Notes under the pieces: generated by a model
Databases searched by the model: none
What the model was told of the DNA's origin: nothing
The model's input: only the letters and a program-made list of their open reading frames with translations
Shown here: positions 1 through 64,000 of the stretch, one piece after another
Position numbering within the stretch: the first letter of the stretch is position 1
Layout of the letters: each line of letters starts with the position of its first letter
Program-made: the position numbers and the translations under genes
Assembly: GCA_018228665.1 (NCBI GenBank)
Contig: CP073692.1
Span: 1,178,001-1,242,000, forward strand
DNA length: 64,000 nucleotides
Direction: 5' to 3'
Origin: Faecalicatena sp. Marseille-Q4148
Lineage (GTDB): Bacteria; Bacillota; Clostridia; Lachnospirales; Lachnospiraceae

Positions 1-1144
1 CTCTAAGCTGTTCAAATTCTCCGCGTTCCAAAAGTTCTGCAATATATTCAAATGCCGGACGGAAATCTGTTCCGCCTCCGCCTTTCATTTCCAGATGTTC
101 CATATAGGCTTTTAGTTCTTTTTCTTCAGTAATTCTAATATCTTCCTGTACCCTTTCATCGCATTGGATAATGTGGATCTTCACTTTCCGGAAGAAGCTT
201 TCCTGTTCACACAAAATGCTGTACGTCTCCTCCAGAAAATTCCTGACCAGCTCCCCGGAACAGGACATGGAGGTATCAACCACGATCACAAACTCTTCCA
301 CCTTTTTTACTTCTTTCCACTCTTGTGGTTCAATCAGCGGAAGATTTCCATAAAATCTCAATCCATAACTGTAAAAAGTATAATCAAATGAATCTGCATC
401 TACACCAATTTCTTCCCGAAACACTGAAAATTTTCTCAAAAATTCCCGATAATCATATCGTTCTCTATTTTCAATCTGCATCTGTTCCAGCAAATCTCCT
501 GCATCTTGAGTACTTTCTTTCGCAAAGGTCTCCATCTCTGTCTGCATCTGCTCACTCACATCTTCCCAGCGATTCTGAATTTCCGTTTTTCGCTTCGGAT
601 CTTCACTGTTTTCCCAGAAACAGTGATCGTCCACAGTAAATTCTTTCTGAAGCTTCTGAAATTCTATTTCTGTCAAGTTCATGTGTTCTAATTCCCGATA
701 CACCTTTTCCGCTGTAAGAACCCGCATCTTCTGCTCCATCTGCCGGTAGGTTTCTCTCCTAAGAGGCGACCGCCCCCGCCGCACATTTCTCAGATCCAGG
801 CTGTCAATAACCGACTCAATGACAATATCACAGGCAAGTGAAAACAATTCTTTCTCACGGCTTCCTTTTTTCAGCATATGCCGGAAAATACAGTGCAGTA
901 CCATATGGAGATACAGCCGGTTTACCTCTATCCGGTCTTCCCGATACAAACCGCCCAGATCTCTGACATTAAAGTAAATAAAAAGTCCGTCTGTACCGGC
1001 TGTTTTCACTTCGTTATCCATTTGAAAAACAAATCCGGATAACGCCACATCGAGAAATCTCATCCGGACATAGAGTTCATTTCCGGCCGCCCTTAAAATT
1101 CTGCATCCAATTTCATAGAGACGCCCATTCTCCAATTCTTTCAT
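1..1144 (-). CDS. VWA-like / putative metallopeptidase domain protein (DUF2201 type), 3' part missing
   Basis: An open frame starts at ATG 1144 and runs off the left edge; about 381 codons are visible. The start follows AGGAGAGG and lies 10 nt below the stop of the LRR gene, so the two form an operon. Around residues 70-80 there is an H-rich stretch (LHMVLHCIFRHM) like the N-terminal putative metallopeptidase domain of the DUF2201 family. About residue 280 the motif VVIDTSMSCSG looks like the first strand and MIDAS-like loop (DxSxS) of the VWA-like C-terminal domain, followed by a GGGGTDF segment. Family members usually sit beside a MoxR-type AAA ATPase, which would lie to the left if present. 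Function is not established. Confidence 0.75.
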   Translation of the reverse strand, partial: MKELENGRLYEIGCRILRAAGNELYVRMRFLDVALSGFVFQMDNEVKTAGTDGLFIYFNVRDLGGLYREDRIEVNRLYLHMVLHCIFRHMLKKGSREKELFSLACDIVIESVIDSLDLRNVRRGRSPLRRETYRQMEQKMRVLTAEKVYRELEHMNLTEIEFQKLQKEFTVDDHCFWENSEDPKRKTEIQNRWEDVSEQMQTEMETFAKESTQDAGDLLEQMQIENRERYDYREFLRKFSVFREEIGVDADSFDYTFYSYGLRFYGNLPLIEPQEWKEVKKVEEFVIVVDTSMSCSGELVRNFLEETYSILCEQESFFRKVKIHIIQCDERVQEDIRITEEKELKAYMEHLEMKGGGGTDFRPAFEYIAELLERGEFEQLR

Positions 1145-1154
1145 CTATCCTCTC

Positions 1155-2036
1155 CTACCATTCAAATAACTTTGGCTTTGCTTTGTATCTTTTATGTTTT
1201 TCTTCCATTAAAAAGCTGACAAATTCTGTCTTTCTTTTCTCTGCCGCAAAATCTAGCGCAGCATTTAGTCCTTCTTCCGTCCATAGATTACTTTCTGTTA
1301 AATAAAAAATTCCCTTCTCCCACTCTCGAACGATCAAAAATGCTGCCGCCTCCTTCACATTTGCTCTGACATATTCTTCGTACCGTTCTTTCGCCTCCTC
1401 TGAAAGCTGGTACGGAAACAGCAAACGCGAAAATACAAGTTCAAATACAGTTTCTTTCTCCTCTCTTGCTCTGGCATAAACAAACATCTCATCATATCTT
1501 TTGTAATCTACTTCCTTATTATATATGCATTGTCGATAATTTCCTCCCGATCCGTGGTATTCTGTCATGACAATCCTTGCCGGAGTATTCTCCACCGCTT
1601 CTTCATAATGTTCCGGAAAAATCAGTCTGGCCGTTTCTTCCTTCCCGTTTGTGTGATACCGAAGTGTTACCGAAAGACAAAATCGGTTTTCTGCAACAAT
1701 ATCCCGCAGACAGCATTTCCGCCCATGATAAAGATCTACTTCAATCTCCCGAATGCGGCATCCGGTAAACACTCCTCCCCCAATATCCTGAAGTGTATCC
1801 GTCAAAACTATCTTCTGAAGATTTGCACATCCATAAAGAGCATATCTTCCGATTCGTCTGACCGTATCCGGCAAAATCACTTCTCTTAGATCTTTTCCAT
1901 GTTCCGAAAATGTATATGGACCAAGCGCTGTAACACTGCGTCCCTCTATGTTCTCCGGAACTATGACAGCACTTCCACTTCCGACATATTTTACTATTTC
2001 TGCCTTATCTTGATCTATTTTAACCTCAAATACCAT
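1155..2036 (-). CDS. Leucine-rich-repeat (BspA-like, LRR_5) protein
   Basis: 293 aa with no signal peptide or membrane segment. Residues about 20-110 carry BspA/LRR_5-type repeats (EVILPDTVRRIGRYALYGC, then KIVLTDTLQDIGGGVFTGC). The remaining 180 residues are charged, with an ankyrin-like C-terminal piece (EEGLNAALDFAAEKRKTEF). It is probably intracellular, unlike the secreted BspA proteins, and is co-transcribed with the VWA-like gene 10 nt downstream. The pairing suggests an adaptor or substrate-recognition role for that system; this is inference. The ATG at 2036 is the first in the frame; an upstream ribosome site is not striking. Confidence 0.75.
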   Translation of the reverse strand: MVFEVKIDQDKAEIVKYVGSGSAVIVPENIEGRSVTALGPYTFSEHGKDLREVILPDTVRRIGRYALYGCANLQKIVLTDTLQDIGGGVFTGCRIREIEVDLYHGRKCCLRDIVAENRFCLSVTLRYHTNGKEETARLIFPEHYEEAVENTPARIVMTEYHGSGGNYRQCIYNKEVDYKRYDEMFVYARAREEKETVFELVFSRLLFPYQLSEEAKERYEEYVRANVKEAAAFLIVREWEKGIFYLTESNLWTEEGLNAALDFAAEKRKTEFVSFLMEEKHKRYKAKPKLFEW

Positions 2037-2067
2037 ACAATTTTCTCCATTCGCGTTTTACCACATT

Positions 2068-2096
2068 AGTATATCATTTTAGTACTTGACTGAAAA
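2068..2096 (-). promoter_or_regulatory. Probable promoter of the LRR/VWA operon
   Basis: On the minus strand TATACT (2068-2073) lies 17 nt from a poor -35 (TTTTCA, 2091-2096). It overlaps the divergent promoter of the transporter gene. Confidence 0.4.
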
Positions 2097-2114
2097 GAGG
2101 AAGAAATTTATACT
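2086..2114 (+). promoter_or_regulatory. Promoter of the NSS transporter gene
   Basis: TTGACT (2086-2091), 17 nt spacer, TATACT (2109-2114), about 35 nt before the ATG at 2148. It is divergent to, and overlaps, the promoter of the LRR operon. Confidence 0.7.
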
Positions 2115-2147
2115 TAAACACAATGGATATGTAAAGGAGAGAGAGTT

Positions 2148-3515
2148 ATGAAACGAGAAAAACTAAGTTCCCGTCTGGGATTTATCCTGCTTTCTGCCGG
2201 CTGTGCGATCGGCATTGGCAATGTCTGGAAATTCCCATTTATTACCGGACAGTACGGGGGCGGTGCTTTTGTGCTGATCTATATTTTCTTTTTAGTCGTA
2301 CTGGGACTTCCTGTAATGACAATGGAATTTGCAGTTGGACGCGCCAGCCAGAAAAGCCCGGTCAGAGCATACAATGCCTTAGAAAAACCCGGGCAGAAAT
2401 GGCATCTTCACGGCTATGTGGCAATGGCCGGAAACTATATTTTAATGATGCTCTATACCACTGTCTGTGGCTGGATGCTCTATTATTTCTATCAGACAGT
2501 CACCGGTAAATTTGTCGGGGCATCAACCGAAACAGTCAATACGATTTTTTCTGACATGCTTGCCAGTCCTGCCGCTATGGGTGGGTTAATGATGGCAGTT
2601 GTCATTATCGGCTTTTTTATCTGTTCCATCGGACTTCAAAAAGGACTGGAACGCATTACGAAATTTATGATGATCGCATTGCTGATCGTTATGGTTGCCC
2701 TTGCCATCAACAGTATTTTCATGGATGGCGGTTCTGAAGGTCTTGCCTTCTATCTGAAACCGGACTTCAAACGTATGGCTGCGATTGGTATTGTAGATAC
2801 TGTTGTTGCTGCTATGAATCAGGCTTTCTTTACTTTAAGTCTTGGTATTGGTGCAATGGCTATCTTTGGCAGCTACATCGGCAAAGAGCACTCCCTGTTA
2901 GGAGAAGCAGTAAATGTAGCTGTTCTTGATACTTTTGTTGCAATCACAGCAGGTCTGATCATCTTCCCGGCATGCTTTGCCTTTGATGTGGCACCGGACA
3001 GCGGTCCAAGTCTGATTTTTATTACATTGCCTAATGTATTTAACCATATTCCTCTTGGACGTCTCTGGGGAAGCCTGTTCTTTGTTTTCATGGCATTTGC
3101 CGCTTTTTCAACAGTGCTTGCCGTATTTGAAAATATTTTATCCTGTACAATGGATCTGACTGGTTGGAGCCGCCGCAAAGCCTCTGTCATCAATGCAATT
3201 GCGATCATTATTTTATCATGGCCTTGCGTACTCGGCTATAATCTCTGGTCCGGTTTCCAGCCATTTGGTCCTGGAAGCGCTGTGCTTGATCTGGAAGATT
3301 TCGTTGTCAGCAACGTCCTTCTTCCGCTTGGCTCACTTGTCTATCTGCTCTTCTGTGTCAGCCGCTATGGTTGGGGATGGAAGAATTACTGTCAGGAAGC
3401 CAACACCGGCAAAGGTCTCAAGATCCAAAACTGGATGAGAGTCTATATTACTTATATCCTGCCGATTATGATCCTTTGTATCTTCCTCATTGGAATCAAA
3501 GATAAATTCTTCTAA
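2148..3515 (+). CDS. Sodium-dependent transporter, neurotransmitter:sodium symporter (NSS) family
   Basis: 455 aa integral membrane protein with about 11 hydrophobic segments, the usual size of bacterial NSS carriers such as MhsT. The first helix has the family signature GCAIGIGNVWKFPF, where the helix unwinds around substrate and Na+, followed by GQYGGGAF. It should import an amino acid with Na+. Which amino acid cannot be read from the sequence. The start follows AAGGAGAGAGAG. The gene is monocistronic or read with the DtxR-like gene 61 nt downstream, though that gene has its own promoter. Confidence 0.9.
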   Translation: MKREKLSSRLGFILLSAGCAIGIGNVWKFPFITGQYGGGAFVLIYIFFLVVLGLPVMTMEFAVGRASQKSPVRAYNALEKPGQKWHLHGYVAMAGNYILMMLYTTVCGWMLYYFYQTVTGKFVGASTETVNTIFSDMLASPAAMGGLMMAVVIIGFFICSIGLQKGLERITKFMMIALLIVMVALAINSIFMDGGSEGLAFYLKPDFKRMAAIGIVDTVVAAMNQAFFTLSLGIGAMAIFGSYIGKEHSLLGEAVNVAVLDTFVAITAGLIIFPACFAFDVAPDSGPSLIFITLPNVFNHIPLGRLWGSLFFVFMAFAAFSTVLAVFENILSCTMDLTGWSRRKASVINAIAIIILSWPCVLGYNLWSGFQPFGPGSAVLDLEDFVVSNVLLPLGSLVYLLFCVSRYGWGWKNYCQEANTGKGLKIQNWMRVYITYILPIMILCIFLIGIKDKFF

Positions 3516-3517
3516 GT

Positions 3518-3545
3518 TTGACTTTCACTGAATCTATGATATGAT
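3518..3545 (+). promoter_or_regulatory. Promoter of the DtxR-like regulator gene
   Basis: TTGACT (3518-3523), 16 nt, TATGAT (3540-3545). The upstream in-frame ATG at 3541 lies inside the -10 box, which argues for the later start at 3577. Confidence 0.65.
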
Positions 3546-3576
3546 TAATGTATCAAGCAATACGAGGTGTGTAGTG

Positions 3577-3954
3577 ATGAAGATTCAAGAATCTGCTGAA
3601 AATTATCTGGAAACTATATTAATCCTGTCTCTAAAGAAAAGTTATGTGCGTTCTATTGATATTGCAAATGAACTCGGCTTCTCAAAACCAAGCGTCAGCG
3701 TGGCAATGAAGAATCTAAGAGAAAACCATTACATCACGGTGGCTTCTGACGGCAATATCTCACTGACAGATGCCGGAAGAACCATTGCGGAAACAATCTA
3801 TGAACGTCATACATTTCTGTCTTCCTGGCTGACACAGCTTGGTGTGCCTTCCGAAATCGCTTCGGAGGATGCCTGCCGGATTGAACACGTCATCAGTTCA
3901 GAAAGTTTTGAGGCATTGAAAAAGCATGTTTCCATGCATACAGATAAGCTATAA
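3577..3954 (+). CDS. DtxR/MntR-family metal-dependent transcriptional regulator
   Basis: 125 aa. Residues 1-65 form the N-terminal winged helix (ESAENYLETILILS; SIDIANELGFSKPSVSVAMK), and the rest has the metal-binding and dimerisation pattern (ERHTFLSSWL, ASEDACRIEHVIS) with E, D, C, E and H in the places expected of DtxR/MntR proteins. The SH3-like third domain is absent, as in MntR. It should repress metal uptake genes when Fe2+ or Mn2+ is bound. Start 3577 has GAGGTG about 7 nt upstream. Palindromic boxes at 20624 and 37324 are possible targets; that link is inference. Confidence 0.85.
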   Translation: MKIQESAENYLETILILSLKKSYVRSIDIANELGFSKPSVSVAMKNLRENHYITVASDGNISLTDAGRTIAETIYERHTFLSSWLTQLGVPSEIASEDACRIEHVISSESFEALKKHVSMHTDKL

Positions 3955-3958
3955 TAAT

Positions 3959-4006
3959 AACCCGCTGCTCAGAATAAAGACATCTGAATCAGCGGGTTGT
4001 TTTTTA
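3959..4006 (+). terminator. Rho-independent terminator after the DtxR-like gene
   Basis: AACCCGCTG (3959-3967) pairs with CAGCGGGTT (3990-3998), followed by GTTTTTT. Confidence 0.85.
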
Positions 4007-4023
4007 TTTATCAGTAACATTTT

Positions 4024-4959
4024 CTAGTAAAATGTTACTACATCATTCTTTGGCCGGTACGCCAGTTCAATCTCATCAAGTTCCAGCATCGGCGCTTCTC
4101 CATCTCTTGTCATGACTGTCTCATAGGTGACAGTCACTGTTACCCAGGAGCGTTTTTCATATGGGATTTCTTCCCTGCATTTACACAAAAATCCGAGAAA
4201 CTTAATGTCTTCCTCACAGCATGTCATCACAAAACGTCCCGGCACAAATTCATTCTGTGCCAGTTTTTTCCCTTTGTATACCTGTGCAAGAAAACGGATT
4301 TTCTTTCCGCGATAGTGTTCCGGATGCTCCAGCGCATCAATATACCAGAGTCCGTAATCAATATCATCCACTTCAATCAGATCTTTCGTAATATCAAATG
4401 GAAGCGCTTCTTCTCCCTGCTCAAACGCTTCTCCGTTCTCACGCTCAAATACAATCTGTGCTTTCGCATTCATAACCTTAATACTGCGCCGGATCTTAGC
4501 CCAGTCTGTCTCATCGGTACAGCGATTCACAATTACCAGGTCTGATTGAAATACCTGTTCTAAAAACATCGTTCTCATATTTGTCAGATATAATTCTGCT
4601 GTCGTGGCATCTACGGTTGAATAAATCCCGGTAATCATCCAGCCTTGCGGCATCTCTGTCTCCAGAATTGTACTCATCTCCCATGTTCCATTATACTCAA
4701 TCAGTACATGATCCGGATGATAATTGCGCCAGATTCCCATAAGAAACTCCTTGTTAAACTGTTCTTCTTCCTCCAACACAAGCGGAATGATATTTGCCTT
4801 TTTCAGAAGCGCCGGATCGAACGCTTCTTCTCCTTCTTCACAGAGGATAAGCACTGTCTGACGATACTCATCAAAATCCGAATGTTCCACCGCATCGATT
4901 ATAAGAGACGTCTTTCCGCTATCTAAAAATCCGGTAAAAATATCTACTGCTGTCTCCAT
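4024..4959 (-). CDS. COG0523/CobW-like GTPase fused to a YcgQ (TIGR03943/DUF1980)-like C-terminal domain
   Basis: 311 aa from ATG 4959, which has GGAGAG 5 nt upstream; the longer frame to 4995 overlaps the previous gene and has no ribosome site. N-terminal GTPase: P-loop GFLDSGKTSLI (residues 8-18), LIEYNGTWEM in place of the usual LIEPSG, and NRCT in place of NKxD. The CxCC metal motif of true COG0523 chaperones is missing. Residues about 210-300 (HPEHYRGKKIRFLAQV, GRFVMTCCEEDIKFLGFLC) resemble the C-terminal domain of YcgQ, a partner of the permease YcgR in zinc-regulated operons. It lies 10 nt downstream of the canonical family member. Likely role is metal trafficking; the fusion is the unusual part. 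Confidence 0.7.
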   Translation of the reverse strand: METAVDIFTGFLDSGKTSLIIDAVEHSDFDEYRQTVLILCEEGEEAFDPALLKKANIIPLVLEEEEQFNKEFLMGIWRNYHPDHVLIEYNGTWEMSTILETEMPQGWMITGIYSTVDATTAELYLTNMRTMFLEQVFQSDLVIVNRCTDETDWAKIRRSIKVMNAKAQIVFERENGEAFEQGEEALPFDITKDLIEVDDIDYGLWYIDALEHPEHYRGKKIRFLAQVYKGKKLAQNEFVPGRFVMTCCEEDIKFLGFLCKCREEIPYEKRSWVTVTVTYETVMTRDGEAPMLELDEIELAYRPKNDVVTFY

Positions 4960-4969
4960 ATCTTCTCTC

Positions 4970-5971
4970 CTACAGTCTGTCCAGTGCTTCTTCATTCAGC
5001 TTTGTTCCGATCACACAGATCTTTCCTGTGTAGTCCGGATGTCCGTCCCGGATTTCATACTCCTGCGGTACATAATCAAATTCAATCCAATTTCCTTCCG
5101 TTCCCTGAACAATTCCTTTTGCCCGCAGCACCTCTCCATATGCTTCTGTCTCAGAAAATGCCTTCAGCAAAGTCTCCACTTCTTCTTTTGTATATTTCTT
5201 TACAGTCTCTCTTCCCCAACTTGTAAACACTTCATCCGCATGGTGGTGGTGATGCTCATGGCAGCCACAGCTCTCTTCATGGTCATGGTGATGCTCGTGG
5301 CAACTGCAGCCTTCTTCATGGGCATGGTGATGCTCGTGGCAGTTACATTCTTCTGAAATCAGATTCGCTGCATCTTTTGAGTGTTCCAGTGCCTGACGGA
5401 TTACTTCTCCATTCAACTGATCCCACGGTGTTGTAATCAGTGTTGCTGTCTGATTCTCTTTTCGAATCTGCTCCACACACGTCTGTAATTTCTCTTCCGT
5501 CATCATTTGTGTACGACTCAAAACAATTGTTGTTGCATGTTCAATCTGATTATTATAAAATTCTCCGAAATTCTTCATGTAAAGCTTTGCTTTTTTTCCA
5601 TCTACAACAGTAATACGACTGTTCAGCACAATTTCTGCCTGCTCGCGAACGGCTTCTACCGCCTTTGCCACATCGGATAATTTGCCGACTCCGGATGGTT
5701 CAATGAGAATCCGATCCGGATGATATTCTTCTACAACTTTCTTCAGTGCTGTGCTAAAATCTCCTACAAGTGTACAGCAAATACATCCTGAATTCATTTC
5801 CGTAATCTCAATTCCGGCTTCCTTCAAAAAACCTCCGTCGATCCCAATCTCTCCAAACTCATTCTCAATCAGTACGATCTTCTCTCCCTGAAATACACTT
5901 GAGACGAGCTGTTTGATAAATGTTGTTTTCCCAGCTCCTAAAAATCCTGAAATAATATCAACTTTTGTCAT
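4970..5971 (-). CDS. COG0523-family GTPase, putative zinc metallochaperone with His/Cys-rich repeats
   Basis: 333 aa from ATG 5971, with GAAGGA 6 nt upstream. Walker A GFLGAGKTTFI (residues 9-19), the family metal motif GCICC (residues 62-66), LIEPSGVG, and a CobW C-terminal domain with EFDYVPQ near the end. Between the GTPase and C-terminal domains are three 13-residue repeats of the form CxCHEHHHxHEE, an obvious Zn2+/Ni2+ store. Such proteins deliver metal to client enzymes or respond to zinc limitation. First gene of a two-gene operon with the degenerate paralogue. No zinc-type operator was recognised upstream. Confidence 0.88.
   Translation of the reverse strand: MTKVDIISGFLGAGKTTFIKQLVSSVFQGEKIVLIENEFGEIGIDGGFLKEAGIEITEMNSGCICCTLVGDFSTALKKVVEEYHPDRILIEPSGVGKLSDVAKAVEAVREQAEIVLNSRITVVDGKKAKLYMKNFGEFYNNQIEHATTIVLSRTQMMTEEKLQTCVEQIRKENQTATLITTPWDQLNGEVIRQALEHSKDAANLISEECNCHEHHHAHEEGCSCHEHHHDHEESCGCHEHHHHHADEVFTSWGRETVKKYTKEEVETLLKAFSETEAYGEVLRAKGIVQGTEGNWIEFDYVPQEYEIRDGHPDYTGKICVIGTKLNEEALDRL
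5231..5347 (-). repeat. Three tandem 39-nt repeats encoding CxCHEHHHxHEE units
   Basis: Units 5309-5347, 5270-5308 and 5231-5269, each 13 codons, differ at a few positions. They lie inside the COG0523 gene and keep its frame, so copy-number change would lengthen or shorten the metal-binding loop without a frameshift. Confidence 0.9.
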
Positions 5972-6101
5972 GTAAATCCTTCTTTCTTTGTTCTCTGCAC
6001 TGCCATATATTATACCATTTTTTTCACATTTGAACAGTACCAAATCCATCTCCGGATTTTCTGCGTTTCCCCTGAAACTTCCGCTTTCTCTCCTTCTGAT
6101 T

Positions 6102-6130
6102 TTGACAAACACGCTTTCAGCCGCTATAAT
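6102..6130 (+). promoter_or_regulatory. Consensus sigma-A promoter of the VanZ-like gene
   Basis: TTGACA (6102-6107), 17 nt, TATAAT (6125-6130), directly before AAGGAGG and the TTG start at 6159. Confidence 0.85.
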
Positions 6131-6158
6131 AAAATTCGATTGTAAGGAGGTGCGACAA

Positions 6159-6665
6159 TTGAACTCATTGATTTCAAATAAACGTATGCTATTTTGTCTT
6201 CTTTCATTTCTTCCGGCTCTGGCAATGATGTGTCTGATCTTCTCATTTTCTGCCCAGACCGGTGAAGCGTCCGGCAGTCTCAGCAGCAAGATCAGCCACA
6301 TGGCAGTCAATGTCGGCAATCAGGTACTTCATCTGGAGCTCACGGAATCTGAAATCGAATCTTATGCCGAATATCTGGAACATCCGATACGGAAACTTGC
6401 CCATATGACAGAGTATTTTATCCTGACGCTTCTTGTCCTTTTCCCACTTTTCGTCTGTGGGCTCAGGGGACGGGCACTGATTCTCACTGCGCTCATCTTC
6501 TGTGTCTGTTTCGCTGCAACTGATGAATTTCATCAGTCTTTTGTTGCCGGGCGGGGACCATCAGTAAAAGATGTGGGGATTGACAGCATTGGTGTCTGCG
6601 CTGCCTCCCTTCTTTATTGGATAGCAACATTCTTCCACCGGAAACATCATACCTTCGCTGATTAA
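6159..6665 (+). CDS. VanZ-like family membrane protein
   Basis: 168 aa from TTG 6159, chosen because AAGGAGG ends 8 nt before it; no in-frame ATG is near the ribosome site. Four hydrophobic segments and the VanZ-like motifs RKLAHMTEYFIL and ATDEFHQSFVAGRGPSVKDVGID match the family, whose best-known member modestly raises teicoplanin resistance. Most chromosomal homologues have no known role. The gene is alone, with its own promoter and terminator, next to ferritin in convergent orientation. Confidence 0.85.
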   Translation: MNSLISNKRMLFCLLSFLPALAMMCLIFSFSAQTGEASGSLSSKISHMAVNVGNQVLHLELTESEIESYAEYLEHPIRKLAHMTEYFILTLLVLFPLFVCGLRGRALILTALIFCVCFAATDEFHQSFVAGRGPSVKDVGIDSIGVCAASLLYWIATFFHRKHHTFAD

Positions 6666-6666
6666 A

Positions 6667-6726
6667 AATATACCCGCATCACAGAGCCTTGAATCATTGC
6701 TTCTCTGCGTGCGGGTATATTAATTT
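6667..6726. terminator. Bidirectional terminator between the VanZ-like and ferritin genes
   Basis: AATATACCCGCA (6667-6678) pairs perfectly with TGCGGGTATATT (6710-6721). T-rich sequence follows on both strands. Confidence 0.8.
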
Positions 6727-6773
6727 TATAGCTTTATCAAAGCGTCTTACAGCCGTTCTCTTCTTTCTTCAAA

Positions 6774-7286
6774 TTACAGCACAAGTGACGGTGCGCTGTA
6801 TACACGAGCTTTCAGTTCACTGTTCAGCATATACAGACTCTTCGGATCGGAACCGAACATTTCCATCTTCGTAATCAGCTCATTTGCATTTGTCTCTTCT
6901 TCTCCCTGCTCTTTGATGAACCAGTCAAGGAACTGCATCGTACGGAAATCTTTCACTTCGTATGCTGCTGCATAAATATTGTTGATCAAAGATGTCACAT
7001 ATTCTTCATGCTCTAATCCGGCTTTCAACGGTCCCATGTTGCAGGAAAATACTTTATCCGGCTTATCAATTGCTTCTAAAGTTACTTTCGCATTATTATT
7101 TTGTAAATACTGATAGAACAGCATTGCATGATCTCTTTCTTCCTGCGCCTGAATCTTATACCAGTTTGCAAATCCATCTAAGCCCTTTGTCTCATAATAA
7201 TTTGCAAAATCAAGATACAGATATGCTGAATAGAATTCTTTGTTTACCTGTGTGTTCAATAATTCTGCTACTTTTGCATTTAACAT
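6774..7286 (-). CDS. ftnA: Ferritin (non-heme bacterial type)
   Basis: 170 aa from ATG 7286, which has GGAGGA 7 nt upstream; the longer frame to 7301 starts inside the ribosome site. The ferroxidase ligands are in place: E in NKEFYSAYLYL (helix A), E and H in QEERDHAMLF (helix B), E in EHEEYVT, and E in EQGEEETNA. It should form a 24-mer cage storing ferric iron. It is the last gene before the terminator and lies 37 nt downstream of sufB, so iron storage may be read with Fe-S assembly genes. Confidence 0.92.
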   Translation of the reverse strand: MLNAKVAELLNTQVNKEFYSAYLYLDFANYYETKGLDGFANWYKIQAQEERDHAMLFYQYLQNNNAKVTLEAIDKPDKVFSCNMGPLKAGLEHEEYVTSLINNIYAAAYEVKDFRTMQFLDWFIKEQGEEETNANELITKMEMFGSDPKSLYMLNSELKARVYSAPSLVL

Positions 7287-7323
7287 GTCAACTTCCTCCA
7301 CTTTCCTTCATTTGTATTTATTG

Positions 7324-8250
7324 CTAATTTAAGAAGTTATCAATAATAACTGCCTCTGCCTCCTCCTCATTCAATCCGAATGTACGAAGCTTGATCAGCT
7401 GTTCATTATTGATTCTTCCAATGGCTGCTTCATGCACGATCTGAGCGTCTACATGGTGAGCATCAATCTCCGGAATTGAGCATACATTTGCCTGTTCCAT
7501 GATGATAGAATCACACTGAATATGGGCATGACAGCTTGTGTTTCCGATTGCCTTCGGATGAAAAATCTGCCGGGAACTTCCCTTCGCCACAGATCTTGAA
7601 ATCACCTGCGCGGAACTTCCTTCTCCGTTCAAGACAATTGCCATATTCGACTCCGCACTCTGCTCATCGTGTGTCATTAATTTCTCTGTTACATAAATTC
7701 TGCTGTTGGCGCCAACTTCTACTTCCGTCTCACGGATAGTAGAATCCACTCCTTTAATCTGTACGGTATCAAGATTAAAAACAGAATTTTCTTTCATATA
7801 AATCTTTGTAACCGGATTCAAAATACGACCGCCGGTTCCGCTTCCTTCTCCGTAATGCTTCTCTTCATAAGTGACATTGCAATTGCTTCCGATGTGAAAT
7901 GCATGGATTCCGTCATGTCTTGTATCATTGCAGCCGCTGTTATGGATTCCGCAGCCGGCGATGATTGTAACATTTGCACCATCTTCTACATAAAAATCAT
8001 TGTAAACAACATCTGTAATGCCTGATTGCGATACTACAACCGGAATGTGTACAAACTCATTCTGAGCATCCTTGCTGATAAAAATATCGATGCCTTCCCG
8101 ATCCGTTTTCTTCTTAATCTTTATATGTTCACTGTCACCCTGACAGACAGAATAACCGTTCTCCCGCAGATTGAATGCACCTTTCTGTTCAAATCCTGCC
8201 GGATCAATCTGTGCCAGCACTTCGCTTGTGATCTGATTCAACTCTGCCAT
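7324..8250 (-). CDS. sufB: SufB/SufD-family Fe-S cluster scaffold protein (minimal Suf type)
   Basis: 308 aa, shorter than the 420-470 aa of proteobacterial SufB or SufD. The beta-helix core is recognisable (DFYVEDGANVTIIAGCGIHN, FHIGSNCNVTYEEKHYGEG) and the C-terminus has the scaffold signature AAIGRINNEQLIKLRTFGL. It forms the scaffold with the SufC ATPase upstream. ATG 8250 shares one base with the sufC stop (TAATG), so translation is coupled. No SufD, SufS or SufU gene is nearby. This short SufB with SufC alone fits the ancestral two-component system described in archaea and anaerobes. Confidence 0.88.
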   Translation of the reverse strand: MAELNQITSEVLAQIDPAGFEQKGAFNLRENGYSVCQGDSEHIKIKKKTDREGIDIFISKDAQNEFVHIPVVVSQSGITDVVYNDFYVEDGANVTIIAGCGIHNSGCNDTRHDGIHAFHIGSNCNVTYEEKHYGEGSGTGGRILNPVTKIYMKENSVFNLDTVQIKGVDSTIRETEVEVGANSRIYVTEKLMTHDEQSAESNMAIVLNGEGSSAQVISRSVAKGSSRQIFHPKAIGNTSCHAHIQCDSIIMEQANVCSIPEIDAHHVDAQIVHEAAIGRINNEQLIKLRTFGLNEEEAEAVIIDNFLN

Positions 8251-8984
8251 TAGAACTCACCTCCTGTACGGATACATGCTTTTGACTGGATCGCATCAAA
8301 TGCCAGTGTATCAAGCACTTCTTCCCTCGGTCCGCAGATTTCTACCTGACCGTCCCGGATCACCATGATCCGGTCTGCCATCTGAATGATCCGTTCCTGA
8401 TGCGAAATCAAAAGCAGACTTTCTCTCTTACTCTTATGGATCTTTTCAAATTCTTTGACAAGCATGGAAAAACTCCAGAGATCAATTCCTGCCTCCGGCT
8501 CATCAAAAATACAGATGTTATGTTTCTTCGCAAGAACAGATGCAATCTCGATCCGCTTCATTTCACCGCCTGACAGTGTTGCGTCAATTTCCCTGTGAAT
8601 ATATTCCTGAGCACAAAGCCCTACATTGCTTAACAGTTCACAGCATCTCTTTCCGGCAAGAGGCTCTCCTGCCGCCAGATTCAGCAGCCGTTCTACCGTC
8701 ATCCCCTTAAAACGCGGCGGCTGTTGAAATGCAAATCCAATTCCTGCATTCGCTCTCTGATCGATACTCATCTCAGACAGATCTTGTCCATCCAATAGAA
8801 TCTTTCCTTTTGTCGCCGGGTAAATTCCCATCAGCAATTTAGCAATCGTAGATTTTCCTCCGCCATTCGGTCCGGTAATGACAAGCATCTCTCCGTCATT
8901 TACATGGAAATTTACATCTTTTAAGATGGACTGTGTTTTCCCCTCTTCCGTCACATCATATGATAAATGCTCTACCTTCAGCAT
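8250..8984 (-). CDS. sufC: SufC Fe-S assembly ABC ATPase
   Basis: 244 aa from ATG 8984; in-frame ATGs at 8996 and 9014 are possible but give N-termini longer than the family and no clear ribosome site decides. Walker A GPNGGGKST, Q-loop FAFQQPP, signature LSGGEMKRIEIA and Walker B ICIFDEPEAGID are intact. SufC is cytosolic and drives conformational change of the SufB scaffold rather than transport. The first residues MLKVEHLSYDV align with usual SufC N-termini. Confidence 0.9.
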   Translation of the reverse strand: MLKVEHLSYDVTEEGKTQSILKDVNFHVNDGEMLVITGPNGGGKSTIAKLLMGIYPATKGKILLDGQDLSEMSIDQRANAGIGFAFQQPPRFKGMTVERLLNLAAGEPLAGKRCCELLSNVGLCAQEYIHREIDATLSGGEMKRIEIASVLAKKHNICIFDEPEAGIDLWSFSMLVKEFEKIHKSKRESLLLISHQERIIQMADRIMVIRDGQVEICGPREEVLDTLAFDAIQSKACIRTGGEF

Positions 8985-9074
8985 AACAATTCTCATCTTC
9001 TTTCTCTTACTCATTTTTCACATAAGCTACACAAGCATATGGACTCTTGTATACACTATTTCTTATTATAAAAC

Positions 9075-9111
9075 GAAAACGGCATTTTCTCAACTTGAAA
9101 ATACCGTTTTC
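9075..9111 (-). terminator. Terminator of the cyclophilin gene
   Basis: GAAAACGGCATTTTC (9075-9089) and GAAAATACCGTTTTC (9097-9111) form a 15-bp stem with one G-U type mismatch and a 7-nt loop. TTTT follows on the minus strand. Confidence 0.65.
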
Positions 9112-9157
9112 CTGCACTTTTCTTTGTATTTTTTTCCATACTGACCGGCGCTTCTTC

Positions 9158-9832
9158 CTAGTCAGTCACATTTATGCTCTCGATTACCGGCTGTGTACCG
9201 TCTTTTACCGTTCCATTCTGATCCACTACGACTGCATTCTCACAAATATCATCTACAATATCCATTCCTTCTGTCACAGTGCCAAATGCAGCATAATCCC
9301 CATCGAGAAACGTACTGTCCTCATGGACAATAAAGAACTGAGAGCTTCCGCTGTCCGGATCCTGCGCTCTCGCCATCGAAATCGTTCCCCGTTTATGAGA
9401 GATTGGATTTTCTACTCCATTAGATGCAAACTCTCCTTTGATCGTCTCGTCTGATCCTCCGGTACCATTGCCCGCAGGATCTCCTCCCTGCATCATAAAT
9501 CCTTCCATAATCCGATGAAACGTCAGCCCGTCATAAAAACCGTCCTTCGCCAGATTGACAAAATTCGTTACCGTAATCGGCGCGCTGTCTGCATCCAGTT
9601 CAACTTTAATCGTTCCATGATCTTTTATGACAATCTCTGCATGGTGTTTTCCCGACAAGAGATCTTTCTCCTGAGTCTGTGACGCTTCTTTGCTCTCCGT
9701 GCTTCCTTCCGATGCCGTTTCGGATGCTTTCTTTTCTCCACATCCGGCAAGAGATACTGCTCCCAACACCAACACTGCCATGGAAACTGCAGCGCTTTTT
9801 TTCATAAAGTTCTTTATCTTCATCTGTTTCAT
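9158..9832 (-). CDS. Cyclophilin-type peptidyl-prolyl cis-trans isomerase, lipoprotein
   Basis: 224 aa. Residues 1-31 are a lipoprotein signal with lipobox LAGC, followed by a low-complexity Ser/Glu linker. The cyclophilin domain (about residues 60-224) shows FVNLAKDGFYDGLTFHRI, FMMQGGDPAGNGTGG and SSQFFIVHED, with the catalytic Arg in FHRI. It should be anchored outside the membrane and help fold secreted proteins. It has its own promoter and terminator. Start 9832 is preceded by AGGAG with a long 12-nt spacer; an ATG at 9823 is also possible. Confidence 0.92.
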   Translation of the reverse strand: MKQMKIKNFMKKSAAVSMAVLVLGAVSLAGCGEKKASETASEGSTESKEASQTQEKDLLSGKHHAEIVIKDHGTIKVELDADSAPITVTNFVNLAKDGFYDGLTFHRIMEGFMMQGGDPAGNGTGGSDETIKGEFASNGVENPISHKRGTISMARAQDPDSGSSQFFIVHEDSTFLDGDYAAFGTVTEGMDIVDDICENAVVVDQNGTVKDGTQPVIESINVTD

Positions 9833-9890
9833 ACGTCATATCCGCTCCTGTTCTTTTTTATTCTTGTGTATCCTTGCGGTACACGGTGCT

Positions 9891-9919
9891 ATTATACACG
9901 TTTTGACCTGAAAAATCAA
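9891..9919 (-). promoter_or_regulatory. Promoter of the cyclophilin gene
   Basis: Minus strand: TTGATT (9914-9919), 17 nt, TATAAT (9891-9896). Confidence 0.65.
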
Positions 9920-9948
9920 AATCTATTCAAAGAAATTAAAAATGCTTG

Positions 9949-9977
9949 TTGAAATTCCACTCTGTTTATGTTACGAT
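9949..9977 (+). promoter_or_regulatory. Promoter of the ZTP riboswitch / fhs transcript
   Basis: TTGAAA (9949-9954), 17 nt, TACGAT (9972-9977), just upstream of the riboswitch. Confidence 0.6.
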
Positions 9978-9978
9978 T

Positions 9979-10103
9979 GCCTTAACCGAAAGAGTTTTGC
10001 CGACTGACGGATATGTGGAAAACCACAGGGGAAGCAGAACTTTGAAAAGCCGACCGTCTGGGCAGTATATGTGTTATTCGCATATGCTGCCTGTTTTATT
10101 TTC
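9979..10103 (+). promoter_or_regulatory. ZTP (pfl motif) riboswitch with terminator expression platform
   Basis: The leader has the hallmarks of the pfl/ZTP aptamer: a hairpin TGTGG-AAAA-CCACA followed by GGGGAAGC in the 5' half, then the conserved 3' element GCCGACCGTCTGGGCA at about 10050-10065. The end of that element overlaps a terminator stem, GGCAGTATATG (10061-10071) with CATATGCTGCC (10081-10091), then TGTTTTATTTT. Binding of ZTP/ZMP, which rises when 10-formyl-THF is short, should block the terminator and switch on fhs. fhs is a known target class of this riboswitch. Confidence 0.88.
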
Positions 10104-10238
10104 AATCTTTTGTCTGCATCTGCATATTTCTTTTTGCACTTCAGGCAGATGAAACTATTGCAGGCACAAGCGAATGCACGGCGGTGTTTCAACAGAAACT
10201 TATCTATGAAATTAGACGTAATGAAGGGAGATTCTGAG

Positions 10239-11924
10239 ATGGGATACAAATCAGACATTGAAATCGCACAGGAATGTGCTATGGCACCAATTACAGAAAT
10301 CGCTGCAAAAGCAGGCATTGAGGACAAGTACCTGGAACAGTACGGAAAATACAAAGCAAAGATCGACTACAACCTGTTAAAGGAAAGTGATCGTCCAAAT
10401 GGTAAATTAATTCTTGTAACTGCAATCAATCCGACTCCTGCCGGAGAAGGAAAGACAACGACTACAATCGGACTTGCAGACGGACTTCAAAAACTTGGCA
10501 AGAATGTTATGGTCGCACTTCGCGAACCTTCTCTCGGACCGGTCTTTGGCGTCAAAGGCGGTGCAGCGGGCGGCGGATATGCCCAGGTAGTGCCAATGGA
10601 AGATATCAACCTCCATTTTACAGGTGATTTCCATGCGATCGGAGCTGCCAACAATCTTCTTGCTGCAATGATCGACAATCATATTTATCAGGGAAACGAG
10701 CTGAACATTGATCCACGCAAGATTACATGGAAACGCTGCGTTGATATGAATGACCGTCAGCTCCGCTATGTAGTAGACGGACTGGGCGGTAAGCCAAACG
10801 GAACTCCGCGTGAAGACGGTTACGATATCACAGTTGCTTCTGAGATTATGGCAGTTTTATGTCTCGCAAAAGATATCACAGATTTAAAAGAACGTTTATC
10901 ACGCATCATTGTTGGTTACACATACGGAAAGATCGCAGATCAGAAGCCGGTTACAGCAGGCGATCTTCATGCCGAAGGTGCAATGGCTGCTCTTCTGAAA
11001 GATGCACTGAAACCAAACCTTGTTCAGACACTGGAACATGTGCCTGCTATCGTTCACGGCGGACCATTTGCCAATATTGCACATGGCTGTAACTCTGTCA
11101 CAGCTACAAAAATGGCTATGAAGCTTGCCGATTACGCTATTACAGAAGCTGGATTCGGCGCTGACCTCGGAGCCGAGAAATTCCTCGACATCAAATGCCG
11201 TATGGCAGATTTAAAACCGGACGCAGTTGTCATCGTTGCTACTGTTCGCGCATTAAAATATAACGGCGGCGTTCCGAAAGCAGATTTGAACAGCGAGAAC
11301 CTGGAAGCGCTTGAAAAAGGTCTTCCAAACCTGCTGAAGCATGTACACAATATTAAAGATGTCTTCCATCTTCCATGTGTTGTTGCAATCAATGCATTCC
11401 CAACAGATACAAAAGCAGAACTGGATCTTGTAGAAGCAAAATGCAAAGAACTCGGTGTTAATGTTGCACTTTCAGAAGTATGGGCAAAAGGCGGCGAAGG
11501 CGGCACACGGCTGGCAGAAGAAGTACTTCGTCTGACAGAAGAACCGAATGATTTTACATTTGCATATGAACTTGATGGCAGCATTGAAGATAAATTAAAT
11601 CAGATCGTTCAGAAAATTTACGGCGGAAAACAGGTTGTCCTTACTGCCGCTGCAAAGAAACAGGCAAAAGAACTGGAAGGACTTGGTTTTGGCAACTGCC
11701 CGATCTGCGTTGCTAAGACACAGTACAGTTTGACAGACGATCAGACAAAGCTTGGCGCACCAACAGATTTTGAAGTTACTGTCAGAAACTTAAAGATTTC
11801 TGCCGGCGCCGGATTCATTGTCGCTCTGACTGGAGAGATTATGACAATGCCTGGACTTCCAAAAGTTCCGGCAGCTGAGCGCATCGATGTAGATGAAACC
11901 GGAAAAATTACCGGACTATTCTAA
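10239..11924 (+). CDS. fhs: Formate-tetrahydrofolate ligase
   Basis: 561 aa from ATG 10239, with AAGGGAG 8 nt upstream; the longer open frame to 10071 is riboswitch leader. It joins formate to THF using ATP to give 10-formyl-THF, feeding purine synthesis and, in acetogens, the methyl branch of the Wood-Ljungdahl pathway. The P-loop [14 protein letters not shown] (near residue 65), [21 protein letters not shown] and the C-terminal [14 protein letters not shown] are family signatures. Length is normal. No other C1 genes adjoin, so the enzyme may serve purine supply as much as acetogenesis. Confidence 0.96.
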
Positions 11925-12008
11925 AAGATATTAAAAACTATGTAAAAAAAAATTCCACATATCAAAAAAGGGGCTGTCGGTTAATACCGATTTTTAGGCT
12001 CTAAATCT

Positions 12009-12077
12009 CAAAATACGAATCTCCTTTAGAAATCAGTGTTTTTCGCACCTGATCTTCTATGAGAGATTCGTATTTTG
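12009..12077. repeat. 15-bp inverted repeat inside the IS1182 element, near its left end
   Basis: CAAAATACGAATCTC (12009-12023) is perfectly complementary to GAGATTCGTATTTTG (12063-12077), loop 39 nt. It lies between the transposase stop and the terminal repeat and may end transcription or bind transposase. Confidence 0.7.
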
Positions 12078-12142
12078 TCTTTTTCGTATGTATTTTTGGG
12101 CACAAAAACCCCTCAACCTGCATATTTAAACGTACACATTTT

Positions 12143-13897
12143 CTAAGCAACTGTTTCTTCGATTTTTTTCTCAAATTTTTGGATTTTTTCATGAAGAAAA
12201 CGATGGTATTTATTTATATTTCTTCCAATCGCATACAGCATGAATTCTTTATATACTTTTTCGGATGTCCGGTAATTGAATCGGCGGAAACTGTCATTTT
12301 CTTTAATGTCTCCAAAATGTCCCTCTGTCTGGATGGAACGAATCTGACGATTTAAGATCCCTTTCTCACTCTGGATGTTTTTATGGGATTCTTCTTTCAA
12401 AGCTTCCCATTGTTCGTTGATCTTCATCACTTTATTTTTCTCTCTATCTTTTTCGGCATCATATTTATAGAGACATTTTGCTTTATGTTCACAACCACTG
12501 CAGTCTGCACATCCATACACTTCAAAGGTTTGTGTATAACCAGTCTGTGCTTTTGTTTCTGTTCGGATATGATGCAATTCTCTTCCGTCATGGCAAATAT
12601 AATACAACTCATCTTCAAATATCTGCGTTTTCATGTTGTAATACTTTCCGATTTCTTCTGTATACGCACGTGTTTTCCGTTTTTCATGATCCTGCAGCTT
12701 GATATAGCTGGAGATTTTATGTTCTTTTAAGTACAGTAGGTTTCTTTCGCTGCAATACCCGCTATCTGCTGTCACTTCCTCAAGAATATCCCCAAATGCT
12801 TTTTGATGTTTTTCCAAAACCGGAATCAACGTATTATAATCTGTCCGATCATTGCTGACATAAGTCTGGACAATGAAATAATTCTCTACTGCAATCTGAA
12901 CATTATATGCCGCTTTTAATTGCCCGTTCAGCATATGATCCTCTTTCATCCGCATAAAAGTAGCTTCCAGATCTGTTTTGGAATAACTGTTTCTGTCTGT
13001 TCCCATGATCTCAAAACACTCTTTATATCCCATAAGACGTTCACCACAGGCTTCCAATTCTTCGTAAAGCTGCTGGATTTCCGATTTTCTTTTTCCTTTT
13101 CCATAAACAAATGTAATCTGTTCCTGTTCTGCTATCTGTATCAGATTTTTTTGGAGCTTCAGTATCTCCAACGGAGAACAATTGTCAATCTCTATGATTG
13201 TATTATTGGATAACTTTTTATGTTTTGTCAGTTTTCTTTTTCGGTTCTTTTCAATGACATCCCGTACTTTCTCCATTCCTTCGATCACGAACATATGTGC
13301 ATGGGGAATGTCATATTTGATGCCATACTCATTTTCATCAATCAAAACGTTATACTTTTGATACAATAAATCAATAGTATCCAGTAGTCCTGCAAGATGA
13401 TAATTGATTGTTCCTCTCCAGACAAACGTATAACGGTTCGCATTGGCTTCTATTTTTGTACCGTCAATAAAAAGATTTTTTAGTGTGATGAATCCTTCTT
13501 TTTGCAGGCGACGAAGAAACTGATAATTCAGCTCATCCAGTACATCAGCGGTCAGTTTCTTATTCTTGAAGTCATAAAAAGCATCCCGTTTCGGCTTCTG
13601 ACCTTTCGTAAGCCAGATAAAGGCGAGATCTCTTTCACATAATTCTACAATACGGTCAACAGCTCTTATCCCACGCATGTTTGCGTAAGTAACTACAGCA
13701 TACATCATGATTGGGTTGTACCCGGTTCTTCCCTTATCAGAACAATTGGCTAATAAGCCAGAAAAATCTAACTCCTCCATCACTTTTTTCAGGGTATAGA
13801 CTGGATCGTCGTCTGGTAAACACAATTCGAAGAAACTGAAGTTAATTTTCTGTTGCCCTAATTCAAAAAAATCGTTATAATAGTCTTTGTTTAGCAT
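12143..13897 (-). CDS. IS1182-family transposase
   Basis: 584 aa from ATG 13897. N-terminal DUF772-like part (DKGRTGYNPIMMYAVVTYANM), DDE core with FIDGTKIEANANRYTFVW and TADSGYCSERNLLYL, and a C-terminal zinc-type cluster (CADCSGCEHKAKC) typical of IS1182 enzymes. No frameshift or internal stop was seen, so it may be active. The extended frame to 14026 crosses a hairpin and lacks a ribosome site. TGTTATAAT, an extended -10 at 13904-13909, lies so close to the ATG that the mRNA may have almost no leader. Confidence 0.9.
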   Translation of the reverse strand: MLNKDYYNDFFELGQQKINFSFFELCLPDDDPVYTLKKVMEELDFSGLLANCSDKGRTGYNPIMMYAVVTYANMRGIRAVDRIVELCERDLAFIWLTKGQKPKRDAFYDFKNKKLTADVLDELNYQFLRRLQKEGFITLKNLFIDGTKIEANANRYTFVWRGTINYHLAGLLDTIDLLYQKYNVLIDENEYGIKYDIPHAHMFVIEGMEKVRDVIEKNRKRKLTKHKKLSNNTIIEIDNCSPLEILKLQKNLIQIAEQEQITFVYGKGKRKSEIQQLYEELEACGERLMGYKECFEIMGTDRNSYSKTDLEATFMRMKEDHMLNGQLKAAYNVQIAVENYFIVQTYVSNDRTDYNTLIPVLEKHQKAFGDILEEVTADSGYCSERNLLYLKEHKISSYIKLQDHEKRKTRAYTEEIGKYYNMKTQIFEDELYYICHDGRELHHIRTETKAQTGYTQTFEVYGCADCSGCEHKAKCLYKYDAEKDREKNKVMKINEQWEALKEESHKNIQSEKGILNRQIRSIQTEGHFGDIKENDSFRRFNYRTSEKVYKEFMLYAIGRNINKYHRFLHEKIQKFEKKIEETVA

Positions 13898-13903
13898 AGT
13901 TCC

Positions 13904-14012
13904 ATTATAACATGGAACGGAGAAAATGATGGTTGTCGTTAGCCATCTTTTTCTCTTTTTATGGAAAAGTTTCAGGGGCAGGTTTGACTCATACAAGTCA
14001 AATCTGCCCCTG
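13904..14012 (-). promoter_or_regulatory. Transposase promoter with upstream shielding hairpin
   Basis: Minus strand: CAGGGGCAGATTTGAC (14012-13997) pairs with GTCAAACCTGCCCCTG (13988-13973) with one G-T pair, loop 8 nt, then AAACTTTTCC. This may stop incoming transcription. Downstream is an extended -10, TGTTATAAT, lying within the palindrome GTTCCAT-N6-ATGGAAC. Confidence 0.55.
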
Positions 14013-14067
14013 TTTGGAACTATCATTTCCCGACAGCCCCTTTTTTTATTTTTTCATAAATTTTTCT

Positions 14068-15681
14068 TTAGTTCTGCTGCTTCTTCTGATATTTCTTCAT
14101 TACAAGCAGTACCACTCCAAGCAGCACGATTCCAAACGGAAGTGAAATCCATGCAGACTGGGTAAAGCCTGCCACAATATAAGAAACAAAAGATACTGCC
14201 GCAACTGTAAGCGCATATGGAAGCTGTGTCGCAACATGACTGACGTGATCACACTGTGCCCCTGCCGATGCCATAATCGTTGTATCGGAAATCGGTGAAC
14301 AGTGATCTCCGCAGACCGCTCCTGCCATACATGCAGAAATTGCAATGATCATCAAAGTAGGATTGCTCTGTTCGAATACTTTTACAACAATCGGAATCAA
14401 AATTCCGAATGTTCCCCATGAAGTCCCTGTGGCAAATGCAAGGAAACATCCTACTAAGAAAATGATTGCCGGAAGCAGATTCATCAGCCCTTCCGCACAA
14501 GATTCCATTGCTGTAGCTACAAACACGTCTGCTCCCAGCTGATCTGTCATTGCTTTCAATGTCCATGCAAAAGTTAAAATGAGAATCGCCGGTACCATAG
14601 ACTGAAATCCTTCCGGAACACATTCCATACATTCCCGGAATTTCAAAGCCCGGCGCAGCAGATAGTACACAATCGTAATCACAAGTCCGAAAAAGCTTCC
14701 CATTGCCAGACCGCTCGGCGCATCACTCTGAGAAAATGCCTCTACGAAGCCTGCACCGCTAAAGAACTCGCCGGTATAGAGCATTCCTGTTACGCAGCAG
14801 ACGATCAGCGCAAGAATTGGGAAGACAAGATCAAGCACTCGTCCATTTGGCTTTTCCTTCACATCTTCTGTTCCATTTACCCGCTTTCCCGCTGTAAAAA
14901 GATCGCCATTCTTTGCATTTTTTTCATACAGCTTCATAGAACCATAATCCATTTTCAGATATACGATTCCAAGCATCATGATAATCGTCAGCAAAGCATA
15001 GAAATTATACGGAATTGCCCGGACGAAAATACTAAGTCCGTCTTCTCCTTCTACAAATCCGGCTACCGCTGCTGCCCAGGAAGAAATTGGTGCAATGATA
15101 CAGATCGGAGCTGCTGTAGAATCAATCAGATACGCAAGCTTTGCTCTGGATATTTTATGTTTATCTGTTACCGGACGCATAACGCTTCCTACTGTCAGGC
15201 AATTAAAGTAATCATCGATAAAAATGAGTATTCCAAGACCGATCGTAGCAAGCTGAGCCCCTGCTCTTGACTTAATATGCTCTCCGGCCCATTTTCCGAA
15301 CGCCGCGGAACCTCCTGCTTTATTCATCATAGACACCATGATTCCTAAGATAACAAGAAACATAATGATTCCGATGTTTCCTTCATCAGATAATACAGAA
15401 ATAAATCCCCCTTTAAAAACCGACTCCACCGTTTTCACCGGATGAAAATCTGTTCCAAGCAAGGCGCCGACTACAATACCGACTAATAAAGAACTGTATA
15501 CTTCTTTCGTAATCAGAGCAAGACCAATGGCAACAATCGGCGGCACAAGCGCCCATGCCGTGGCATACATAGAAGAAAGCGGCGCTTCTGTCTCTGCTGC
15601 AAATACCGTCATGGAAGATAATACGGTCAGCAGCAGAACAATGCCCGCTCTCGTTAAGAGCTTTTGTCTCCTTAAATTCAT
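14068..15681 (-). CDS. nhaC: NhaC-family Na+/H+ antiporter
   Basis: 537 aa polytopic membrane protein. It begins with a cleavable-looking hydrophobic segment (IVLLLTVLSSMTVFAAE), then about 11-12 helices. Family motifs: FIDDYFNCLTVGSVMRPV around residue 155 and ATGTSWGTFGILIPIV and GDHCSPISDTTIMAS in the second half, the region with the ion-site Asp and Ser/Thr residues. It should exchange Na+ (or an organic acid with Na+, as in MleN-like members) for H+. Start 15681 is preferred over a GTG at 15711, which has no ribosome site. Confidence 0.9.
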   Translation of the reverse strand: MNLRRQKLLTRAGIVLLLTVLSSMTVFAAETEAPLSSMYATAWALVPPIVAIGLALITKEVYSSLLVGIVVGALLGTDFHPVKTVESVFKGGFISVLSDEGNIGIIMFLVILGIMVSMMNKAGGSAAFGKWAGEHIKSRAGAQLATIGLGILIFIDDYFNCLTVGSVMRPVTDKHKISRAKLAYLIDSTAAPICIIAPISSWAAAVAGFVEGEDGLSIFVRAIPYNFYALLTIIMMLGIVYLKMDYGSMKLYEKNAKNGDLFTAGKRVNGTEDVKEKPNGRVLDLVFPILALIVCCVTGMLYTGEFFSGAGFVEAFSQSDAPSGLAMGSFFGLVITIVYYLLRRALKFRECMECVPEGFQSMVPAILILTFAWTLKAMTDQLGADVFVATAMESCAEGLMNLLPAIIFLVGCFLAFATGTSWGTFGILIPIVVKVFEQSNPTLMIIAISACMAGAVCGDHCSPISDTTIMASAGAQCDHVSHVATQLPYALTVAAVSFVSYIVAGFTQSAWISLPFGIVLLGVVLLVMKKYQKKQQN

Positions 15682-15783
15682 AATAGTTTCATTCCTTTCA
15701 ACATAATCCACAATATTATTTCATTAATTCTGACAAAAGTCAACATACATTTTTATGCAATTTTTATTCTATTACCTGCAATT

Positions 15784-17025
15784 TTATTCAAACTTCTTCT
15801 TATGCAGCAGGAAGCAAATCAGCATCGCTGCCGCTGTCATAATAAGCCAGCCCAAAATCGTTCTGTTCCATCCGGAGGACTCTACCATAATTCCAATAGT
15901 AAATGTGGAAATAGCTGTTCCAAGATATGCCATTGAATTCAAAAATCCGGATACCGTGGCCGCTCTTCCCATTTTAACAAAATGAAGTGGAAGCAGATTC
16001 ACAACTAATGTATTTACCGCCATCATGGACGCCGTAATAATTCCAAGCAGCACCACAGTCACAACTACCGACACATCTCCAAATTTCCACAAACCAGCTA
16101 ATGCAGCTGTCGCAATCACAAAGAAAAATGCGACGGTTCTGATCTCCTGCTTCCGGAAAAACTTCTGATACATGAATTGTGCTGCGTACGCCCCCGTTAA
16201 ATTTACAATCGGAAGCACTGTCGTAATCAGAATCGAAAAAGACGGCGATGTATGAAATACCTCCTGAATATAGGTCGGTACCCAGGAAGTTACTCCGTCT
16301 TTGAGTACCCCATGTACGATAACCGGGATTAAAATCATAAACAATCCGGAACCGATCAGCACTTTTGAAAATGGAACCGAAGTTTCTGTTCCGGCTCTTC
16401 CTGCTTCATCCTTATGTGGCTCTCCATGTTCACTGGCATACTGTTCCACTGCACGAAACCGGATCTGAAAAACCACTGCTACTGTACACATCACTGTCGC
16501 CGCTGCAAAAAATACTGCCCGCCATCCAAATACTTCCAGCATAATTGCCGACAGCAGGTAAGATGTCAGCGTTCCCAGCGCCATCGTAGATGTAATATGA
16601 ATGCTGTAACGCACTCTCGCTGCTTCATTTAACATTTCTGCAAAGATCCGAAGAATCGGTGGCCAGATCATTGATTGAAGAAACCCATTGGCACACCAAA
16701 AAACCGCCATCGTTCCAAAGCTGTTCATAAATCCCATAACAATATTCATAACGCCTGCCAGAAACAGCCCTGTAAATATCATTTTGCGCGGATGCATCTT
16801 ATCTCCGAGAAATCCGTTGATCAACTGTCCGATGCCATACGCAAAAAAATACGCCATACTGATAAAGCCTGCCTGAGATTTGTCCAGAACAGAAAGACGG
16901 AGCATTTCCGGCATGGCTGAAGAATAATTCAGTCTGCCGATGTACGATGTAAAATACGCTGCCCAGCACAGTGCAAACAGAACAAACGCCATATGTTTAT
17001 CATTGATTTTATTGAATTTTTTCAC
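15784..17025 (-). CDS. MFS transporter, organophosphate:phosphate antiporter (GlpT/UhpT)-like
   Basis: 413 aa, 12 predicted helices. The start is GTG 17025, with AGGAGG 9 nt upstream; the longer frame lacks a ribosome site. The first loop (YIGRLNYSSAMPEM) resembles the RKNFSLAMP region of GlpT/UhpT proteins, and GIGQLINGFLGDKMHPRKMI is the MFS loop 2-3 motif. The substrate is unknown; phosphorylated sugars or glycerol phosphate are family precedents. It lies upstream of nhaC on the same strand with about 100 nt between, so co-transcription is possible but not proven. Confidence 0.82.
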   Translation of the reverse strand: MKKFNKINDKHMAFVLFALCWAAYFTSYIGRLNYSSAMPEMLRLSVLDKSQAGFISMAYFFAYGIGQLINGFLGDKMHPRKMIFTGLFLAGVMNIVMGFMNSFGTMAVFWCANGFLQSMIWPPILRIFAEMLNEAARVRYSIHITSTMALGTLTSYLLSAIMLEVFGWRAVFFAAATVMCTVAVVFQIRFRAVEQYASEHGEPHKDEAGRAGTETSVPFSKVLIGSGLFMILIPVIVHGVLKDGVTSWVPTYIQEVFHTSPSFSILITTVLPIVNLTGAYAAQFMYQKFFRKQEIRTVAFFFVIATAALAGLWKFGDVSVVVTVVLLGIITASMMAVNTLVVNLLPLHFVKMGRAATVSGFLNSMAYLGTAISTFTIGIMVESSGWNRTILGWLIMTAAAMLICFLLHKKKFE

Positions 17026-17128
17026 TGATCCATCCCTCCTTATAAAACCTCTATTATTATAGCACACCCTCAAAAAAGCAACTTGCACAAACGTCTTTTC
17101 TTTTTGTCCGATTATCTTTTACATCAAA

Positions 17129-17171
17129 AAATCCAACAGACATTTTCATATGAAAAATATCTGCTGGATTT
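17129..17171 (-). terminator. Terminator of the ABC exporter / pepV operon
   Basis: AAATCCA (17129-17135) and TGGATTT (17165-17171) close a long imperfect hairpin that also pairs CAGA with TCTG and ATTTTC with GAAAAAT. T-rich sequence follows on the minus strand. Confidence 0.75.
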
Positions 17172-17202
17172 CTATAAAAATTTAATCGGATTTCTTATCT
17201 TC

Positions 17203-18567
17203 CTACTTCTGCGCTAATTCGTACATTGCAGCAGTAATAATCTGAATGGATTTTATCAGTTCATCTACTGCAACGCATTCATTCGGCTGGTGGATACATG
17301 CCGGTGCATCTGGGAACATCGGTCCAAATGCTGCCATATTTTTAAATGCTTTTGCATAAGTGCCTCCGCCGATTGCAAGCGGTTTCTCATCTCTTCCTGT
17401 TTCTTCCCGGTATACTTTCATCAGTTTCACAACCAGTTCTGAATCCTGCGGGATATAAAGATATGGAACAGAGCTTGTTCTCTCAGCTTCTAATCCCTGT
17501 CTTTTTGCTGCCTCACATACCTGCTCCATCACATGCTGTGCACATGCATTTTTCGGATAGCGGATATCCAGTGTCATACTCATTCCATTTTCATCAAAAT
17601 TCACAACTCCCAGGTTCACTGTCGTCTCGCCTGTCTCTTCATCCTGATAAAGAATTCCCATATGTGCGCCGTTTGTCTCGCCATTTAATTCCTCAAGAAT
17701 GAAATTTAACATTTTCTGGAAATCTCCGCCAAACGCAATGTGCTTCACAGCCTCGGCAAGTTTTACAGCCGCATTCACGCCAAGTTCCGGTGTACTTCCG
17801 TGAGCGCCGTTTCCGATTGCTTCGATAATTGTCTGTCCATCTTTCTTTGTTACCGTAAGACCTTCTGCTTCTTTTACATCCAGATCTCCCTCTGCCACAA
17901 GACGGCATTTCGGTGTTACAACGTTCGCCGCTGTTCCGCCCGCAAAGCTTACAACCTTCACATTTCCCTGCTCAATATTCTTCTTGCCAACGGTAAAGTT
18001 AGATGCTCCCTTTTCGAAGAAGATCATCGGATATTCTCCATCCGGAGTAAATCCGATCGTCGGCAGCTCTCCACCATTCTCAATGTAATAATGTACGCAG
18101 GAGGAACCATTTTCTTCATCTGTTCCAAATAATACACGGATTCTGCGGTCCAATTTCAATCCGAGATCCTGGATTGCTTTTAATGCCCAGATTGCACCGA
18201 TTGTCGGTCCTTTATCATCCAGAACACCTCTGCCGTACAGCACTCCATCATGGATCTCAGCGCCAAATGCCGGATGAATCCAGCCTTCTCCAAGCGGCAC
18301 AACATCCAGATGACCAAGTACGCCTACCATCTCTTCGCCTTCACCGATTTCAACCCAGCCAACACGATTTCCCACATTGCCGGTCTTAAATCCAAGACGT
18401 TCTCCGAGCGCCAGGGCATCATCAAGCGCTGCCCGCGGTCCTTTTCCATAAGGCGCGCCCTCTTCCGGCTCTCCTTTAATGCTGTCAATGCGGATGCTCT
18501 GCTGAATAGACGCAATGATATCATCCTGCAGTTCCAGAATCTTTGCATTTAATTTTTCGTTGCTCAT
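17203..18567 (-). CDS. pepV: Dipeptidase PepV (M20 family)
   Basis: 454 aa, the usual length for PepV/Sapep dinuclear zinc dipeptidases. Metal and catalytic motifs: GHLDVVPLGEGW, YGRGVLDDKGP, FGTDEENGSS, TPDGEYP and the terminal HQPNECV. It cleaves dipeptides with an N-terminal hydrophobic or beta-Ala residue in the cytoplasm. ATG 18567 has AAGGAG 8 nt upstream. It follows the ABC exporter gene by 21 nt, so the two share a transcript, although no functional link is known. Confidence 0.93.
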   Translation of the reverse strand: MSNEKLNAKILELQDDIIASIQQSIRIDSIKGEPEEGAPYGKGPRAALDDALALGERLGFKTGNVGNRVGWVEIGEGEEMVGVLGHLDVVPLGEGWIHPAFGAEIHDGVLYGRGVLDDKGPTIGAIWALKAIQDLGLKLDRRIRVLFGTDEENGSSCVHYYIENGGELPTIGFTPDGEYPMIFFEKGASNFTVGKKNIEQGNVKVVSFAGGTAANVVTPKCRLVAEGDLDVKEAEGLTVTKKDGQTIIEAIGNGAHGSTPELGVNAAVKLAEAVKHIAFGGDFQKMLNFILEELNGETNGAHMGILYQDEETGETTVNLGVVNFDENGMSMTLDIRYPKNACAQHVMEQVCEAAKRQGLEAERTSSVPYLYIPQDSELVVKLMKVYREETGRDEKPLAIGGGTYAKAFKNMAAFGPMFPDAPACIHQPNECVAVDELIKSIQIITAAMYELAQK

Positions 18568-18588
18568 AATATATTCTCCTTTTCTTTT

Positions 18589-20346
18589 TTATTCTTCTCC
18601 ACAATCAACTGTCTCCAGACCTTCAAACTGCATTTTATAATAATGGGCGTAGAGACCATTCATACCCAGAAGTTCTTTATGCGTTCCTCTCTCGGCAATT
18701 CCTGCTTCGTTAATAACAATAATCTCATCGGCATTGCGGATCGTAGAAAGTCTGTGTGCGATCGTAATCGTTGTCCGGTCTTTCGCCAGAGCTTCCAGGC
18801 TTTTCTGTATCCGGCGTTCACTCTCATTGTCCAGAGCGCTTGTCGCTTCGTCAAGAATCAGAATCGGAGGATTCTTAAGGAACACCCGCGCAATAGAAAT
18901 CCGCTGTTTCTGTCCTCCTGAAAGTCTTGTTCCCCGCTCTCCTACAAATGTATCGTATCCTTCCGGCAGTTCCATAATAAATTCATGGATATTTGCCTTC
19001 TTAGCAGCCTCAATAATCTCGTCCATCGATGCATCCGGCTTTCCGTAGGCAATATTCTCCCGGATCGTTCCACAGAACAGATAGACATCCTGCTGCACAA
19101 TTCCAATCTTACTGCGGAGACTCTTCATCGTCAGATCTCTTACATCTTTCTGGTCTACAAGTACTCTTCCGCCTGTTACATCATAAAATCTTGGAATGAG
19201 TGAACAGATTGTTGTCTTGCCACCGCCGGACGGCCCTACAAGCGCTACGGATCTTCCCGCTTCAATCTTAAAGGAAATATCTGACAATACCGCTTCTTCA
19301 TCCGTATACCGGAAAGATACATGATCAAACTCAACCTCGCCTGATACATCTTCAATCTCTTTCGCATCTTCTTTATCCTGAATATCCGGCTCTGTCGCAA
19401 GCACTGCAAGAAAACGCCGGAATCCGGACAAGCCTTTCTGGATCATCTCCGTTAATTCCACAAGAATCTGCACCGGACTAATAAAAATGCCGATATACAG
19501 CGCAAACATCGCAAGATCTGCTGCTTCCATCTTACCCTGTGCAATGAATAAACCTCCAAATACCAGCGTGGAAAGATACATCAGTCCCTGGAAAAATGCA
19601 TTTCCACTCATAAAAAATCCCATGCACTGATAGTTATTTCCTTTGGAAACAAGGAAATTTTCATTGCTTCTTGTGAATTTCTCCCACTCAATCTCCTCAT
19701 TTGCAAAAGACTGTACCACCCGGATTCCTGCAAGGGTATCCTGAAGGCTGGCATTAATATCCCCAATCTTTCTCCGGTTATCCATAAAGGTTGCCTGCAT
19801 CCGCTTATTCTGGCGCACAGAGAAAATGACCATAAATCCAACAACAACTGCAAGAATCATTGTCAATCTCCAATTGATCATTGTCAGGAAAATAAATGAA
19901 CCGACAATCTTAATCACAGAAATGAATAAGTTCTCCGGTCCATGGTGAGCGAATTCTGCAATATCAAACAAATCTGATACCAATTTGCTCATCATCTGTC
20001 CTGAGTTGTTCGCATCATAATAAGAAAAAGATAATTTCTCATAATGTTCAAACAACTGCTGGCGCATATCCCGCTCCATTCTGGCTCCCATCATATGTCC
20101 CTGATAACTCACATAATACTTACAAAATGCCTGGATCACATACATTAGAAGAAGACCTATTCCAAGCGGAAGCAGCGCTTTAAGAATCAAGCTGCTGTCC
20201 TCTGTAAACAGCGTAGCTGTCAGCGTTCTTAAAATCTGCGGAAATGCCAGATCAATGAAACTGATCAGCGCCGCACAAATTAAATCCAAAAAAAATACCG
20301 TCTTATACGGTCCATAGTATTTAATAAATTTTTTTAATGTATACAT
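18589..20346 (-). CDS. ABC-type exporter half-transporter (MsbA/LmrA-like)
   Basis: 585 aa with six TM helices (residues about 15-310) followed by a nucleotide-binding domain: Walker A GPSGGGKTT, Q-loop VQQDVYLF, signature LSGGQKQRISIAR and Walker B ILILDEATSALD. It should act as a homodimer. Possible substrates are lipids, drugs or peptides, and the sequence does not decide. It starts at ATG 20346 after AAAGGAGGGG and is the first gene of the pepV transcript. Confidence 0.88.
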   Translation of the reverse strand: MYTLKKFIKYYGPYKTVFFLDLICAALISFIDLAFPQILRTLTATLFTEDSSLILKALLPLGIGLLLMYVIQAFCKYYVSYQGHMMGARMERDMRQQLFEHYEKLSFSYYDANNSGQMMSKLVSDLFDIAEFAHHGPENLFISVIKIVGSFIFLTMINWRLTMILAVVVGFMVIFSVRQNKRMQATFMDNRRKIGDINASLQDTLAGIRVVQSFANEEIEWEKFTRSNENFLVSKGNNYQCMGFFMSGNAFFQGLMYLSTLVFGGLFIAQGKMEAADLAMFALYIGIFISPVQILVELTEMIQKGLSGFRRFLAVLATEPDIQDKEDAKEIEDVSGEVEFDHVSFRYTDEEAVLSDISFKIEAGRSVALVGPSGGGKTTICSLIPRFYDVTGGRVLVDQKDVRDLTMKSLRSKIGIVQQDVYLFCGTIRENIAYGKPDASMDEIIEAAKKANIHEFIMELPEGYDTFVGERGTRLSGGQKQRISIARVFLKNPPILILDEATSALDNESERRIQKSLEALAKDRTTITIAHRLSTIRNADEIIVINEAGIAERGTHKELLGMNGLYAHYYKMQFEGLETVDCGEE

Positions 20347-20402
20347 CTTTCCCCTCCTTTGCTCTCTTCATATTATATAGCAGCCACTTTCTTTTGACAA
20401 TA

Positions 20403-20431
20403 GAAAACCGATGCCAGACGCACCGGTTTTC
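20403..20431 (-). terminator. Weak terminator downstream of the Cys-rich protein gene
   Basis: GAAAACCG (20403-20410) pairs with CGGTTTTC (20424-20431); TATTG follows on the minus strand. Confidence 0.55.
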
Positions 20432-20443
20432 CATTTTTCAAAA

Positions 20444-20602
20444 TCATTTTTTATGACAAAACCCTGCCGACGTACAGCCGGAGCAGCCTCCTCATCCTTT
20501 TCCCTTTTTTTTACTCATATTTATGATAATTGCTGCAACACTTAGAAGCAAAAGCAGCGAGACAACAATTGTCCCCATATGTTCCATCAGAAATCCTAAC
20601 AT
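20444..20602 (-). CDS. FeoB-associated Cys-rich membrane protein-like, with in-frame TGA at codon 37
   Basis: From ATG 20602 (AGGAGG upstream) the frame encodes one TM helix (residues 10-28), a KKKGKG linker, then TGA (20494-20492) and a continued frame reading GGCSGC...GFCHKK to a second TGA at 20446-20444. Members of the FeoB-associated Cys-rich family are about 50 aa with exactly this layout: one helix, a basic linker, a CxxCxxC cluster and a terminal CH. The first TGA stands where the first cysteine is expected. The product is therefore either a 36-aa truncated peptide or a 52-aa protein with selenocysteine (or other readthrough). An iron-type operator and a good promoter precede it. No feoB is nearby. 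Confidence 0.65.
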
Positions 20603-20623
20603 CTCTGTTCCTCCTTTTCTTTG

Positions 20624-20675
20624 GTTAGTCTTTACTAACAACCATATTTTAACGCTTTCCTGTTATCATTGTCAA
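20624..20675 (-). promoter_or_regulatory. Promoter with DtxR-type palindromic operator for the Cys-rich protein gene
   Basis: Minus strand: TTGACA (20670-20675), 18 nt, TAAAAT (20646-20651), and the palindrome GTTAGT-N4-ACTAAC (20624-20639) near the transcription start. The box resembles binding sites of DtxR-class iron regulators and matches those before the ABC pair at 37324. Confidence 0.7.
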
Positions 20676-20711
20676 GTCTTTTCAACATTATATGTTGTTC
20701 TCTCCATAAAC

Positions 20712-21497
20712 TTACCCAAGCGCCACATCCAAAATCATCATGACAAGAAATCCCACAATAAATCCGAGTGTTCCCGCTTTTCCCTCTTCTTCCATATGCG
20801 CCTCCGGAATTAATTCTTCTACTACCACATAAATCATCGTTCCTGCCGCAAATGACAGCGCCAGAGCAATACATGATCTGGCTGCTCCGGCAAAGATCGC
20901 CGCCAGCACACCAAAGATGGGCTCCACGATTGCCGTCATACTGCCAATAAAAAATGCCTTCCATTTTCCCATCCCCTCTTTCTGAAGCGGCAGTGCCACT
21001 GCAGTTCCCTCCGGAAAATTCTGAATGGCAATCCCAATCGTCAGTGCAATTGCACCGGATAAAAGCGCCGGATTTTCCAGCTGCTGTGCTGCCAGGGCAA
21101 AAGCAAGCCCTACTGACATCCCTTCCGGAATATTATGGACTGTAATTGCCGTTACAAGCATCATCGTACTTTTTCGCAAAGATGTTTCCTGTCCCGCTTC
21201 CCTCCGATACCACCGTTTCAAAAGACTGTCTGCAAGCAGCAGCAAAAGTACCCCTGTCAAAAATCCAACTGTTACAACCAACCAGCCAATCTGCCCCTGT
21301 TCCTCTGCAAAATCAATTCCCGGAAGCAGCAAAGACCAGACCGATGCCGCGATCATTACGCCGCCTGCAAACCCAAGAAAACCGCTCTGCCAAATTTCAT
21401 TTACATCCCGCTTCACACAGAAAACTCCCGCTGCTCCCAGCGTTGTTACTAAAAAAGTAACGATTGTTCCTAAAAATGCAAAAAGAATCCCATTCAT
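20712..21497 (-). CDS. ZIP-family metal transporter
   Basis: 261 aa from ATG 21497, preceded by GGAGGTGA. About eight TM helices, with the two metal-binding helices of the ZIP family: HNIPEGMSVGLAFALAA (helix 4) and QNFPEGTAVALPL (helix 5). His is replaced by Gln in the second motif. The cytosolic loop between TM3 and TM4 (RRREAGQETSLRK-like) has no His cluster. It should take up Zn2+ or other divalent metals, as ZupT and gufA-type proteins do. The Cys-rich gene lies downstream but has its own promoter. Confidence 0.88.
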   Translation of the reverse strand: MNGILFAFLGTIVTFLVTTLGAAGVFCVKRDVNEIWQSGFLGFAGGVMIAASVWSLLLPGIDFAEEQGQIGWLVVTVGFLTGVLLLLLADSLLKRWYRREAGQETSLRKSTMMLVTAITVHNIPEGMSVGLAFALAAQQLENPALLSGAIALTIGIAIQNFPEGTAVALPLQKEGMGKWKAFFIGSMTAIVEPIFGVLAAIFAGAARSCIALALSFAAGTMIYVVVEELIPEAHMEEEGKAGTLGFIVGFLVMMILDVALG

Positions 21498-21543
21498 CAC
21501 TATCACCTCCACAATAGTATATGAATGGAATTCTTTTTCGTTC

Positions 21544-22377
21544 TTATTTTCTGCGCTTTAATGTACTCCATAACACCATTCCAAGCCAAAGCGCAATACA
21601 GAGCGCTCCGTATAGACACAATTCTGACAAATATTCATAACGAATTTCCCTATATAGCGCAGGATTCCCTGATAAATTATCCATTTCAAAGAAAAAATGA
21701 TGAATTCTGTCTGCATAAAATGATATGTCGAAAATCTGTTCTTTTGGAAGAAACTTCCGCGGAATCTGAACCATGCTCGTTATCCCATATAAGATCGCAG
21801 CCTGTATTACAAGAACAGCCCCTCCTGCCACACCTTGAACGTATTGGTGTTTCCAAAATCCATCCAGTAATTTTAAAATCTGATTGCACCACAAAATCCA
21901 TACGGGCAGCAATGCCGGGAAAACAGCAAGCCATTTTATCTGTTCCATCATTTTCCAATGTCTCTCCTGCACTTGATTTTTCCCGCCCGGTATGATTTCT
22001 ACAACCTCATTTTCTTTTACCGGATAAGAGGAATCAACAATTACCCGAAGCATTCCTCCGTAATCATTTGTGAGACTGGAACGATCCGCAATTACATATC
22101 CATTTTCTTTTCCATAAACAGTGATCGGTCGTTCCTGTACCTTTTCCTCAGTCCTAAATTTCCCGGCAACTTCTTCAACACAGTAAACAATATTTCCCAT
22201 CTCATTTTCATGTACAGAACGCTGCGGGAGCAGAACTTCTCCTTCCTTCCCGCTTTCCCCGGTTGTCACACTCACTTCAATCCGCATTAAATTTTCTATT
22301 TGGATTGACAGTACTGTACAATACACAAGGAGCATTAAAATAATGCATCCGCCTCTCCAGACTTGTTTCTTTCTCAT
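21544..22377 (-). CDS. Unrecognised membrane protein in an ABC importer operon
   Basis: 277 aa. It has a TM helix at about residues 9-28, an outside region of roughly 120 residues (GKENGYVIADRSSLTNDYGG, then a short beta segment PVKENEVVEIIPGG), and three further hydrophobic segments near 150, 185 and 250, ending KRRK. The VIPG-type beta segment recalls HlyD-like or lipoyl folds, but I do not recognise the family. It starts 4 nt after the MalG-like permease stop, so it is translated with the importer. A role as accessory or sensor subunit is possible. Confidence 0.7.
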   Translation of the reverse strand: MRKKQVWRGGCIILMLLVYCTVLSIQIENLMRIEVSVTTGESGKEGEVLLPQRSVHENEMGNIVYCVEEVAGKFRTEEKVQERPITVYGKENGYVIADRSSLTNDYGGMLRVIVDSSYPVKENEVVEIIPGGKNQVQERHWKMMEQIKWLAVFPALLPVWILWCNQILKLLDGFWKHQYVQGVAGGAVLVIQAAILYGITSMVQIPRKFLPKEQIFDISFYADRIHHFFFEMDNLSGNPALYREIRYEYLSELCLYGALCIALWLGMVLWSTLKRRK

Positions 22378-22381
22378 ACAA

Positions 22382-23176
22382 TCAACCCCATAATGAATCT
22401 CCGATTCCCTCTACCAGTTCCTCATGATAGTAGAAAAATAAAAATGTAACCGGAAGCAGACAGAGTATACCGCATACGGACTGAACCGTCAGCTCATTGC
22501 CTTCAAGCCCGGCTAAAAAAACAGATAACGGATATTGTTCCGGCCCTTCAAGAAATGTAATTGGCTGTTCTACCATATTCCAGCTTTCTACAAAACTTAA
22601 TATAAACAAGGTAAGTACAGCCGGTCTTACTGCCGGAGCCATAATCTGAAATACATTCTGAAGCTTTGTAGCTCCATCAAGGCTTGCTGCCTCAAGGATC
22701 TCTCCCGGAAGAGAGCGAAATACAAATGCCATCCATACCGTTCCAAATGGTGCGAAAATTCCCGGAATAATCAATGCTTTCCAACTATTCAGAAATCCAA
22801 GTTTTTCAAGCAAAATGTAATTCGGAAGCAATGTTACCTGAACCGGCAGTAACATAAAGAGAAGCATAATCCCAAAGAGCATCCTCTTTCCAATAAAATT
22901 GTATTTGGCAAATGCAGTTCCTGCCATACAGCTAATAATTGTCTGCCCTGTCGCAATTACAAGGCAAAGCCCCATACTTCTCCAAAATTTCATCAGATAT
23001 CCCGGTTCCGCCAGAAATACATGATAATATCCCATCAGCGAAACTTTTCTTTCCGGCATCTCCCAGAAAGAACTAAAGAGCATATAAATAACCGGAAGCA
23101 GTGCAATCCCTGCCAGCAGCAGCATAAACCAATATCTTTTTTGTCGTCTGGCCGGCATTTTTCTCATCTTACTCAT
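22382..23176 (-). CDS. Carbohydrate-type ABC transporter permease (MalG-like)
   Basis: 264 aa with six TM helices. The EAA loop EAASLDGATKLQNVF, which docks the ATPase, lies around residue 170. It overlaps the MalF-like gene by 8 nt and has GGGGGCGGG upstream of its ATG. MalG-like subunits pair with a MalF-like partner and a lipoprotein receptor for uptake of oligosaccharides or related solutes. No ATPase gene is in the operon, so a shared MsmX/MalK-type ATPase elsewhere is needed. Confidence 0.87.
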   Translation of the reverse strand: MSKMRKMPARRQKRYWFMLLLAGIALLPVIYMLFSSFWEMPERKVSLMGYYHVFLAEPGYLMKFWRSMGLCLVIATGQTIISCMAGTAFAKYNFIGKRMLFGIMLLFMLLPVQVTLLPNYILLEKLGFLNSWKALIIPGIFAPFGTVWMAFVFRSLPGEILEAASLDGATKLQNVFQIMAPAVRPAVLTLFILSFVESWNMVEQPITFLEGPEQYPLSVFLAGLEGNELTVQSVCGILCLLPVTFLFFYYHEELVEGIGDSLWG

Positions 23177-24023
23177 AAGCCCGCCCCCTTATCACACGAT
23201 AAATTCCATAACCGATTCCACAAAATACAAGAATCACTGTCAGAAGCACAACAGATGCGGATGAAATCTTCTGATAATTCAGATTTTGAAAATTATTATT
23301 CATAAAGTGCTGCAGCAGGTAAATACTGTCATTTGGATAGTTTCCGCCAAGCAAGAATGCTTCACGATAACACTTAAATGCATTCATAAGGGCAAGCACG
23401 AGATTGAATAAAAGCACAGGGGCGATCAACGGCAACGTAATACAGCGAAAGATTGTTCCATTTCCCGCTCCATCCAGTCTGGCATTTTCATAATAAGGCT
23501 TCGGAATCATTTGAAGTCTTGCAAATAAAATCAATACATGATATCCCGTATATTTCCACCAATATAAAATACAAATCACCCAAAATGCAAGTGATGAATG
23601 AAGCCAATCTTTATCATTTTCTCCTACCAAAAGTAAAAAACGATTAACGATACCTGTTTCCCCGAAAAATAACTGTACACCGAGTACTGTTGAAGCAATT
23701 GGAATCATCATTGGATAGAAATATGCCAGGCGGAATCCTTTCAATCCTCGTGTCAGTTTTTGCAGCAGCATTGAAAGCAGCAGCGATCCGGCAAGAATCA
23801 CAGGGACGCTTACTGCTAAAAAGCGCCCCGTATTCTTTAACGAAAGAAGAAACATCTCATTATGGAATAAATCTATAAAATTCGCCATTCCGACAAATTC
23901 CCGCTGTCCAATTCCAAATGACACAGAATACCAAACCGTAATCAAAAATGGTACAAAGTAGAAAACAGTAAAACCGGCGATTGCCGGAAATGCCAGCCAA
24001 AATCCCCCATTCTTTTTCTTCAT
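23169..24023 (-). CDS. Carbohydrate-type ABC transporter permease (MalF-like)
   Basis: 284 aa with six TM helices and a typical UgpA/MalF start (FWLAFPAIAGFTVFYFVPFL). The EAA-like docking loop is ENARLDGAGNGTIF, with the usual EAA degenerate to ENA, followed by ITLPLIAPV. It forms the channel with the MalG-like protein. GAGGG precedes the ATG. It lies 31 nt below the binding-protein gene. Confidence 0.87.
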   Translation of the reverse strand: MKKKNGGFWLAFPAIAGFTVFYFVPFLITVWYSVSFGIGQREFVGMANFIDLFHNEMFLLSLKNTGRFLAVSVPVILAGSLLLSMLLQKLTRGLKGFRLAYFYPMMIPIASTVLGVQLFFGETGIVNRFLLLVGENDKDWLHSSLAFWVICILYWWKYTGYHVLILFARLQMIPKPYYENARLDGAGNGTIFRCITLPLIAPVLLFNLVLALMNAFKCYREAFLLGGNYPNDSIYLLQHFMNNNFQNLNYQKISSASVVLLTVILVFCGIGYGIYRVIRGRAYE

Positions 24024-24054
24024 AAGCAGTCCCTCATTTCTATAGCCGCTTTTC

Positions 24055-25326
24055 TTATTCTTTCACAAGAATCGTATATTCTTCCTCCGCCTGTTCAGCA
24101 ATCTTCGCTACCAGCGTATCTACTCCTGTCGGAGACGCATCTCTCTCTGCCTGAAGCCGCATTCCTCCTGTCAGGTCATAAAAACTATAATCTGCCTGTG
24201 ACACAAAATAACCGCTCTCCAGTTCTCTGAAGCTTTCTAACACCGCCTGAATGACAGTCTCATCATAAATCTGGTAATGCGCGTTTAAATAATTCTTAAC
24301 TCCGGATTCGCTGACCGGAAAATCTCCTACTCCGATACTTGTATAGCTCGTTTGCTTCTTCGCATAAAGTTCCGGATCTGCAAAATACATTAAAAGCTCA
24401 TATGCCTCTTCTTTTTGTTCGGAAGACATTCCAATTCCGCCATAAACTGTAATCGATGCCATCTTATTTCCAAATTGATTTGGTACCGCCTGATAACGAT
24501 AGCCTCCTGTTCCCGCTGTTCTTCCGAGCATCCCGTCAATTTCCATCTTGCCAAGCATATATGGATTCTCCTGCACATTCTGTTCCTCTTGCAGAAGTAC
24601 TTTTTTCATGAAAGAACTCCATGTTTGCTTATCAAAATTTACCTTTTGCGTTTCATAATCCACAGATACCTGCTGCCATCTGCTGGACATATCGTCTACT
24701 GCCGCTACAACTGCATCACGCATCTGCATATTGTCCGAATTTAATGCATTCTCATACCATTCTTCTAATGTCTCCCCCTGAAGCGCATTGTTTTCCTGCG
24801 GAGATGCAAACACATAATACTCGCATGCCAATGGGATAATATACTGTCTTCCTTCATACTGTCCGGCGCCTAAAAGTGACTTTTGATAATCTCCATCTTT
24901 CCAGTAAGCATCTTCTTCCATATATTCATTCAGAGACGCAAATACTCCGCTTTGCATACTTTTGCTGACATTCGTAAATAACTGCGTATTTCGAAGAGAC
25001 GCATTGATCTGCTCATCAGGATTGCCCAAAACATATAAATCCGCTCCTTTTCCTGACATCATTTCTGTCCGCAATTTTTGAAATTTCGTCTCCCGTTCCT
25101 GCGGTTCTGTCGGCAAATATGTTACTTTCACACCTTTTCCCGGATGCTGTGACATATAATAGCGCACAATATCTTTCGTAATGCCTTCATACATTTTTTC
25201 TGTCACAAGAGTCAACTGTTCTCCCTGTTTTTGACTGCCTTTTTTCTCTCTCATTTCGCCTGTGCTGCAGCCGGAAATCACCAAAATCACACTCAAAAAC
25301 AACGCTGCTAACCATTTCTTTTTCAT
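24055..25326 (-). CDS. ABC transporter extracellular solute-binding lipoprotein
   Basis: 423 aa from ATG 25326, with GGAGGTGA 5 nt upstream; the longer frame is leader. The signal peptide ends in lipobox ISGC (Cys19 region), giving a membrane-anchored receptor. The mature part has cluster-1 binding-protein features (MSGKGADLYVLGNPDEQI, AGTGGYRYQAVPN, and a helix-rich C-terminal lobe), but the usual sugar-stacking Trp pattern is not obvious, so the ligand is unknown. First gene of the importer operon, downstream of the two-HTH regulator and its terminator. Confidence 0.85.
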   Translation of the reverse strand: MKKKWLAALFLSVILVISGCSTGEMREKKGSQKQGEQLTLVTEKMYEGITKDIVRYYMSQHPGKGVKVTYLPTEPQERETKFQKLRTEMMSGKGADLYVLGNPDEQINASLRNTQLFTNVSKSMQSGVFASLNEYMEEDAYWKDGDYQKSLLGAGQYEGRQYIIPLACEYYVFASPQENNALQGETLEEWYENALNSDNMQMRDAVVAAVDDMSSRWQQVSVDYETQKVNFDKQTWSSFMKKVLLQEEQNVQENPYMLGKMEIDGMLGRTAGTGGYRYQAVPNQFGNKMASITVYGGIGMSSEQKEEAYELLMYFADPELYAKKQTSYTSIGVGDFPVSESGVKNYLNAHYQIYDETVIQAVLESFRELESGYFVSQADYSFYDLTGGMRLQAERDASPTGVDTLVAKIAEQAEEEYTILVKE

Positions 25327-25390
25327 AGACTTCACCTCCGTGGATAGCTTATTTTTCTTGCTTATTAGAATAATTTTAGCATTTTTAACA

Positions 25391-25442
25391 CAAAAAATCT
25401 GTGAATTATTTTGAAAATTATTCATTTTAAGATAATTCACAG
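25391..25442 (-). terminator. Terminator of the two-HTH regulator gene
   Basis: CTGTGAATTAT (25399-25409) pairs with ATAATTCACAG (25432-25442). On the minus strand ATTTTTTG follows. It separates the regulator from the importer genes. Confidence 0.75.
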
Positions 25443-25535
25443 ACTATTTATTGTTTTTTATTTTATTATATATTCTATTCATTTTATACTTTTATATAGC
25501 GGAGGTAATTCCGGCAGTGGCAGCGATGAAAATGT

Positions 25536-27341
25536 CTAAACATTATACATTTTTTCTTCTACATATTCTTTTACAGCTTGATAACGATATCTCATTTTCA
25601 TTAATTTTAAAATATTTAGCGCCTGATGAAACAACATAGGGCTTTCTTTTTTGCAGGTCAATTCTTTAATACAAGCCATGGTCGTAACAGCACGTCCCAA
25701 TTCATTTCCTTTGCCGGCTTCCAGTATCATAACCATACGCTTTCTGTTCCACGCAAATGCTTCTTCTGTTCTCTCCAATTCAGTCAATACTCCTGCCATA
25801 TTTCCTGCTATTAATTCCCAATCCCGGATATTATAAACAGGGTTTAAATCGCTATTTTCATAATTACTCAATATTCTCTCCCATAACAAAATTGCTACTT
25901 CTTTTTCCTCTGTCGAACCTTCCGAGTAAAGATTGGCAATTCGATTCAAAATAATATTTTCACTATGTGTTAAACGATAAGACAAAATATCATTCTCCGC
26001 ATGCGGTAATGTTAGCGTTATAGCTTCATTAAATCTCCTTATTGCCTCTTCTCTTTTGATATTATGACATAAATATTCTGTCATGATGTTTTCCGATATT
26101 ATGTACTGCTGATTCTTAATATTTGACATATCTACTGTTTTTTCTAGTTTTTGTAAAATTTCTTCTACCTCTTCATGCTCAAAACGTTGTCTTCTGGCAG
26201 CAATTTCTCTTTCCAACCGCACTGCTTCAAATCGATCTGCCACAACATACATTCCAACGCGCTCTCTTTCCCGTTTTAGGCGATGCAGAAGTTTTTTCAT
26301 CAGTTCTTCTCTTACCTGTACTTTACCTCGTTCAATTTTTGACAGCGCTTCTCTGGTACATAATCCTTCTGATAATTTTTCCTGCGACATTTTCTTTGCA
26401 AGACGGCTTTTTCGAATCACTTCATAGTCCAATTCAAATGCCCTGTTAATATGCTGAAACATTGGAAAATCTTCAAAATGTATATTATATTCTGTCTCTA
26501 CTTCTACTAATGCATTTCGCATTTCTAACAGTTCTTCTGCCTCTGCTTCTTTTCCATCCTGTTTCAGCAGTAATGCATTTTCCCATAATATCTCCGGAAG
26601 ATATAAAATTCTTCCCTCTTCCCGCAGAAGTTCTAATGCATCTTCTAACCGGCTCTGAAAATACGCATCTGGCAGATTGGAGTATTTTTTCAGCAATAAT
26701 ACTGCATATGGATAAACCTTAACCAATTCTCCCGGATTTAAGCGCTTCTGTTCCAGATATTCTGAAATTTCCCATAATTCCTTTTCGTTTCTTTTTTCCT
26801 GTGTCTGCTCACAAATCTCCCAGCGAAATAGCAGCAGTTTTAATTCCTCTGCACTAAAAATCCGCTGATCAATCGCACGCTCACCTTGCATCGTCTGTAC
26901 AATTGCACTTTCGATATGATTTAATGCTTCTTTCAGCAAATGCAGCGAATTTCTCTCCTGTTTCCAGCGAATCCATAATATCTGCGCCTTTGCTTGCTCG
27001 ATAAATTGTCTGTGAAGCTTTTTCCCTGCTCTTTTTTCTTTCTCATACAGCTGCAGCGTATGCTCTGCTTCTTCTAAATGCAAATGACAAATAGCCGACT
27101 GCACTTGATACTGCAGCTCATATAAGCGATACGTTTCTTTTGGCAGCACATATTCCAGCCGTTCTGTTGATTCACCCAATCTGCCAAATAAGCGGTCTAA
27201 ACGAAAATACCCCGGCGACAGCTCCCCGCTTTCCATTTTCGCAAGTTCTGAAATGTCGCACAGTCCCTCACTTAATTGTTTCAAAGAATAGCCTTTTTCC
27301 TTGCGCAAGCTTCCCAAAATCATCCCAATACTTTGTCCCAT
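25536..27341 (-). CDS. Large transcriptional regulator with two XRE-type HTH domains and TPR-like helices
   Basis: 601 aa from ATG 27341 (GGGAG 8 nt upstream); an ATG at 27386 after AAGGTGAT is an alternative. The first HTH is at residues 5-55 (LGSLRKEKGYSLKQLSEGLC, then DISELAKMESG). A second, clearly related HTH lies near residues 320-370 (IRKSRLAKKMSQEKLSEGLC, TREALSKIERG). Each is followed by leucine-rich helical repeats like the TPR domains of Rgg/PlcR/PrgX regulators, which bind signal peptides. The protein thus looks like an internal duplication. It sits next to, and probably controls, the ATPase-less importer operon. Confidence 0.75.
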   Translation of the reverse strand: MGQSIGMILGSLRKEKGYSLKQLSEGLCDISELAKMESGELSPGYFRLDRLFGRLGESTERLEYVLPKETYRLYELQYQVQSAICHLHLEEAEHTLQLYEKEKRAGKKLHRQFIEQAKAQILWIRWKQERNSLHLLKEALNHIESAIVQTMQGERAIDQRIFSAEELKLLLFRWEICEQTQEKRNEKELWEISEYLEQKRLNPGELVKVYPYAVLLLKKYSNLPDAYFQSRLEDALELLREEGRILYLPEILWENALLLKQDGKEAEAEELLEMRNALVEVETEYNIHFEDFPMFQHINRAFELDYEVIRKSRLAKKMSQEKLSEGLCTREALSKIERGKVQVREELMKKLLHRLKRERERVGMYVVADRFEAVRLEREIAARRQRFEHEEVEEILQKLEKTVDMSNIKNQQYIISENIMTEYLCHNIKREEAIRRFNEAITLTLPHAENDILSYRLTHSENIILNRIANLYSEGSTEEKEVAILLWERILSNYENSDLNPVYNIRDWELIAGNMAGVLTELERTEEAFAWNRKRMVMILEAGKGNELGRAVTTMACIKELTCKKESPMLFHQALNILKLMKMRYRYQAVKEYVEEKMYNV

Positions 27342-27468
27342 TATTTCTTCTCCCACTCCAAATGAGCATAAAGAAATTCCATTCATCCCATATCACCTTA
27401 CGATACTTTATGAATGGAATCCCTCTTTTCTTAATGCTTTTTCTTAAATATAATTACATTCTTAGCAA

Positions 27469-27780
27469 TTACCGCACCAATTTACTTTCATGTCCGGATA
27501 CCCCGCCGATGTTGACAGCTTTGTATCCCATCTTTGTCAAAAAGGTAACTGCTCTCCCTGCCCTTGCCCCACTTAAACAATAGACAAAAAGCGGCGTTTC
27601 TTTTGGCAGATCAATGCCTGCCAGTTTATTTAGCGGAATATTGACACTGCCTTCCAGATGTCCTTCCGCATATTCTCCTTCTGAACGCACATCAAGAAGC
27701 ACGGAACCCTTTGTCTCCTGCTGTGCTTTAATTCCTTCTTCCAGTGAAGGTTCTTTTCCAAACATATTTAAAAATCCCAT
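27469..27780 (-). CDS. Rhodanese-like domain protein
   Basis: 103 aa single-domain rhodanese from ATG 27780; a longer frame to 27804 has no ribosome site. Motifs LLDVRSEGEYAEGHLEGSVNIPL and the active loop YCLSGARAGRA with the catalytic Cys are intact. It should move sulfane sulfur or act in redox or thiol chemistry in the cytoplasm. Length matches PspE/GlpE-type proteins. It follows the cytidylate-kinase-like gene by about 40 nt on the same strand. Confidence 0.88.
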   Translation of the reverse strand: MGFLNMFGKEPSLEEGIKAQQETKGSVLLDVRSEGEYAEGHLEGSVNIPLNKLAGIDLPKETPLFVYCLSGARAGRAVTFLTKMGYKAVNIGGVSGHESKLVR

Positions 27781-27820
27781 GTCTATTACCGTCCTGTCCT
27801 GCATATAGTTTTATATAGTT

Positions 27821-28450
27821 TTATGATTGTTCCCATTTCCGATAAATGCTCTCCAGTGCATCCACGGTTCCTTCCACACCGAGAAGGCTCACATTCAAAA
27901 GAATGTCATGCGATTCAATACTTCCCCATTCTCTTCCTGTATGCGCCTCATAATAGAGCTTTCTTCCTTTATCTACCCGCTTGATCTTTTCTTTTGCCTG
28001 ACGCTCATCCAATTTGTAAATCTGCATGATCCGGCGAACTCTGTCATCGCGATAGGCATGGACAAATACATTGATGCAATTGGAATAATCTCCAAGAATA
28101 TAGTCTGCACATCGCCCCACAAAAATGCATGAACTTCTCTTCGCCAGTTCCAAAATAATCTCTTTCTGTGCGCGGAATACTTTGTCGCTGAGCGGCACGG
28201 TGTCCTCTCCCTCTCTCATAAACACCGTATAATCTCCGGTATTTACAACATAGCCGGATAAAAATTTCCCAAGAATCGACTCATCCACCTGACTTGCCTC
28301 TTCATTCGTAATTGCCAGCTTTCTTGCAGCCATTGCAATCAGATTATGATCATAAAGCGGAATATTCAAACGCTCTGCCAACCTGTTGCCAATTTCGTGT
28401 CCACCGCTGCCGAATTCTCTTCCAATCGTAATAATTACATGATCTGTCAT
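27821..28450 (-). CDS. Cytidylate kinase-like family protein
   Basis: 209 aa. The P-loop-like start TIGREFGSGGHEIGNRLAERL and the later FVGRCADYILGDY and RVRRIMQIYKLDERQAKEKIKRVD match the cytidylate-kinase-2 family common in Clostridia. That family has a NMP-kinase fold, but its substrate is not settled. The gene is in a run of same-strand genes from dgkA to the rhodanese. Confidence 0.85.
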   Translation of the reverse strand: MTDHVIITIGREFGSGGHEIGNRLAERLNIPLYDHNLIAMAARKLAITNEEASQVDESILGKFLSGYVVNTGDYTVFMREGEDTVPLSDKVFRAQKEIILELAKRSSCIFVGRCADYILGDYSNCINVFVHAYRDDRVRRIMQIYKLDERQAKEKIKRVDKGRKLYYEAHTGREWGSIESHDILLNVSLLGVEGTVDALESIYRKWEQS

Positions 28451-28482
28451 ACATGTATCCCCCTTTCAATCTTCCGAAATAT

Positions 28483-30066
28483 TTATTTTCTCGAAAAAAT
28501 ATGTTTTAAAAATACATACATTACAATCCCAAAAGCAATCAGATATCCAAACGCTCCAAGCGCCGGAATCCCCCATATCTTCGGTGTCATATCTGTTGTG
28601 CAGATAATGCTGGAGCTGATCAGAAGCGCCATTACCCAAAGCCCCATTACAATGTTTCTTACCAGCCTTCGCAGCAGCCTTTCCAATTCTCCGGCTGCAT
28701 GAAGTTCCAGATTAATTTTCGTCTGCCCCTTTAAGTAGCCCTGAAGGATATCGGATAATAATGACGGAATATTGACTGCTTTCTGAATAAATCTGTACAG
28801 ATTCTTTCCACTGTTTTTCAGCTCTTTTTTCAAGCTCTTTTCTTCGAGGATTTTTCCCGCCATATGCCTCGATGCAATCTCAACCATATTGATCTCCGGC
28901 GCAATATCTGCCAGCACACCTTCCATATGTGTTAATCCTCTTGCGAGCATAGTCATTCCATGAGGCATAATAATCTTATTCTCTTTCATCACTTCCATAA
29001 GATCCATTGTTACCTCTGCAATGTCAATCGCCCCAAAATCTGCTGTTCCGTACTTTGAAAGCAGACTGCTGATGTCTTCATAAAGCTGGCTCTGATCCGG
29101 TTTTTCTTTAAAATCTCCAAGCGCCAGCACAACATCCTGCAGAAGTCCCACATCTCCGACTGCAATTCCCTGAATTGCCCGTCCGAGGAGTTCCCGATCC
29201 CTCTCCGTCAGCCGTCCCATCATCCCCATATCAATCCAGATAATCTTTCCTTCGCACACTTTTACATTGCCCGGATGTGGATCGGCATGAAAGAACCCAT
29301 CATCCATTACCTGTTTGATATAGTTGTCTATCAGCTTAATTCCGATTTCTTCCAGATCATATCCGTCAGCGAGCAATGCTTTCTTATCATCCACACTGCA
29401 CCCTTCAATATGCTCCATAACAAGTACGGACTGATTCGTATATTCCTGATAAAGCTTTGGAACACCGACAAATGCAACTGCTTTATTGTGTCTTGCAAAT
29501 TCTTCCATATTAGCTGCTTCTGTAAGGAAATTCATCTCCTCACGCGTCACTGCCCAAAGTTCATCAAGCACCATATCCAGGTCAACCATTTCCTTTAGGC
29601 TTACCGGAGGGAGCAGCTTGACCGCCCGATGTAAAAGACCGATATCTCTTGCCATCGTCTCATAGATCCCTCTTCGCTGCACTTTCACAACAACCGAAGC
29701 GCCGTTCTTCAATACCGCTTTATGTACTTGCGCGATAGAAGCTGAGCCAAGAGGGGTATCGTCTATTGCTGTAAATATTTCGCTCCAGGGGCATCCATAA
29801 GCACTCTCCAGAACTTCCTCTACTTCTGAAAAACTCATTGGGGCAACTTCTGAGCGGAGCCGCATCAGTTCATCACAATATCGCTTCGGCAAAATATCTG
29901 AATGCATGGACATAATCTGTCCCAATTTGATAAATGTAGGTCCCAGGTCTTCCAGAATGAGGCGAAGTTTCTCCGGCGTTACACCTCTTGTAATCCCGTG
30001 CTTTTTCAGCACCCCTGTCATCTCTTTTAATCTAGTCCGGTACTCCTGCGTTTCCTGCCTGCTCAT
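28483..30066 (-). CDS. ABC1/UbiB (AarF)-family atypical kinase
   Basis: 527 aa from ATG 30066, which has GGAGG 6 nt upstream; this start lies inside the 3' end of the phasin-like gene (35-nt overlap). Hallmarks are the KxGQ motif in TFIKLGQIMSMHSDILP, the VVVKVQRRG lysine, EEMNFLTEAANMEEF, and the catalytic segment GFFHADPHPGNV. Two TM helices close the C-terminus, anchoring it to the membrane. UbiB proteins support isoprenoid-lipid metabolism by an ATPase or kinase activity; in an anaerobe without ubiquinone the client is unknown. Confidence 0.9.
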   Translation of the reverse strand: MSRQETQEYRTRLKEMTGVLKKHGITRGVTPEKLRLILEDLGPTFIKLGQIMSMHSDILPKRYCDELMRLRSEVAPMSFSEVEEVLESAYGCPWSEIFTAIDDTPLGSASIAQVHKAVLKNGASVVVKVQRRGIYETMARDIGLLHRAVKLLPPVSLKEMVDLDMVLDELWAVTREEMNFLTEAANMEEFARHNKAVAFVGVPKLYQEYTNQSVLVMEHIEGCSVDDKKALLADGYDLEEIGIKLIDNYIKQVMDDGFFHADPHPGNVKVCEGKIIWIDMGMMGRLTERDRELLGRAIQGIAVGDVGLLQDVVLALGDFKEKPDQSQLYEDISSLLSKYGTADFGAIDIAEVTMDLMEVMKENKIIMPHGMTMLARGLTHMEGVLADIAPEINMVEIASRHMAGKILEEKSLKKELKNSGKNLYRFIQKAVNIPSLLSDILQGYLKGQTKINLELHAAGELERLLRRLVRNIVMGLWVMALLISSSIICTTDMTPKIWGIPALGAFGYLIAFGIVMYVFLKHIFSRK

Positions 30067-30367
30067 CTGCTGCCTCCATCGCTGCAAGCTGCTCTTTCAG
30101 CGCCTCGATCATCTCCGGCGACATCTTCTCAAGCATCTCGCTGATTTCTTCCGGTGAATCCGGCTCTTCTGCCACATTCATCTTCTCTTTTACCGTTTTC
30201 TTAATGTTGTGTTTCAACTCTTCATTCAGCGCCTTCCCCTGTTCCACTGTCAGTTCGCCTTTTTCTACCATCTCATCCAGCATCTCTTTTGATTTTTCTG
30301 CTGTTGTTGCCACAACACCAATCCCTGCTAACAAAAGTTTCTTAATATTATCTCCAAATCCATCCAT
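30032..30367 (-). CDS. Phasin-like (polyhydroxyalkanoate granule protein-like) coiled-coil protein
   Basis: 111 aa. A short hydrophobic start (IKKLLLAGIGVVATTAEKS) and the segment MVEKGELTVEQGKALNEELK are typical of the PhaF/phasin-like small proteins. A Glu/Met-rich helical tail follows. No PHA genes are present, so a granule role is unlikely. Such proteins often precede UbiB-like genes in Firmicutes, and here they overlap by 35 nt, so translation is probably coupled. Start after AGGAG. Confidence 0.75.
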   Translation of the reverse strand: MDGFGDNIKKLLLAGIGVVATTAEKSKEMLDEMVEKGELTVEQGKALNEELKHNIKKTVKEKMNVAEEPDSPEEISEMLEKMSPEMIEALKEQLAAMEAADEQAGNAGVPD

Positions 30368-30416
30368 GTTACATGCTCCTCTCTCTGCATATTCTGCGCT
30401 TCCTTATCCGGTTCTT

Positions 30417-30794
30417 TCACAGCGAAAAAAGCTGTAAAAGCTTTGGAAGAAATATAATAAGTCCCGCTGCTGCTGCCATAAGCGCCGCAATCAGAACTGC
30501 TCCGGCGGCAGTGTCCTTTGCCAGCTTGGCAAGGGGACGTTTCTCTTCCGTCACAAGATCTACTACTGCCTCAATTGCTGTATTCACAAGTTCCAGCGCC
30601 ATAATCATTCCAAACAATACCAGACAGATACACCACTCCAGTGCAGAAATATGAAATAGTATTCCCGCTGCTGTCACTCCTATCGCTGCCACACAGTGAA
30701 TCTTCATATTCCGTTCCTTTCGGATTCCGGCAAAAATCCCTTCAAATGCATAACCAAAACTTTTATACAATGGTTCTTTCTTCGGCTGTCTCAT
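30417..30794 (-). CDS. dgkA: Diacylglycerol/undecaprenol kinase family protein
   Basis: 125 aa with an N-terminal cytosolic helix, three TM helices and the catalytic signature MALELVNTAIEAVVDL, with the Glu residues of the DgkA active site. In Firmicutes this enzyme phosphorylates undecaprenol to recycle the cell-wall lipid carrier. GAGGTGAGAAA precedes the ATG. It lies 49 nt before the phasin-like gene. Confidence 0.92.
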   Translation of the reverse strand: MRQPKKEPLYKSFGYAFEGIFAGIRKERNMKIHCVAAIGVTAAGILFHISALEWCICLVLFGMIMALELVNTAIEAVVDLVTEEKRPLAKLAKDTAAGAVLIAALMAAAAGLIIFLPKLLQLFSL

Positions 30795-30991
30795 TTTCTC
30801 ACCTCTTATTCGGAATTTAACTCTATTATACTACATTTTGCACAAAAATATATAAATTTTTGGTTAATTTTATATTCTTTTGCTCTTTTTTATCCTGTAT
30901 TTCTCTATTGATTATCATGGACTTTAAACAATTTTTGCACTATACTAAAGCTAATAGATTATTTCCACCGGAAAGCATACAGGAGGTTGTT

Positions 30992-31459
30992 ATGAGAATA
31001 GAGATCCCGGAATATAAAACATTAGAACTTGACACTATTTTTCTTGATTTTAACGGAACCATTGCCGTGGACGGCGTCATTCCAAAGAGTGTTTGTCAAA
31101 GACTGATTACTCTTGCCGGCAATTTTCGTATCTATGTGCTGACTGCAGATACCAATGGAACAGCAAAAGAACAGTGTGAACAGCTTCCGGTTTATTTACA
31201 GACATTTCCATCGGGAAATGCAAGAGATTACAAAAAAGAATTATTAAAATCGGTTGGTGCAAGACGATGTGCCGCCTTTGGCAATGGACGCAATGACGAA
31301 CTCATGTTAAAAGAAGCCGCATTTTCCGTTGCAGTCATGGGAACGGAAGGCGTATATGGAAAGCTTCTCAAAGAGGCAGACATTTGCGTCTCTTCTATCG
31401 AAGATGGATTAGAACTGCTGATTCACCCGAATCGACTGATCGCAGGACTGCGCGGATAA
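30992..31459 (+). CDS. Small HAD-superfamily protein (soluble P-type-ATPase-like)
   Basis: 155 aa from ATG 30992, with AGGAGG upstream; the frame open to 30860 has no ribosome site. Motif I is DFNGT instead of the usual DxDGT, so the second Asp (general acid/base) is Asn. Motif II is VLTADT and motif IV FGNGRNDELML. It fits the COG4087 'soluble P-type ATPase' proteins. The loss of the second Asp suggests a binding or slow-phosphatase role. It is followed at 22 nt by a coiled-coil protein gene. Confidence 0.8.
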   Translation: MRIEIPEYKTLELDTIFLDFNGTIAVDGVIPKSVCQRLITLAGNFRIYVLTADTNGTAKEQCEQLPVYLQTFPSGNARDYKKELLKSVGARRCAAFGNGRNDELMLKEAAFSVAVMGTEGVYGKLLKEADICVSSIEDGLELLIHPNRLIAGLRG

Positions 31460-31481
31460 AGAATTAAAAAAGGAGCATCTT

Positions 31482-31823
31482 ATGGAAATATTATTTTCGA
31501 ATCAGAAAGAATCACATTTTATCGAAGTTTATAATGAATATTTAAAGAAAATTCCGGATTTGCTAAAGCAGCTGGAGACCGTAGAACAGATGTATCAAAA
31601 AGCCTGCCTGGAAGAATCCATGCTGCCATCAGGCTCTGATGACAATCACAGCGTCGCTTTGTATGAGGAACGTCTGACGCGTATCAAAGCACAATGTGAG
31701 GAACGTGCCGCCGATATCAGACAGCAGTGTCATCTGATTTTTGATCTGAAATCTCAGATAGAAGCAGAAAGTCTTGTATTGACAAAACTGATTTCTTCAG
31801 AACCATCTTCGGAAAAAAACTAA
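31482..31823 (+). CDS. Hypothetical coiled-coil protein
   Basis: 113 aa, no signal or membrane segment, rich in Glu, Gln and Leu with heptad-like spacing in residues 15-45 and 60-100. Not recognised. AAGGAG precedes the ATG. It lies between the HAD gene (22 nt) and the YheO-like gene (27 nt), and the three probably form one transcript. Confidence 0.7.
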   Translation: MEILFSNQKESHFIEVYNEYLKKIPDLLKQLETVEQMYQKACLEESMLPSGSDDNHSVALYEERLTRIKAQCEERAADIRQQCHLIFDLKSQIEAESLVLTKLISSEPSSEKN

Positions 31824-31850
31824 TTCTAATAAGGAAAAGGAAGCTATAAT

Positions 31851-32549
31851 ATGATATCTACTATTTTACAGCCCTATATCCCCCTCGTTGAATTTCTCGG
31901 TCAGACGTTAGGACCGGATTATGAGATTGTTCTTCAGGACCTGACTCCTGAACACAACTGCATCATCGCAATCGCAAACGGCAGCATCAGCGGCCGAACC
32001 GTTGGAAGCCCGCTGACCAATGCTGCGCTTCAGATGCTTTCCGGAAAATTATACGAATCCCATGATTTTCTTGTAAACTATAAAGGCATCGCTGAAAACG
32101 GTCATGTGCTGCGCTCTTCTACGATGTTTATTAAAGATTCTTCCGGCATCCCTGTTGGACTTCTGTGCATTAATTTTGATGACAGCCGGTTCATGGAACT
32201 CCACGAGAAGCTAATGGCGGTCATACATCCGGCTTCTGCTTCTGCAAATGTTCCTGCATTTTCCAAAACGCTTTCGTTCTCAAGTTCCGAGACGTCCGAC
32301 AGCATTCCGGAAATTACAGAACATTTCTCTATGGACATTCATTCACTTATGCAGAAAATTTTTGACGATACAACTGCTTCCATTTCAACACCGTTGGATC
32401 GGCTAACGCAAAGTGAACGTAAAGAACTGATACGCCAACTGCATGACAGAGGACTTTTCCAGCTCAAAGGAGCAATTTCCTTTGTTGCAGGACAATTTTC
32501 CTGTTCATCGGCAACGATCTACCGCTATCTCAGTGAGATCAACGGTTAA
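31851..32549 (+). CDS. YheO/DauR-like PAS-HTH transcriptional regulator
   Basis: 232 aa. The N-terminal YheO-type PAS domain (LGPDYEIVLQDL, SISGRTVGSPLT, LLCINFDD, residues about 10-115) is followed by a low-complexity Ser/Glu linker and a C-terminal DauR-type HTH (TQSERKELIRQLHDRGLFQLKGA, SSATIYRYL). Related proteins sense small metabolites, such as D-arginine in Pseudomonas. Likely a local regulator; target unknown. Confidence 0.85.
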   Translation: MISTILQPYIPLVEFLGQTLGPDYEIVLQDLTPEHNCIIAIANGSISGRTVGSPLTNAALQMLSGKLYESHDFLVNYKGIAENGHVLRSSTMFIKDSSGIPVGLLCINFDDSRFMELHEKLMAVIHPASASANVPAFSKTLSFSSSETSDSIPEITEHFSMDIHSLMQKIFDDTTASISTPLDRLTQSERKELIRQLHDRGLFQLKGAISFVAGQFSCSSATIYRYLSEING

Positions 32550-32562
32550 ATCCGCCCTAAGT

Positions 32563-33450
32563 TTACGGCACTAAAATCAGCTCACAGGTAGACTCCTGGA
32601 AAGCTTCTTTTGCTTTTTCATTTAGAACTTTTAATGCAAGTTCCAGATTTTTTACTTCCAGGCTGTCTGCCTCAATCTGAAAATATATCGCAATCCACAA
32701 ATGCCGTCCCGTTCTCGTAATATCGAAAAAGACAGGCGTAAACTGGTATTGTTCCAGTATCGGATGACAGATTTCTTTGACTTCCTCCATGAATGTCTCA
32801 TCCGGTGAAAACAGAAAAAGATCTTTTACCGCTCCCCACAGTACCTTTATACTTTCCGGAAGCATGAATACCATAACGATGACCGCTACAATCTGGTCAA
32901 AGTACGGCGTAAGAAATCCAAGCGGTGTTTTTTCCAGATACATCGATACAAAAAAGGCAAGAGACATGCCCAAACTATATACAATATCTAGTTTCCAGCC
33001 AAGAAGTTCTGCGGTAATCGTCGGGGAGGATAAGTTGCGGTTCAGCCGTTTCATGATTAGAAAAATAACAATACTGGCTGCCCCAAGACAAAACTGGAAC
33101 AGCGAAACTTGTGCATGGTCTACCGGATTTCCTCCTGACAAAGCAGAATCCAACACTTCTGCCGATACTCCCATCGTTACCGAAAGCATCATAACCCCTT
33201 TAATTATGACAAATATTGATTCAATCTGAAAATATCCGTAAGGATGTTTTTCTGATACAGGCTTATGAAACAACGGTGTCAAAAACAACAGCAGCGCAAT
33301 AAAGACAAGTTCTGATGCATCGTATACTGCATCGGTCAATGCAGACTGTGAATGACTGTATATAGAAAAAATAAATTCTACAACAGCAAACATCAATCCT
33401 GAGAAAAACGACATCAGCAGAATCTGTTTTTCTTTTTTTTCGGTTATCAT
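32563..33450 (-). CDS. Cation diffusion facilitator (CDF) family metal efflux transporter
   Basis: 295 aa with six TM helices and a C-terminal cytosolic ferredoxin-like domain. TM2 has the metal-site pattern SALTDAVYDASE, the loop EKHPYGYFQIES is the family marker, and TM5 has LDIVYSLG with its Asp. Metal is probably Zn2+, Fe2+ or Mn2+. It converges with the YheO-like gene, 13 nt between stops, and has GAGGTGAC before its ATG. Confidence 0.88.
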   Translation of the reverse strand: MITEKKEKQILLMSFFSGLMFAVVEFIFSIYSHSQSALTDAVYDASELVFIALLLFLTPLFHKPVSEKHPYGYFQIESIFVIIKGVMMLSVTMGVSAEVLDSALSGGNPVDHAQVSLFQFCLGAASIVIFLIMKRLNRNLSSPTITAELLGWKLDIVYSLGMSLAFFVSMYLEKTPLGFLTPYFDQIVAVIVMVFMLPESIKVLWGAVKDLFLFSPDETFMEEVKEICHPILEQYQFTPVFFDITRTGRHLWIAIYFQIEADSLEVKNLELALKVLNEKAKEAFQESTCELILVP

Positions 33451-33524
33451 GTTGTCACCTCATTTTTGAAATATAAGTGAGATTATAACGCTACTGGTTA
33501 TAAAAGTAAAGCCGTTTCCCTTCT

Positions 33525-33905
33525 CTACACCGAAGCTTCCACCGTTTTCACCCGGAATCCAAAGTATATGATATGGAATATCCATACAATCACCAAAACT
33601 GCTCTGCCAATCGGTACAGCTCCCATCATGGCAAATCCAATTCCCATTGTAATGGTAACACCTGCCATAATCCCAACCTTTGTTTTTCTTGTCATCCCTT
33701 CACCTTTTGCATAAGTTTCCAGATTATTTTTATAGAGCTTTGTTCCACAAAACCAGTTTTCCAGTTTCCTGCTGCTTTTCGCAAAACAAAACGCTGCCCC
33801 GAGCAGAAATACGACACAGGGAACTAATGGAATCATTGCCCCTGCCGCGCCAATTCCTGTCAAAAGAAATCCTGCCGCAGCCCATAAGAATTTTGTTGTT
33901 TTCAT
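33525..33905 (-). CDS. DUF454 (YbaN-like) membrane protein
   Basis: 126 aa with four hydrophobic segments (WAAAGFLLTGIGAAGAMIP, VFLLGAAFCFAKSS, KVGIMAGVTITMGIGFAM, VLVIVWIFHIIYFG), as in YbaN. Function unknown. Its ATG abuts the stop of the second ABC gene, so it belongs to the metal-box operon starting at 37308. Confidence 0.85.
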   Translation of the reverse strand: MKTTKFLWAAAGFLLTGIGAAGAMIPLVPCVVFLLGAAFCFAKSSRKLENWFCGTKLYKNNLETYAKGEGMTRKTKVGIMAGVTITMGIGFAMMGAVPIGRAVLVIVWIFHIIYFGFRVKTVEASV

Positions 33906-35582
33906 TTAGCTCATCCTCCCGCTTTCCATTTGAATCACTTCATCTGCAATAGACATCGTTGATAATCTGTGAGATACAAGAACTACTGTACGGTCTTTTC
34001 TCTCCTGGTGAAGCGCCTTTAAGATTACCCCCTCATTCAGGCTGTCCAGATTACTCGTCGGTTCATCCAGAAGCATGATCGGCGCTCTGTGAAGAAATGC
34101 ACGGGCAATTCCTAATCTCTGCCGTTCTCCGCCGGACAGCGTGTCGCCAAGTTCTCCTACCTTTGTATCATATCCCTCCGGAAGTGTCTCGATAAAATCA
34201 TGGACTGCTGCCTTTTGACAAGCTTCTTTCAGTTCTTCCATCGTAGCATCCGGAGCTGCAATTCTTAAATTCTCTGCGATACTGTCTTTAAACAAATGCG
34301 TATCCTGGGTAACATAACTCTCATATGCCCGCAGAGATGACGTTTGGATGTTAGAAATCTCTTCTCCGGCAATCTCTATTTTACCCGCATCTGCATTCCA
34401 AAACCTCATTAACAATTTCAGAAGTGTTGACTTGCCGCTTCCGCTCTTTCCGACAATTCCGATAATATGATTTGGGTTCATCTTCCATGTTACTCCATCA
34501 AGAATTTTCTCTTTTTCATAGGAAAAACTCACATCCCGGCAATCAATCTCTGCCTCGCCTGAAAGTACCGTATAACCATCTCCCACATTCTCCGTTACAA
34601 CCGGCTCTTCTTCCAAAAGTTCTAATACCCTTCTTGCACTTGCCAGCGTTCCCTGAAGCGTACTTCCCAGATTTGCCAGCGCCACCACCGGCCCAAAAGA
34701 ACTGAACATCGCCGTTACTGCCAACACCATTTCTCCAAATCCAATCTTTCCTGCCTGATAGAAATAAGCCGACAGCCCGAACATTCCAAGGGAGAGAAGA
34801 AAAATTCCCGCTCCGGTCATTGCCATTCCAAAGCCCGCTGCGCGTTTCACATACCAATCCGCCTCCAGCATTTTTTCGGTTCGCTCTCCCATGCCTTTCT
34901 TTCGCGCTTCTCCGCAGCCATACTGAAGTACTTCCCGAAGTCCTCTCAGATTTTCTAATACATAGCTGCTCAAAGTTCCGGATAGATTCCGAAGTTTCTT
35001 TCCCCAATCCCTGCTTGTTCTGGAAATCCATACCGGAAGCACCGCTCCGATCAAAAGATATGCTCCCATCGCATACATCCCAAGCAGCGGATGAAGCATT
35101 CCAATATATCCTGTCATAATTACTGTCATCAAAACTGCAATCAACACCGGAGAAATCGTATGGGCAAAAAACACTTCCAACAATTCAATATCTGATGTAA
35201 TGACTGAAATCAAATTCCCCTTTTCTTTCCCTTCCAGTTTAGCCGGACATAATTTACGAAGCACTGTAAATACCCGATCTCGAATCATGGCAAGAATTTT
35301 AAATGCAATATAATGATTACACGTCTGTTCTGCATAGTGAAGAATCCCGCGAAGGATTGCCAGTATCGGAAGTAAGAGCATAACCATTTTCAGAGAGACT
35401 GCTGTCTCCCCAATTGCTGACAGCACCCCGTATGCGCCTAAAATTGTAATAAAGTTGGCACACAGAAATCCTGTCACGCCACAGATGACTGCCATTGCCA
35501 TCGTTCCTCCAAGCGGTTTTACAAGCCCTGTCAACTGCAGCATAATCTGAAAATTCGTCTTCTTTTGTATTGTTTTATACAT
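33906..35582 (-). CDS. ABC exporter half-transporter, second of a pair (CydC/Irt-like arrangement)
   Basis: 558 aa from ATG 35582, with AGGAGG upstream; it overlaps the first half-transporter by 8 nt. Six TM helices and an NBD with GKSGSGKST, LSGGERQRLGIAR and IMLLDEPTSNLD. Heterodimer formation with the gene upstream is expected. The pair resembles CydDC and unfused siderophore/heme-type ABC pairs, but no SIP flavin domain is present. Substrate unknown. Confidence 0.85.
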   Translation of the reverse strand: MYKTIQKKTNFQIMLQLTGLVKPLGGTMAMAVICGVTGFLCANFITILGAYGVLSAIGETAVSLKMVMLLLPILAILRGILHYAEQTCNHYIAFKILAMIRDRVFTVLRKLCPAKLEGKEKGNLISVITSDIELLEVFFAHTISPVLIAVLMTVIMTGYIGMLHPLLGMYAMGAYLLIGAVLPVWISRTSRDWGKKLRNLSGTLSSYVLENLRGLREVLQYGCGEARKKGMGERTEKMLEADWYVKRAAGFGMAMTGAGIFLLSLGMFGLSAYFYQAGKIGFGEMVLAVTAMFSSFGPVVALANLGSTLQGTLASARRVLELLEEEPVVTENVGDGYTVLSGEAEIDCRDVSFSYEKEKILDGVTWKMNPNHIIGIVGKSGSGKSTLLKLLMRFWNADAGKIEIAGEEISNIQTSSLRAYESYVTQDTHLFKDSIAENLRIAAPDATMEELKEACQKAAVHDFIETLPEGYDTKVGELGDTLSGGERQRLGIARAFLHRAPIMLLDEPTSNLDSLNEGVILKALHQERKDRTVVLVSHRLSTMSIADEVIQMESGRMS

Positions 35583-37308
35583 ATCCTTTTCCTCCTGCAT
35601 ATTGTTCCAGTTCTTTCTGACTGTTCCACATCTTCGCATATGGACTGCACGAATCCAACAGTGCTTCATGGGTACCGCTTCCTACTATCTTCCCATGCTC
35701 CAACATATAAATCTGGTCTGCACAAACTGTATTAGCAAGCCTGTGTGAAATCATAAGTACCATTTTCTGCTTCGCCAGTTCCCGAATCACTTCCATAATC
35801 CGTTCTTCACTTTCCACATCAATATTACTCGTTGCCTCATCAAACACATATACCGGACTGTCATGGAGCAAGGCTCTCGCCAGCGCCAAACGCTGTCTTT
35901 GACCTCCGGAAAGATTCTCTCCCCGCTCTTTTAATATCGTATCCAGTCCATTTTGCGTCTTCAAAAACTCTGAAAGCTGAACGATTTCAAGCACACGCCA
36001 CAATTCTTCTTCTCCTGCATCTGCCTTAGCCATGCAGAGATTCTCCCGGACTGTTCCGCCGAATAGATAACTATTCATAGAAACAAGCGTAATCTTTTTC
36101 TGCAGTCCCTCTTCTGATAATTCACAGATTTCCTGTCCGCCAAAGTTCAGATTGCCCTCATATCCAGATATACGCTTACACAGAAGTGCTGCAATCGTAC
36201 TCTTTCCGCACCCGCTCTTTCCGACAAGCGCTGTAAACTGTCCCGGTTTCATCTGAAAATGAATCCCGTCAAGAACCGGTCGCTCCGCCTCATATGCAAA
36301 TGTAAGATTTTCTGCCGAAATATCAAATCGATCTTCCTGCACCATTTTCGCTTTGCTCATCTCTTCTTCCAGATCCAGCAGTCCAAAAATCTTATCGCTG
36401 GCTGCCATGCCGTTCATTGCCACATGAAAGAAAGATCCAAGCTGACGCATCGGAATAAAGAAATCGGCAGAAAGCAGCAGAATAGCAAACATTCCTCCGA
36501 TTCCGACAGCTCCCGCCTGAAATGCTTTCAAACCGGTAATAATTCCCGCTGCCGCCCCTCCAAGCGCCACAATATCCATTACGATAATGGAATTCAGCTG
36601 CATCTTCAATACCTTCATTGTCACAATCCGAAACTGCTCTGCCTCTTCGTTCATCTGCTGATGCCGTTTCGCATCCGCCTCATAGATTTTCAGTGTGGTA
36701 AGTCCCTGAAGGTTTTCCAAAAAACTATCGCCAAGTTTCGCATACTGCCCCCAGTACTTTCCAAGCAGCCGCTTCGCAACCTTTTGTACGCATATAATCG
36801 CGATCGGAATGAGCGGAACACAAAGAAGCAGTACAAAAGCTGCCTTCAGATGAATAAATGCCAATACGCCAAAGAGTGTAACCGGAGCAAGGAGACTGTA
36901 AAAAAGCTGTGGCAGATACTGTCCAAAATAGGTTTCCAACTGATCTACCCCTTCCACCGTTACCTGAATCACTTCTGCGGTAGATACCCTCCCGGAATAA
37001 GACGGTCCAAGCCGCAAAAGCTTATCATAAATCTTCGCCCGCAAGATTTTTTTCACATCCCGGCTGGCAAGAAAACTTTCCTTAGATGCCGCTCTCGTAC
37101 AAATAAACCGCAGCCCAACAGCCAACCCCATCACAAGCGCTCCAACACCAATCCCGCTCATTCTGTTATCATACAAGCGTTCTATCAAACTGCTGAGATA
37201 CAAAATAAGAATGATATTCGCACACAACGCCAGCCATTGATAAAATACATTTCTTTTAATATGTTTCATAGAATCTTTTGACAGTTGAATTAATCTCTTC
37301 TTAATCAT
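35575..37308 (-). CDS. ABC exporter half-transporter, first of a pair
   Basis: 577 aa from ATG 37308 (AAAGGAG, 6 nt). The longer frame to 37377 runs through the promoter and operators and is not the start. Six TM helices, then GKSGCGKST, Q-loop VSMNSYLF, LSGGQRQRLALARA and VYVFDEATSNID. First gene of a three-gene operon controlled by two palindromic boxes like those of DtxR-class iron regulators. Confidence 0.87.
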   Translation of the reverse strand: MIKKRLIQLSKDSMKHIKRNVFYQWLALCANIILILYLSSLIERLYDNRMSGIGVGALVMGLAVGLRFICTRAASKESFLASRDVKKILRAKIYDKLLRLGPSYSGRVSTAEVIQVTVEGVDQLETYFGQYLPQLFYSLLAPVTLFGVLAFIHLKAAFVLLLCVPLIPIAIICVQKVAKRLLGKYWGQYAKLGDSFLENLQGLTTLKIYEADAKRHQQMNEEAEQFRIVTMKVLKMQLNSIIVMDIVALGGAAAGIITGLKAFQAGAVGIGGMFAILLLSADFFIPMRQLGSFFHVAMNGMAASDKIFGLLDLEEEMSKAKMVQEDRFDISAENLTFAYEAERPVLDGIHFQMKPGQFTALVGKSGCGKSTIAALLCKRISGYEGNLNFGGQEICELSEEGLQKKITLVSMNSYLFGGTVRENLCMAKADAGEEELWRVLEIVQLSEFLKTQNGLDTILKERGENLSGGQRQRLALARALLHDSPVYVFDEATSNIDVESEERIMEVIRELAKQKMVLMISHRLANTVCADQIYMLEHGKIVGSGTHEALLDSCSPYAKMWNSQKELEQYAGGKGYV

Positions 37309-37323
37309 TTCGTTCTCCTTTAA

Positions 37324-37377
37324 GTTAGCTTTAGCTAATCTTTGGTTAGTATAAACTACCTCGTTGGGATTTGTCAA
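37324..37377 (-). promoter_or_regulatory. Promoter with two DtxR-type palindromic boxes
   Basis: Minus strand: TTGACA (37372-37377), 18 nt, TATACT (37348-37353). Box 1 GTTAGC-TTTA-GCTAAT (37324-37339) lies downstream; box 2 GTTAGT-ATAA-ACTACC (37345-37360) covers the -10. Both are 6-4-6 palindromes of the type found at 20624-20639. Confidence 0.72.
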
Positions 37378-37406
37378 GAAAAAAAATATTTATTGTTAAA
37401 ATACAT

Positions 37407-37439
37407 ATGGGGTGGATACCACTCTTGGCTCCACCCCAT
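37407..37439 (-). terminator. Terminator of the rsgI-like operon
   Basis: ATGGGGTGGA (37407-37416) pairs with TCCACCCCAT (37430-37439). Confidence 0.75.
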
Positions 37440-37456
37440 TATTCCGTTATTCTTTT

Positions 37457-38428
37457 TTATTCCTCCTCATCATCTTCTTCCTCATACTCCTCGTATTCCT
37501 CATCTGCATCCTCATCATGATCCTCTTCTACCACTTCAACCGTGTTTTCTTCTTCACTTCTGCTCTCCTCATATTCTTCCGCTGCTGCCTCATCTTCAGA
37601 TTCTTGTATACGCTCGTCTGATTTTTCCTCTTCTTCCCGGTCTTGTGTCTCCTGATCCGGGCTTTCTTCTTCCTCCTCTTCTTCGTCTTCAAATTCCTCT
37701 CTCTCTTCAGGATACAAATATTCTTTCAGCTCATCTAAAGTCTTGTTCGCGAGGTCTTCAAATTTCATCTGCGGATATTTCTTCAGGAGCTGCCGAACGA
37801 ATGCCGCTTTCCCCGGGCTAATTCCATGTACTTTTGCTTCCTCTTCCAATTGTGTATCTTGCTGCATTTGCTGTGCATATACTTTCCCGGCGCCAATATG
37901 AGCTTGCAAATACTGATCTGCCTCTCTTTCCAGTTTTCTGCACATCTCATCTGTTTTTTTCTTGTTCTTTCCCTCAACAGAAAGCAAAATCATATGTTTG
38001 TCTTTATTTAGATATCCTTTTTCCGTCATAGAGTCCAAGATGGCATTGAGTGCATCTTCAATATCCGCATGAGTTAGTTTCATTTCTTTTAAAACTTCAG
38101 CACCATCATCATTGTGGGCTTCTGCTTTCACAATTTTTTGTTTTCGATTGGTCTGCAGCTCTATACTTGGATTTACATCCAAATAAATAATTGATTCCAC
38201 AAAAATATTCTGATAACAATACAGGGCAATACACACTGCGAAACAGGCAGCAACCGCAGACAGCATCGTCATATTTATTTTTCTATGCTGCTTTCTTATC
38301 GGTACATCATCCAGATACCATTCATTTCCACATGCTTTTTCTACCGGTCTGTTCCAAATTTCTTCTGCGCGATCCGGCACCATCTCCTGAATTGCATCTC
38401 TTAAATGGTCTTCTATCTTTTTTTTCAT
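37457..38428 (-). CDS. RsgI-like anti-sigma factor with a long acidic tail
   Basis: 323 aa. The N-terminal ~55 residues are cytosolic, a TM helix lies at about 55-75 (MLSAVAACFAVCIALYCYQN), and the outside domain contains YLDVNPSIELQTN, the mark of RsgI-type anti-sigma proteins. From about residue 225 the chain is almost entirely Glu/Asp/Ser, with runs of six or more acidic residues. Its ATG overlaps the sigma factor stop (ATGA). Membrane sequestration of the sigma factor with an external sensing domain is expected. RsgI normally pairs with SigI; here the partner is ECF-like. Confidence 0.8.
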   Translation of the reverse strand: MKKKIEDHLRDAIQEMVPDRAEEIWNRPVEKACGNEWYLDDVPIRKQHRKINMTMLSAVAACFAVCIALYCYQNIFVESIIYLDVNPSIELQTNRKQKIVKAEAHNDDGAEVLKEMKLTHADIEDALNAILDSMTEKGYLNKDKHMILLSVEGKNKKKTDEMCRKLEREADQYLQAHIGAGKVYAQQMQQDTQLEEEAKVHGISPGKAAFVRQLLKKYPQMKFEDLANKTLDELKEYLYPEEREEFEDEEEEEEESPDQETQDREEEEKSDERIQESEDEAAAEEYEESRSEEENTVEVVEEDHDEDADEEYEEYEEEDDEEE

Positions 38429-39000
38429 AGTCTCCCCTCCAGTTGTCCCCGCAATTTCTTGAGACCTCTGTTATATTTTGATAAAATCGTAGACACAGGC
38501 ATATCCAGCAATGCACTGATTTCTCTGTGCTTCATTCCTGATACTGCATGCAGCACAATAATCTGACATTCTTCTTTTGACAGAACTTCAAATGCCGTCT
38601 CTAAAACAATCCTGTCTTCTCTGTCGGTTATCTGTCCAAAATCAATTGCCTCCTTCAGCTCTTCTTCCGGACAGGTAAACTGCCTCCTCTGCTGCCGATA
38701 TTTCATCAAACAGATATTTCTCGTAATCGTCAAAATCCATGCCAGCGGCTTCCCCTGCATCTGATACAAATGAGCCGCTCCTCTGATTTTCAGATAAGTC
38801 TCCTGCATTGCATCTTCTGCATCCATTTGATTATGCAGAATCGACAGTGAATACGCATATACTGCGCTTTTCGTTTGACAGTATAATGTACAAAATGCAT
38901 TTTGATCCCCTGCTCCTATTTTAGAAAATAGTGTTTCATCAATTTTCAACGTTTCTTTTTGTTTTGCTTCCTGATCAGCAATTTCAGCAAATAAAAGCAT
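38425..39000 (-). CDS. ECF-like sigma-70 family RNA polymerase sigma factor
   Basis: 191 aa with region 2 (ILHNQMDAEDAMQETYLKI) and region 4 (LSKEECQIIVLHAVSGMKHREIS, DMPVSTILSKYNRGLKKLR) separated by a short linker, the ECF layout. GAGGGG precedes the ATG. It is 34 nt downstream of the DUF4956 gene and coupled to the rsgI-like gene. It probably autoregulates and reads a small envelope regulon. Confidence 0.87.
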   Translation of the reverse strand: MLLFAEIADQEAKQKETLKIDETLFSKIGAGDQNAFCTLYCQTKSAVYAYSLSILHNQMDAEDAMQETYLKIRGAAHLYQMQGKPLAWILTITRNICLMKYRQQRRQFTCPEEELKEAIDFGQITDREDRIVLETAFEVLSKEECQIIVLHAVSGMKHREISALLDMPVSTILSKYNRGLKKLRGQLEGRL

Positions 39001-39033
39001 AGTAATCCCCTCAGTCTTTCTCTCTTGCTATCA

Positions 39034-39702
39034 TTATAGCTCGTTTTTCTCTCGCTGGACAAGCCCCATAATAATACACAAGTTTCCATTTCTGCAGCGC
39101 AGCTGATCAATAAATTCTTTTTCTTTCTTTACATCCCGAAGTTCAACACAATAGGATAATTCATACATCGTTCCCATATTGGTTGTTTTTACCCGTTCCA
39201 GTCGATGCTGTTTTGTATATTCCATAAATAAATCGTCAAAAATTCCCGCATAATCCAAATCTTCCGGAATCGTAATACGAAGCTGTCTTTCTTTTGATGA
39301 ACCAGTCCCAAAATGCAGTTTTTCAAGAAGAAATATAACGCTTCCCACGAATACCGTTATTCCAACTGCCAACGTCAAAAATCCCATGCCGGTCGCTAAA
39401 CCAATTGCCATCGCAAAAAAGATAAATCCAATTTCTCTTGCAGTTCCTGTCGCGCTCCTGAATCTTACCAGTCCAAATGCACCTAACACTGCAACGGATG
39501 TTCCCAAATTGCCATTTACAATCATAATAACTGACTGTACAAGCAGCGGCAGCACTGCTAAAATGACTGTAAAATGGCTATGAAAAGAATCCTCTCTTTT
39601 ATACAAACATGCAATTCCCATTCCGAGTACCAACGCTGTTATCATTGAAACGATCACTGCTTCTATTGAAAATGTTCCCACATGAAAAATACTTCTTAAC
39701 AT
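39034..39702 (-). CDS. DUF4956 membrane protein, partner of VTC-type polyphosphate polymerases
   Basis: 222 aa with four TM helices (GTFSIEAVIVSMITALVLG; FTVILAVLPLLVQSVIMIV; and two more) and the family hallmark GAFGLVRFRSATGTAREIGFIF. A cytosolic ACT-like C-terminal domain follows. DUF4956 genes usually sit next to VTC polymerase genes; here the VTC gene lies 1.8 kb upstream, separated by an IS. AAGGAGG precedes the ATG. Confidence 0.88.
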   Translation of the reverse strand: MLRSIFHVGTFSIEAVIVSMITALVLGMGIACLYKREDSFHSHFTVILAVLPLLVQSVIMIVNGNLGTSVAVLGAFGLVRFRSATGTAREIGFIFFAMAIGLATGMGFLTLAVGITVFVGSVIFLLEKLHFGTGSSKERQLRITIPEDLDYAGIFDDLFMEYTKQHRLERVKTTNMGTMYELSYCVELRDVKKEKEFIDQLRCRNGNLCIIMGLVQREKNEL

Positions 39703-39813
39703 ACTTCTTTCCTCCTTATTTCATTCCAATTTTCCATTCTGTGCACCATCATTTCTTCAAAATGAAATGCTCCTCTTTCTTTTTTATAAATAGGCGTTTG
39801 CGAAACGCCGCAA

Positions 39814-39836
39814 GCCGCATAAATACGGCATTTTTT
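39814..39836 (+). terminator. Terminator at the left end of the IS, ahead of the transposase
   Basis: GCCG (39814-39817) and CGGC (39826-39829), followed by ATTTTTTG. It should reduce read-through from outside. Confidence 0.55.
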
Positions 39837-39850
39837 GTTGCTCAAAAGCA

Positions 39851-39923
39851 AATAACTCCTCACTGGATATGGTATAATAGAGTTGCCAAAAACTAAAATC
39901 CGCAATCCAAGAAAGGAGTTATT
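39851..39923 (+). promoter_or_regulatory. Extended -10 promoter and inverted repeat that can mask the transposase ribosome site
   Basis: TGGTATAAT (-10 at 39873-39878) drives the transposase. AATAACTCCT (39851-39860), upstream of the promoter, is perfectly complementary to AGGAGTTATT (39914-39923), which contains the ribosome site. The two halves are in one RNA only when transcription enters from outside. Confidence 0.65.
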
Positions 39924-39932
39924 CTAATACCT

Positions 39933-41405
39933 ATGATACCATATAAACAGCTTTCTTTGGCAGATATTTTTTCGGATTGCCAAGATAAATTTGAAAATGA
40001 CAAACCTGCATTTCTTTCTCTATTGGAAACTCATATCGATTTGGATGAGTTTATTCCGATTTCTTTCAGAAATCATTTTTATGCATCAACGGGACGAACC
40101 CGTAAATACCCTTTACAAGCTTTTTTGTGGGCTTTGATCATCCAACGTATTTTCTCCATCCCTACGGATCAACTTCTTTTGACTTTTCTCACTTACTCAA
40201 AACCTCTTCGTGAATTTTGTGGTTTTACCAAAGTCCCAGACGCTTCCAAAATAACCCGCTTCAAACAGGACTTTTTAGGTGACCTGCAGCTTGTTTTCGA
40301 TAAACTTGTTGATGTTACTGAGCCTATCTGTCAGGCAATTGACTCTGCAAAAGCGGATATGACTATCTTTGATTCTTCCGGTATTGAAGCATTCGTTACA
40401 GAAAATAATCCAAAGTATGCTAACAGAATTATCAAACAGCTTAAAGCTTATGCAAAAACTCAGGGATTTGATAAATCTTACGACCCCTACAAAGCTGCTT
40501 ATGGTTCCATGCCTTCCCATGCTTCTGCTAACCCTGAAATCAAACAACTTTATATCAATGGCCATTTTTGCTATGTTTTCAAATTTGGCATTGTTACCAA
40601 TGGGCTGGGAATTATTCGTCATATCTCTTTTTATAATAAAGACTTTATGTATGCACATCCTGATATTATTATCGAAAAGAAATCCGACTCCCCTGATGAG
40701 GATAAAAGTGTTCATGATTCAAAGCTTTTGATTCCGACACTCAAAGACTTCTTTTCCAAACATCCACTGATTAATCCGAAAACTTTCCTTGGAGATGCAG
40801 CTTTCGATACCACACAGCTCTATAAGAGCCTTCTTACTGGTAACACTTTTGGTAATGACAAACATTTCGCCAAAGCTTATATTCCACTGAATGCAAGATC
40901 CGGACTTGAACATCCAGACTATACCATCAATGAAGATGGTATCCCCTGCTGTCCTCATGACCCTTCGCTTTCTATGAAGTACGAATGCACTTCTAAACTA
41001 AGAAACGGTATTACCAGATTCAAGTTTGTCTGTCCCAAAATGAAGTGGGCTTACGATAAATCTACCAGAAAATCCTATCGGCAATGCTGTTGCAAAACTC
41101 CCTGTACCACATCAAGAGGTGGTCGTATGGTTTATATCTATCCTGAAAAGAATCTGCGTGCTTATCCCGGAACGATTCGCGGAACCGAAGAATGGGATAA
41201 TACCTACAAAATCAGGACTGTTGTGGAAAGAAACATCAATCACATCAAGGATAATCTTTGTCTTGCAGGACGCCGAACCCAGAATGAGAGGACTTTGTAT
41301 GTGGATTTAATTCTTGCAGGTATTACACAACTCATCAGTGTCGTTCTTGCAGATAAAATCAAACATCACGAATACATTCGAAGTTTAAAACCTCTCATAG
41401 CATAG
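39933..41405 (+). CDS. DDE transposase (DUF772 N-terminal type)
   Basis: 490 aa. N-terminal DUF772-like stretch (RKYPLQAFLWALIIQRIFS), DDE core with TIFDSSGIEAF and FLGDAAFDTTQLY, and a C-terminal TVVERNINHIKDNLCLAG that supplies the Glu. It resembles IS1182/IS5-type enzymes; the exact family was not decided. Intact frame, so it could be active. AAAGGAG lies 14 nt before the ATG, an unusually long spacer. Confidence 0.85.
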   Translation: MIPYKQLSLADIFSDCQDKFENDKPAFLSLLETHIDLDEFIPISFRNHFYASTGRTRKYPLQAFLWALIIQRIFSIPTDQLLLTFLTYSKPLREFCGFTKVPDASKITRFKQDFLGDLQLVFDKLVDVTEPICQAIDSAKADMTIFDSSGIEAFVTENNPKYANRIIKQLKAYAKTQGFDKSYDPYKAAYGSMPSHASANPEIKQLYINGHFCYVFKFGIVTNGLGIIRHISFYNKDFMYAHPDIIIEKKSDSPDEDKSVHDSKLLIPTLKDFFSKHPLINPKTFLGDAAFDTTQLYKSLLTGNTFGNDKHFAKAYIPLNARSGLEHPDYTINEDGIPCCPHDPSLSMKYECTSKLRNGITRFKFVCPKMKWAYDKSTRKSYRQCCCKTPCTTSRGGRMVYIYPEKNLRAYPGTIRGTEEWDNTYKIRTVVERNINHIKDNLCLAGRRTQNERTLYVDLILAGITQLISVVLADKIKHHEYIRSLKPLIA

Positions 41406-41516
41406 GACTTACCAACTCTATAAAGCCTAAGGCTTATTAAAGTGCGCCTAAACTGTCCGCTTACCCACATTTTATTCCAGAACTCGTGCAGAGCATGAAT
41501 TCATCCCTTTTCTTGT

Positions 41517-42227
41517 TCAAGATTGCAAACAAACTTCGTGAGTTTCGCAATTACCTATTTTATAAATATTTCCATATTTAGAAAATGAAGTAGAATAAAT
41601 ATCAAGATCCGATAAAAGTTTTGTAAACCACAGCGGCGTTGCTCCCATAATCTTACTTTCCATCAAATAAAACCCTTTAGGCAAAAGAAGCTCGCCCCAA
41701 TCTCCATTTTCCAACCCCACAAAATTTCTCCGACTCCTGATATTCTGATCAAACGTAATCCGAAATTGACTGTCTTCTTTACCGAACAATGCAATTCTGT
41801 CATAGGCAAGGTACAGGCTTTTCTCTAACGGATAACGCTTAAGAAAAAAATCAATTTCGTTAATGATTTGCCCCTCCATATTCGGGTGTATCCCTTTCTC
41901 CACATAGTCATAAGCCTCTTGTAATGTCAGTTCTATTCTTCGCTTATTGACTACTTTCCTGTATTTCTTTTTGATTTCCAAAAATACCTTCGAATCTAAT
42001 CCCGGAATTCCGTAACTTCTAAGCCTTAACTTTTCTTTATATTTCGGTTTTTCAATCGAACGTCTGATCAGCAGGTCATCCGGCGTATCATAGTAAATAT
42101 TACATATCGTATGTAAACCATATTGATCCTCTTCCATATACGGCTTTAATTGAGTCCTTAACTCTTCGTAAACCGTCTCCGGCATAAGATACTTTTTTTC
42201 ATACCGATTAAATACTGTCTGTGCCAT
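41517..42227 (-). CDS. VTC-domain polyphosphate polymerase
   Basis: 236 aa, essentially one VTC domain: FNRYEKKYLMP at the start, IYYDTPDDLLIRRSIEKP, EKLRLRSYG, FLEIKKKYRKVVNKRR and a late MESKIMG. These basic and acidic residues line the tunnel in which ATP is turned into polyphosphate in the yeast Vtc4 domain. AAGGAG precedes the ATG. It probably acts with the DUF4956 protein whose gene is now separated by the IS. Confidence 0.87.
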   Translation of the reverse strand: MAQTVFNRYEKKYLMPETVYEELRTQLKPYMEEDQYGLHTICNIYYDTPDDLLIRRSIEKPKYKEKLRLRSYGIPGLDSKVFLEIKKKYRKVVNKRRIELTLQEAYDYVEKGIHPNMEGQIINEIDFFLKRYPLEKSLYLAYDRIALFGKEDSQFRITFDQNIRSRRNFVGLENGDWGELLLPKGFYLMESKIMGATPLWFTKLLSDLDIYSTSFSKYGNIYKIGNCETHEVCLQS

Positions 42228-42239
42228 ATGTTTTCTCCT

Positions 42240-43118
42240 TTATTCCAACTGCTGATGCAGTTCCAACTTTTTCCCATCACTGATCACTGTAATATTCCCA
42301 TCTTTTGTTTCCAAATAATATACATTTCTTTTTTTCAATTCTTCTAATGTTTCCTTGTCTGCCGGATGCTTGTAGGAAGTGCAGATTGCAGCGTATTCCG
42401 GCTGCAATCGATCAAGGAGCGCCGGTAATTCTGTTTCATACACACCATGATGCGCCACTTTCAGAAAATCGCAGGCTTCAGTCGTACCGTCCTGCATCCA
42501 TTCCCGTATACGCTGTTTTTCTGCATCCCCTAAAAATACAAATCGATTTGCCCCATGTGTAACTGTCGTAATTAAGGAAAAATTATTATCCATCTCTGTA
42601 ATGTTTGCCGGGGCTTCATAAGAACTTGGCGGCTCGATCAGTATTTCTAAATCCTGCACAGCAAAACTCATATCCTCTTTAAGCGATTTTGTTTCTACCT
42701 TCCTTTGCTGAAGTGCATGCATGAAATCACTGAATTCCACATTCTGCCCTTGATAGGAAGGAATGATCGCTCTTTGGACATGCAGTTTTTCCACCAATGT
42801 ATCTGCTCCGCCCACATGATCCTTGTCAAAATGTGTAATTACAAGATCATTTATCGTCTCTTTTCCCTGCTGGTTTAAATAAGCAACAATCTCATCGCCA
42901 TCTTCCTCCTCTCCCGCATCAATTACCATTGTATAGTTTTCTTTTTCTAAGAGAATGGCATCTGCTTTCCCTACTTTGAATAAAGTGATTTTGACTGCCA
43001 GATTATCTTGTTCCGACATTTGGGGTTCTCTTTTCTTCCACCATACACCCGCTATCATTCCTATCAAAAGAATCCAAAGCAGCATTACATACAGTCCTAT
43101 TTTTTTTCTTTTTTCCAT
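42240..43118 (-). CDS. MBL-fold (ComEC C-terminal-like) protein with N-terminal anchor
   Basis: 292 aa. One TM helix at residues 8-26, then an outside MBL domain with ITLFKVGKADAILLE, the metal motif THFDKDHVGG (HxxxDH) and VAHHGVYETELPALL. It resembles the isolated ComEC/Rec2 hydrolase domains that cut nucleic acid, but could act on a phosphodiester or polyphosphate. It lies 12 nt upstream of the VTC gene, same strand, and starts after AAGGAGG. Confidence 0.82.
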   Translation of the reverse strand: MEKRKKIGLYVMLLWILLIGMIAGVWWKKREPQMSEQDNLAVKITLFKVGKADAILLEKENYTMVIDAGEEEDGDEIVAYLNQQGKETINDLVITHFDKDHVGGADTLVEKLHVQRAIIPSYQGQNVEFSDFMHALQQRKVETKSLKEDMSFAVQDLEILIEPPSSYEAPANITEMDNNFSLITTVTHGANRFVFLGDAEKQRIREWMQDGTTEACDFLKVAHHGVYETELPALLDRLQPEYAAICTSYKHPADKETLEELKKRNVYYLETKDGNITVISDGKKLELHQQLE

Positions 43119-43195
43119 CTCTCTTCCTCCTTTTCTACTATAACAATGTTTGAACCTGTCCTTTTATTGCATAAAAAAGTAAAAAAATCAAAAAA

Positions 43196-43233
43196 AATGC
43201 CTTACTCTCAGTTTTACCTGAGAATAAGACATT
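43196..43233 (-). terminator. Terminator of ppdK
   Basis: AATGCCTTACTCTCAG (43196-43211) pairs with CTGAGAATAAGACATT (43218-43233) with two mismatches, loop 6 nt. TTTTTTT follows on the minus strand. Confidence 0.88.
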
Positions 43234-43273
43234 TTCTTATGTTAAAATGCTATATTTACTATAAGGTTCGCAA

Positions 43274-45907
43274 TTAGTTTGCGTTCTTTTCACTAATAGC
43301 TGCCTGTGCTGCTGCAAGTCTTGCGATCGGCACACGGAATGGTGAGCAAGAAACGTAGTCTAAACCAATCTTATGGCAGAATTCTACAGAACTTGGATCT
43401 CCACCGTGTTCTCCACAGATACCTACATGCAGATTCGGGTTAACCGGTTTTCCTAATTTGATAGCTGTTTCCATAAGCTTACCTACACCGATCTGGTCTA
43501 ATTTTGCAAATGGATCGTTCTCGAAGATCTTAGCATCGTAGTAAGCTTCTAAGAATTTACCAGCATCATCACGGGAGAATCCGTATGTCATCTGAGTTAA
43601 ATCGTTTGTACCGAAGCAGAAGAAGTCTGCCTGTTTAGCGATCTCATCAGCTGTAAGAGCAGCTCTTGGGATCTCGATCATTGTACCAACTTCGTATTTT
43701 AACTCAACGCCTGCTGCTGCGATTTCAGCATCAGCTGTCTCTACTACCATATCTCTAACGTATTTTAATTCTTTTGCATCACAAGATAATGGAATCATGA
43801 TTTCCGGTTTTACTGCCCAGTCTGCATGTGCTTTCTGTACATTGATTGCTGCACGGATAACAGCTTTTGTCTGCATCTTAGCGATTTCCGGATATGTTAC
43901 AGCAAGACGAAGTCCACGATGTCCCATCATTGGGTTGAACTCATGTAAAGAATCAATGATTGCTTTAATCTGTTCAACTGTTTTGCCCTGTGTATCAGCA
44001 AGTTTCTTGATATCTTCCTCTGTTGTAGGAACGAATTCATGAAGCGGCGGATCTAAGAAACGGATTGTAACCGGATTTCCTTCCAGTGCTTCGTATAATT
44101 TTTCGAAGTCTCCCTGCTGTTCCGGAAGAATCTTCTCAAGAGCAGCTTCTCTTTCTTCTACTGTCTCAGAACAGATCATTTCACGGAATGCATCAATTCT
44201 GTTTCCTTCAAAGAACATATGCTCTGTACGGCAAAGACCGATACCTTCAGCGCCAAGCTCACGAGCTTTTCTAGCGTCTGCCGGTGTATCTGCATTTGTT
44301 CTAACTTTTAATGTTCTGTATTTGTCAGCCCATCCCATGATTCTTCCGAATTCTCCAGCGATTGTAGCATCAACTGTAGGAATCAGACCATCATAGATGT
44401 TACCTGTTGATCCATCAAGAGATAAGAAATCTCCTTCATGGTATTCTTTTCCTGCTAATGTGAATTTCTTATTAGCTTCGTCCATTGTGATGTCTCCACA
44501 TCCGGATACACAGCATGTACCCATACCACGAGCAACAACTGCTGCGTGAGATGTCATACCACCACGAACTGTCAGGATACCCTGAGCAGCTTTCATACCT
44601 TCGATATCTTCCGGTGATGTCTCAAGACGAACAAGAACAACTTTCTCTCCTCTTGCAGCCCATTCTTTTGCGTCTTCAGCTGTGAAAACGATCTTACCGC
44701 AAGCAGCTCCCGGAGATGCTCCTAAAGCTTTTCCAACCGGTACAGCTTTTTTGATTGCAGCTGCATCAAACTGTGGGTGAAGTAATGTATCAAGGTTACG
44801 AGGATCGATCATAGCTACTGCTTCTTCCTCTGTTCTCATTCCTTCATCTACTAAATCGCAAGCGATTTTAAGAGCAGCCTGAGCTGTTCTCTTACCGTTA
44901 CGTGTCTGTAACATGTAAAGTTTACCGTGCTCTACTGTAAACTCCATATCCTGCATATCTCTGTAGTGTTTTTCAAGAATCTGACATACTTCTTTGAACT
45001 GTACGAAAGCTTCCGGGAATTTCTGTTCCATTTCAGAAATGTGCATTGGTGTACGAACACCGGCAACAACGTCTTCACCCTGAGCATTTGTCAGGAATTC
45101 ACCGAACAGACCGTTATTTCCTGTAGCTGGGTCACGAGTAAATGCAACACCTGTACCACAGTCATCTCCCATGTTACCGAATGCCATCATCTGTACGTTA
45201 ACAGCTGTTCCCCAAGAATATGGGATATCGTTGTCACGACGGTATACGTTAGCACGTGGATTGTCCCAAGAACGGAATACAGCTTTGATAGCTCCCATTA
45301 ACTGTTCCTTTGGATCTGTAGGGAATTCTTCGCCGATTTTTTCTTTATATTCAGCTTTGAACTGTTCTGCAAGTTCATGAAGATCTTCAGCTGTCAGTTC
45401 TACGTCCTGTTTTACGCCTCTTTCTTCTTTCATCTTGTCGATCAGCTCTTCGAAGTATTTCTTACCTACTTCCATAACTACGTCAGAGTACATCTGGATA
45501 AATCTTCTGTAGCAGTCCCAAGCCCAACGAGCATTTCCTGATGCAGAAGCTAATGTCTCAACAACCTCTTCGTTCAGACCAAGGTTAAGGATTGTATCCA
45601 TCATACCAGGCATAGAAGCTCTTGCTCCTGAACGAACAGATACAAGAAGTGGATTCTCTTTGTCACCAAATTTCTTTCCAGTAACTTCTTCCATTTTAAC
45701 GATTGCATCCATGATCTGTTCCATGATCTCATCGTTAATCTTTCTTCCGTCTTCATAGTACTGTGTACAAGCATCTGTTGTGATTGTGAATCCCTGTGGT
45801 ACCGGAAGACCTAATTTTGTCATCTCAGCAAGGTTAGCACCTTTTCCACCAAGAGTGTTACGCATAGAAGCGTCACCTTCAGTGAACATATAAACCCATT
45901 TTGCCAT
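43274..45907 (-). CDS. ppdK: Pyruvate, phosphate dikinase
   Basis: 877 aa, full length. It interconverts pyruvate + ATP + Pi and PEP + AMP + PPi. N-terminal ATP-grasp domain (GGKGANLAEMTKLGLPVPQGFTIT), swivelling phosphohistidine domain (TVRGGMTSHAAVVARGMG, catalytic His) and C-terminal PEP/pyruvate barrel (VGICGEHGGDPSS, Cys/His near the active site) are all present. In anaerobic Firmicutes it can run in the glycolytic direction with PPi. AGGAGG precedes the ATG by 10 nt. It is monocistronic. Confidence 0.97.
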   Translation of the reverse strand: MAKWVYMFTEGDASMRNTLGGKGANLAEMTKLGLPVPQGFTITTDACTQYYEDGRKINDEIMEQIMDAIVKMEEVTGKKFGDKENPLLVSVRSGARASMPGMMDTILNLGLNEEVVETLASASGNARWAWDCYRRFIQMYSDVVMEVGKKYFEELIDKMKEERGVKQDVELTAEDLHELAEQFKAEYKEKIGEEFPTDPKEQLMGAIKAVFRSWDNPRANVYRRDNDIPYSWGTAVNVQMMAFGNMGDDCGTGVAFTRDPATGNNGLFGEFLTNAQGEDVVAGVRTPMHISEMEQKFPEAFVQFKEVCQILEKHYRDMQDMEFTVEHGKLYMLQTRNGKRTAQAALKIACDLVDEGMRTEEEAVAMIDPRNLDTLLHPQFDAAAIKKAVPVGKALGASPGAACGKIVFTAEDAKEWAARGEKVVLVRLETSPEDIEGMKAAQGILTVRGGMTSHAAVVARGMGTCCVSGCGDITMDEANKKFTLAGKEYHEGDFLSLDGSTGNIYDGLIPTVDATIAGEFGRIMGWADKYRTLKVRTNADTPADARKARELGAEGIGLCRTEHMFFEGNRIDAFREMICSETVEEREAALEKILPEQQGDFEKLYEALEGNPVTIRFLDPPLHEFVPTTEEDIKKLADTQGKTVEQIKAIIDSLHEFNPMMGHRGLRLAVTYPEIAKMQTKAVIRAAINVQKAHADWAVKPEIMIPLSCDAKELKYVRDMVVETADAEIAAAGVELKYEVGTMIEIPRAALTADEIAKQADFFCFGTNDLTQMTYGFSRDDAGKFLEAYYDAKIFENDPFAKLDQIGVGKLMETAIKLGKPVNPNLHVGICGEHGGDPSSVEFCHKIGLDYVSCSPFRVPIARLAAAQAAISEKNAN

Positions 45908-45953
45908 GTCTTTACGACCTCCTCGTATTTTTTGTAAATATTTGGTATTTTGG

Positions 45954-45984
45954 AATATGAGCCATCTTTGAAATGTCTCATATT
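45954..45984 (-). other. Stable hairpin in the ppdK 5' leader
   Basis: AATATGAG (45954-45961) pairs with CTCATATT (45977-45984), continued by CAT/ATG across one mismatch. It lies between the promoter and the ribosome site of ppdK. Confidence 0.6.
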
Positions 45985-46017
45985 ACTAACAAATTTCGCG
46001 ATTTTCACCGCAATCAT

Positions 46018-46046
46018 ATTGTAAATGTTTTAACAAGGTTCGTCAA
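46018..46046 (-). promoter_or_regulatory. Promoter of ppdK
   Basis: Minus strand: TTGACG (46041-46046), 17 nt, TACAAT (46018-46023). The leader to the ATG is about 100 nt. Confidence 0.65.
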
Positions 46047-46129
46047 GTGAGAACTGCTTTTTTGCCGAGAATCATCAACATTTTATAAATTTCTTATAAT
46101 ATTTTTATAAATCTTCACAGTACTCCGAC

Positions 46130-46158
46130 TTGCTTTTCCGACATTTATCTACTATAAT
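46130..46158 (+). promoter_or_regulatory. Promoter of the YesL-like gene
   Basis: TTGCTT (46130-46135), 17 nt, TATAAT (46153-46158). Confidence 0.65.
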
Positions 46159-46189
46159 CTTAATCAGATTGCTTTTTAGGAGGGTATTT

Positions 46190-46861
46190 ATGAACAGACT
46201 TTTTGATTTGGACAATCCCATAATGCGTTTTCTCGGGAAGTTGTTCGACTTAATGTATTTAAACCTTTTATTTCTTTTGTGCAGCATCCCGATTGTTACG
46301 ATTGGCGCTTCTCTGACTGCCATGTACAGTGTTGCATTAAAAATGGTCAAAAATGAAGAAACTTATATTGGAAAAGACTTTTTCAAGTCTTTCCGAATGA
46401 ATTTCAAGCAGGGAACGATCATCTGGATTCTTTTTCTGCTGATCGGATGGATTCTGTATGCGGATACACAGATTGTAAAAACCATGACGGGAAGCTGGAC
46501 GAAACCGTTCCGAATCGGAATTTTTTCTATTTCACTCATTATTTTCTGTATGTTTATTTATGTATTTCCGATTCTCGCAAGATTTGTCAACAGCGTAAAA
46601 GTTACGATCAAAAATTCATTATTGATGAGTATTGCCCATCTTCCTTTTACCGTATTGTTTATTCTCATCGATGTTTTAATTATTTTTATTGCTACAAGAT
46701 CCGGTTATGCCCTTTATACAACACTTTTTGTCAGCATGATCGGCGGTACTGCAGGTGTTGCTTACATTCAGTCCGTATTTTTCCGCAAGATTTTCAAACG
46801 ATATGAACCGGAAGAAGCAGAGCTTTCTGAAACATCTGACTACATAGCCGAAGACAATTAA
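46190..46861 (+). CDS. DUF624 (YesL-like) membrane protein
   Basis: 223 aa from ATG 46190 (AGGAGGG, 5 nt); a frame open to 46130 starts in the promoter. The family start LFDLDNPIMRFLGKLFDLMYLNLLFLLCS is recognisable, with five to six TM helices and an acidic C-terminus. YesL proteins usually accompany oligosaccharide ABC importers; here it is alone with its own promoter and a strong terminator. Function unknown. Confidence 0.87.
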   Translation: MNRLFDLDNPIMRFLGKLFDLMYLNLLFLLCSIPIVTIGASLTAMYSVALKMVKNEETYIGKDFFKSFRMNFKQGTIIWILFLLIGWILYADTQIVKTMTGSWTKPFRIGIFSISLIIFCMFIYVFPILARFVNSVKVTIKNSLLMSIAHLPFTVLFILIDVLIIFIATRSGYALYTTLFVSMIGGTAGVAYIQSVFFRKIFKRYEPEEAELSETSDYIAEDN

Positions 46862-46880
46862 GCCGCATACTCCAAACAGT

Positions 46881-46944
46881 AAAACACACTGGAAGCTTTA
46901 TGATACCTCTTACATGTATCCTGAAGTTCCAGTGTGTTTTTATA
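46881..46944. terminator. Bidirectional terminator between the YesL-like and histidine kinase genes
   Basis: AAAACACACTGGAA (46881-46894) pairs perfectly with TTCCAGTGTGTTTT (46927-46940), with an inner GATAC/GTATC stem. Confidence 0.9.
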
Positions 46945-46956
46945 TTCATTCAATCA

Positions 46957-49776
46957 TTACAGTAACTTTTCCAGTGTCTTGCACAGAAGATCCATATCAA
47001 CCGGCTTTGCAATATGCCCATTCATACCCGCTTCGATGGATTTCTGAACATCTTCTGCAAATGCATTTGCAGTCATCGCAAGGATTATAATATCTTTTGC
47101 CTCTGCATGAGACAGACTGCGAATTCTTCTTGTCGCTTCATAACCGTCCATAACCGGCATCTGAATGTCCATAAATATCGCATCATATGTTCCGGGAGCA
47201 CACGCGGCAAATGCTTCCACTGCCTCTTGTCCATTCTCTTTCAAGGTATACGTCGCGCCTCTCATCTGAAGCAGTTCTCCTAAAATTTCTGAATTAATTG
47301 CATTATCTTCTACCAAAAGGAAGTGTTTTCCACTTAATATTTCTTTGACAGCTTCGCCGTCTGCAAGCACGGTATGTTTCTCTTCTTCAGCAATCTCTTC
47401 AAATTCTAATTCAACTGTGAACGTACTTCCCTGATGTAACTTGCTCTCAACAGAGATATTTCCTCCCATCAGCTCCACAAGTCCTTTTGTAATACTAAGC
47501 CCAAGACCTGTTCCTTCTACGCGTACAACACTCTCACTTCTGATAAATGGTTCAAATAATCGTTCCTGAAACTCCTGACTCATGCCAATCCCTGTGTCTG
47601 CCACGCAAAAACGGTAGCGGACTTTCCCCGGAACAACTGCCGGAATCTCTTCTGTTCGAAAAGTAACTTTGCCGCCTTCCATTGTAAATTTGAATGCATT
47701 ACTTAACAGATTAATCAAAATCTGTTTTATACGCAGCAAATCTCCCATAAACTGCGGATGTGCAAATACACTTTTTTCAATCACAAAGTGCAAGCCTGCA
47801 TCTTTTGACTGGGATACCATAATAGATGCAATTTGATCGATCAACTCTTCTACATGAACAGACGCACAATTCAAGTGAATTTTAGACTGCTCAATCTGGC
47901 TCATATCCAGCACATCATTGATCAGACTCAGCAGATGCTGTGATGACACAGAAATTTTATGTAAATAATCATGCACCTTTTCTTTTTGGTTTAGATTTGC
48001 CAACGCAAGTGTTGTCATTCCTACAATGGCATTCATCGGCGTACGGATGTCGTGACTCATAGAGGACAGAAAATCACTCTTAACACGGCTTGCTTTTTCT
48101 GCCTCTGACAATGCTTTTTCCAATTCATTTTTAGCTTTGAGCTCTGCCTCCAGCATCTCCGTCACATCTGAACGCACAAAGCAAACTCGTCCCAGACGCA
48201 GATCAATCGCAGAAATAATCATATTTTTCGTTGCAATACTTCCCTGTGCATTTCGAATGGAGTAGGTAAAAGAATATGTCGGCTGCTTTTTCAGCCGTTC
48301 CATGATCAATTTTCCATCCAGCATAGATTTTGTCCGTTCCTGATCTGCATCGATGACAAGACTTTGGAAGATCCGTTCCAAACGTTTCGTATAAGCTCCG
48401 CTTTCCTCGTTAATATTATCGTCACCGCCGCTGACAATCTGATAGTGATCATCCAACAAATCCACATCTGCAACAAGGTCATAACTTATAGATGACAGTT
48501 GAAGAAGAATCTTCTCCCGAATCGTTTTTTCCGTAATGTCTGTAACCGTTAAGATTCCCGTAATATCTCCTGTATCCGGTGTCTCCACCAGATTCACTTT
48601 AAACTGCACATAGCGGCCTTCCTGATTCTTTGGCAACTGTACATAACAAGGCATTACTACTTCTGTAATCCCATTTTCAAATGCCTGTATTGACGGTTCG
48701 TTTAAATATTTTGCATAAAACTGCTCTCGTTCCTTCTCATCAACAATCAGTGTTCCGATTCCTTTAAAAAAATCTTCTCTTACATATCCAAAGTTCGCAA
48801 GCAGTTCGGAATGTGTATGATCTACAATCTCTATAATTCTATCCTGTGTAATATTGCAGTGTCCCAAAATCAGTGTGTCCGGTCCTGTCATTAGATAATG
48901 CTGAAAAATCTGTTCTTTATACTGCTGACGCAGCTGTTCCTGCATCTTCTTCTCCACTGTAATGTCATGATAATCCGCATATACTCTTGCATTTCCACCA
49001 TCACTTTGAATTAAAGAGAACTTTACGTTAACCCAGATATAATCTCCGCGACCGGTTCGGAGTCGATATTGCAGCTCATATCTCTCTTTCTGCTCCCGAA
49101 TACACTGATCCAGTGTTTCTTTCACATACCCCTGATCATCCGGATGTACCCCTGAAAGTGCATCTTCTTTATACATATTCCAGGCTTCTTCCATCGGCAT
49201 GTCAACCATCTCTGCAAATCCATTTGACAGATACTCCGGAGTCAAAGCGCCGTCCAGCTCATGCCGGACCACTGCGACACCGCCCGGAAGATATTTTAAT
49301 ACCGTCTGAAAATATTGTTCTAACCGCTCTTTTTCCTTTTTCATCTCCATTTCTTCTGTAATATCTCTTACATACTTGATGTAGGCCGGGATTCCATTCC
49401 AGTTTGTCTCCCGGAATCGCGTTGTGTAGAATCGCCCTTCTTCTTCAAAATTCATCTCATGTATTCTATCATCCGGATCATGTGAATTCAACGTACAATA
49501 CTTACAAGGCTCTGTTTTCCCGTACAAAAATTCATAACATTTACACCCTGATGGGGCTTTCTCTGCTTCATACGTTCTTTTCAGATCATTTGCATAAAGG
49601 AGATTATAATTACTCTTATCAATCACATAAATATCATCTACCGTCTCACTCGCAATGTCCTGGAGCAGTTGTATCTCCGGAGAACAATATCCAAATGCAG
49701 CTCTCCCTGTTTTTTCATCACAGACCGCATCTTCTTCGTGAAGTGCATCTGCAATTCTATTTCCCTTAACATCCAT
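46957..49776 (-). CDS. Hybrid sensor histidine kinase/response regulator with PAS domains
   Basis: 939 aa, cytosolic with no TM helix. N-terminal PAS-like domains ([44 protein letters not shown]), then HisKA with [18 protein letters not shown] (phosphorylated His), HATPase ([28 protein letters not shown]) and a C-terminal receiver ([29 protein letters not shown]). It starts at ATG 49776 (GAGAGGG), overlapping the Hpt stop by 11 nt. With the free Hpt and the c-di-GMP regulator upstream it forms a phosphorelay. Confidence 0.9.
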
Positions 49777-50131
49777 GACATTCCCTCTCATACTTACGAA
49801 TCAGTTCTATGTGACGTTTATACTCGCTGACAAGCGATTCTTTCCATTCTTCTCCTTTCTGAAGATCTTCCCGCCGCAGCGCTTCCGTTATCTCGTTTAC
49901 CGGAGCAAAGAGCGCTTCAAATCCCAGATTCATACAGACGCCTTTGAGTGTATGAATTGCCCGAAAAGCTTCTGAAATATTCTGCTTTTCAAATTCACTA
50001 AGGAATAAATCATAGCTGTCATCTTTTAAGAATAAAAGAACAAAACGCTGAATTCGCTCTTCTTTTCCAAATCGTTCCAAAATCCCCTCATAGTTTCCGC
50101 CTAGTTTCTCATATAACTCCTGCAATGTCAT
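49766..50131 (-). CDS. Stand-alone Hpt-domain protein
   Basis: 121 aa from ATG 50131 (GGAGGG, 7 nt). [17 protein letters not shown] holds the phosphotransfer His of Hpt domains (HTLKG). The protein can shuttle phosphate between the receiver of the hybrid kinase and the receiver of the c-di-GMP regulator. Its genes flank it on both sides in the same operon and overlap or nearly touch. Confidence 0.9.
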
Positions 50132-50161
50132 ATGCTTTCCCTCCAACAGTTTCTAACAAGC

Positions 50162-52252
50162 TTATACGAAATTATCTTTCACCGTCTCCTCAATTTCTGA
50201 AATAGCAGTCGGAACCAAATCCGTCTGCATACTCATTTTAAAATTAGAAGAATTTCCCGGCCCCTGGCATTTTGCCTCATAGAGCGCCCGGTCTGCACAG
50301 CGATACAGCATATCATAAGAACGGTCTACAAAAGGTGTTTCCGCAATCCCCATGCTCACTGAAATATGTACTCCGTCATACTCTCCTGTGAGCGACTCAA
50401 ATATCTTCTCCACTGTATCTTCCTGCTTAGAATGACACCGCTGAAATACGAGGAATTCATCTCCTCCGATTCTGGCGATAAGTGCCCCTTCCTCCACATT
50501 GCTTCGGAGCAATTCTGCCATATACTTGAGCAGCCGATTGCCAAAACTGTGGCCTCTCTGCCTGTTTACATTTTTAAAATAATCCAGGTCAAAAATCATC
50601 ATTGCAAATTCTTCTTCCGGATGCTTCTGCAAGCAGCTTTCTACTTTTTTCCTTGCATATGCCCGATTGTACAAACCGGTTAACGGATCCAGCATTACCA
50701 ACTGCTGCAGCCGATTCAATTCTTCTGCACCGCCTCCGGAATCAAGCACCTTACCTATCACACCTTCATATGTTGATTTTCCTGCATTGCCCCACATCGT
50801 TCTGCAGATCAATCGTTTTCGCCTGTGTATCCCTTCGATAAACAGATCACACTCAAATTCTACAACCGGATGTTCCTCATCTGCTGCTTTTAACAGCTGT
50901 TCCAGACAGCTCAAATCCTCTTTTCGTATCATTCGTAAAAGCTGCTCCTGTTCCATTGGATTCAGCATTACCTGCGGTAATTTTAACTGTTTGGCTCCCC
51001 ATTCTGACAATGTCAGCATTGATGGGATATTTGTATACTCAAACTGAATCTCTGATGATAACGAAGAAAAGAACTGAAACTTAATCCGCTCTTCTTCCAA
51101 AAGGTTCAGTGTACGGTTAGATGCTGTAATTTCTTTCTGTGACAACAGCTGTTCTGTGATCGTCCGGATTTCCTTTCTGCTCTCCTGTCCAAAGGAACGC
51201 AGCGTTAACTCTTCCTGAATCCGATCAGAAATATCACTCAGACATTCCAAAAGCAGCGGATGAAAACAGCCGCACTCGCCATTTAGAATCATTTGAAGTG
51301 ATTTTTCATGTGAAAATGCTTTTTTATACACACGTTCACTCGTCAGCGCATCATAGGCGTCCGCAATCGAAACTGCCTGAGCCGAAATTGGTATTTCCTC
51401 TCCTTTCAGTCCGTCCGGATACCCTCTGCCGTCATAACGCTCATGATGCCACCTGCAAATCTCGTAAGCCACTTCCACCAACGGTTCTTCTTTGTGAAGT
51501 GGAAGGTCCTCCAGCATATTTGCTCCAATCAGCGAATGTGTCTTCATAATCTCAAATTCTTCCTCTGTCAGCCTGCCTGGTTTGTTCAGAATTTCTTCTG
51601 AAATCGAAATCTTTCCAATATCATGGAAAGCTGCCGCCTTACTGATCAGCGAGATTCTTTCCGGACTCAGATTATATTTATCTGTCTTTTCCCGCAGGCG
51701 CTTCAAAAGCATCTCCGTTACTGTCCCGATATGCAACACGTGAAGACCGCTCTCACCATTCCGGAATTCCACAATGTGACTTAAAATCGAAATCATCAAT
51801 GTACTGTTTTTCTCACTCTCATACATCTGATCTGCGATCATAGAAATCAGTCGTTTTTGTTTGGAATACAGCATCATTGTATTGACTACCCTGCGGCAGA
51901 CAATTACTTCATCAAATGGTCTGCTGATATAATCAGCTGCACCGAGTTCATATGCCCGTTCCACAACAGAGTGGGAGTTTTCTGCTGAAATCATAATCAC
52001 CGGGATCTCTTCTATCCAGTGATAGCGATTCATCATTGCCAGCACTTCAAATCCATCCATCTTCGGCATAACAACATCCAGTAAAACAAGTGAAATCTTC
52101 GTTCCATAGTTGTGGAGCAGTTCCACTGCCTCTACTCCATTTTCCGCTTCCAGGATCTCATATCGTTCTTCCAGCATATCCGCAAGAATGGCTCTGTTAA
52201 TCGCAGAATCATCTACAATTAGAATTTTATTACTCTTTTTCCTGTTAGACAT
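50162..52252 (-). CDS. Response regulator with REC, HD-GYP and GGDEF domains (c-di-GMP turnover)
   Basis: 696 aa from ATG 52252; a GTG at 52291 is possible, and the ribosome site (AAAGAGAAG) is modest. Receiver at residues about 10-125 (ILIVDDSAINRAI, VLLDVVMPKMDGF). HD-GYP phosphodiesterase at about 175-365 (AAFHDIGKISISEEIL, RWHHERYDGRGYPDGLKGEEI). C-terminal GGDEF cyclase (ARIGGDEFLVF) with an intact active site and no RxxD inhibitory site just ahead. It could both make and break c-di-GMP, with phosphorylation choosing. First gene of the operon. Confidence 0.9.
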   Translation of the reverse strand: MSNRKKSNKILIVDDSAINRAILADMLEERYEILEAENGVEAVELLHNYGTKISLVLLDVVMPKMDGFEVLAMMNRYHWIEEIPVIMISAENSHSVVERAYELGAADYISRPFDEVIVCRRVVNTMMLYSKQKRLISMIADQMYESEKNSTLMISILSHIVEFRNGESGLHVLHIGTVTEMLLKRLREKTDKYNLSPERISLISKAAAFHDIGKISISEEILNKPGRLTEEEFEIMKTHSLIGANMLEDLPLHKEEPLVEVAYEICRWHHERYDGRGYPDGLKGEEIPISAQAVSIADAYDALTSERVYKKAFSHEKSLQMILNGECGCFHPLLLECLSDISDRIQEELTLRSFGQESRKEIRTITEQLLSQKEITASNRTLNLLEEERIKFQFFSSLSSEIQFEYTNIPSMLTLSEWGAKQLKLPQVMLNPMEQEQLLRMIRKEDLSCLEQLLKAADEEHPVVEFECDLFIEGIHRRKRLICRTMWGNAGKSTYEGVIGKVLDSGGGAEELNRLQQLVMLDPLTGLYNRAYARKKVESCLQKHPEEEFAMMIFDLDYFKNVNRQRGHSFGNRLLKYMAELLRSNVEEGALIARIGGDEFLVFQRCHSKQEDTVEKIFESLTGEYDGVHISVSMGIAETPFVDRSYDMLYRCADRALYEAKCQGPGNSSNFKMSMQTDLVPTAISEIEETVKDNFV

Positions 52253-52503
52253 CTTCTCTTTATTTTCGTTTATCCTCTGACCACATCTCACCAGAGTTTT
52301 GCAGCCCGGATTTTCCCCTTTCCTTAGAATAAATGTGTGAAATCTTCCTAAATTTATATATTTATTCTAGTATAGCATAAATTATAGATTAGATGTCAGA
52401 TTAATTTCTTTTCTTCTTTTTTCCAGTTCCGCTTTCGTACCGCTTTTTGTTATGATAATTCTGCAGCTACAGCTACTTATTTTTTATGCAAGGAGGATAT
52501 CAT

Positions 52504-53478
52504 ATGCCAACTTATTATGACCAAAAAGCTCACACTTGGTTCTGCAAATTTTATTACACGGATGCACAGGGAATGCGCCGTCAGAAAAAGAAACGTGGGT
52601 TCAAACGCCAGCGGGATGCAAAAGCATGGGAACGTTCTTATTTATCTTCTACGTTTTCTTCTAATGAAATGACATTCCAGCAACTTACAGATCTTTATCT
52701 GTCCGATATGGAGAAGCGCCTGCGCCAGACAACCATGAATACAAAGCAATACATTTTTCGCGATAAGATTCTGCCTTATTTTGCCAAACAAACACTCTCT
52801 TCAATTACCTCTGCCCAGATCCGTTCCTGGCAAAATGAACTTCTTACCCTGCAAAAGAACGATGGCACAGGCTATTCATCCACTTATCTAAAAACAATTC
52901 AAAATCAATTGTCCGCAGTGTTTAACTATGCTGTCCGCTATTATCATCTCTCTGAAAATCCATGTCTGCGCGCCGGTTCTCTCGGTAAGAGTTCTGCTGA
53001 AGAAATGCATTTCTGGACTTATCAGGAATTTAATTCTTTCTTAGCTGTTATCGACAAAGAACGGTTTCGACTTGCCTTTCTTCTTCTATATCATACCGGT
53101 ATCCGTATAGGAGAACTTCTTGCCCTGACCCCCGGCGATTTTCATTTTCAGAATAAACAACTTTATATCTGTAAATCTCTCCAGCGACTGCACGGCGAAA
53201 CTCTGATCACTTCTCCCAAAACACCAAAAAGCATTCGTTTCATTGCTCTGCCTTCATTTTTGTTGCTTCGAATTCAAGAATATATTGAGAATTCCCATAT
53301 TTCCGAGCAAGACTTTATTTTTCCTTTTACCAAATCTCTGCTCGGCAAACGTCTCAAACAGTACGCTGACCTCTCCGGTGTGCCTAAAATCCGGCTTCAT
53401 GACCTTCGGCACCCGTATGTCAAGCCCACGACAAAAAAATTTATAACTTTTTTTGAGGCTTTCCGGGCAGCCATATAG
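52504..53478 (+). pseudogene. Tyrosine recombinase/integrase, truncated by an inserted element
   Basis: 324 aa from ATG 52504 (AGGAGG, 7 nt). N-terminal arm-binding domain, SAM-like core-binding domain (residues about 65-160) and the catalytic start are normal: HTGIRIGELLAL (Arg I) and IRLHDLRH (HxxR). From base 53413 the sequence no longer continues as an integrase; it ends with an unrelated tail PYVKPTTKK. The second His/Trp and the nucleophilic Tyr are missing, so it cannot recombine DNA. The lost 3' part should lie beyond the right end of the inserted element. Confidence 0.88.
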
Positions 53479-53504
53479 CCACCCGCAGCTCTTTCATACG
53501 GCAC

Positions 53505-55049
53505 TCATGCCTCCTTTCCCGATTCGTCTATTCCCAAGAAATCCTGCGTCACATATTCAATCTCAATCCGATTCCCCGGAAAAATATAAACCTTACTAAT
53601 AAGCCTGTCAATCAGGGCTTGTGTCAGGGTGTCGGCGCTGCCTACTTCCCGGACAATTTCCCGCTGTTTCAGCTTTGCCTCATAATCACTCTGTATCTGT
53701 TTGGTCTGTGCGGTAATAGCAGCATGGACATTTTTTGCCTGCACCAGCTCCGCATCATATACCGCCTTGCGCTCCTGATAGGTTTCCAGGTCAATCTCTC
53801 CAAGCGCATACTGTTCATAAAGCTGCCGTTTGCTGTCCTGGATAGAGTGCAGCTTTTCTTCATGCTCGGCCTGCTGGATCGTCTGCAAATCCAGCTTGTC
53901 CTTGCTGCTGTCAATCCCCAATGCCGGCCCCATCTGTGCACGGGTCGTATCAAAGACCACCTGCTCCAACTCCGACATTTTGACCTTTACGCCATAACAG
54001 GGAAGTTCTTTTGCTACCTCGGAATGACGGCAGTAAAACCATGCCCCGTTTCTAAGTGACATGGCATGGTCGCAGCAGCCGCAGAATACTTTCCCGCGGA
54101 GAAGGTAGTCACGCCGCTTTTTATTCGGAAGGGAAAAACGCCTGATCGAAGCATTGGCTTTCTCAAACAGCTCCATGCTTACGATTGCCGGGTGGTGGTC
54201 TGGGATTTTGAACCACTCGCTTTCATCTTTTAGCTGGACACGCCGGCTGCCGATTTCCCTGACCTTGCGTTTCCCGATTACATAGGTACCGATATACCGC
54301 TGATCCTCCAGCATCCGAAGGACTGTTGAGCTGCTCCAGACGCCATGCGTCCGGGAAACATTATAGTGATCCTTGCCTTTACTTTTCCGGTATTCTCCAG
54401 GCGTAGGGATGTTCATGGCATACAGTTTTCTTGTAATCTCGGCGGCTGTATTTCCGTCAGCCGCCCATTCAAATATCTGCCGGACAATCCCTGCAGCGTC
54501 CTCGTCCGGCTCCATACGCCCGTCTGCGCTCTTGCGGTAGCCATAAGGACAGATAACACTCTGATATTCTCCCCGGCGCATTTTCGCATATTTGGCGCTT
54601 TTCGTTTTCATGGACATATCCCGGCTGTAACATTCGCTGATAAGGTACTTAAAGGCAACGTCAATCCCGCCGGTATCGCCTTTGAAATTGGCGGTGTCAA
54701 AATCATCACTGACAGAGATAAACCGGGTGTGGTAGAGGGGAAATACCCGCTCAATGAAATATCCGGTTTCAATGCTGTTACGGCCAAACCGGGAGAGGTC
54801 TTTTACGATAATGCAGTCAATCTTCCCGGCCTGGACCATCGTCAAAAGTTCCTGTACCGCAGGGCGCTCAAAATTCGTACCTGTATGGCCGTTATCAACA
54901 AATTCCAGCACTTCGCCGTTATCCCATTCCGGCAGCGACATGGCCTTTTCCCGGAGGATCAGTTTTTGGTTGGGAATACTCAAACTTTCAGTCTTAAAGT
55001 CCTCCACGGACAGACGGATATAAAGGGCGATCACATATTTTTTGTGCAT
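53505..55049 (-). CDS. Large serine recombinase, terminal copy
   Basis: 514 aa. Resolvase domain with the nucleophile in IALYIRLSVED, DLSRFGRNSIETGYFIERVFP, a recombinase domain (YGYRKSADGRMEPDEDAAGIV) and a zinc ribbon (FCGCCDHAM, then FYCRH and PCYG), followed by a coiled coil at about 380-460. It is the gene nearest the element end, the usual place for the integrase. It overlaps the next recombinase by 19 nt. Length is typical of TnpX/TndX-type enzymes. Confidence 0.92.
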   Translation of the reverse strand: MHKKYVIALYIRLSVEDFKTESLSIPNQKLILREKAMSLPEWDNGEVLEFVDNGHTGTNFERPAVQELLTMVQAGKIDCIIVKDLSRFGRNSIETGYFIERVFPLYHTRFISVSDDFDTANFKGDTGGIDVAFKYLISECYSRDMSMKTKSAKYAKMRRGEYQSVICPYGYRKSADGRMEPDEDAAGIVRQIFEWAADGNTAAEITRKLYAMNIPTPGEYRKSKGKDHYNVSRTHGVWSSSTVLRMLEDQRYIGTYVIGKRKVREIGSRRVQLKDESEWFKIPDHHPAIVSMELFEKANASIRRFSLPNKKRRDYLLRGKVFCGCCDHAMSLRNGAWFYCRHSEVAKELPCYGVKVKMSELEQVVFDTTRAQMGPALGIDSSKDKLDLQTIQQAEHEEKLHSIQDSKRQLYEQYALGEIDLETYQERKAVYDAELVQAKNVHAAITAQTKQIQSDYEAKLKQREIVREVGSADTLTQALIDRLISKVYIFPGNRIEIEYVTQDFLGIDESGKEA

Positions 55050-56683
55050 GGTTCCACCGCCTTTCCCTGAAATTCATTTTTGAACCGGAACATTACATGG
55101 ATATTCCGCTCATGGTCGATCTCGATCCGCTCGATGAGCCGTTCAATCAGCTCTGCCGTCAGCACATGGTCCTGTGCCAGCGACTTGGCATCTTTTTCCA
55201 TTTCCCGGTAGCGTATAAGCTGGCTGTCCAGAACATCCATAGATTTTTCGAGCGCTTCAATCCCACCGGACAGCTCATGGATGGATTGTTCATAACCTGT
55301 TTTTAATTCAAAATATTCCTCGCCTGTCAAAATGCCCTGTACAAAATTTTCATACAGTCCTTGGATCAGCAAACGCTTTTTCTCGATTTCCTGCCTTTGG
55401 GTTGACATCTGAGCTTTCAGCTTATCTTTTTCCTGTTTCTGTCTTGCCTCCAACTGAAAGAGAGGGAGGGACATCCCAAGGGCAACGGCCAGCTCTTTTT
55501 CCAGAATAGATGTAACCGTAGCGATCAGTTCCGTTTCCGGCATCCTCACGCCTTTACAGCCTTTTTGCTGTACCCGGCTGTTGGTAAGGCAATGAAAATG
55601 GTAAACATCCGGGCCTTTTTTGCGTTTCTCCCGCTGCCGGTGAAGGCTCCTGCCGCAGTCTGCACAGAATACCTTTCCTTTGAAAATATTCGGGGTATAG
55701 GGTTGTTTGGAAACCGCCCGGCTTTCCTCACATACCTGTTTCCGGTATTCCTGCACCGCTGTAAAAAGTTCCCGGCTAATGATTGGTTCATGGGTGCCTT
55801 TCGCAACAATCAGGTTGTCCTCGCCGGCTTTAACCTGCTGGTGGTCTACAATCTTTGTCTTGCCCTGCACTAAATCACCGGTATAGACTTCGCTTTCCAG
55901 AATCTTCATCACTGTGCGGGTCTGCCATTTACCGCTCCCGATTAGGCCGGGGCTGGTAATCTCACCGGTGGATTTTTTGTAATGGCTAGGCGCCGGAATC
56001 CCCATCTCGTTTAAGTTAAGGACAATCCGATTCAGCGAAACCCTGTCATGTGCCCATTCAAAAATCTGCTTCACCACAGGGGCAGCAGTTTCATCAACCA
56101 GTAGCTTATGGCAGTTATCCGGGTCTTTCCGGTAGCCGTAGGGCGCCCGCCCGCCGATGTAATCGCCGTCTTTCATGGCCTGCCGTGCCTGGGCTTTGAT
56201 CTTCCGGCCAATATCCAAAGCGTATGCCTCGTTTATCATATTCTTCAGCGGGAGCATAATGCCGCCGTGGAGATTGCCGGGGTCTGCCGTATCAAACTGG
56301 TCCGTCACCGCGATAAAACGGACATTGTGGGAATAAAAATACTGTTCAATGTAGTAGCCGGTGTCAATGGAATTACGCCCTAACCGGGAGAGATCCTTGA
56401 CGATCACACAGTCAATATGACCTGCCTCAATATCCGAAAGCATCTGCTGGAAACCGGGGCGGTGGAAATTCGTGCCTGTCGCCCCGTTGTCGATATAGGT
56501 ATCGTAGACAACGAAATCCGGCTTGTCCGCCAGGAAGTCATTCAGCACCAGCTTCTGGTTCTCCACGGAACAGCCGCGTTTCTTGTTATCTTCCACAGAA
56601 AGACGGATATACAGCGCCACATGCACATATAAGGACGGGGCCGGCATGGAAACCACCGCCTGTTTCCTGCTCTTTCTTGCCAT
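55031..56683 (-). CDS. Large serine recombinase, middle copy
   Basis: 550 aa with an N-terminal basic extension before VALYIRLSVED (catalytic Ser). DLSRLGRNSIDTGYYIEQYF, APYGYRKDPDN, the zinc ribbon FCADCGRSLHRQ with CLTNSR and KGCKG, and a C-terminal coiled coil are present. Its ATG abuts the stop of the third copy, so all three are translated together. Confidence 0.92.
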   Translation of the reverse strand: MARKSRKQAVVSMPAPSLYVHVALYIRLSVEDNKKRGCSVENQKLVLNDFLADKPDFVVYDTYIDNGATGTNFHRPGFQQMLSDIEAGHIDCVIVKDLSRLGRNSIDTGYYIEQYFYSHNVRFIAVTDQFDTADPGNLHGGIMLPLKNMINEAYALDIGRKIKAQARQAMKDGDYIGGRAPYGYRKDPDNCHKLLVDETAAPVVKQIFEWAHDRVSLNRIVLNLNEMGIPAPSHYKKSTGEITSPGLIGSGKWQTRTVMKILESEVYTGDLVQGKTKIVDHQQVKAGEDNLIVAKGTHEPIISRELFTAVQEYRKQVCEESRAVSKQPYTPNIFKGKVFCADCGRSLHRQREKRKKGPDVYHFHCLTNSRVQQKGCKGVRMPETELIATVTSILEKELAVALGMSLPLFQLEARQKQEKDKLKAQMSTQRQEIEKKRLLIQGLYENFVQGILTGEEYFELKTGYEQSIHELSGGIEALEKSMDVLDSQLIRYREMEKDAKSLAQDHVLTAELIERLIERIEIDHERNIHVMFRFKNEFQGKAVEPCTKNM

Positions 56684-58312
56684 TTAGCCCACCTTCCTTT
56701 CTTCATTATGCGCGGCAATCTGTTCCGCCAGGGAAACCGCTTTCTGGTATTCGTCCTGATAGTTAAATTCAATGTGCAGCTCGTCCTTGCCCATGACCCG
56801 TATGCTGCGGATAAGCTGCATGACCGCCCTGCGGTCAATATCCTCCATTGTGGAGAATTGCATGAAATGGTTGATCCAGCGGTTCCGCTCGCTGCGGTTC
56901 TCCAGTACGTCCGTCAGCTTTTCGTTCCACTCGGCGATTGCTTTCTGCAGCAGCTCAATATCCGCATTGTATTTCCGCTTATAAGAAAGAAATTCTTCTT
57001 TGGTAAGGATCCCGCTCACCAGGTTTTCATAGAGCTTGGCTTTGAAGCCTTCCGTCTGTGCCACACGTTTTTCATTTACCCTGATCTGCGCGGCGTATTC
57101 CTGGGCCAGCTCCCGGTTGATACGTTCCTGGCTGATACTGGACAGCAGAGCATCCAGGGAGGCGACATTCTCAATATGGCCTTTTAAGCTGTCCTGCACG
57201 CACTCGATCAGGTCAGATTCCTTTACCATGACAGAGGATGTGCAGCCGTTCTTTTTCCCGGTCGGGCAATAGTAATAATGGTATTCCTTATCCTTATAGC
57301 GGTTGGTCTTGCGGGTCATGCGGCAGCCGCAGCAGCCACAGATTAAAATGCCGGAGAACAGATATACTTTGTCTGACTTCGGGGAGGTCCGGGTGTCAAT
57401 CCTGCGGAGCCGCTGCACCAGGTCAAAATCATGCTTCTGTATGATGGCTTCATGGGCGCCCTCTACCCGGATCCATTCAGAGGAAGGCTTATCCTCACGC
57501 TCTTTCAGTTTGAAGTGAGGCGTGGTCTGCTTTCCCTGAACCAGCGTTCCGGTATAGGTTTCATCCTGCAAGATACGGATAATAGTAGTAGCGGACCATT
57601 TACAGTCCTTGCGATCCGTATAGCCGCCTTTTGCATGTGGCATCCCATTGTTCCGCTTATATGCCAGCGGGGAGAGTACGCCCATCCAGTTCAGCTCGTC
57701 TGCGATATGGGAAGCGCTGAACCCCTCCAGACGCTTTCTGAAAATATCCCGCACCACATTGGCGGCATATTCGTCAACTTCCAGGCTCTTATGCTTATCA
57801 CCGACTTTTATATAGCCGTAAATCGTAAAGGCTCCTACAAAATCGCCGCTGCGCCGTTTCACTTCCAGGGCGCTCCGGGTCTTGACGGAAATATCCCGGC
57901 AGTAAGCCTCGTTCATAATGTTTTTCACGGAAACCGTGAGGTCATCGGCAGCATCGTTTTCCGTGTCCACGTTATCGTTGATGGCGATAAAGCGCACACC
58001 GTAGGCCGGAAATACCCGGCGCATATAGCGGCCGGTCTCTATGTATTCACGTCCCAGGCGGGAGAGATCCTTGACAATTACACAGTTGGCCTCGCCCTGT
58101 TCAATCATACGCATCATTTCCTGAAATGCCGGGCGGTCAAAAAGGACACCGCTGTAACCGTCGTCAATCTTTTCTGCCACGACCTCAATCTCCGGGTGCC
58201 GGGCAATGTAATCATCGATCAGCCGCCGCTGGTTGGCGACGCTGTCGCTTTCCGTCGTCTTGTCATCGGTATAAGAAAGACGGATGTACTTGATTGCTTT
58301 GTAAACCTGCAT
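56684..58312 (-). CDS. Large serine recombinase, first copy of the operon
   Basis: 542 aa from ATG 58312 (AAAGGAG, 9 nt); the longer frame to 58381 is leader. Catalytic motif AIKYIRLSYTDD, DLSRLGREYIETGRYMRRVFP, recombinase domain with FTIYGYIKVGDKHKSLEVD, zinc ribbon CGCCGCRMTRKTN with YYYCPTG. It is more divergent from the other two than they are from each other. Confidence 0.92.
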   Translation of the reverse strand: MQVYKAIKYIRLSYTDDKTTESDSVANQRRLIDDYIARHPEIEVVAEKIDDGYSGVLFDRPAFQEMMRMIEQGEANCVIVKDLSRLGREYIETGRYMRRVFPAYGVRFIAINDNVDTENDAADDLTVSVKNIMNEAYCRDISVKTRSALEVKRRSGDFVGAFTIYGYIKVGDKHKSLEVDEYAANVVRDIFRKRLEGFSASHIADELNWMGVLSPLAYKRNNGMPHAKGGYTDRKDCKWSATTIIRILQDETYTGTLVQGKQTTPHFKLKEREDKPSSEWIRVEGAHEAIIQKHDFDLVQRLRRIDTRTSPKSDKVYLFSGILICGCCGCRMTRKTNRYKDKEYHYYYCPTGKKNGCTSSVMVKESDLIECVQDSLKGHIENVASLDALLSSISQERINRELAQEYAAQIRVNEKRVAQTEGFKAKLYENLVSGILTKEEFLSYKRKYNADIELLQKAIAEWNEKLTDVLENRSERNRWINHFMQFSTMEDIDRRAVMQLIRSIRVMGKDELHIEFNYQDEYQKAVSLAEQIAAHNEERKVG

Positions 58313-58451
58313 AAAAAAACACTCCTTTCTTTGCGCAGAAAAATCCCCGCAATTCAAGAAGTGTGGCTGTGCCGTATTCAATTCCTTTTCCGATTCTTAT
58401 TCTACCACGCCATTGCGGGAAAGTCAGCCCCTTTCCTGAAAAAAATCTGGC

Positions 58452-58667
58452 CTACCGCAGAATCCCTTTGATACATTCCTCCAGGGTGGCGCCTCCTGCT
58501 GCAAAGCTGGCCTGTACAGTAAAACGTCCGCATTTAAAGCGGTAGGGATCCTTGATCTGCCGTACAAATTCCGTGATCCGTTCCTCACGGGAAAGTTCCT
58601 TATTGACGGAAACTTCCCGGATGTCAACCAGTGCGCCGGTACCTCCGGCAGCAGTCATATTTTCCAT
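58452..58667 (-). CDS. Small conserved mobile-element protein (DUF6870-like)
   Basis: 71 aa from ATG 58667 (AGGAG, 8 nt). The core VSVNKELSREERITEFVRQI followed by KDPYRFKCGRFTVQASFA and LEECIKGIL resembles short proteins that sit beside serine recombinases on Clostridial elements. The family name is my recollection and not certain. It is probably a recombination or copy-control accessory. The frame stays open upstream to 58946, but that part is not convincing protein. Confidence 0.6.
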   Translation of the reverse strand: MENMTAAGGTGALVDIREVSVNKELSREERITEFVRQIKDPYRFKCGRFTVQASFAAGGATLEECIKGILR

Positions 58668-59263
58668 GATACCAACTCCTTCCTGAAAATTTCTGATTAT
58701 CAAAACCACATGAATAAGTCGGGCCTGCGCTCTTACAGTCACAGACCCGGCCCATTGTATCTGATTTCGATTAGCTGCCGTATTTGCCACGCCCCCCGGC
58801 AAGCCCTGAATAAACAGGGCGGGACTGTTACAGGCTGCGGATAGCGTCGCCGCATCATAGCCCCGCATACGCCGCCGCTTTGCCAAAGCAAGCAAACGCC
58901 GCAGGAACTCTCCCCAAGTCTTTAGGGAGCCGTGAGGAAGTACCATTATGATCTGTGCCGTCGTCGCGTCCGGCCTGCCACAGCCGGTTTCGTGGGTTGC
59001 GTTTATCGCTCGGACAGCCTGAATCCATCACCTCCTTAGGCTGCCTGTCACCGCGCCGCCCCATTGCCGCTCGGAACACAGAATGAAGTACCTGTAACAG
59101 CGTGTATTCGGTTGTCAAGGAGCAAGCGAGGGGCGTGGCAGTTATGACAGTTTTTCAGTTGGGGCGGGCGGCTGCATGTGCGCCGCCACACCCGCCAGGC
59201 TTGTCCCGCCGAATTATGTCCCTCTACTATACATTTCATTTTCGGGGGCAAAGTTGCCGTCTG
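58668..59263. other. GC-rich interval without a convincing gene
   Basis: 596 nt. Several open frames exist but none has a good ribosome site or a recognisable protein. GCCCTG-AATAAA-CAGGGC (58802-58819) is a perfect short hairpin, and GGGCC/GGCCC segments near 58720-58755 could pair. It may encode a structured RNA or hold a cis-acting site; I cannot tell. Confidence 0.4.
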
Positions 59264-59686
59264 TCAGGATATTTCTTTCAGAAATTTTTCCAGACTCCGC
59301 AGACCGGCATTGATAGAGCGGGTGATTCTGCTCTTATGAGTGCCTTCCGCTTTTGCAATTTCCGACTTGCTCATACCGAGAAAAAAGTGTGCGTAAATCC
59401 GGTTCCGCTGTTTTTCAGGCAGAGAGGCAAGCGCCTGATATAGCCGGGCATTTTCCTCTTTTTGTTCCAGAATTTCAGCCGGCGTCAGGACGATCACCAG
59501 CGCATCACGTTCCACACTGGCATCGTAGTCCAGAGAAAAATATGCCTTATGCCGGTATGTACGCAGAATATAGGAAGCCTCCGCCAGTTTGTATTCCCGA
59601 AGCAGATCCGCCACTTCGTCAGGCACTTCAACAACAGTATCCTGTATATAATAGGGATAGTAATCTTTAAGATTGATTTTCTTCAT
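59264..59686 (-). CDS. Sigma-70 region 4-like protein of a mobile element
   Basis: 140 aa from ATG 59686 (GGAGGAA, 6 nt). The C-terminal half is a sigma region 4 HTH (LASLPEKQRNRIYAHFFLGMSKSEIAKAEG, THKSRITRSINAGL). The N-terminus has no region 2. Such proteins, like the orf7/orf8-type regulators of Tn916-group elements, may activate transfer or excision genes. The long leader before it carries two terminator-like hairpins. Confidence 0.8.
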   Translation of the reverse strand: MKKINLKDYYPYYIQDTVVEVPDEVADLLREYKLAEASYILRTYRHKAYFSLDYDASVERDALVIVLTPAEILEQKEENARLYQALASLPEKQRNRIYAHFFLGMSKSEIAKAEGTHKSRITRSINAGLRSLEKFLKEIS

Positions 59687-59793
59687 AGTAAATTCCTCCA
59701 ATTTCGATTTTTTAGTTGACAGGCAAAATCGAAATCAGAGGGTGGGGAACGGCAGCCGGGACTGTCACACTCGCATTTTCTAAAACAGGGTAC

Positions 59794-59824
59794 AAAAAAA
59801 CGCGCCTGCAAAAACACAGACGCG
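59794..59824 (-). terminator. Terminator-like hairpin in the leader of the sigma-like gene (proximal)
   Basis: CGCGCCTG (59801-59808) pairs with CAGACGCG (59817-59824), one G-U pair. TTTTTTT follows on the minus strand. Confidence 0.75.
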
Positions 59825-59889
59825 CACCAAAACAGAGCATTGTAAAAGCATACTGGAATATGCCGGAATTTGTATTTTTCTGTCGAACC

Positions 59890-59924
59890 AAAAAACCCCG
59901 CAGTTCTTTGACGAATTGCAGGGT
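59890..59924 (-). terminator. Terminator-like hairpin in the leader of the sigma-like gene (distal)
   Basis: ACCCCGCA (59895-59902) pairs with TGCAGGGT (59917-59924) with one mismatch. TTTTTT follows on the minus strand. Confidence 0.72.
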
Positions 59925-60159
59925 CTAATAATTGAATTCTCGAATAAAGACGCGGACTGAGCCCGTAAGGTACTTTCCATAGCATTCCAGATTCTCCCTC
60001 CCCGAAAGGAGGAAGTAAGCAAGCTTACTTACAGCAGGTCCCCTTTCTTTGAGGGCATTATATATGGGGAAATTCCATATCCTTACCTGTTTTATCCTAT
60101 TTCCAACCAAGATGACCGCAAGTTTTGGCATTAGTAGATAGTATTTGTGTAATTAGGAC

Positions 60160-60203
60160 AAAAAAGAACAAAGCCACAAGATAAAACATACCTTGCAGCT
60201 TTG
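60160..60203 (-). terminator. Terminator of the winged-helix regulator gene
   Basis: CAAAGC (60169-60174) pairs with GCTTTG (60198-60203), extended by further pairs; TTCTTTTTTG follows on the minus strand. Confidence 0.75.
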
Positions 60204-60207
60204 CTCA

Positions 60208-60597
60208 TTAAGTATCAAATTTATATCCTACGCCAGTCACACTTTTAATGTAATCCGGCACATCCGGCGAGATTTTCAACTTTTTCCGCATATTACTGAT
60301 GTGGTTGTTGACAGCTTTTCGTGAGTAGTAGGAATAATCCTCATTCCACACAATCTCAATAATCATCTCATAGGTGAATACCCGCTTGGGATTTTGGATC
60401 AGCAATGCCAGTATATCAAATTCTTTAGCCGTCAGATCGACAACCTGATTTTGAACCCGTACAAGTCTTTGCTCCAGGCATACATACAGATTGCCCTCCT
60501 GAATCTCAGTTAGCAGTTGGCTGTTATTGTGCCCTCGGATATATGAAGTGAAACATGGTACGCAGATTTTCTCATACTCTTGGACAAACTCTGTCAA
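60208..60597 (-). CDS. OmpR-type winged-helix regulator, N-terminus probably frameshifted
   Basis: 129 aa from a TTG at 60597. The C-terminal ~95 residues are an OmpR/PhoB wHTH (VVDLTAKEFDILALLIQNPKRVF, DYIKSVTGVGYKFDT). No receiver domain is visible. The same frame continues upstream to 60687 in good-looking protein (KLVVLDISESGRQIG) but meets TAG and has no ATG. An ATG with GGAGG 7 nt upstream lies at 60689, one base out of frame, so a one-base loss in the GGG at 60685-60687 would explain it. It is next to the efflux gene and may regulate it. Confidence 0.65.
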   Translation of the reverse strand: MTEFVQEYEKICVPCFTSYIRGHNNSQLLTEIQEGNLYVCLEQRLVRVQNQVVDLTAKEFDILALLIQNPKRVFTYEMIIEIVWNEDYSYYSRKAVNNHISNMRKKLKISPDVPDYIKSVTGVGYKFDT

Positions 60598-60867
60598 ATC
60601 TTTTTTCTTATCAGCGTTAAGAACTGCAAATAACTTCTCACCTATCTGTCTGCCGGATTCGGATATATCCAGAACAACTAATTTCCCATACTACCACCTC
60701 CACACTCATTCCTTCACTTAAATTTATTACATTTAGCAAATTATCTTTTCTGAAATAACATAGTCCTAAAGATAGAAGTAAAAACAACTACCAGTATTGA
60801 ATGGACTTTTTACCTATATGAAGACTTGATTATATTGAACGCATGTTGTTTTGAATAAATTTACTAC

Positions 60868-62088
60868 TTATTTCGTATCATCAATTTTCCGCAAACTGGG
60901 TAGCAAAAATGCAGTGAGGGCAACTATTATGATACCTACTCCACAAATCACAAACCATTTCTCAACTCCAAACTTCTCGGCCAAAGGTCCGGAAATGAGA
61001 AGACCCAACGGCATAGCAAAAGATGCGGCACTTGTTAGCAACGAAAAAACTCTCCCCAAATATTCAGGCTTGATAGTTTCTTGAAAAATTGCATTTTGTA
61101 CACCGTAAAACGGAGCAGCAATTCCCATAGCCGTACAACATACGATAAATATGAGAAATGCACCTGACGGTAAGAGGCCAGAGACGGTAATGCTAATGCC
61201 CATAAGAAGGACGGAAAAGCAGATGGTGTGCGTGCGCCTCTTGAAGCCGCCCCAAATGCTCAAGATGATACCGCCCAACAGCATACCAACAGCAAAAGCA
61301 ATTTCTGCGGCAGAAGCATGGGCTGGTGTTCCTCCAAAATAGGACATACTGATAAGTGGATAAAGTGAACTAATCGGCATATAGAAAAACATATAAATTA
61401 CGCCAATCCACAACAAGGCAAAAAGCCCTCTGTTTCGCTTTAACACCATGTAGCCTTCTTTTATATCCTGCATAAACTGCTGACTTTTCTGTTCTGTGCA
61501 TACATCGGGAGTTGGGATGGCAGAGATCGCGACCGTCACGCAAGCCAGGATTGCCCCCACAATATCCAACATAATAATTGCGTTAAGCGGCCAGACGGCA
61601 TATAAAAATGCGGCGGCGGCTGGACTGATGATAGAGCTTACCGCTTGTATTGTCTGTGCGTAACCAGCACATTTTGTCAGCTCATCTTTCGGTACAATCA
61701 TAGGCGTTGTCGCACTAAATGCAGGAGAATGGAATGCGGTTCCCGTACTGCGAATAAACAGCACGACCATAATTGCCCATACAGGCAATTCCGTGTATAG
61801 TGCGGCCAAAGCCAAAAGTCCACCTGCGGCGGCAATCATCAAATCCGCTCCAATCATTACACCTTTACGGCTGTGACGGTCAACGAAAACCCCCGCAAAC
61901 GGCCCTAAACAGGCCTGTGGTAAAAAGCCGATTAAAGTTGCAATCGTCAATATAATTGCGGAATTCGTTTTCGCAACCAAATAAAAGATAATAGCCATTT
62001 GCAGGATGCCGCTACTGATAAAAGATACACCCTGTCCAATGAGAAGTGTAAAATAATTTCTCTTCCATGAATTGTTGTTTTGAGTCAT
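60868..62088 (-). CDS. Mef-type MFS efflux pump (macrolide efflux family)
   Basis: 406 aa from ATG 62088 (AGGAGG, 8 nt), practically the length of Mef(A). Twelve TM helices. GQGVSFISSGILQMAIIFYL, LGPFAGVFVDRHSRKGVMIGADL, VLFIRSTGTAFHSPAF and IKPEYLGRVFSL closely follow Mef proteins as I remember them. It should export 14- and 15-membered macrolides, though substrate range cannot be read here and no msr(D) ABC-F partner is present in the window. A long attenuator leader precedes it. Confidence 0.85.
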   Translation of the reverse strand: MTQNNNSWKRNYFTLLIGQGVSFISSGILQMAIIFYLVAKTNSAIILTIATLIGFLPQACLGPFAGVFVDRHSRKGVMIGADLMIAAAGGLLALAALYTELPVWAIMVVLFIRSTGTAFHSPAFSATTPMIVPKDELTKCAGYAQTIQAVSSIISPAAAAFLYAVWPLNAIIMLDIVGAILACVTVAISAIPTPDVCTEQKSQQFMQDIKEGYMVLKRNRGLFALLWIGVIYMFFYMPISSLYPLISMSYFGGTPAHASAAEIAFAVGMLLGGIILSIWGGFKRRTHTICFSVLLMGISITVSGLLPSGAFLIFIVCCTAMGIAAPFYGVQNAIFQETIKPEYLGRVFSLLTSAASFAMPLGLLISGPLAEKFGVEKWFVICGVGIIIVALTAFLLPSLRKIDDTK

Positions 62089-62131
62089 AATATAAACCTC
62101 CTTTTTTATTGCATTGTTCCTTTGTTTTTTG

Positions 62132-62174
62132 CAATAAAAAACAGGCGCTGCCCCACAAAGAGGGCAAACGCCTG
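62132..62174 (-). terminator. Attenuator hairpin just upstream of the mef-like gene
   Basis: CAGGCG (62142-62147) pairs with CGCCTG (62169-62174), with an inner TGCCC/GGGCA stem. TTTTTT follows on the minus strand, 45 nt before the gene. Confidence 0.8.
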
Positions 62175-62305
62175 CATAAGAATAAAGCACAAAAGCTACA
62201 CGATACAGTTCAAAGACCGTTCGTGTCAGACTTACGTGTTTATTATGTATACGCACACAAAAAAAGCCCACTGAGTGGAAAAATACCTCTACTTTTTATT
62301 GCATA

Positions 62306-62326
62306 TTAGCGTACACAAATTAACAC
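62306..62326 (-). CDS. Possible six-codon leader peptide of the mef-like gene
   Basis: GTG 62326 lies 7 nt after a perfect AAGGAGG (62334-62340) and encodes MLICVR then TAA. Ribosome stalling on a short peptide is the known control of several macrolide-resistance genes; the peptide here is not one I know. An overlapping GTG at 62328 stops after two codons. Confidence 0.5.
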   Translation of the reverse strand: MLICVR

Positions 62327-62359
62327 ACGTAAGCCTCCTTCCATTTTCAAACTTTCGAT

Positions 62360-62388
62360 ACTATACCATGTATCAGATGGATTGTCAA
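62360..62388 (-). promoter_or_regulatory. Promoter of the mef-like leader transcript
   Basis: Minus strand: TTGACA (62383-62388), 17 nt, TATAGT (62360-62365). The leader to the gene is about 265 nt. Confidence 0.8.
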
Positions 62389-62436
62389 TAGTCTTCTGAA
62401 ATTATTTTGAGATGTAAAACAAAATTGGCAAGCAAT

Positions 62437-62495
62437 GCAATCTTCCGTAAGATTGCGTATTTAGCAGAAATCCCGTACCCGGAATTTCTGCTAAA
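62437..62495. repeat. Two perfect hairpins downstream of the relaxase gene
   Basis: GCAATCTT-CCGT-AAGATTGC (62437-62456) and TTTAGCAGAAAT-N12-ATTTCTGCTAAA (62460-62495), separated by three bases. They could end the relaxase transcript or mark an insertion junction of the resistance cassette. Confidence 0.75.
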
Positions 62496-62594
62496 TGCTT
62501 GTTGGTGACATGTCCCCAAACCCCTGAGATCATCACCTGCGGTGATGGCTGCGCGTTCCGTTGGAACGCTGAAAAAACAAAAGCAGGAAGAAAC

Positions 62595-64000
62595 CTATTG
62601 CCGTGACTTCTGCGATTCCCTCTGCGGTTCCCGCCCGGTGGGAATATCCAGCAAATGCTCCACATTCGCCCGGACATTATAAAGCTCTTTCATATCAGCC
62701 CTGGCCTGCTTATAAGCAGAGTAGGCTTTCCGTTTCTGTTCCAGAAGCCCGGCATATTCCTCTCGCAGAGCTTTGACGGAGGGCAGCTTTGTGATTCCCA
62801 CCTCGTCAAAATATTTCTTCGCTGTTTGGTGCAGAAGGATTTCCGCCTCATGTGCCGCACGGAATTTTTTGCTGTACCCAGCTTTTCGGTATTCCACATA
62901 GACCGCTCGCGTCTTGGCGTAGTTTACGATCTGTTTCTGCAGCTCCCCGTTGGCGGCCATCTGCGATTCCAGTTCCTTGATCTGTACTGACAACGCATTA
63001 AAGCTGGCGGTGACGGCATCTGATTTTTCCTGCAAATCCTCATAACTCATATCGCCATGCTCTTTGAGATAAATTACCGCCTGGGAGAGCTGTTTTAAGT
63101 TAAACACCTTCGCCCAGCGTTCATACCCCGGACCTTTGCCGGAACGGATTGCCGCCTCAATATCCACTAGCAGCCCGACTTTGGAAACCGGCTTTTGGGG
63201 AGAGGTACGGCGCGGCTTTACTATCCGGGCGCCTGTGATCCGTTCTTTGATAGCCTGCTCGGTATAGTCGCCTTTCAGCGTGTCACACCGGGTATATCTA
63301 TCTTCCGGCGACAAGCGAAAACGAAGGTACTTTCGCTCCCGGTTGACTTCAATCCCGGCCGCCTCCAGCTTCTTCAACAGTTCTTCAAAGTCCTTCGGCT
63401 TTTCTTCCAGGGCCGCGTCAATGGCACAGCGGATCTGTTCCTGGTGGGAGGGCTGTTTTTTATTTCCCAGCCATGTACCATAGTGATCCCGGCTGGGCTT
63501 CGGATCCTCTACAATGGAAAGACCATGCTCTAAGCACAGCTTGTCATTCATGCGCCGGATTGCCCAGGTGGATCCCCAGAAGTTGCGGAACTTTTTCTGA
63601 CAGTCCAGCGTTGTGGAATTTATGATGATGTGGTTATGGACATGGTGCTTGTCTACATGGGTACAGACAACAAAAGCGTGATTGCCTTTTGTCAGTTTCA
63701 GAGCAAGCTCCCGCCCAATCTGGTTCGCTTCTTCCGGCGTGACCTCGCCGGGCTTGAAAGCCTGCCGGAGATGGTAGGCGATCACATCGTCCGCGCCCTG
63801 GTTTCGTCCGGTCAGGTTCGCATACTGCCGCTTGGATAGAAGAAACTCCGCGTCGGCAATCCGGGTATCACACTCATAGCCATAAATAAATTTCCCAAAA
63901 TCGGTTTTCTGTGGATTCTCCACGTAGTCAATGATGTCTGCAATGGCCGTGGAAATATCCCGGCCTTTTCCAATGTGCAGAGGCATCAGCCGTGTGGTCG
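62595..64000 (-). CDS. Tn1549-type relaxase/mobilization nuclease, 5' end outside the window
   Basis: The frame is open through the right edge; the visible ATG at 63986 is preceded in frame by Thr-Thr-Arg-Leu, so the true start is a few codons beyond 64000. The three-His metal motif is VDKHHVHNHIIINS, with KFIYGYECDTRIADAEF and AYHLRQAFKPGEVTPEEAN upstream, both typical of Tn1549/CTn relaxases. The C-terminal half is helical. It nicks oriT and pilots the strand in conjugation. Confidence 0.92.
   Translation of the reverse strand, partial: TTRLMPLHIGKGRDISTAIADIIDYVENPQKTDFGKFIYGYECDTRIADAEFLLSKRQYANLTGRNQGADDVIAYHLRQAFKPGEVTPEEANQIGRELALKLTKGNHAFVVCTHVDKHHVHNHIIINSTTLDCQKKFRNFWGSTWAIRRMNDKLCLEHGLSIVEDPKPSRDHYGTWLGNKKQPSHQEQIRCAIDAALEEKPKDFEELLKKLEAAGIEVNRERKYLRFRLSPEDRYTRCDTLKGDYTEQAIKERITGARIVKPRRTSPQKPVSKVGLLVDIEAAIRSGKGPGYERWAKVFNLKQLSQAVIYLKEHGDMSYEDLQEKSDAVTASFNALSVQIKELESQMAANGELQKQIVNYAKTRAVYVEYRKAGYSKKFRAAHEAEILLHQTAKKYFDEVGITKLPSVKALREEYAGLLEQKRKAYSAYKQARADMKELYNVRANVEHLLDIPTGREPQRESQKSRQ

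Follow-up and report, generated by a model that had tools for sequence, protein, structure and literature searches.

Introduction

FeoB-associated proteins are described, in the accessible part of PMC8749426, as small putative open reading frames downstream of feoB that occur mostly in Firmicutes and Bacteroidetes and may or may not be translated. For the bacterial SECIS, the accessible text of PMC13188914 sets limits of 3-9 nt for the loop, 4-16 bp for the upper stem and 16-37 for the spacing, together with a G in the first two loop bases and an energy of at most -7.5 kcal/mol. As far as the accessible text of that paper goes, the term 'feob' does not occur in it, and PF12669, the FeoB-associated family, is absent from its table of 119 families. 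In a full-text search of the open-access literature covered, no paper was found that connects a FeoB-associated protein with a selenoprotein or selenocysteine.

Here we describe a gene of this family that is interrupted by an in-frame TGA. It is located in a window of 64,000 nucleotides, by which we mean the whole stretch of DNA analysed. A sequence-only reading had left it open whether the TGA was a selenocysteine codon, a readthrough site or a point mutation; in our analysis, a nonsense allele is the better reading, and selenocysteine is rather unlikely.

Results

The interrupted frame and its family

The features of the locus are given below, in the order in which they occur on the minus strand; P0002, P0004 and P0005 are close alleles of the encoded protein.

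20712..21512, minus strand: upstream neighbour, ZIP-family metal transporter (PF02535)
20646..20675, minus strand: promoter-like site TTGACA-18-TAAAAT, by consensus match only
20624..20639, no strand assigned: perfect inverted repeat GTTAGT-N4-ACTAAC, placed between the promoter-like site and the start codon, a possible metal-regulator operator
20610..20616, minus strand: ribosome-binding site AAGGAGG, read from the sequence
20495..20602, minus strand: 36-codon open frame with a short N-terminus, one membrane helix (by hydrophobic stretch) and the basic linker MLGFLMEHMGTIVVSLLLLLSVAAIIINMSKKKGKG, which aligns with PF12669 homologues
20505..20512, minus strand: run of eight A in the linker; P0005, back-fitted from its protein, fits as one A shorter
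20492..20494, minus strand: in-frame TGA at the first tail Cys column of the family, with the same end point in P0002 and P0004
20454..20494, minus strand: SECIS-like hairpin from the TGA on, found by folding, with the apical loop UGUAC 15 nt after the TGA, outside the published spacing of 16-37
20447..20491, minus strand: 15 further codons, GGCSGCTSAGFCHKK, which correspond to the family's Cys-rich tail by family match and alignment
20444..20446, minus strand: second in-frame TGA, at which the read-through frame ends
20404..20430, minus strand: inverted repeat AACCGGTGC...GCATCGGTT, which follows the second TGA and has a T-rich end; by eye it resembles a terminator, and it is absent from the listing of the promoter-site scan
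18589..20346, minus strand: downstream neighbour, ABC transporter with fused membrane and ATPase domains (PF00664, PF00005)

The reading frame starts at ATG 20602 and comprises 36 sense codons up to the TGA at 20494-20492, which is codon 37; the same frame then continues for 15 further codons, GGCSGCTSAGFCHKK, to the second TGA at 20446-20444. This layout was in agreement with the one proposed from the sequence only, as was the description of the tail, which reads UxxCxxC with the TGA counted in first place and has CHKK at its C-terminal end. Three cysteines are kept in the tail. With the TGA counted as Cys their spacing is x2, x2, x5, and the spacing in homologues varies too.

The read-through protein, scanned with C at both TGAs, scored 40.6 bits against PF12669 (cut-off 27), so that the earlier assignment to the FeoB-associated Cys-rich type was right. 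In the alignment with Lachnospiraceae homologues, where the query row carried C at the TGA position, the TGA fell in the first tail Cys column of most homologues aligned. Since homology is found on both sides of the TGA, its position is more than a chance coincidence. A second strong family match within the window was not found by a profile search, which was not independent, the query itself being in the profile.

Locus context

The neighbourhoods of homologues contained FeoB_C in 25 and the Gate domain in 27 of 74 flanking ORFs, which were a choice from the 114 listed. One homologue (L030, in genome G261) is a FeoB-associated micro-protein that likewise has a ZIP-like transporter gene as its neighbour; further on there is a frame recognised by eye as feoA-like. 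The inverted repeat between the promoter-like site and the start is a possible operator of the DtxR/MntR type. The pattern TTAG-N6-CTAA was present in 3 of 69 stretches upstream of homologues, in comparison to 0.3 expected from shuffles, which makes a weak case for a common operator; a site of this pattern, like that of the window gene, lies upstream of the L105 homologue. No Rfam match above the gathering score was obtained at the gene.

Several other features of the window were recorded. A ZMP/ZTP riboswitch (9990-10070, plus strand, 62 bits) lies immediately upstream of the gene for formate-tetrahydrofolate ligase (PF01268, 909 bits). Two adjoining CobW-domain proteins are encoded at 4027-6319 on the minus strand, one with a DUF1980 C-terminal domain and the other with a His/Cys-rich stretch, noted by eye. 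The region 52486-63986, which contains a phage-type integrase (52486-53475), three consecutive serine recombinases (53508-58381) and a MobA-type relaxase (62598-63986), is probably an integrative mobile element. There are also two transposase ORFs, at 12146-14026 on the minus strand (PF13751/PF05598) and at 39933-41402 on the plus strand (PF05598).

The hairpin after the TGA

The stem-loop with the loop UGUAC, which had been noticed earlier just after the TGA, was present on folding. Its energy was -16.1 kcal/mol in three of the four stretches folded and -18.3 kcal/mol in the longest, with z from -1.4 to -2.1, and the hairpin beginning at the UGA had -15.5 kcal/mol. About -15 kcal/mol was reached by 16 of 2354 window TGAs, counted among those passing the relaxed test described below. 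The hairpin itself exists as proposed and is SECIS-like. The candidate fails the limits given in the accessible text of PMC13188914 by its spacing of 15 against the minimum of 16, as measured with a script that had no upper limit on stem length, and the published way of counting could shift the spacing by one. In contrast, 14 of 15 controls from the lineage (8 FdhF and 7 SelD) passed at a spacing of 16-37. The loops differed as well: 14 of the 15 controls have a GG with which the loop starts or which adjoins its start (the types being GGUCU, GGGCU, GGAUU, CGGGU and GGU with the closing base), the exception being L165 with AGUU, whereas UGUAC is without GG.

When the limit was relaxed to 15 the candidate passed, but so did 139 of 2355 window TGAs. 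At the Cys codon of homologues the relaxed test was passed by 12 of 41, an approximate count, because no ORF was obtained at 4 of 45 loci and L021 was picked in the wrong frame. Given that so many other sites pass the same test, the hairpin says little. The strong stem speaks for selenocysteine, yet the composition of the tail favours such a stem.

Selenocysteine machinery and the TGA form in other genomes

SelB scored over its curated cut-off in 28 of 60 nearby genomes; of the 21 genomes ranked highest by PPDK DNA, 15 had it, including the nearest, G125. In all seven selB loci read (L165-L171) there was a SelD-like frame with an in-frame TGA, and the two that were scanned were SelD by TIGR00476. 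These observations suggest that the species could well make selenocysteine. SelD with an in-frame TGA was present even where FdhF had no match at E 1e-30 (genomes G125, G234, G034, G308 and G143).

We then looked at the family in other genomes. Matches were obtained in 84 of 397 Lachnospiraceae genomes, and among those listed none had an in-frame TGA, while one had an in-frame TAA. The in-frame TGA was likewise absent from the matches listed in 27 of 395 partly overlapping genomes under a stricter limit. The PF12669 model matched 160 of 236 genomes of the class, with no internal stop among the matches listed. Accordingly, the UGA form in more than one species was not seen among the matches listed in other genomes. 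As a positive control, FdhF matches above the cut-off were reported by the same tool to carry the selenocysteine TGA in 8 of 9 cases, in 7 of 28 SelB-bearing genomes.

The nearest genome by PPDK DNA was G125, at 89% (397 Lachnospiraceae, two of them without a score; 360 of 395 matched). Its group of 10 genomes contained no close copy of the gene and only four weak matches (best E 0.0066), and no congener was found in the groups of G261 (1 genome) and G234 (8 genomes). Another sample of 358 genomes of the family added, among those listed, no genome that had not already been covered. The ABC and ZIP genes occurred together in none of 13 stretches around ABC, ZIP or PPDK matches. The neighbouring lipoprotein belonged to one cluster at 99% (37 members) with the next relative at 41%, which indicates an isolated lineage. 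In plasmids, 18 kb gave no match at near identity, and a 551-base query gave only one distant ABC-transporter match; in phages there was no match at near identity, and in viral contigs no exact match for two 27-base patterns.

Close alleles

A protein search returned five proteins (P0002-P0006). P0002 and P0004, with four member sequences each, have 36 residues, differ from the window protein by one and two residues, respectively, and end exactly at the TGA codon, a position at which the proteins do not reveal which stop codon is used. The four close alleles (P0002-P0005) are known as proteins only, and their edits were counted by back-fitting to the window DNA: one for P0002, two for P0004, two for P0005 and seven for P0003. 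According to this fit, P0003 and P0005 share the N-terminus with the window protein and appear to be frameshifted before the TGA. P0005 fits with the linker change of P0004 and an A8 run shortened by one A; the remainder agrees with the window DNA up to the end of the P0005 frame, with no detectable difference downstream; the one-base homopolymer difference could be a sequencing error. All seven edits of P0003 are placed after codon 34, and in our reading of the fit its tail would be degraded, with one of three tail Cys left in the family frame. As regards constraint on the tail after the stop, P0003 thus appears degraded, and the tail is intact in the window and in the P0005 DNA as fitted.

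P0006 is a distant form with Cys (54% identity) and the only Cys-bearing one among the five proteins found, which included no close allele with Cys at the TGA position. Across the window and the four alleles, residues 1-34 have two variable places (L2V and L19F), and from the linker on the sequences vary in length and frame.

Discussion

Taken together, the locus probably carries a nonsense allele of an orphan FeoB-associated gene, common to an isolated lineage for which Lachnospiraceae are the closest genomes sampled. We regard this as the most economical explanation, because the TGA form occurs in no other genome among the matches listed, the same gene seems to have suffered other disabling changes in close relatives (P0003 and P0005, frameshifted as judged from their proteins), and a hairpin of this kind follows from the composition. 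It is supported by the PF12669 match, which extends to either side of the TGA, by P0002 and P0004 ending at the same codon, and by the ZIP and ABC transporters as neighbours, whereas FeoB_C is present in 25 of 74 ORFs that flank homologues. The promoter-like site, inverted repeat and ribosome-binding site that are present count against it, as does the frequency of SelB in relatives. Moreover, decay is not visible in the window copy, since three Cys and CHKK are kept and P0005 fits the downstream DNA.

With a nonsense allele, translation would most likely end at codon 37, giving a membrane peptide of 36 residues that has a basic end and lacks the Cys-rich, presumably metal-binding tail. The stop would not be recoded, and the tail would be a relic, still readable in the window and, by the back-fit, degraded in one relative. 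Such a loss may be tolerated, for example because another family member serves FeoB elsewhere in the genome.

Alternatively, SelB could recode the UGA as selenocysteine, which would make the gene a lineage-specific selenoprotein with a UxxCxxC tail on a FeoB-associated micro-protein. Several observations argue for this: the TGA occupies a Cys column and has homology to either side, the tail keeps its three Cys and CHKK, SelB is encoded by many nearby genomes (28 of 60, and 15 of the 21 ranked highest by PPDK), the SelD TGA is present in 7 of 7 selB loci, and the hairpin has -15.5 kcal/mol, matched in strength by 16 of 2354 window TGAs. Nevertheless, we find it rather unlikely: the loop lies 15 nt after the UGA against the limit of 16 in the accessible text of PMC13188914, within which 14 of 15 controls lie; UGUAC is without the GG of as many controls; no TGA form was found among the matches listed in other genomes; two of the four close alleles appear frameshifted, as judged from proteins; and the family is not in the accessible 119-family table. 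The missing TGA form, the frameshifts and the departure from the published limits favour the nonsense allele. Selenocysteine keeps some probability mainly on account of the machinery encoded by relatives and of the intact tail in the window. A new lineage-restricted selenoprotein with Sec as the first tail ligand, a link between selenium and ferrous iron, and a SECIS one base nearer the UGA is, in this form, unlikely.

Three further explanations accept or question the stop in other ways. The 36-residue membrane peptide could itself be the selected product of a real stop, with a dispensable Cys tail; expression signals look present, and the alleles differ at only two places in residues 1-34 and vary in length and frame from the linker on, but four alleles do not suffice to demonstrate selection and the homologues aligned do have the Cys tail, so we give this little credence. 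Alternative products might arise at the A8 run by slippage or by programmed frameshifting, as A_AAA_AAG stands in the right phase, is followed by the hairpin (a combination we take to be the dnaX type of signal) and may be a slippage hot spot, one A shorter in P0005 as fitted. However, neither alternative frame encodes the Cys tail, hence slippage would not rescue the family function, and we consider it very improbable. A sequencing or assembly error at the TGA, an option of the sequence-only reading, might be suspected in a single contig, but it is extremely unlikely because this codon is also the end point of P0002 and P0004, which deviate from the window protein at one and two residues, respectively.

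Should the TGA act as a plain stop, the locus would be a small example of decay in an orphan iron-transport accessory gene. It would also be a caution for selenoprotein screens, given that the composition of Gly/Cys-rich tails lets them fold into hairpins resembling a SECIS, as in the 12 of 41 homologues that pass the relaxed test at their Cys codon. If the TGA encodes selenocysteine, the selenoproteome would gain a new family and selenium would be tied to ferrous iron uptake.

In comparison with the bacterial UxxC selenoproteins in the accessible text of PMC13188914, the gene is similar in that its TGA is aligned with a Cys of homologues and has a hairpin just downstream. It differs in that the spacing and loop lie outside the SECIS model given there, no TGA form of the family was found among the matches listed in other genomes, and the family is absent from the accessible table. 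The spacing and loop are also unlike those of FdhF and SelD in related genomes. With its PF12669 homologues, on the other hand, the window gene shares one hydrophobic helix, a basic linker and a Cys-rich tail ending in CHKK. Its linker and tail are shorter than in most of them, many of the homologues have one tail Cys more, and the window gene has no adjoining feoB and is cut by a TGA at the first Cys of the tail.
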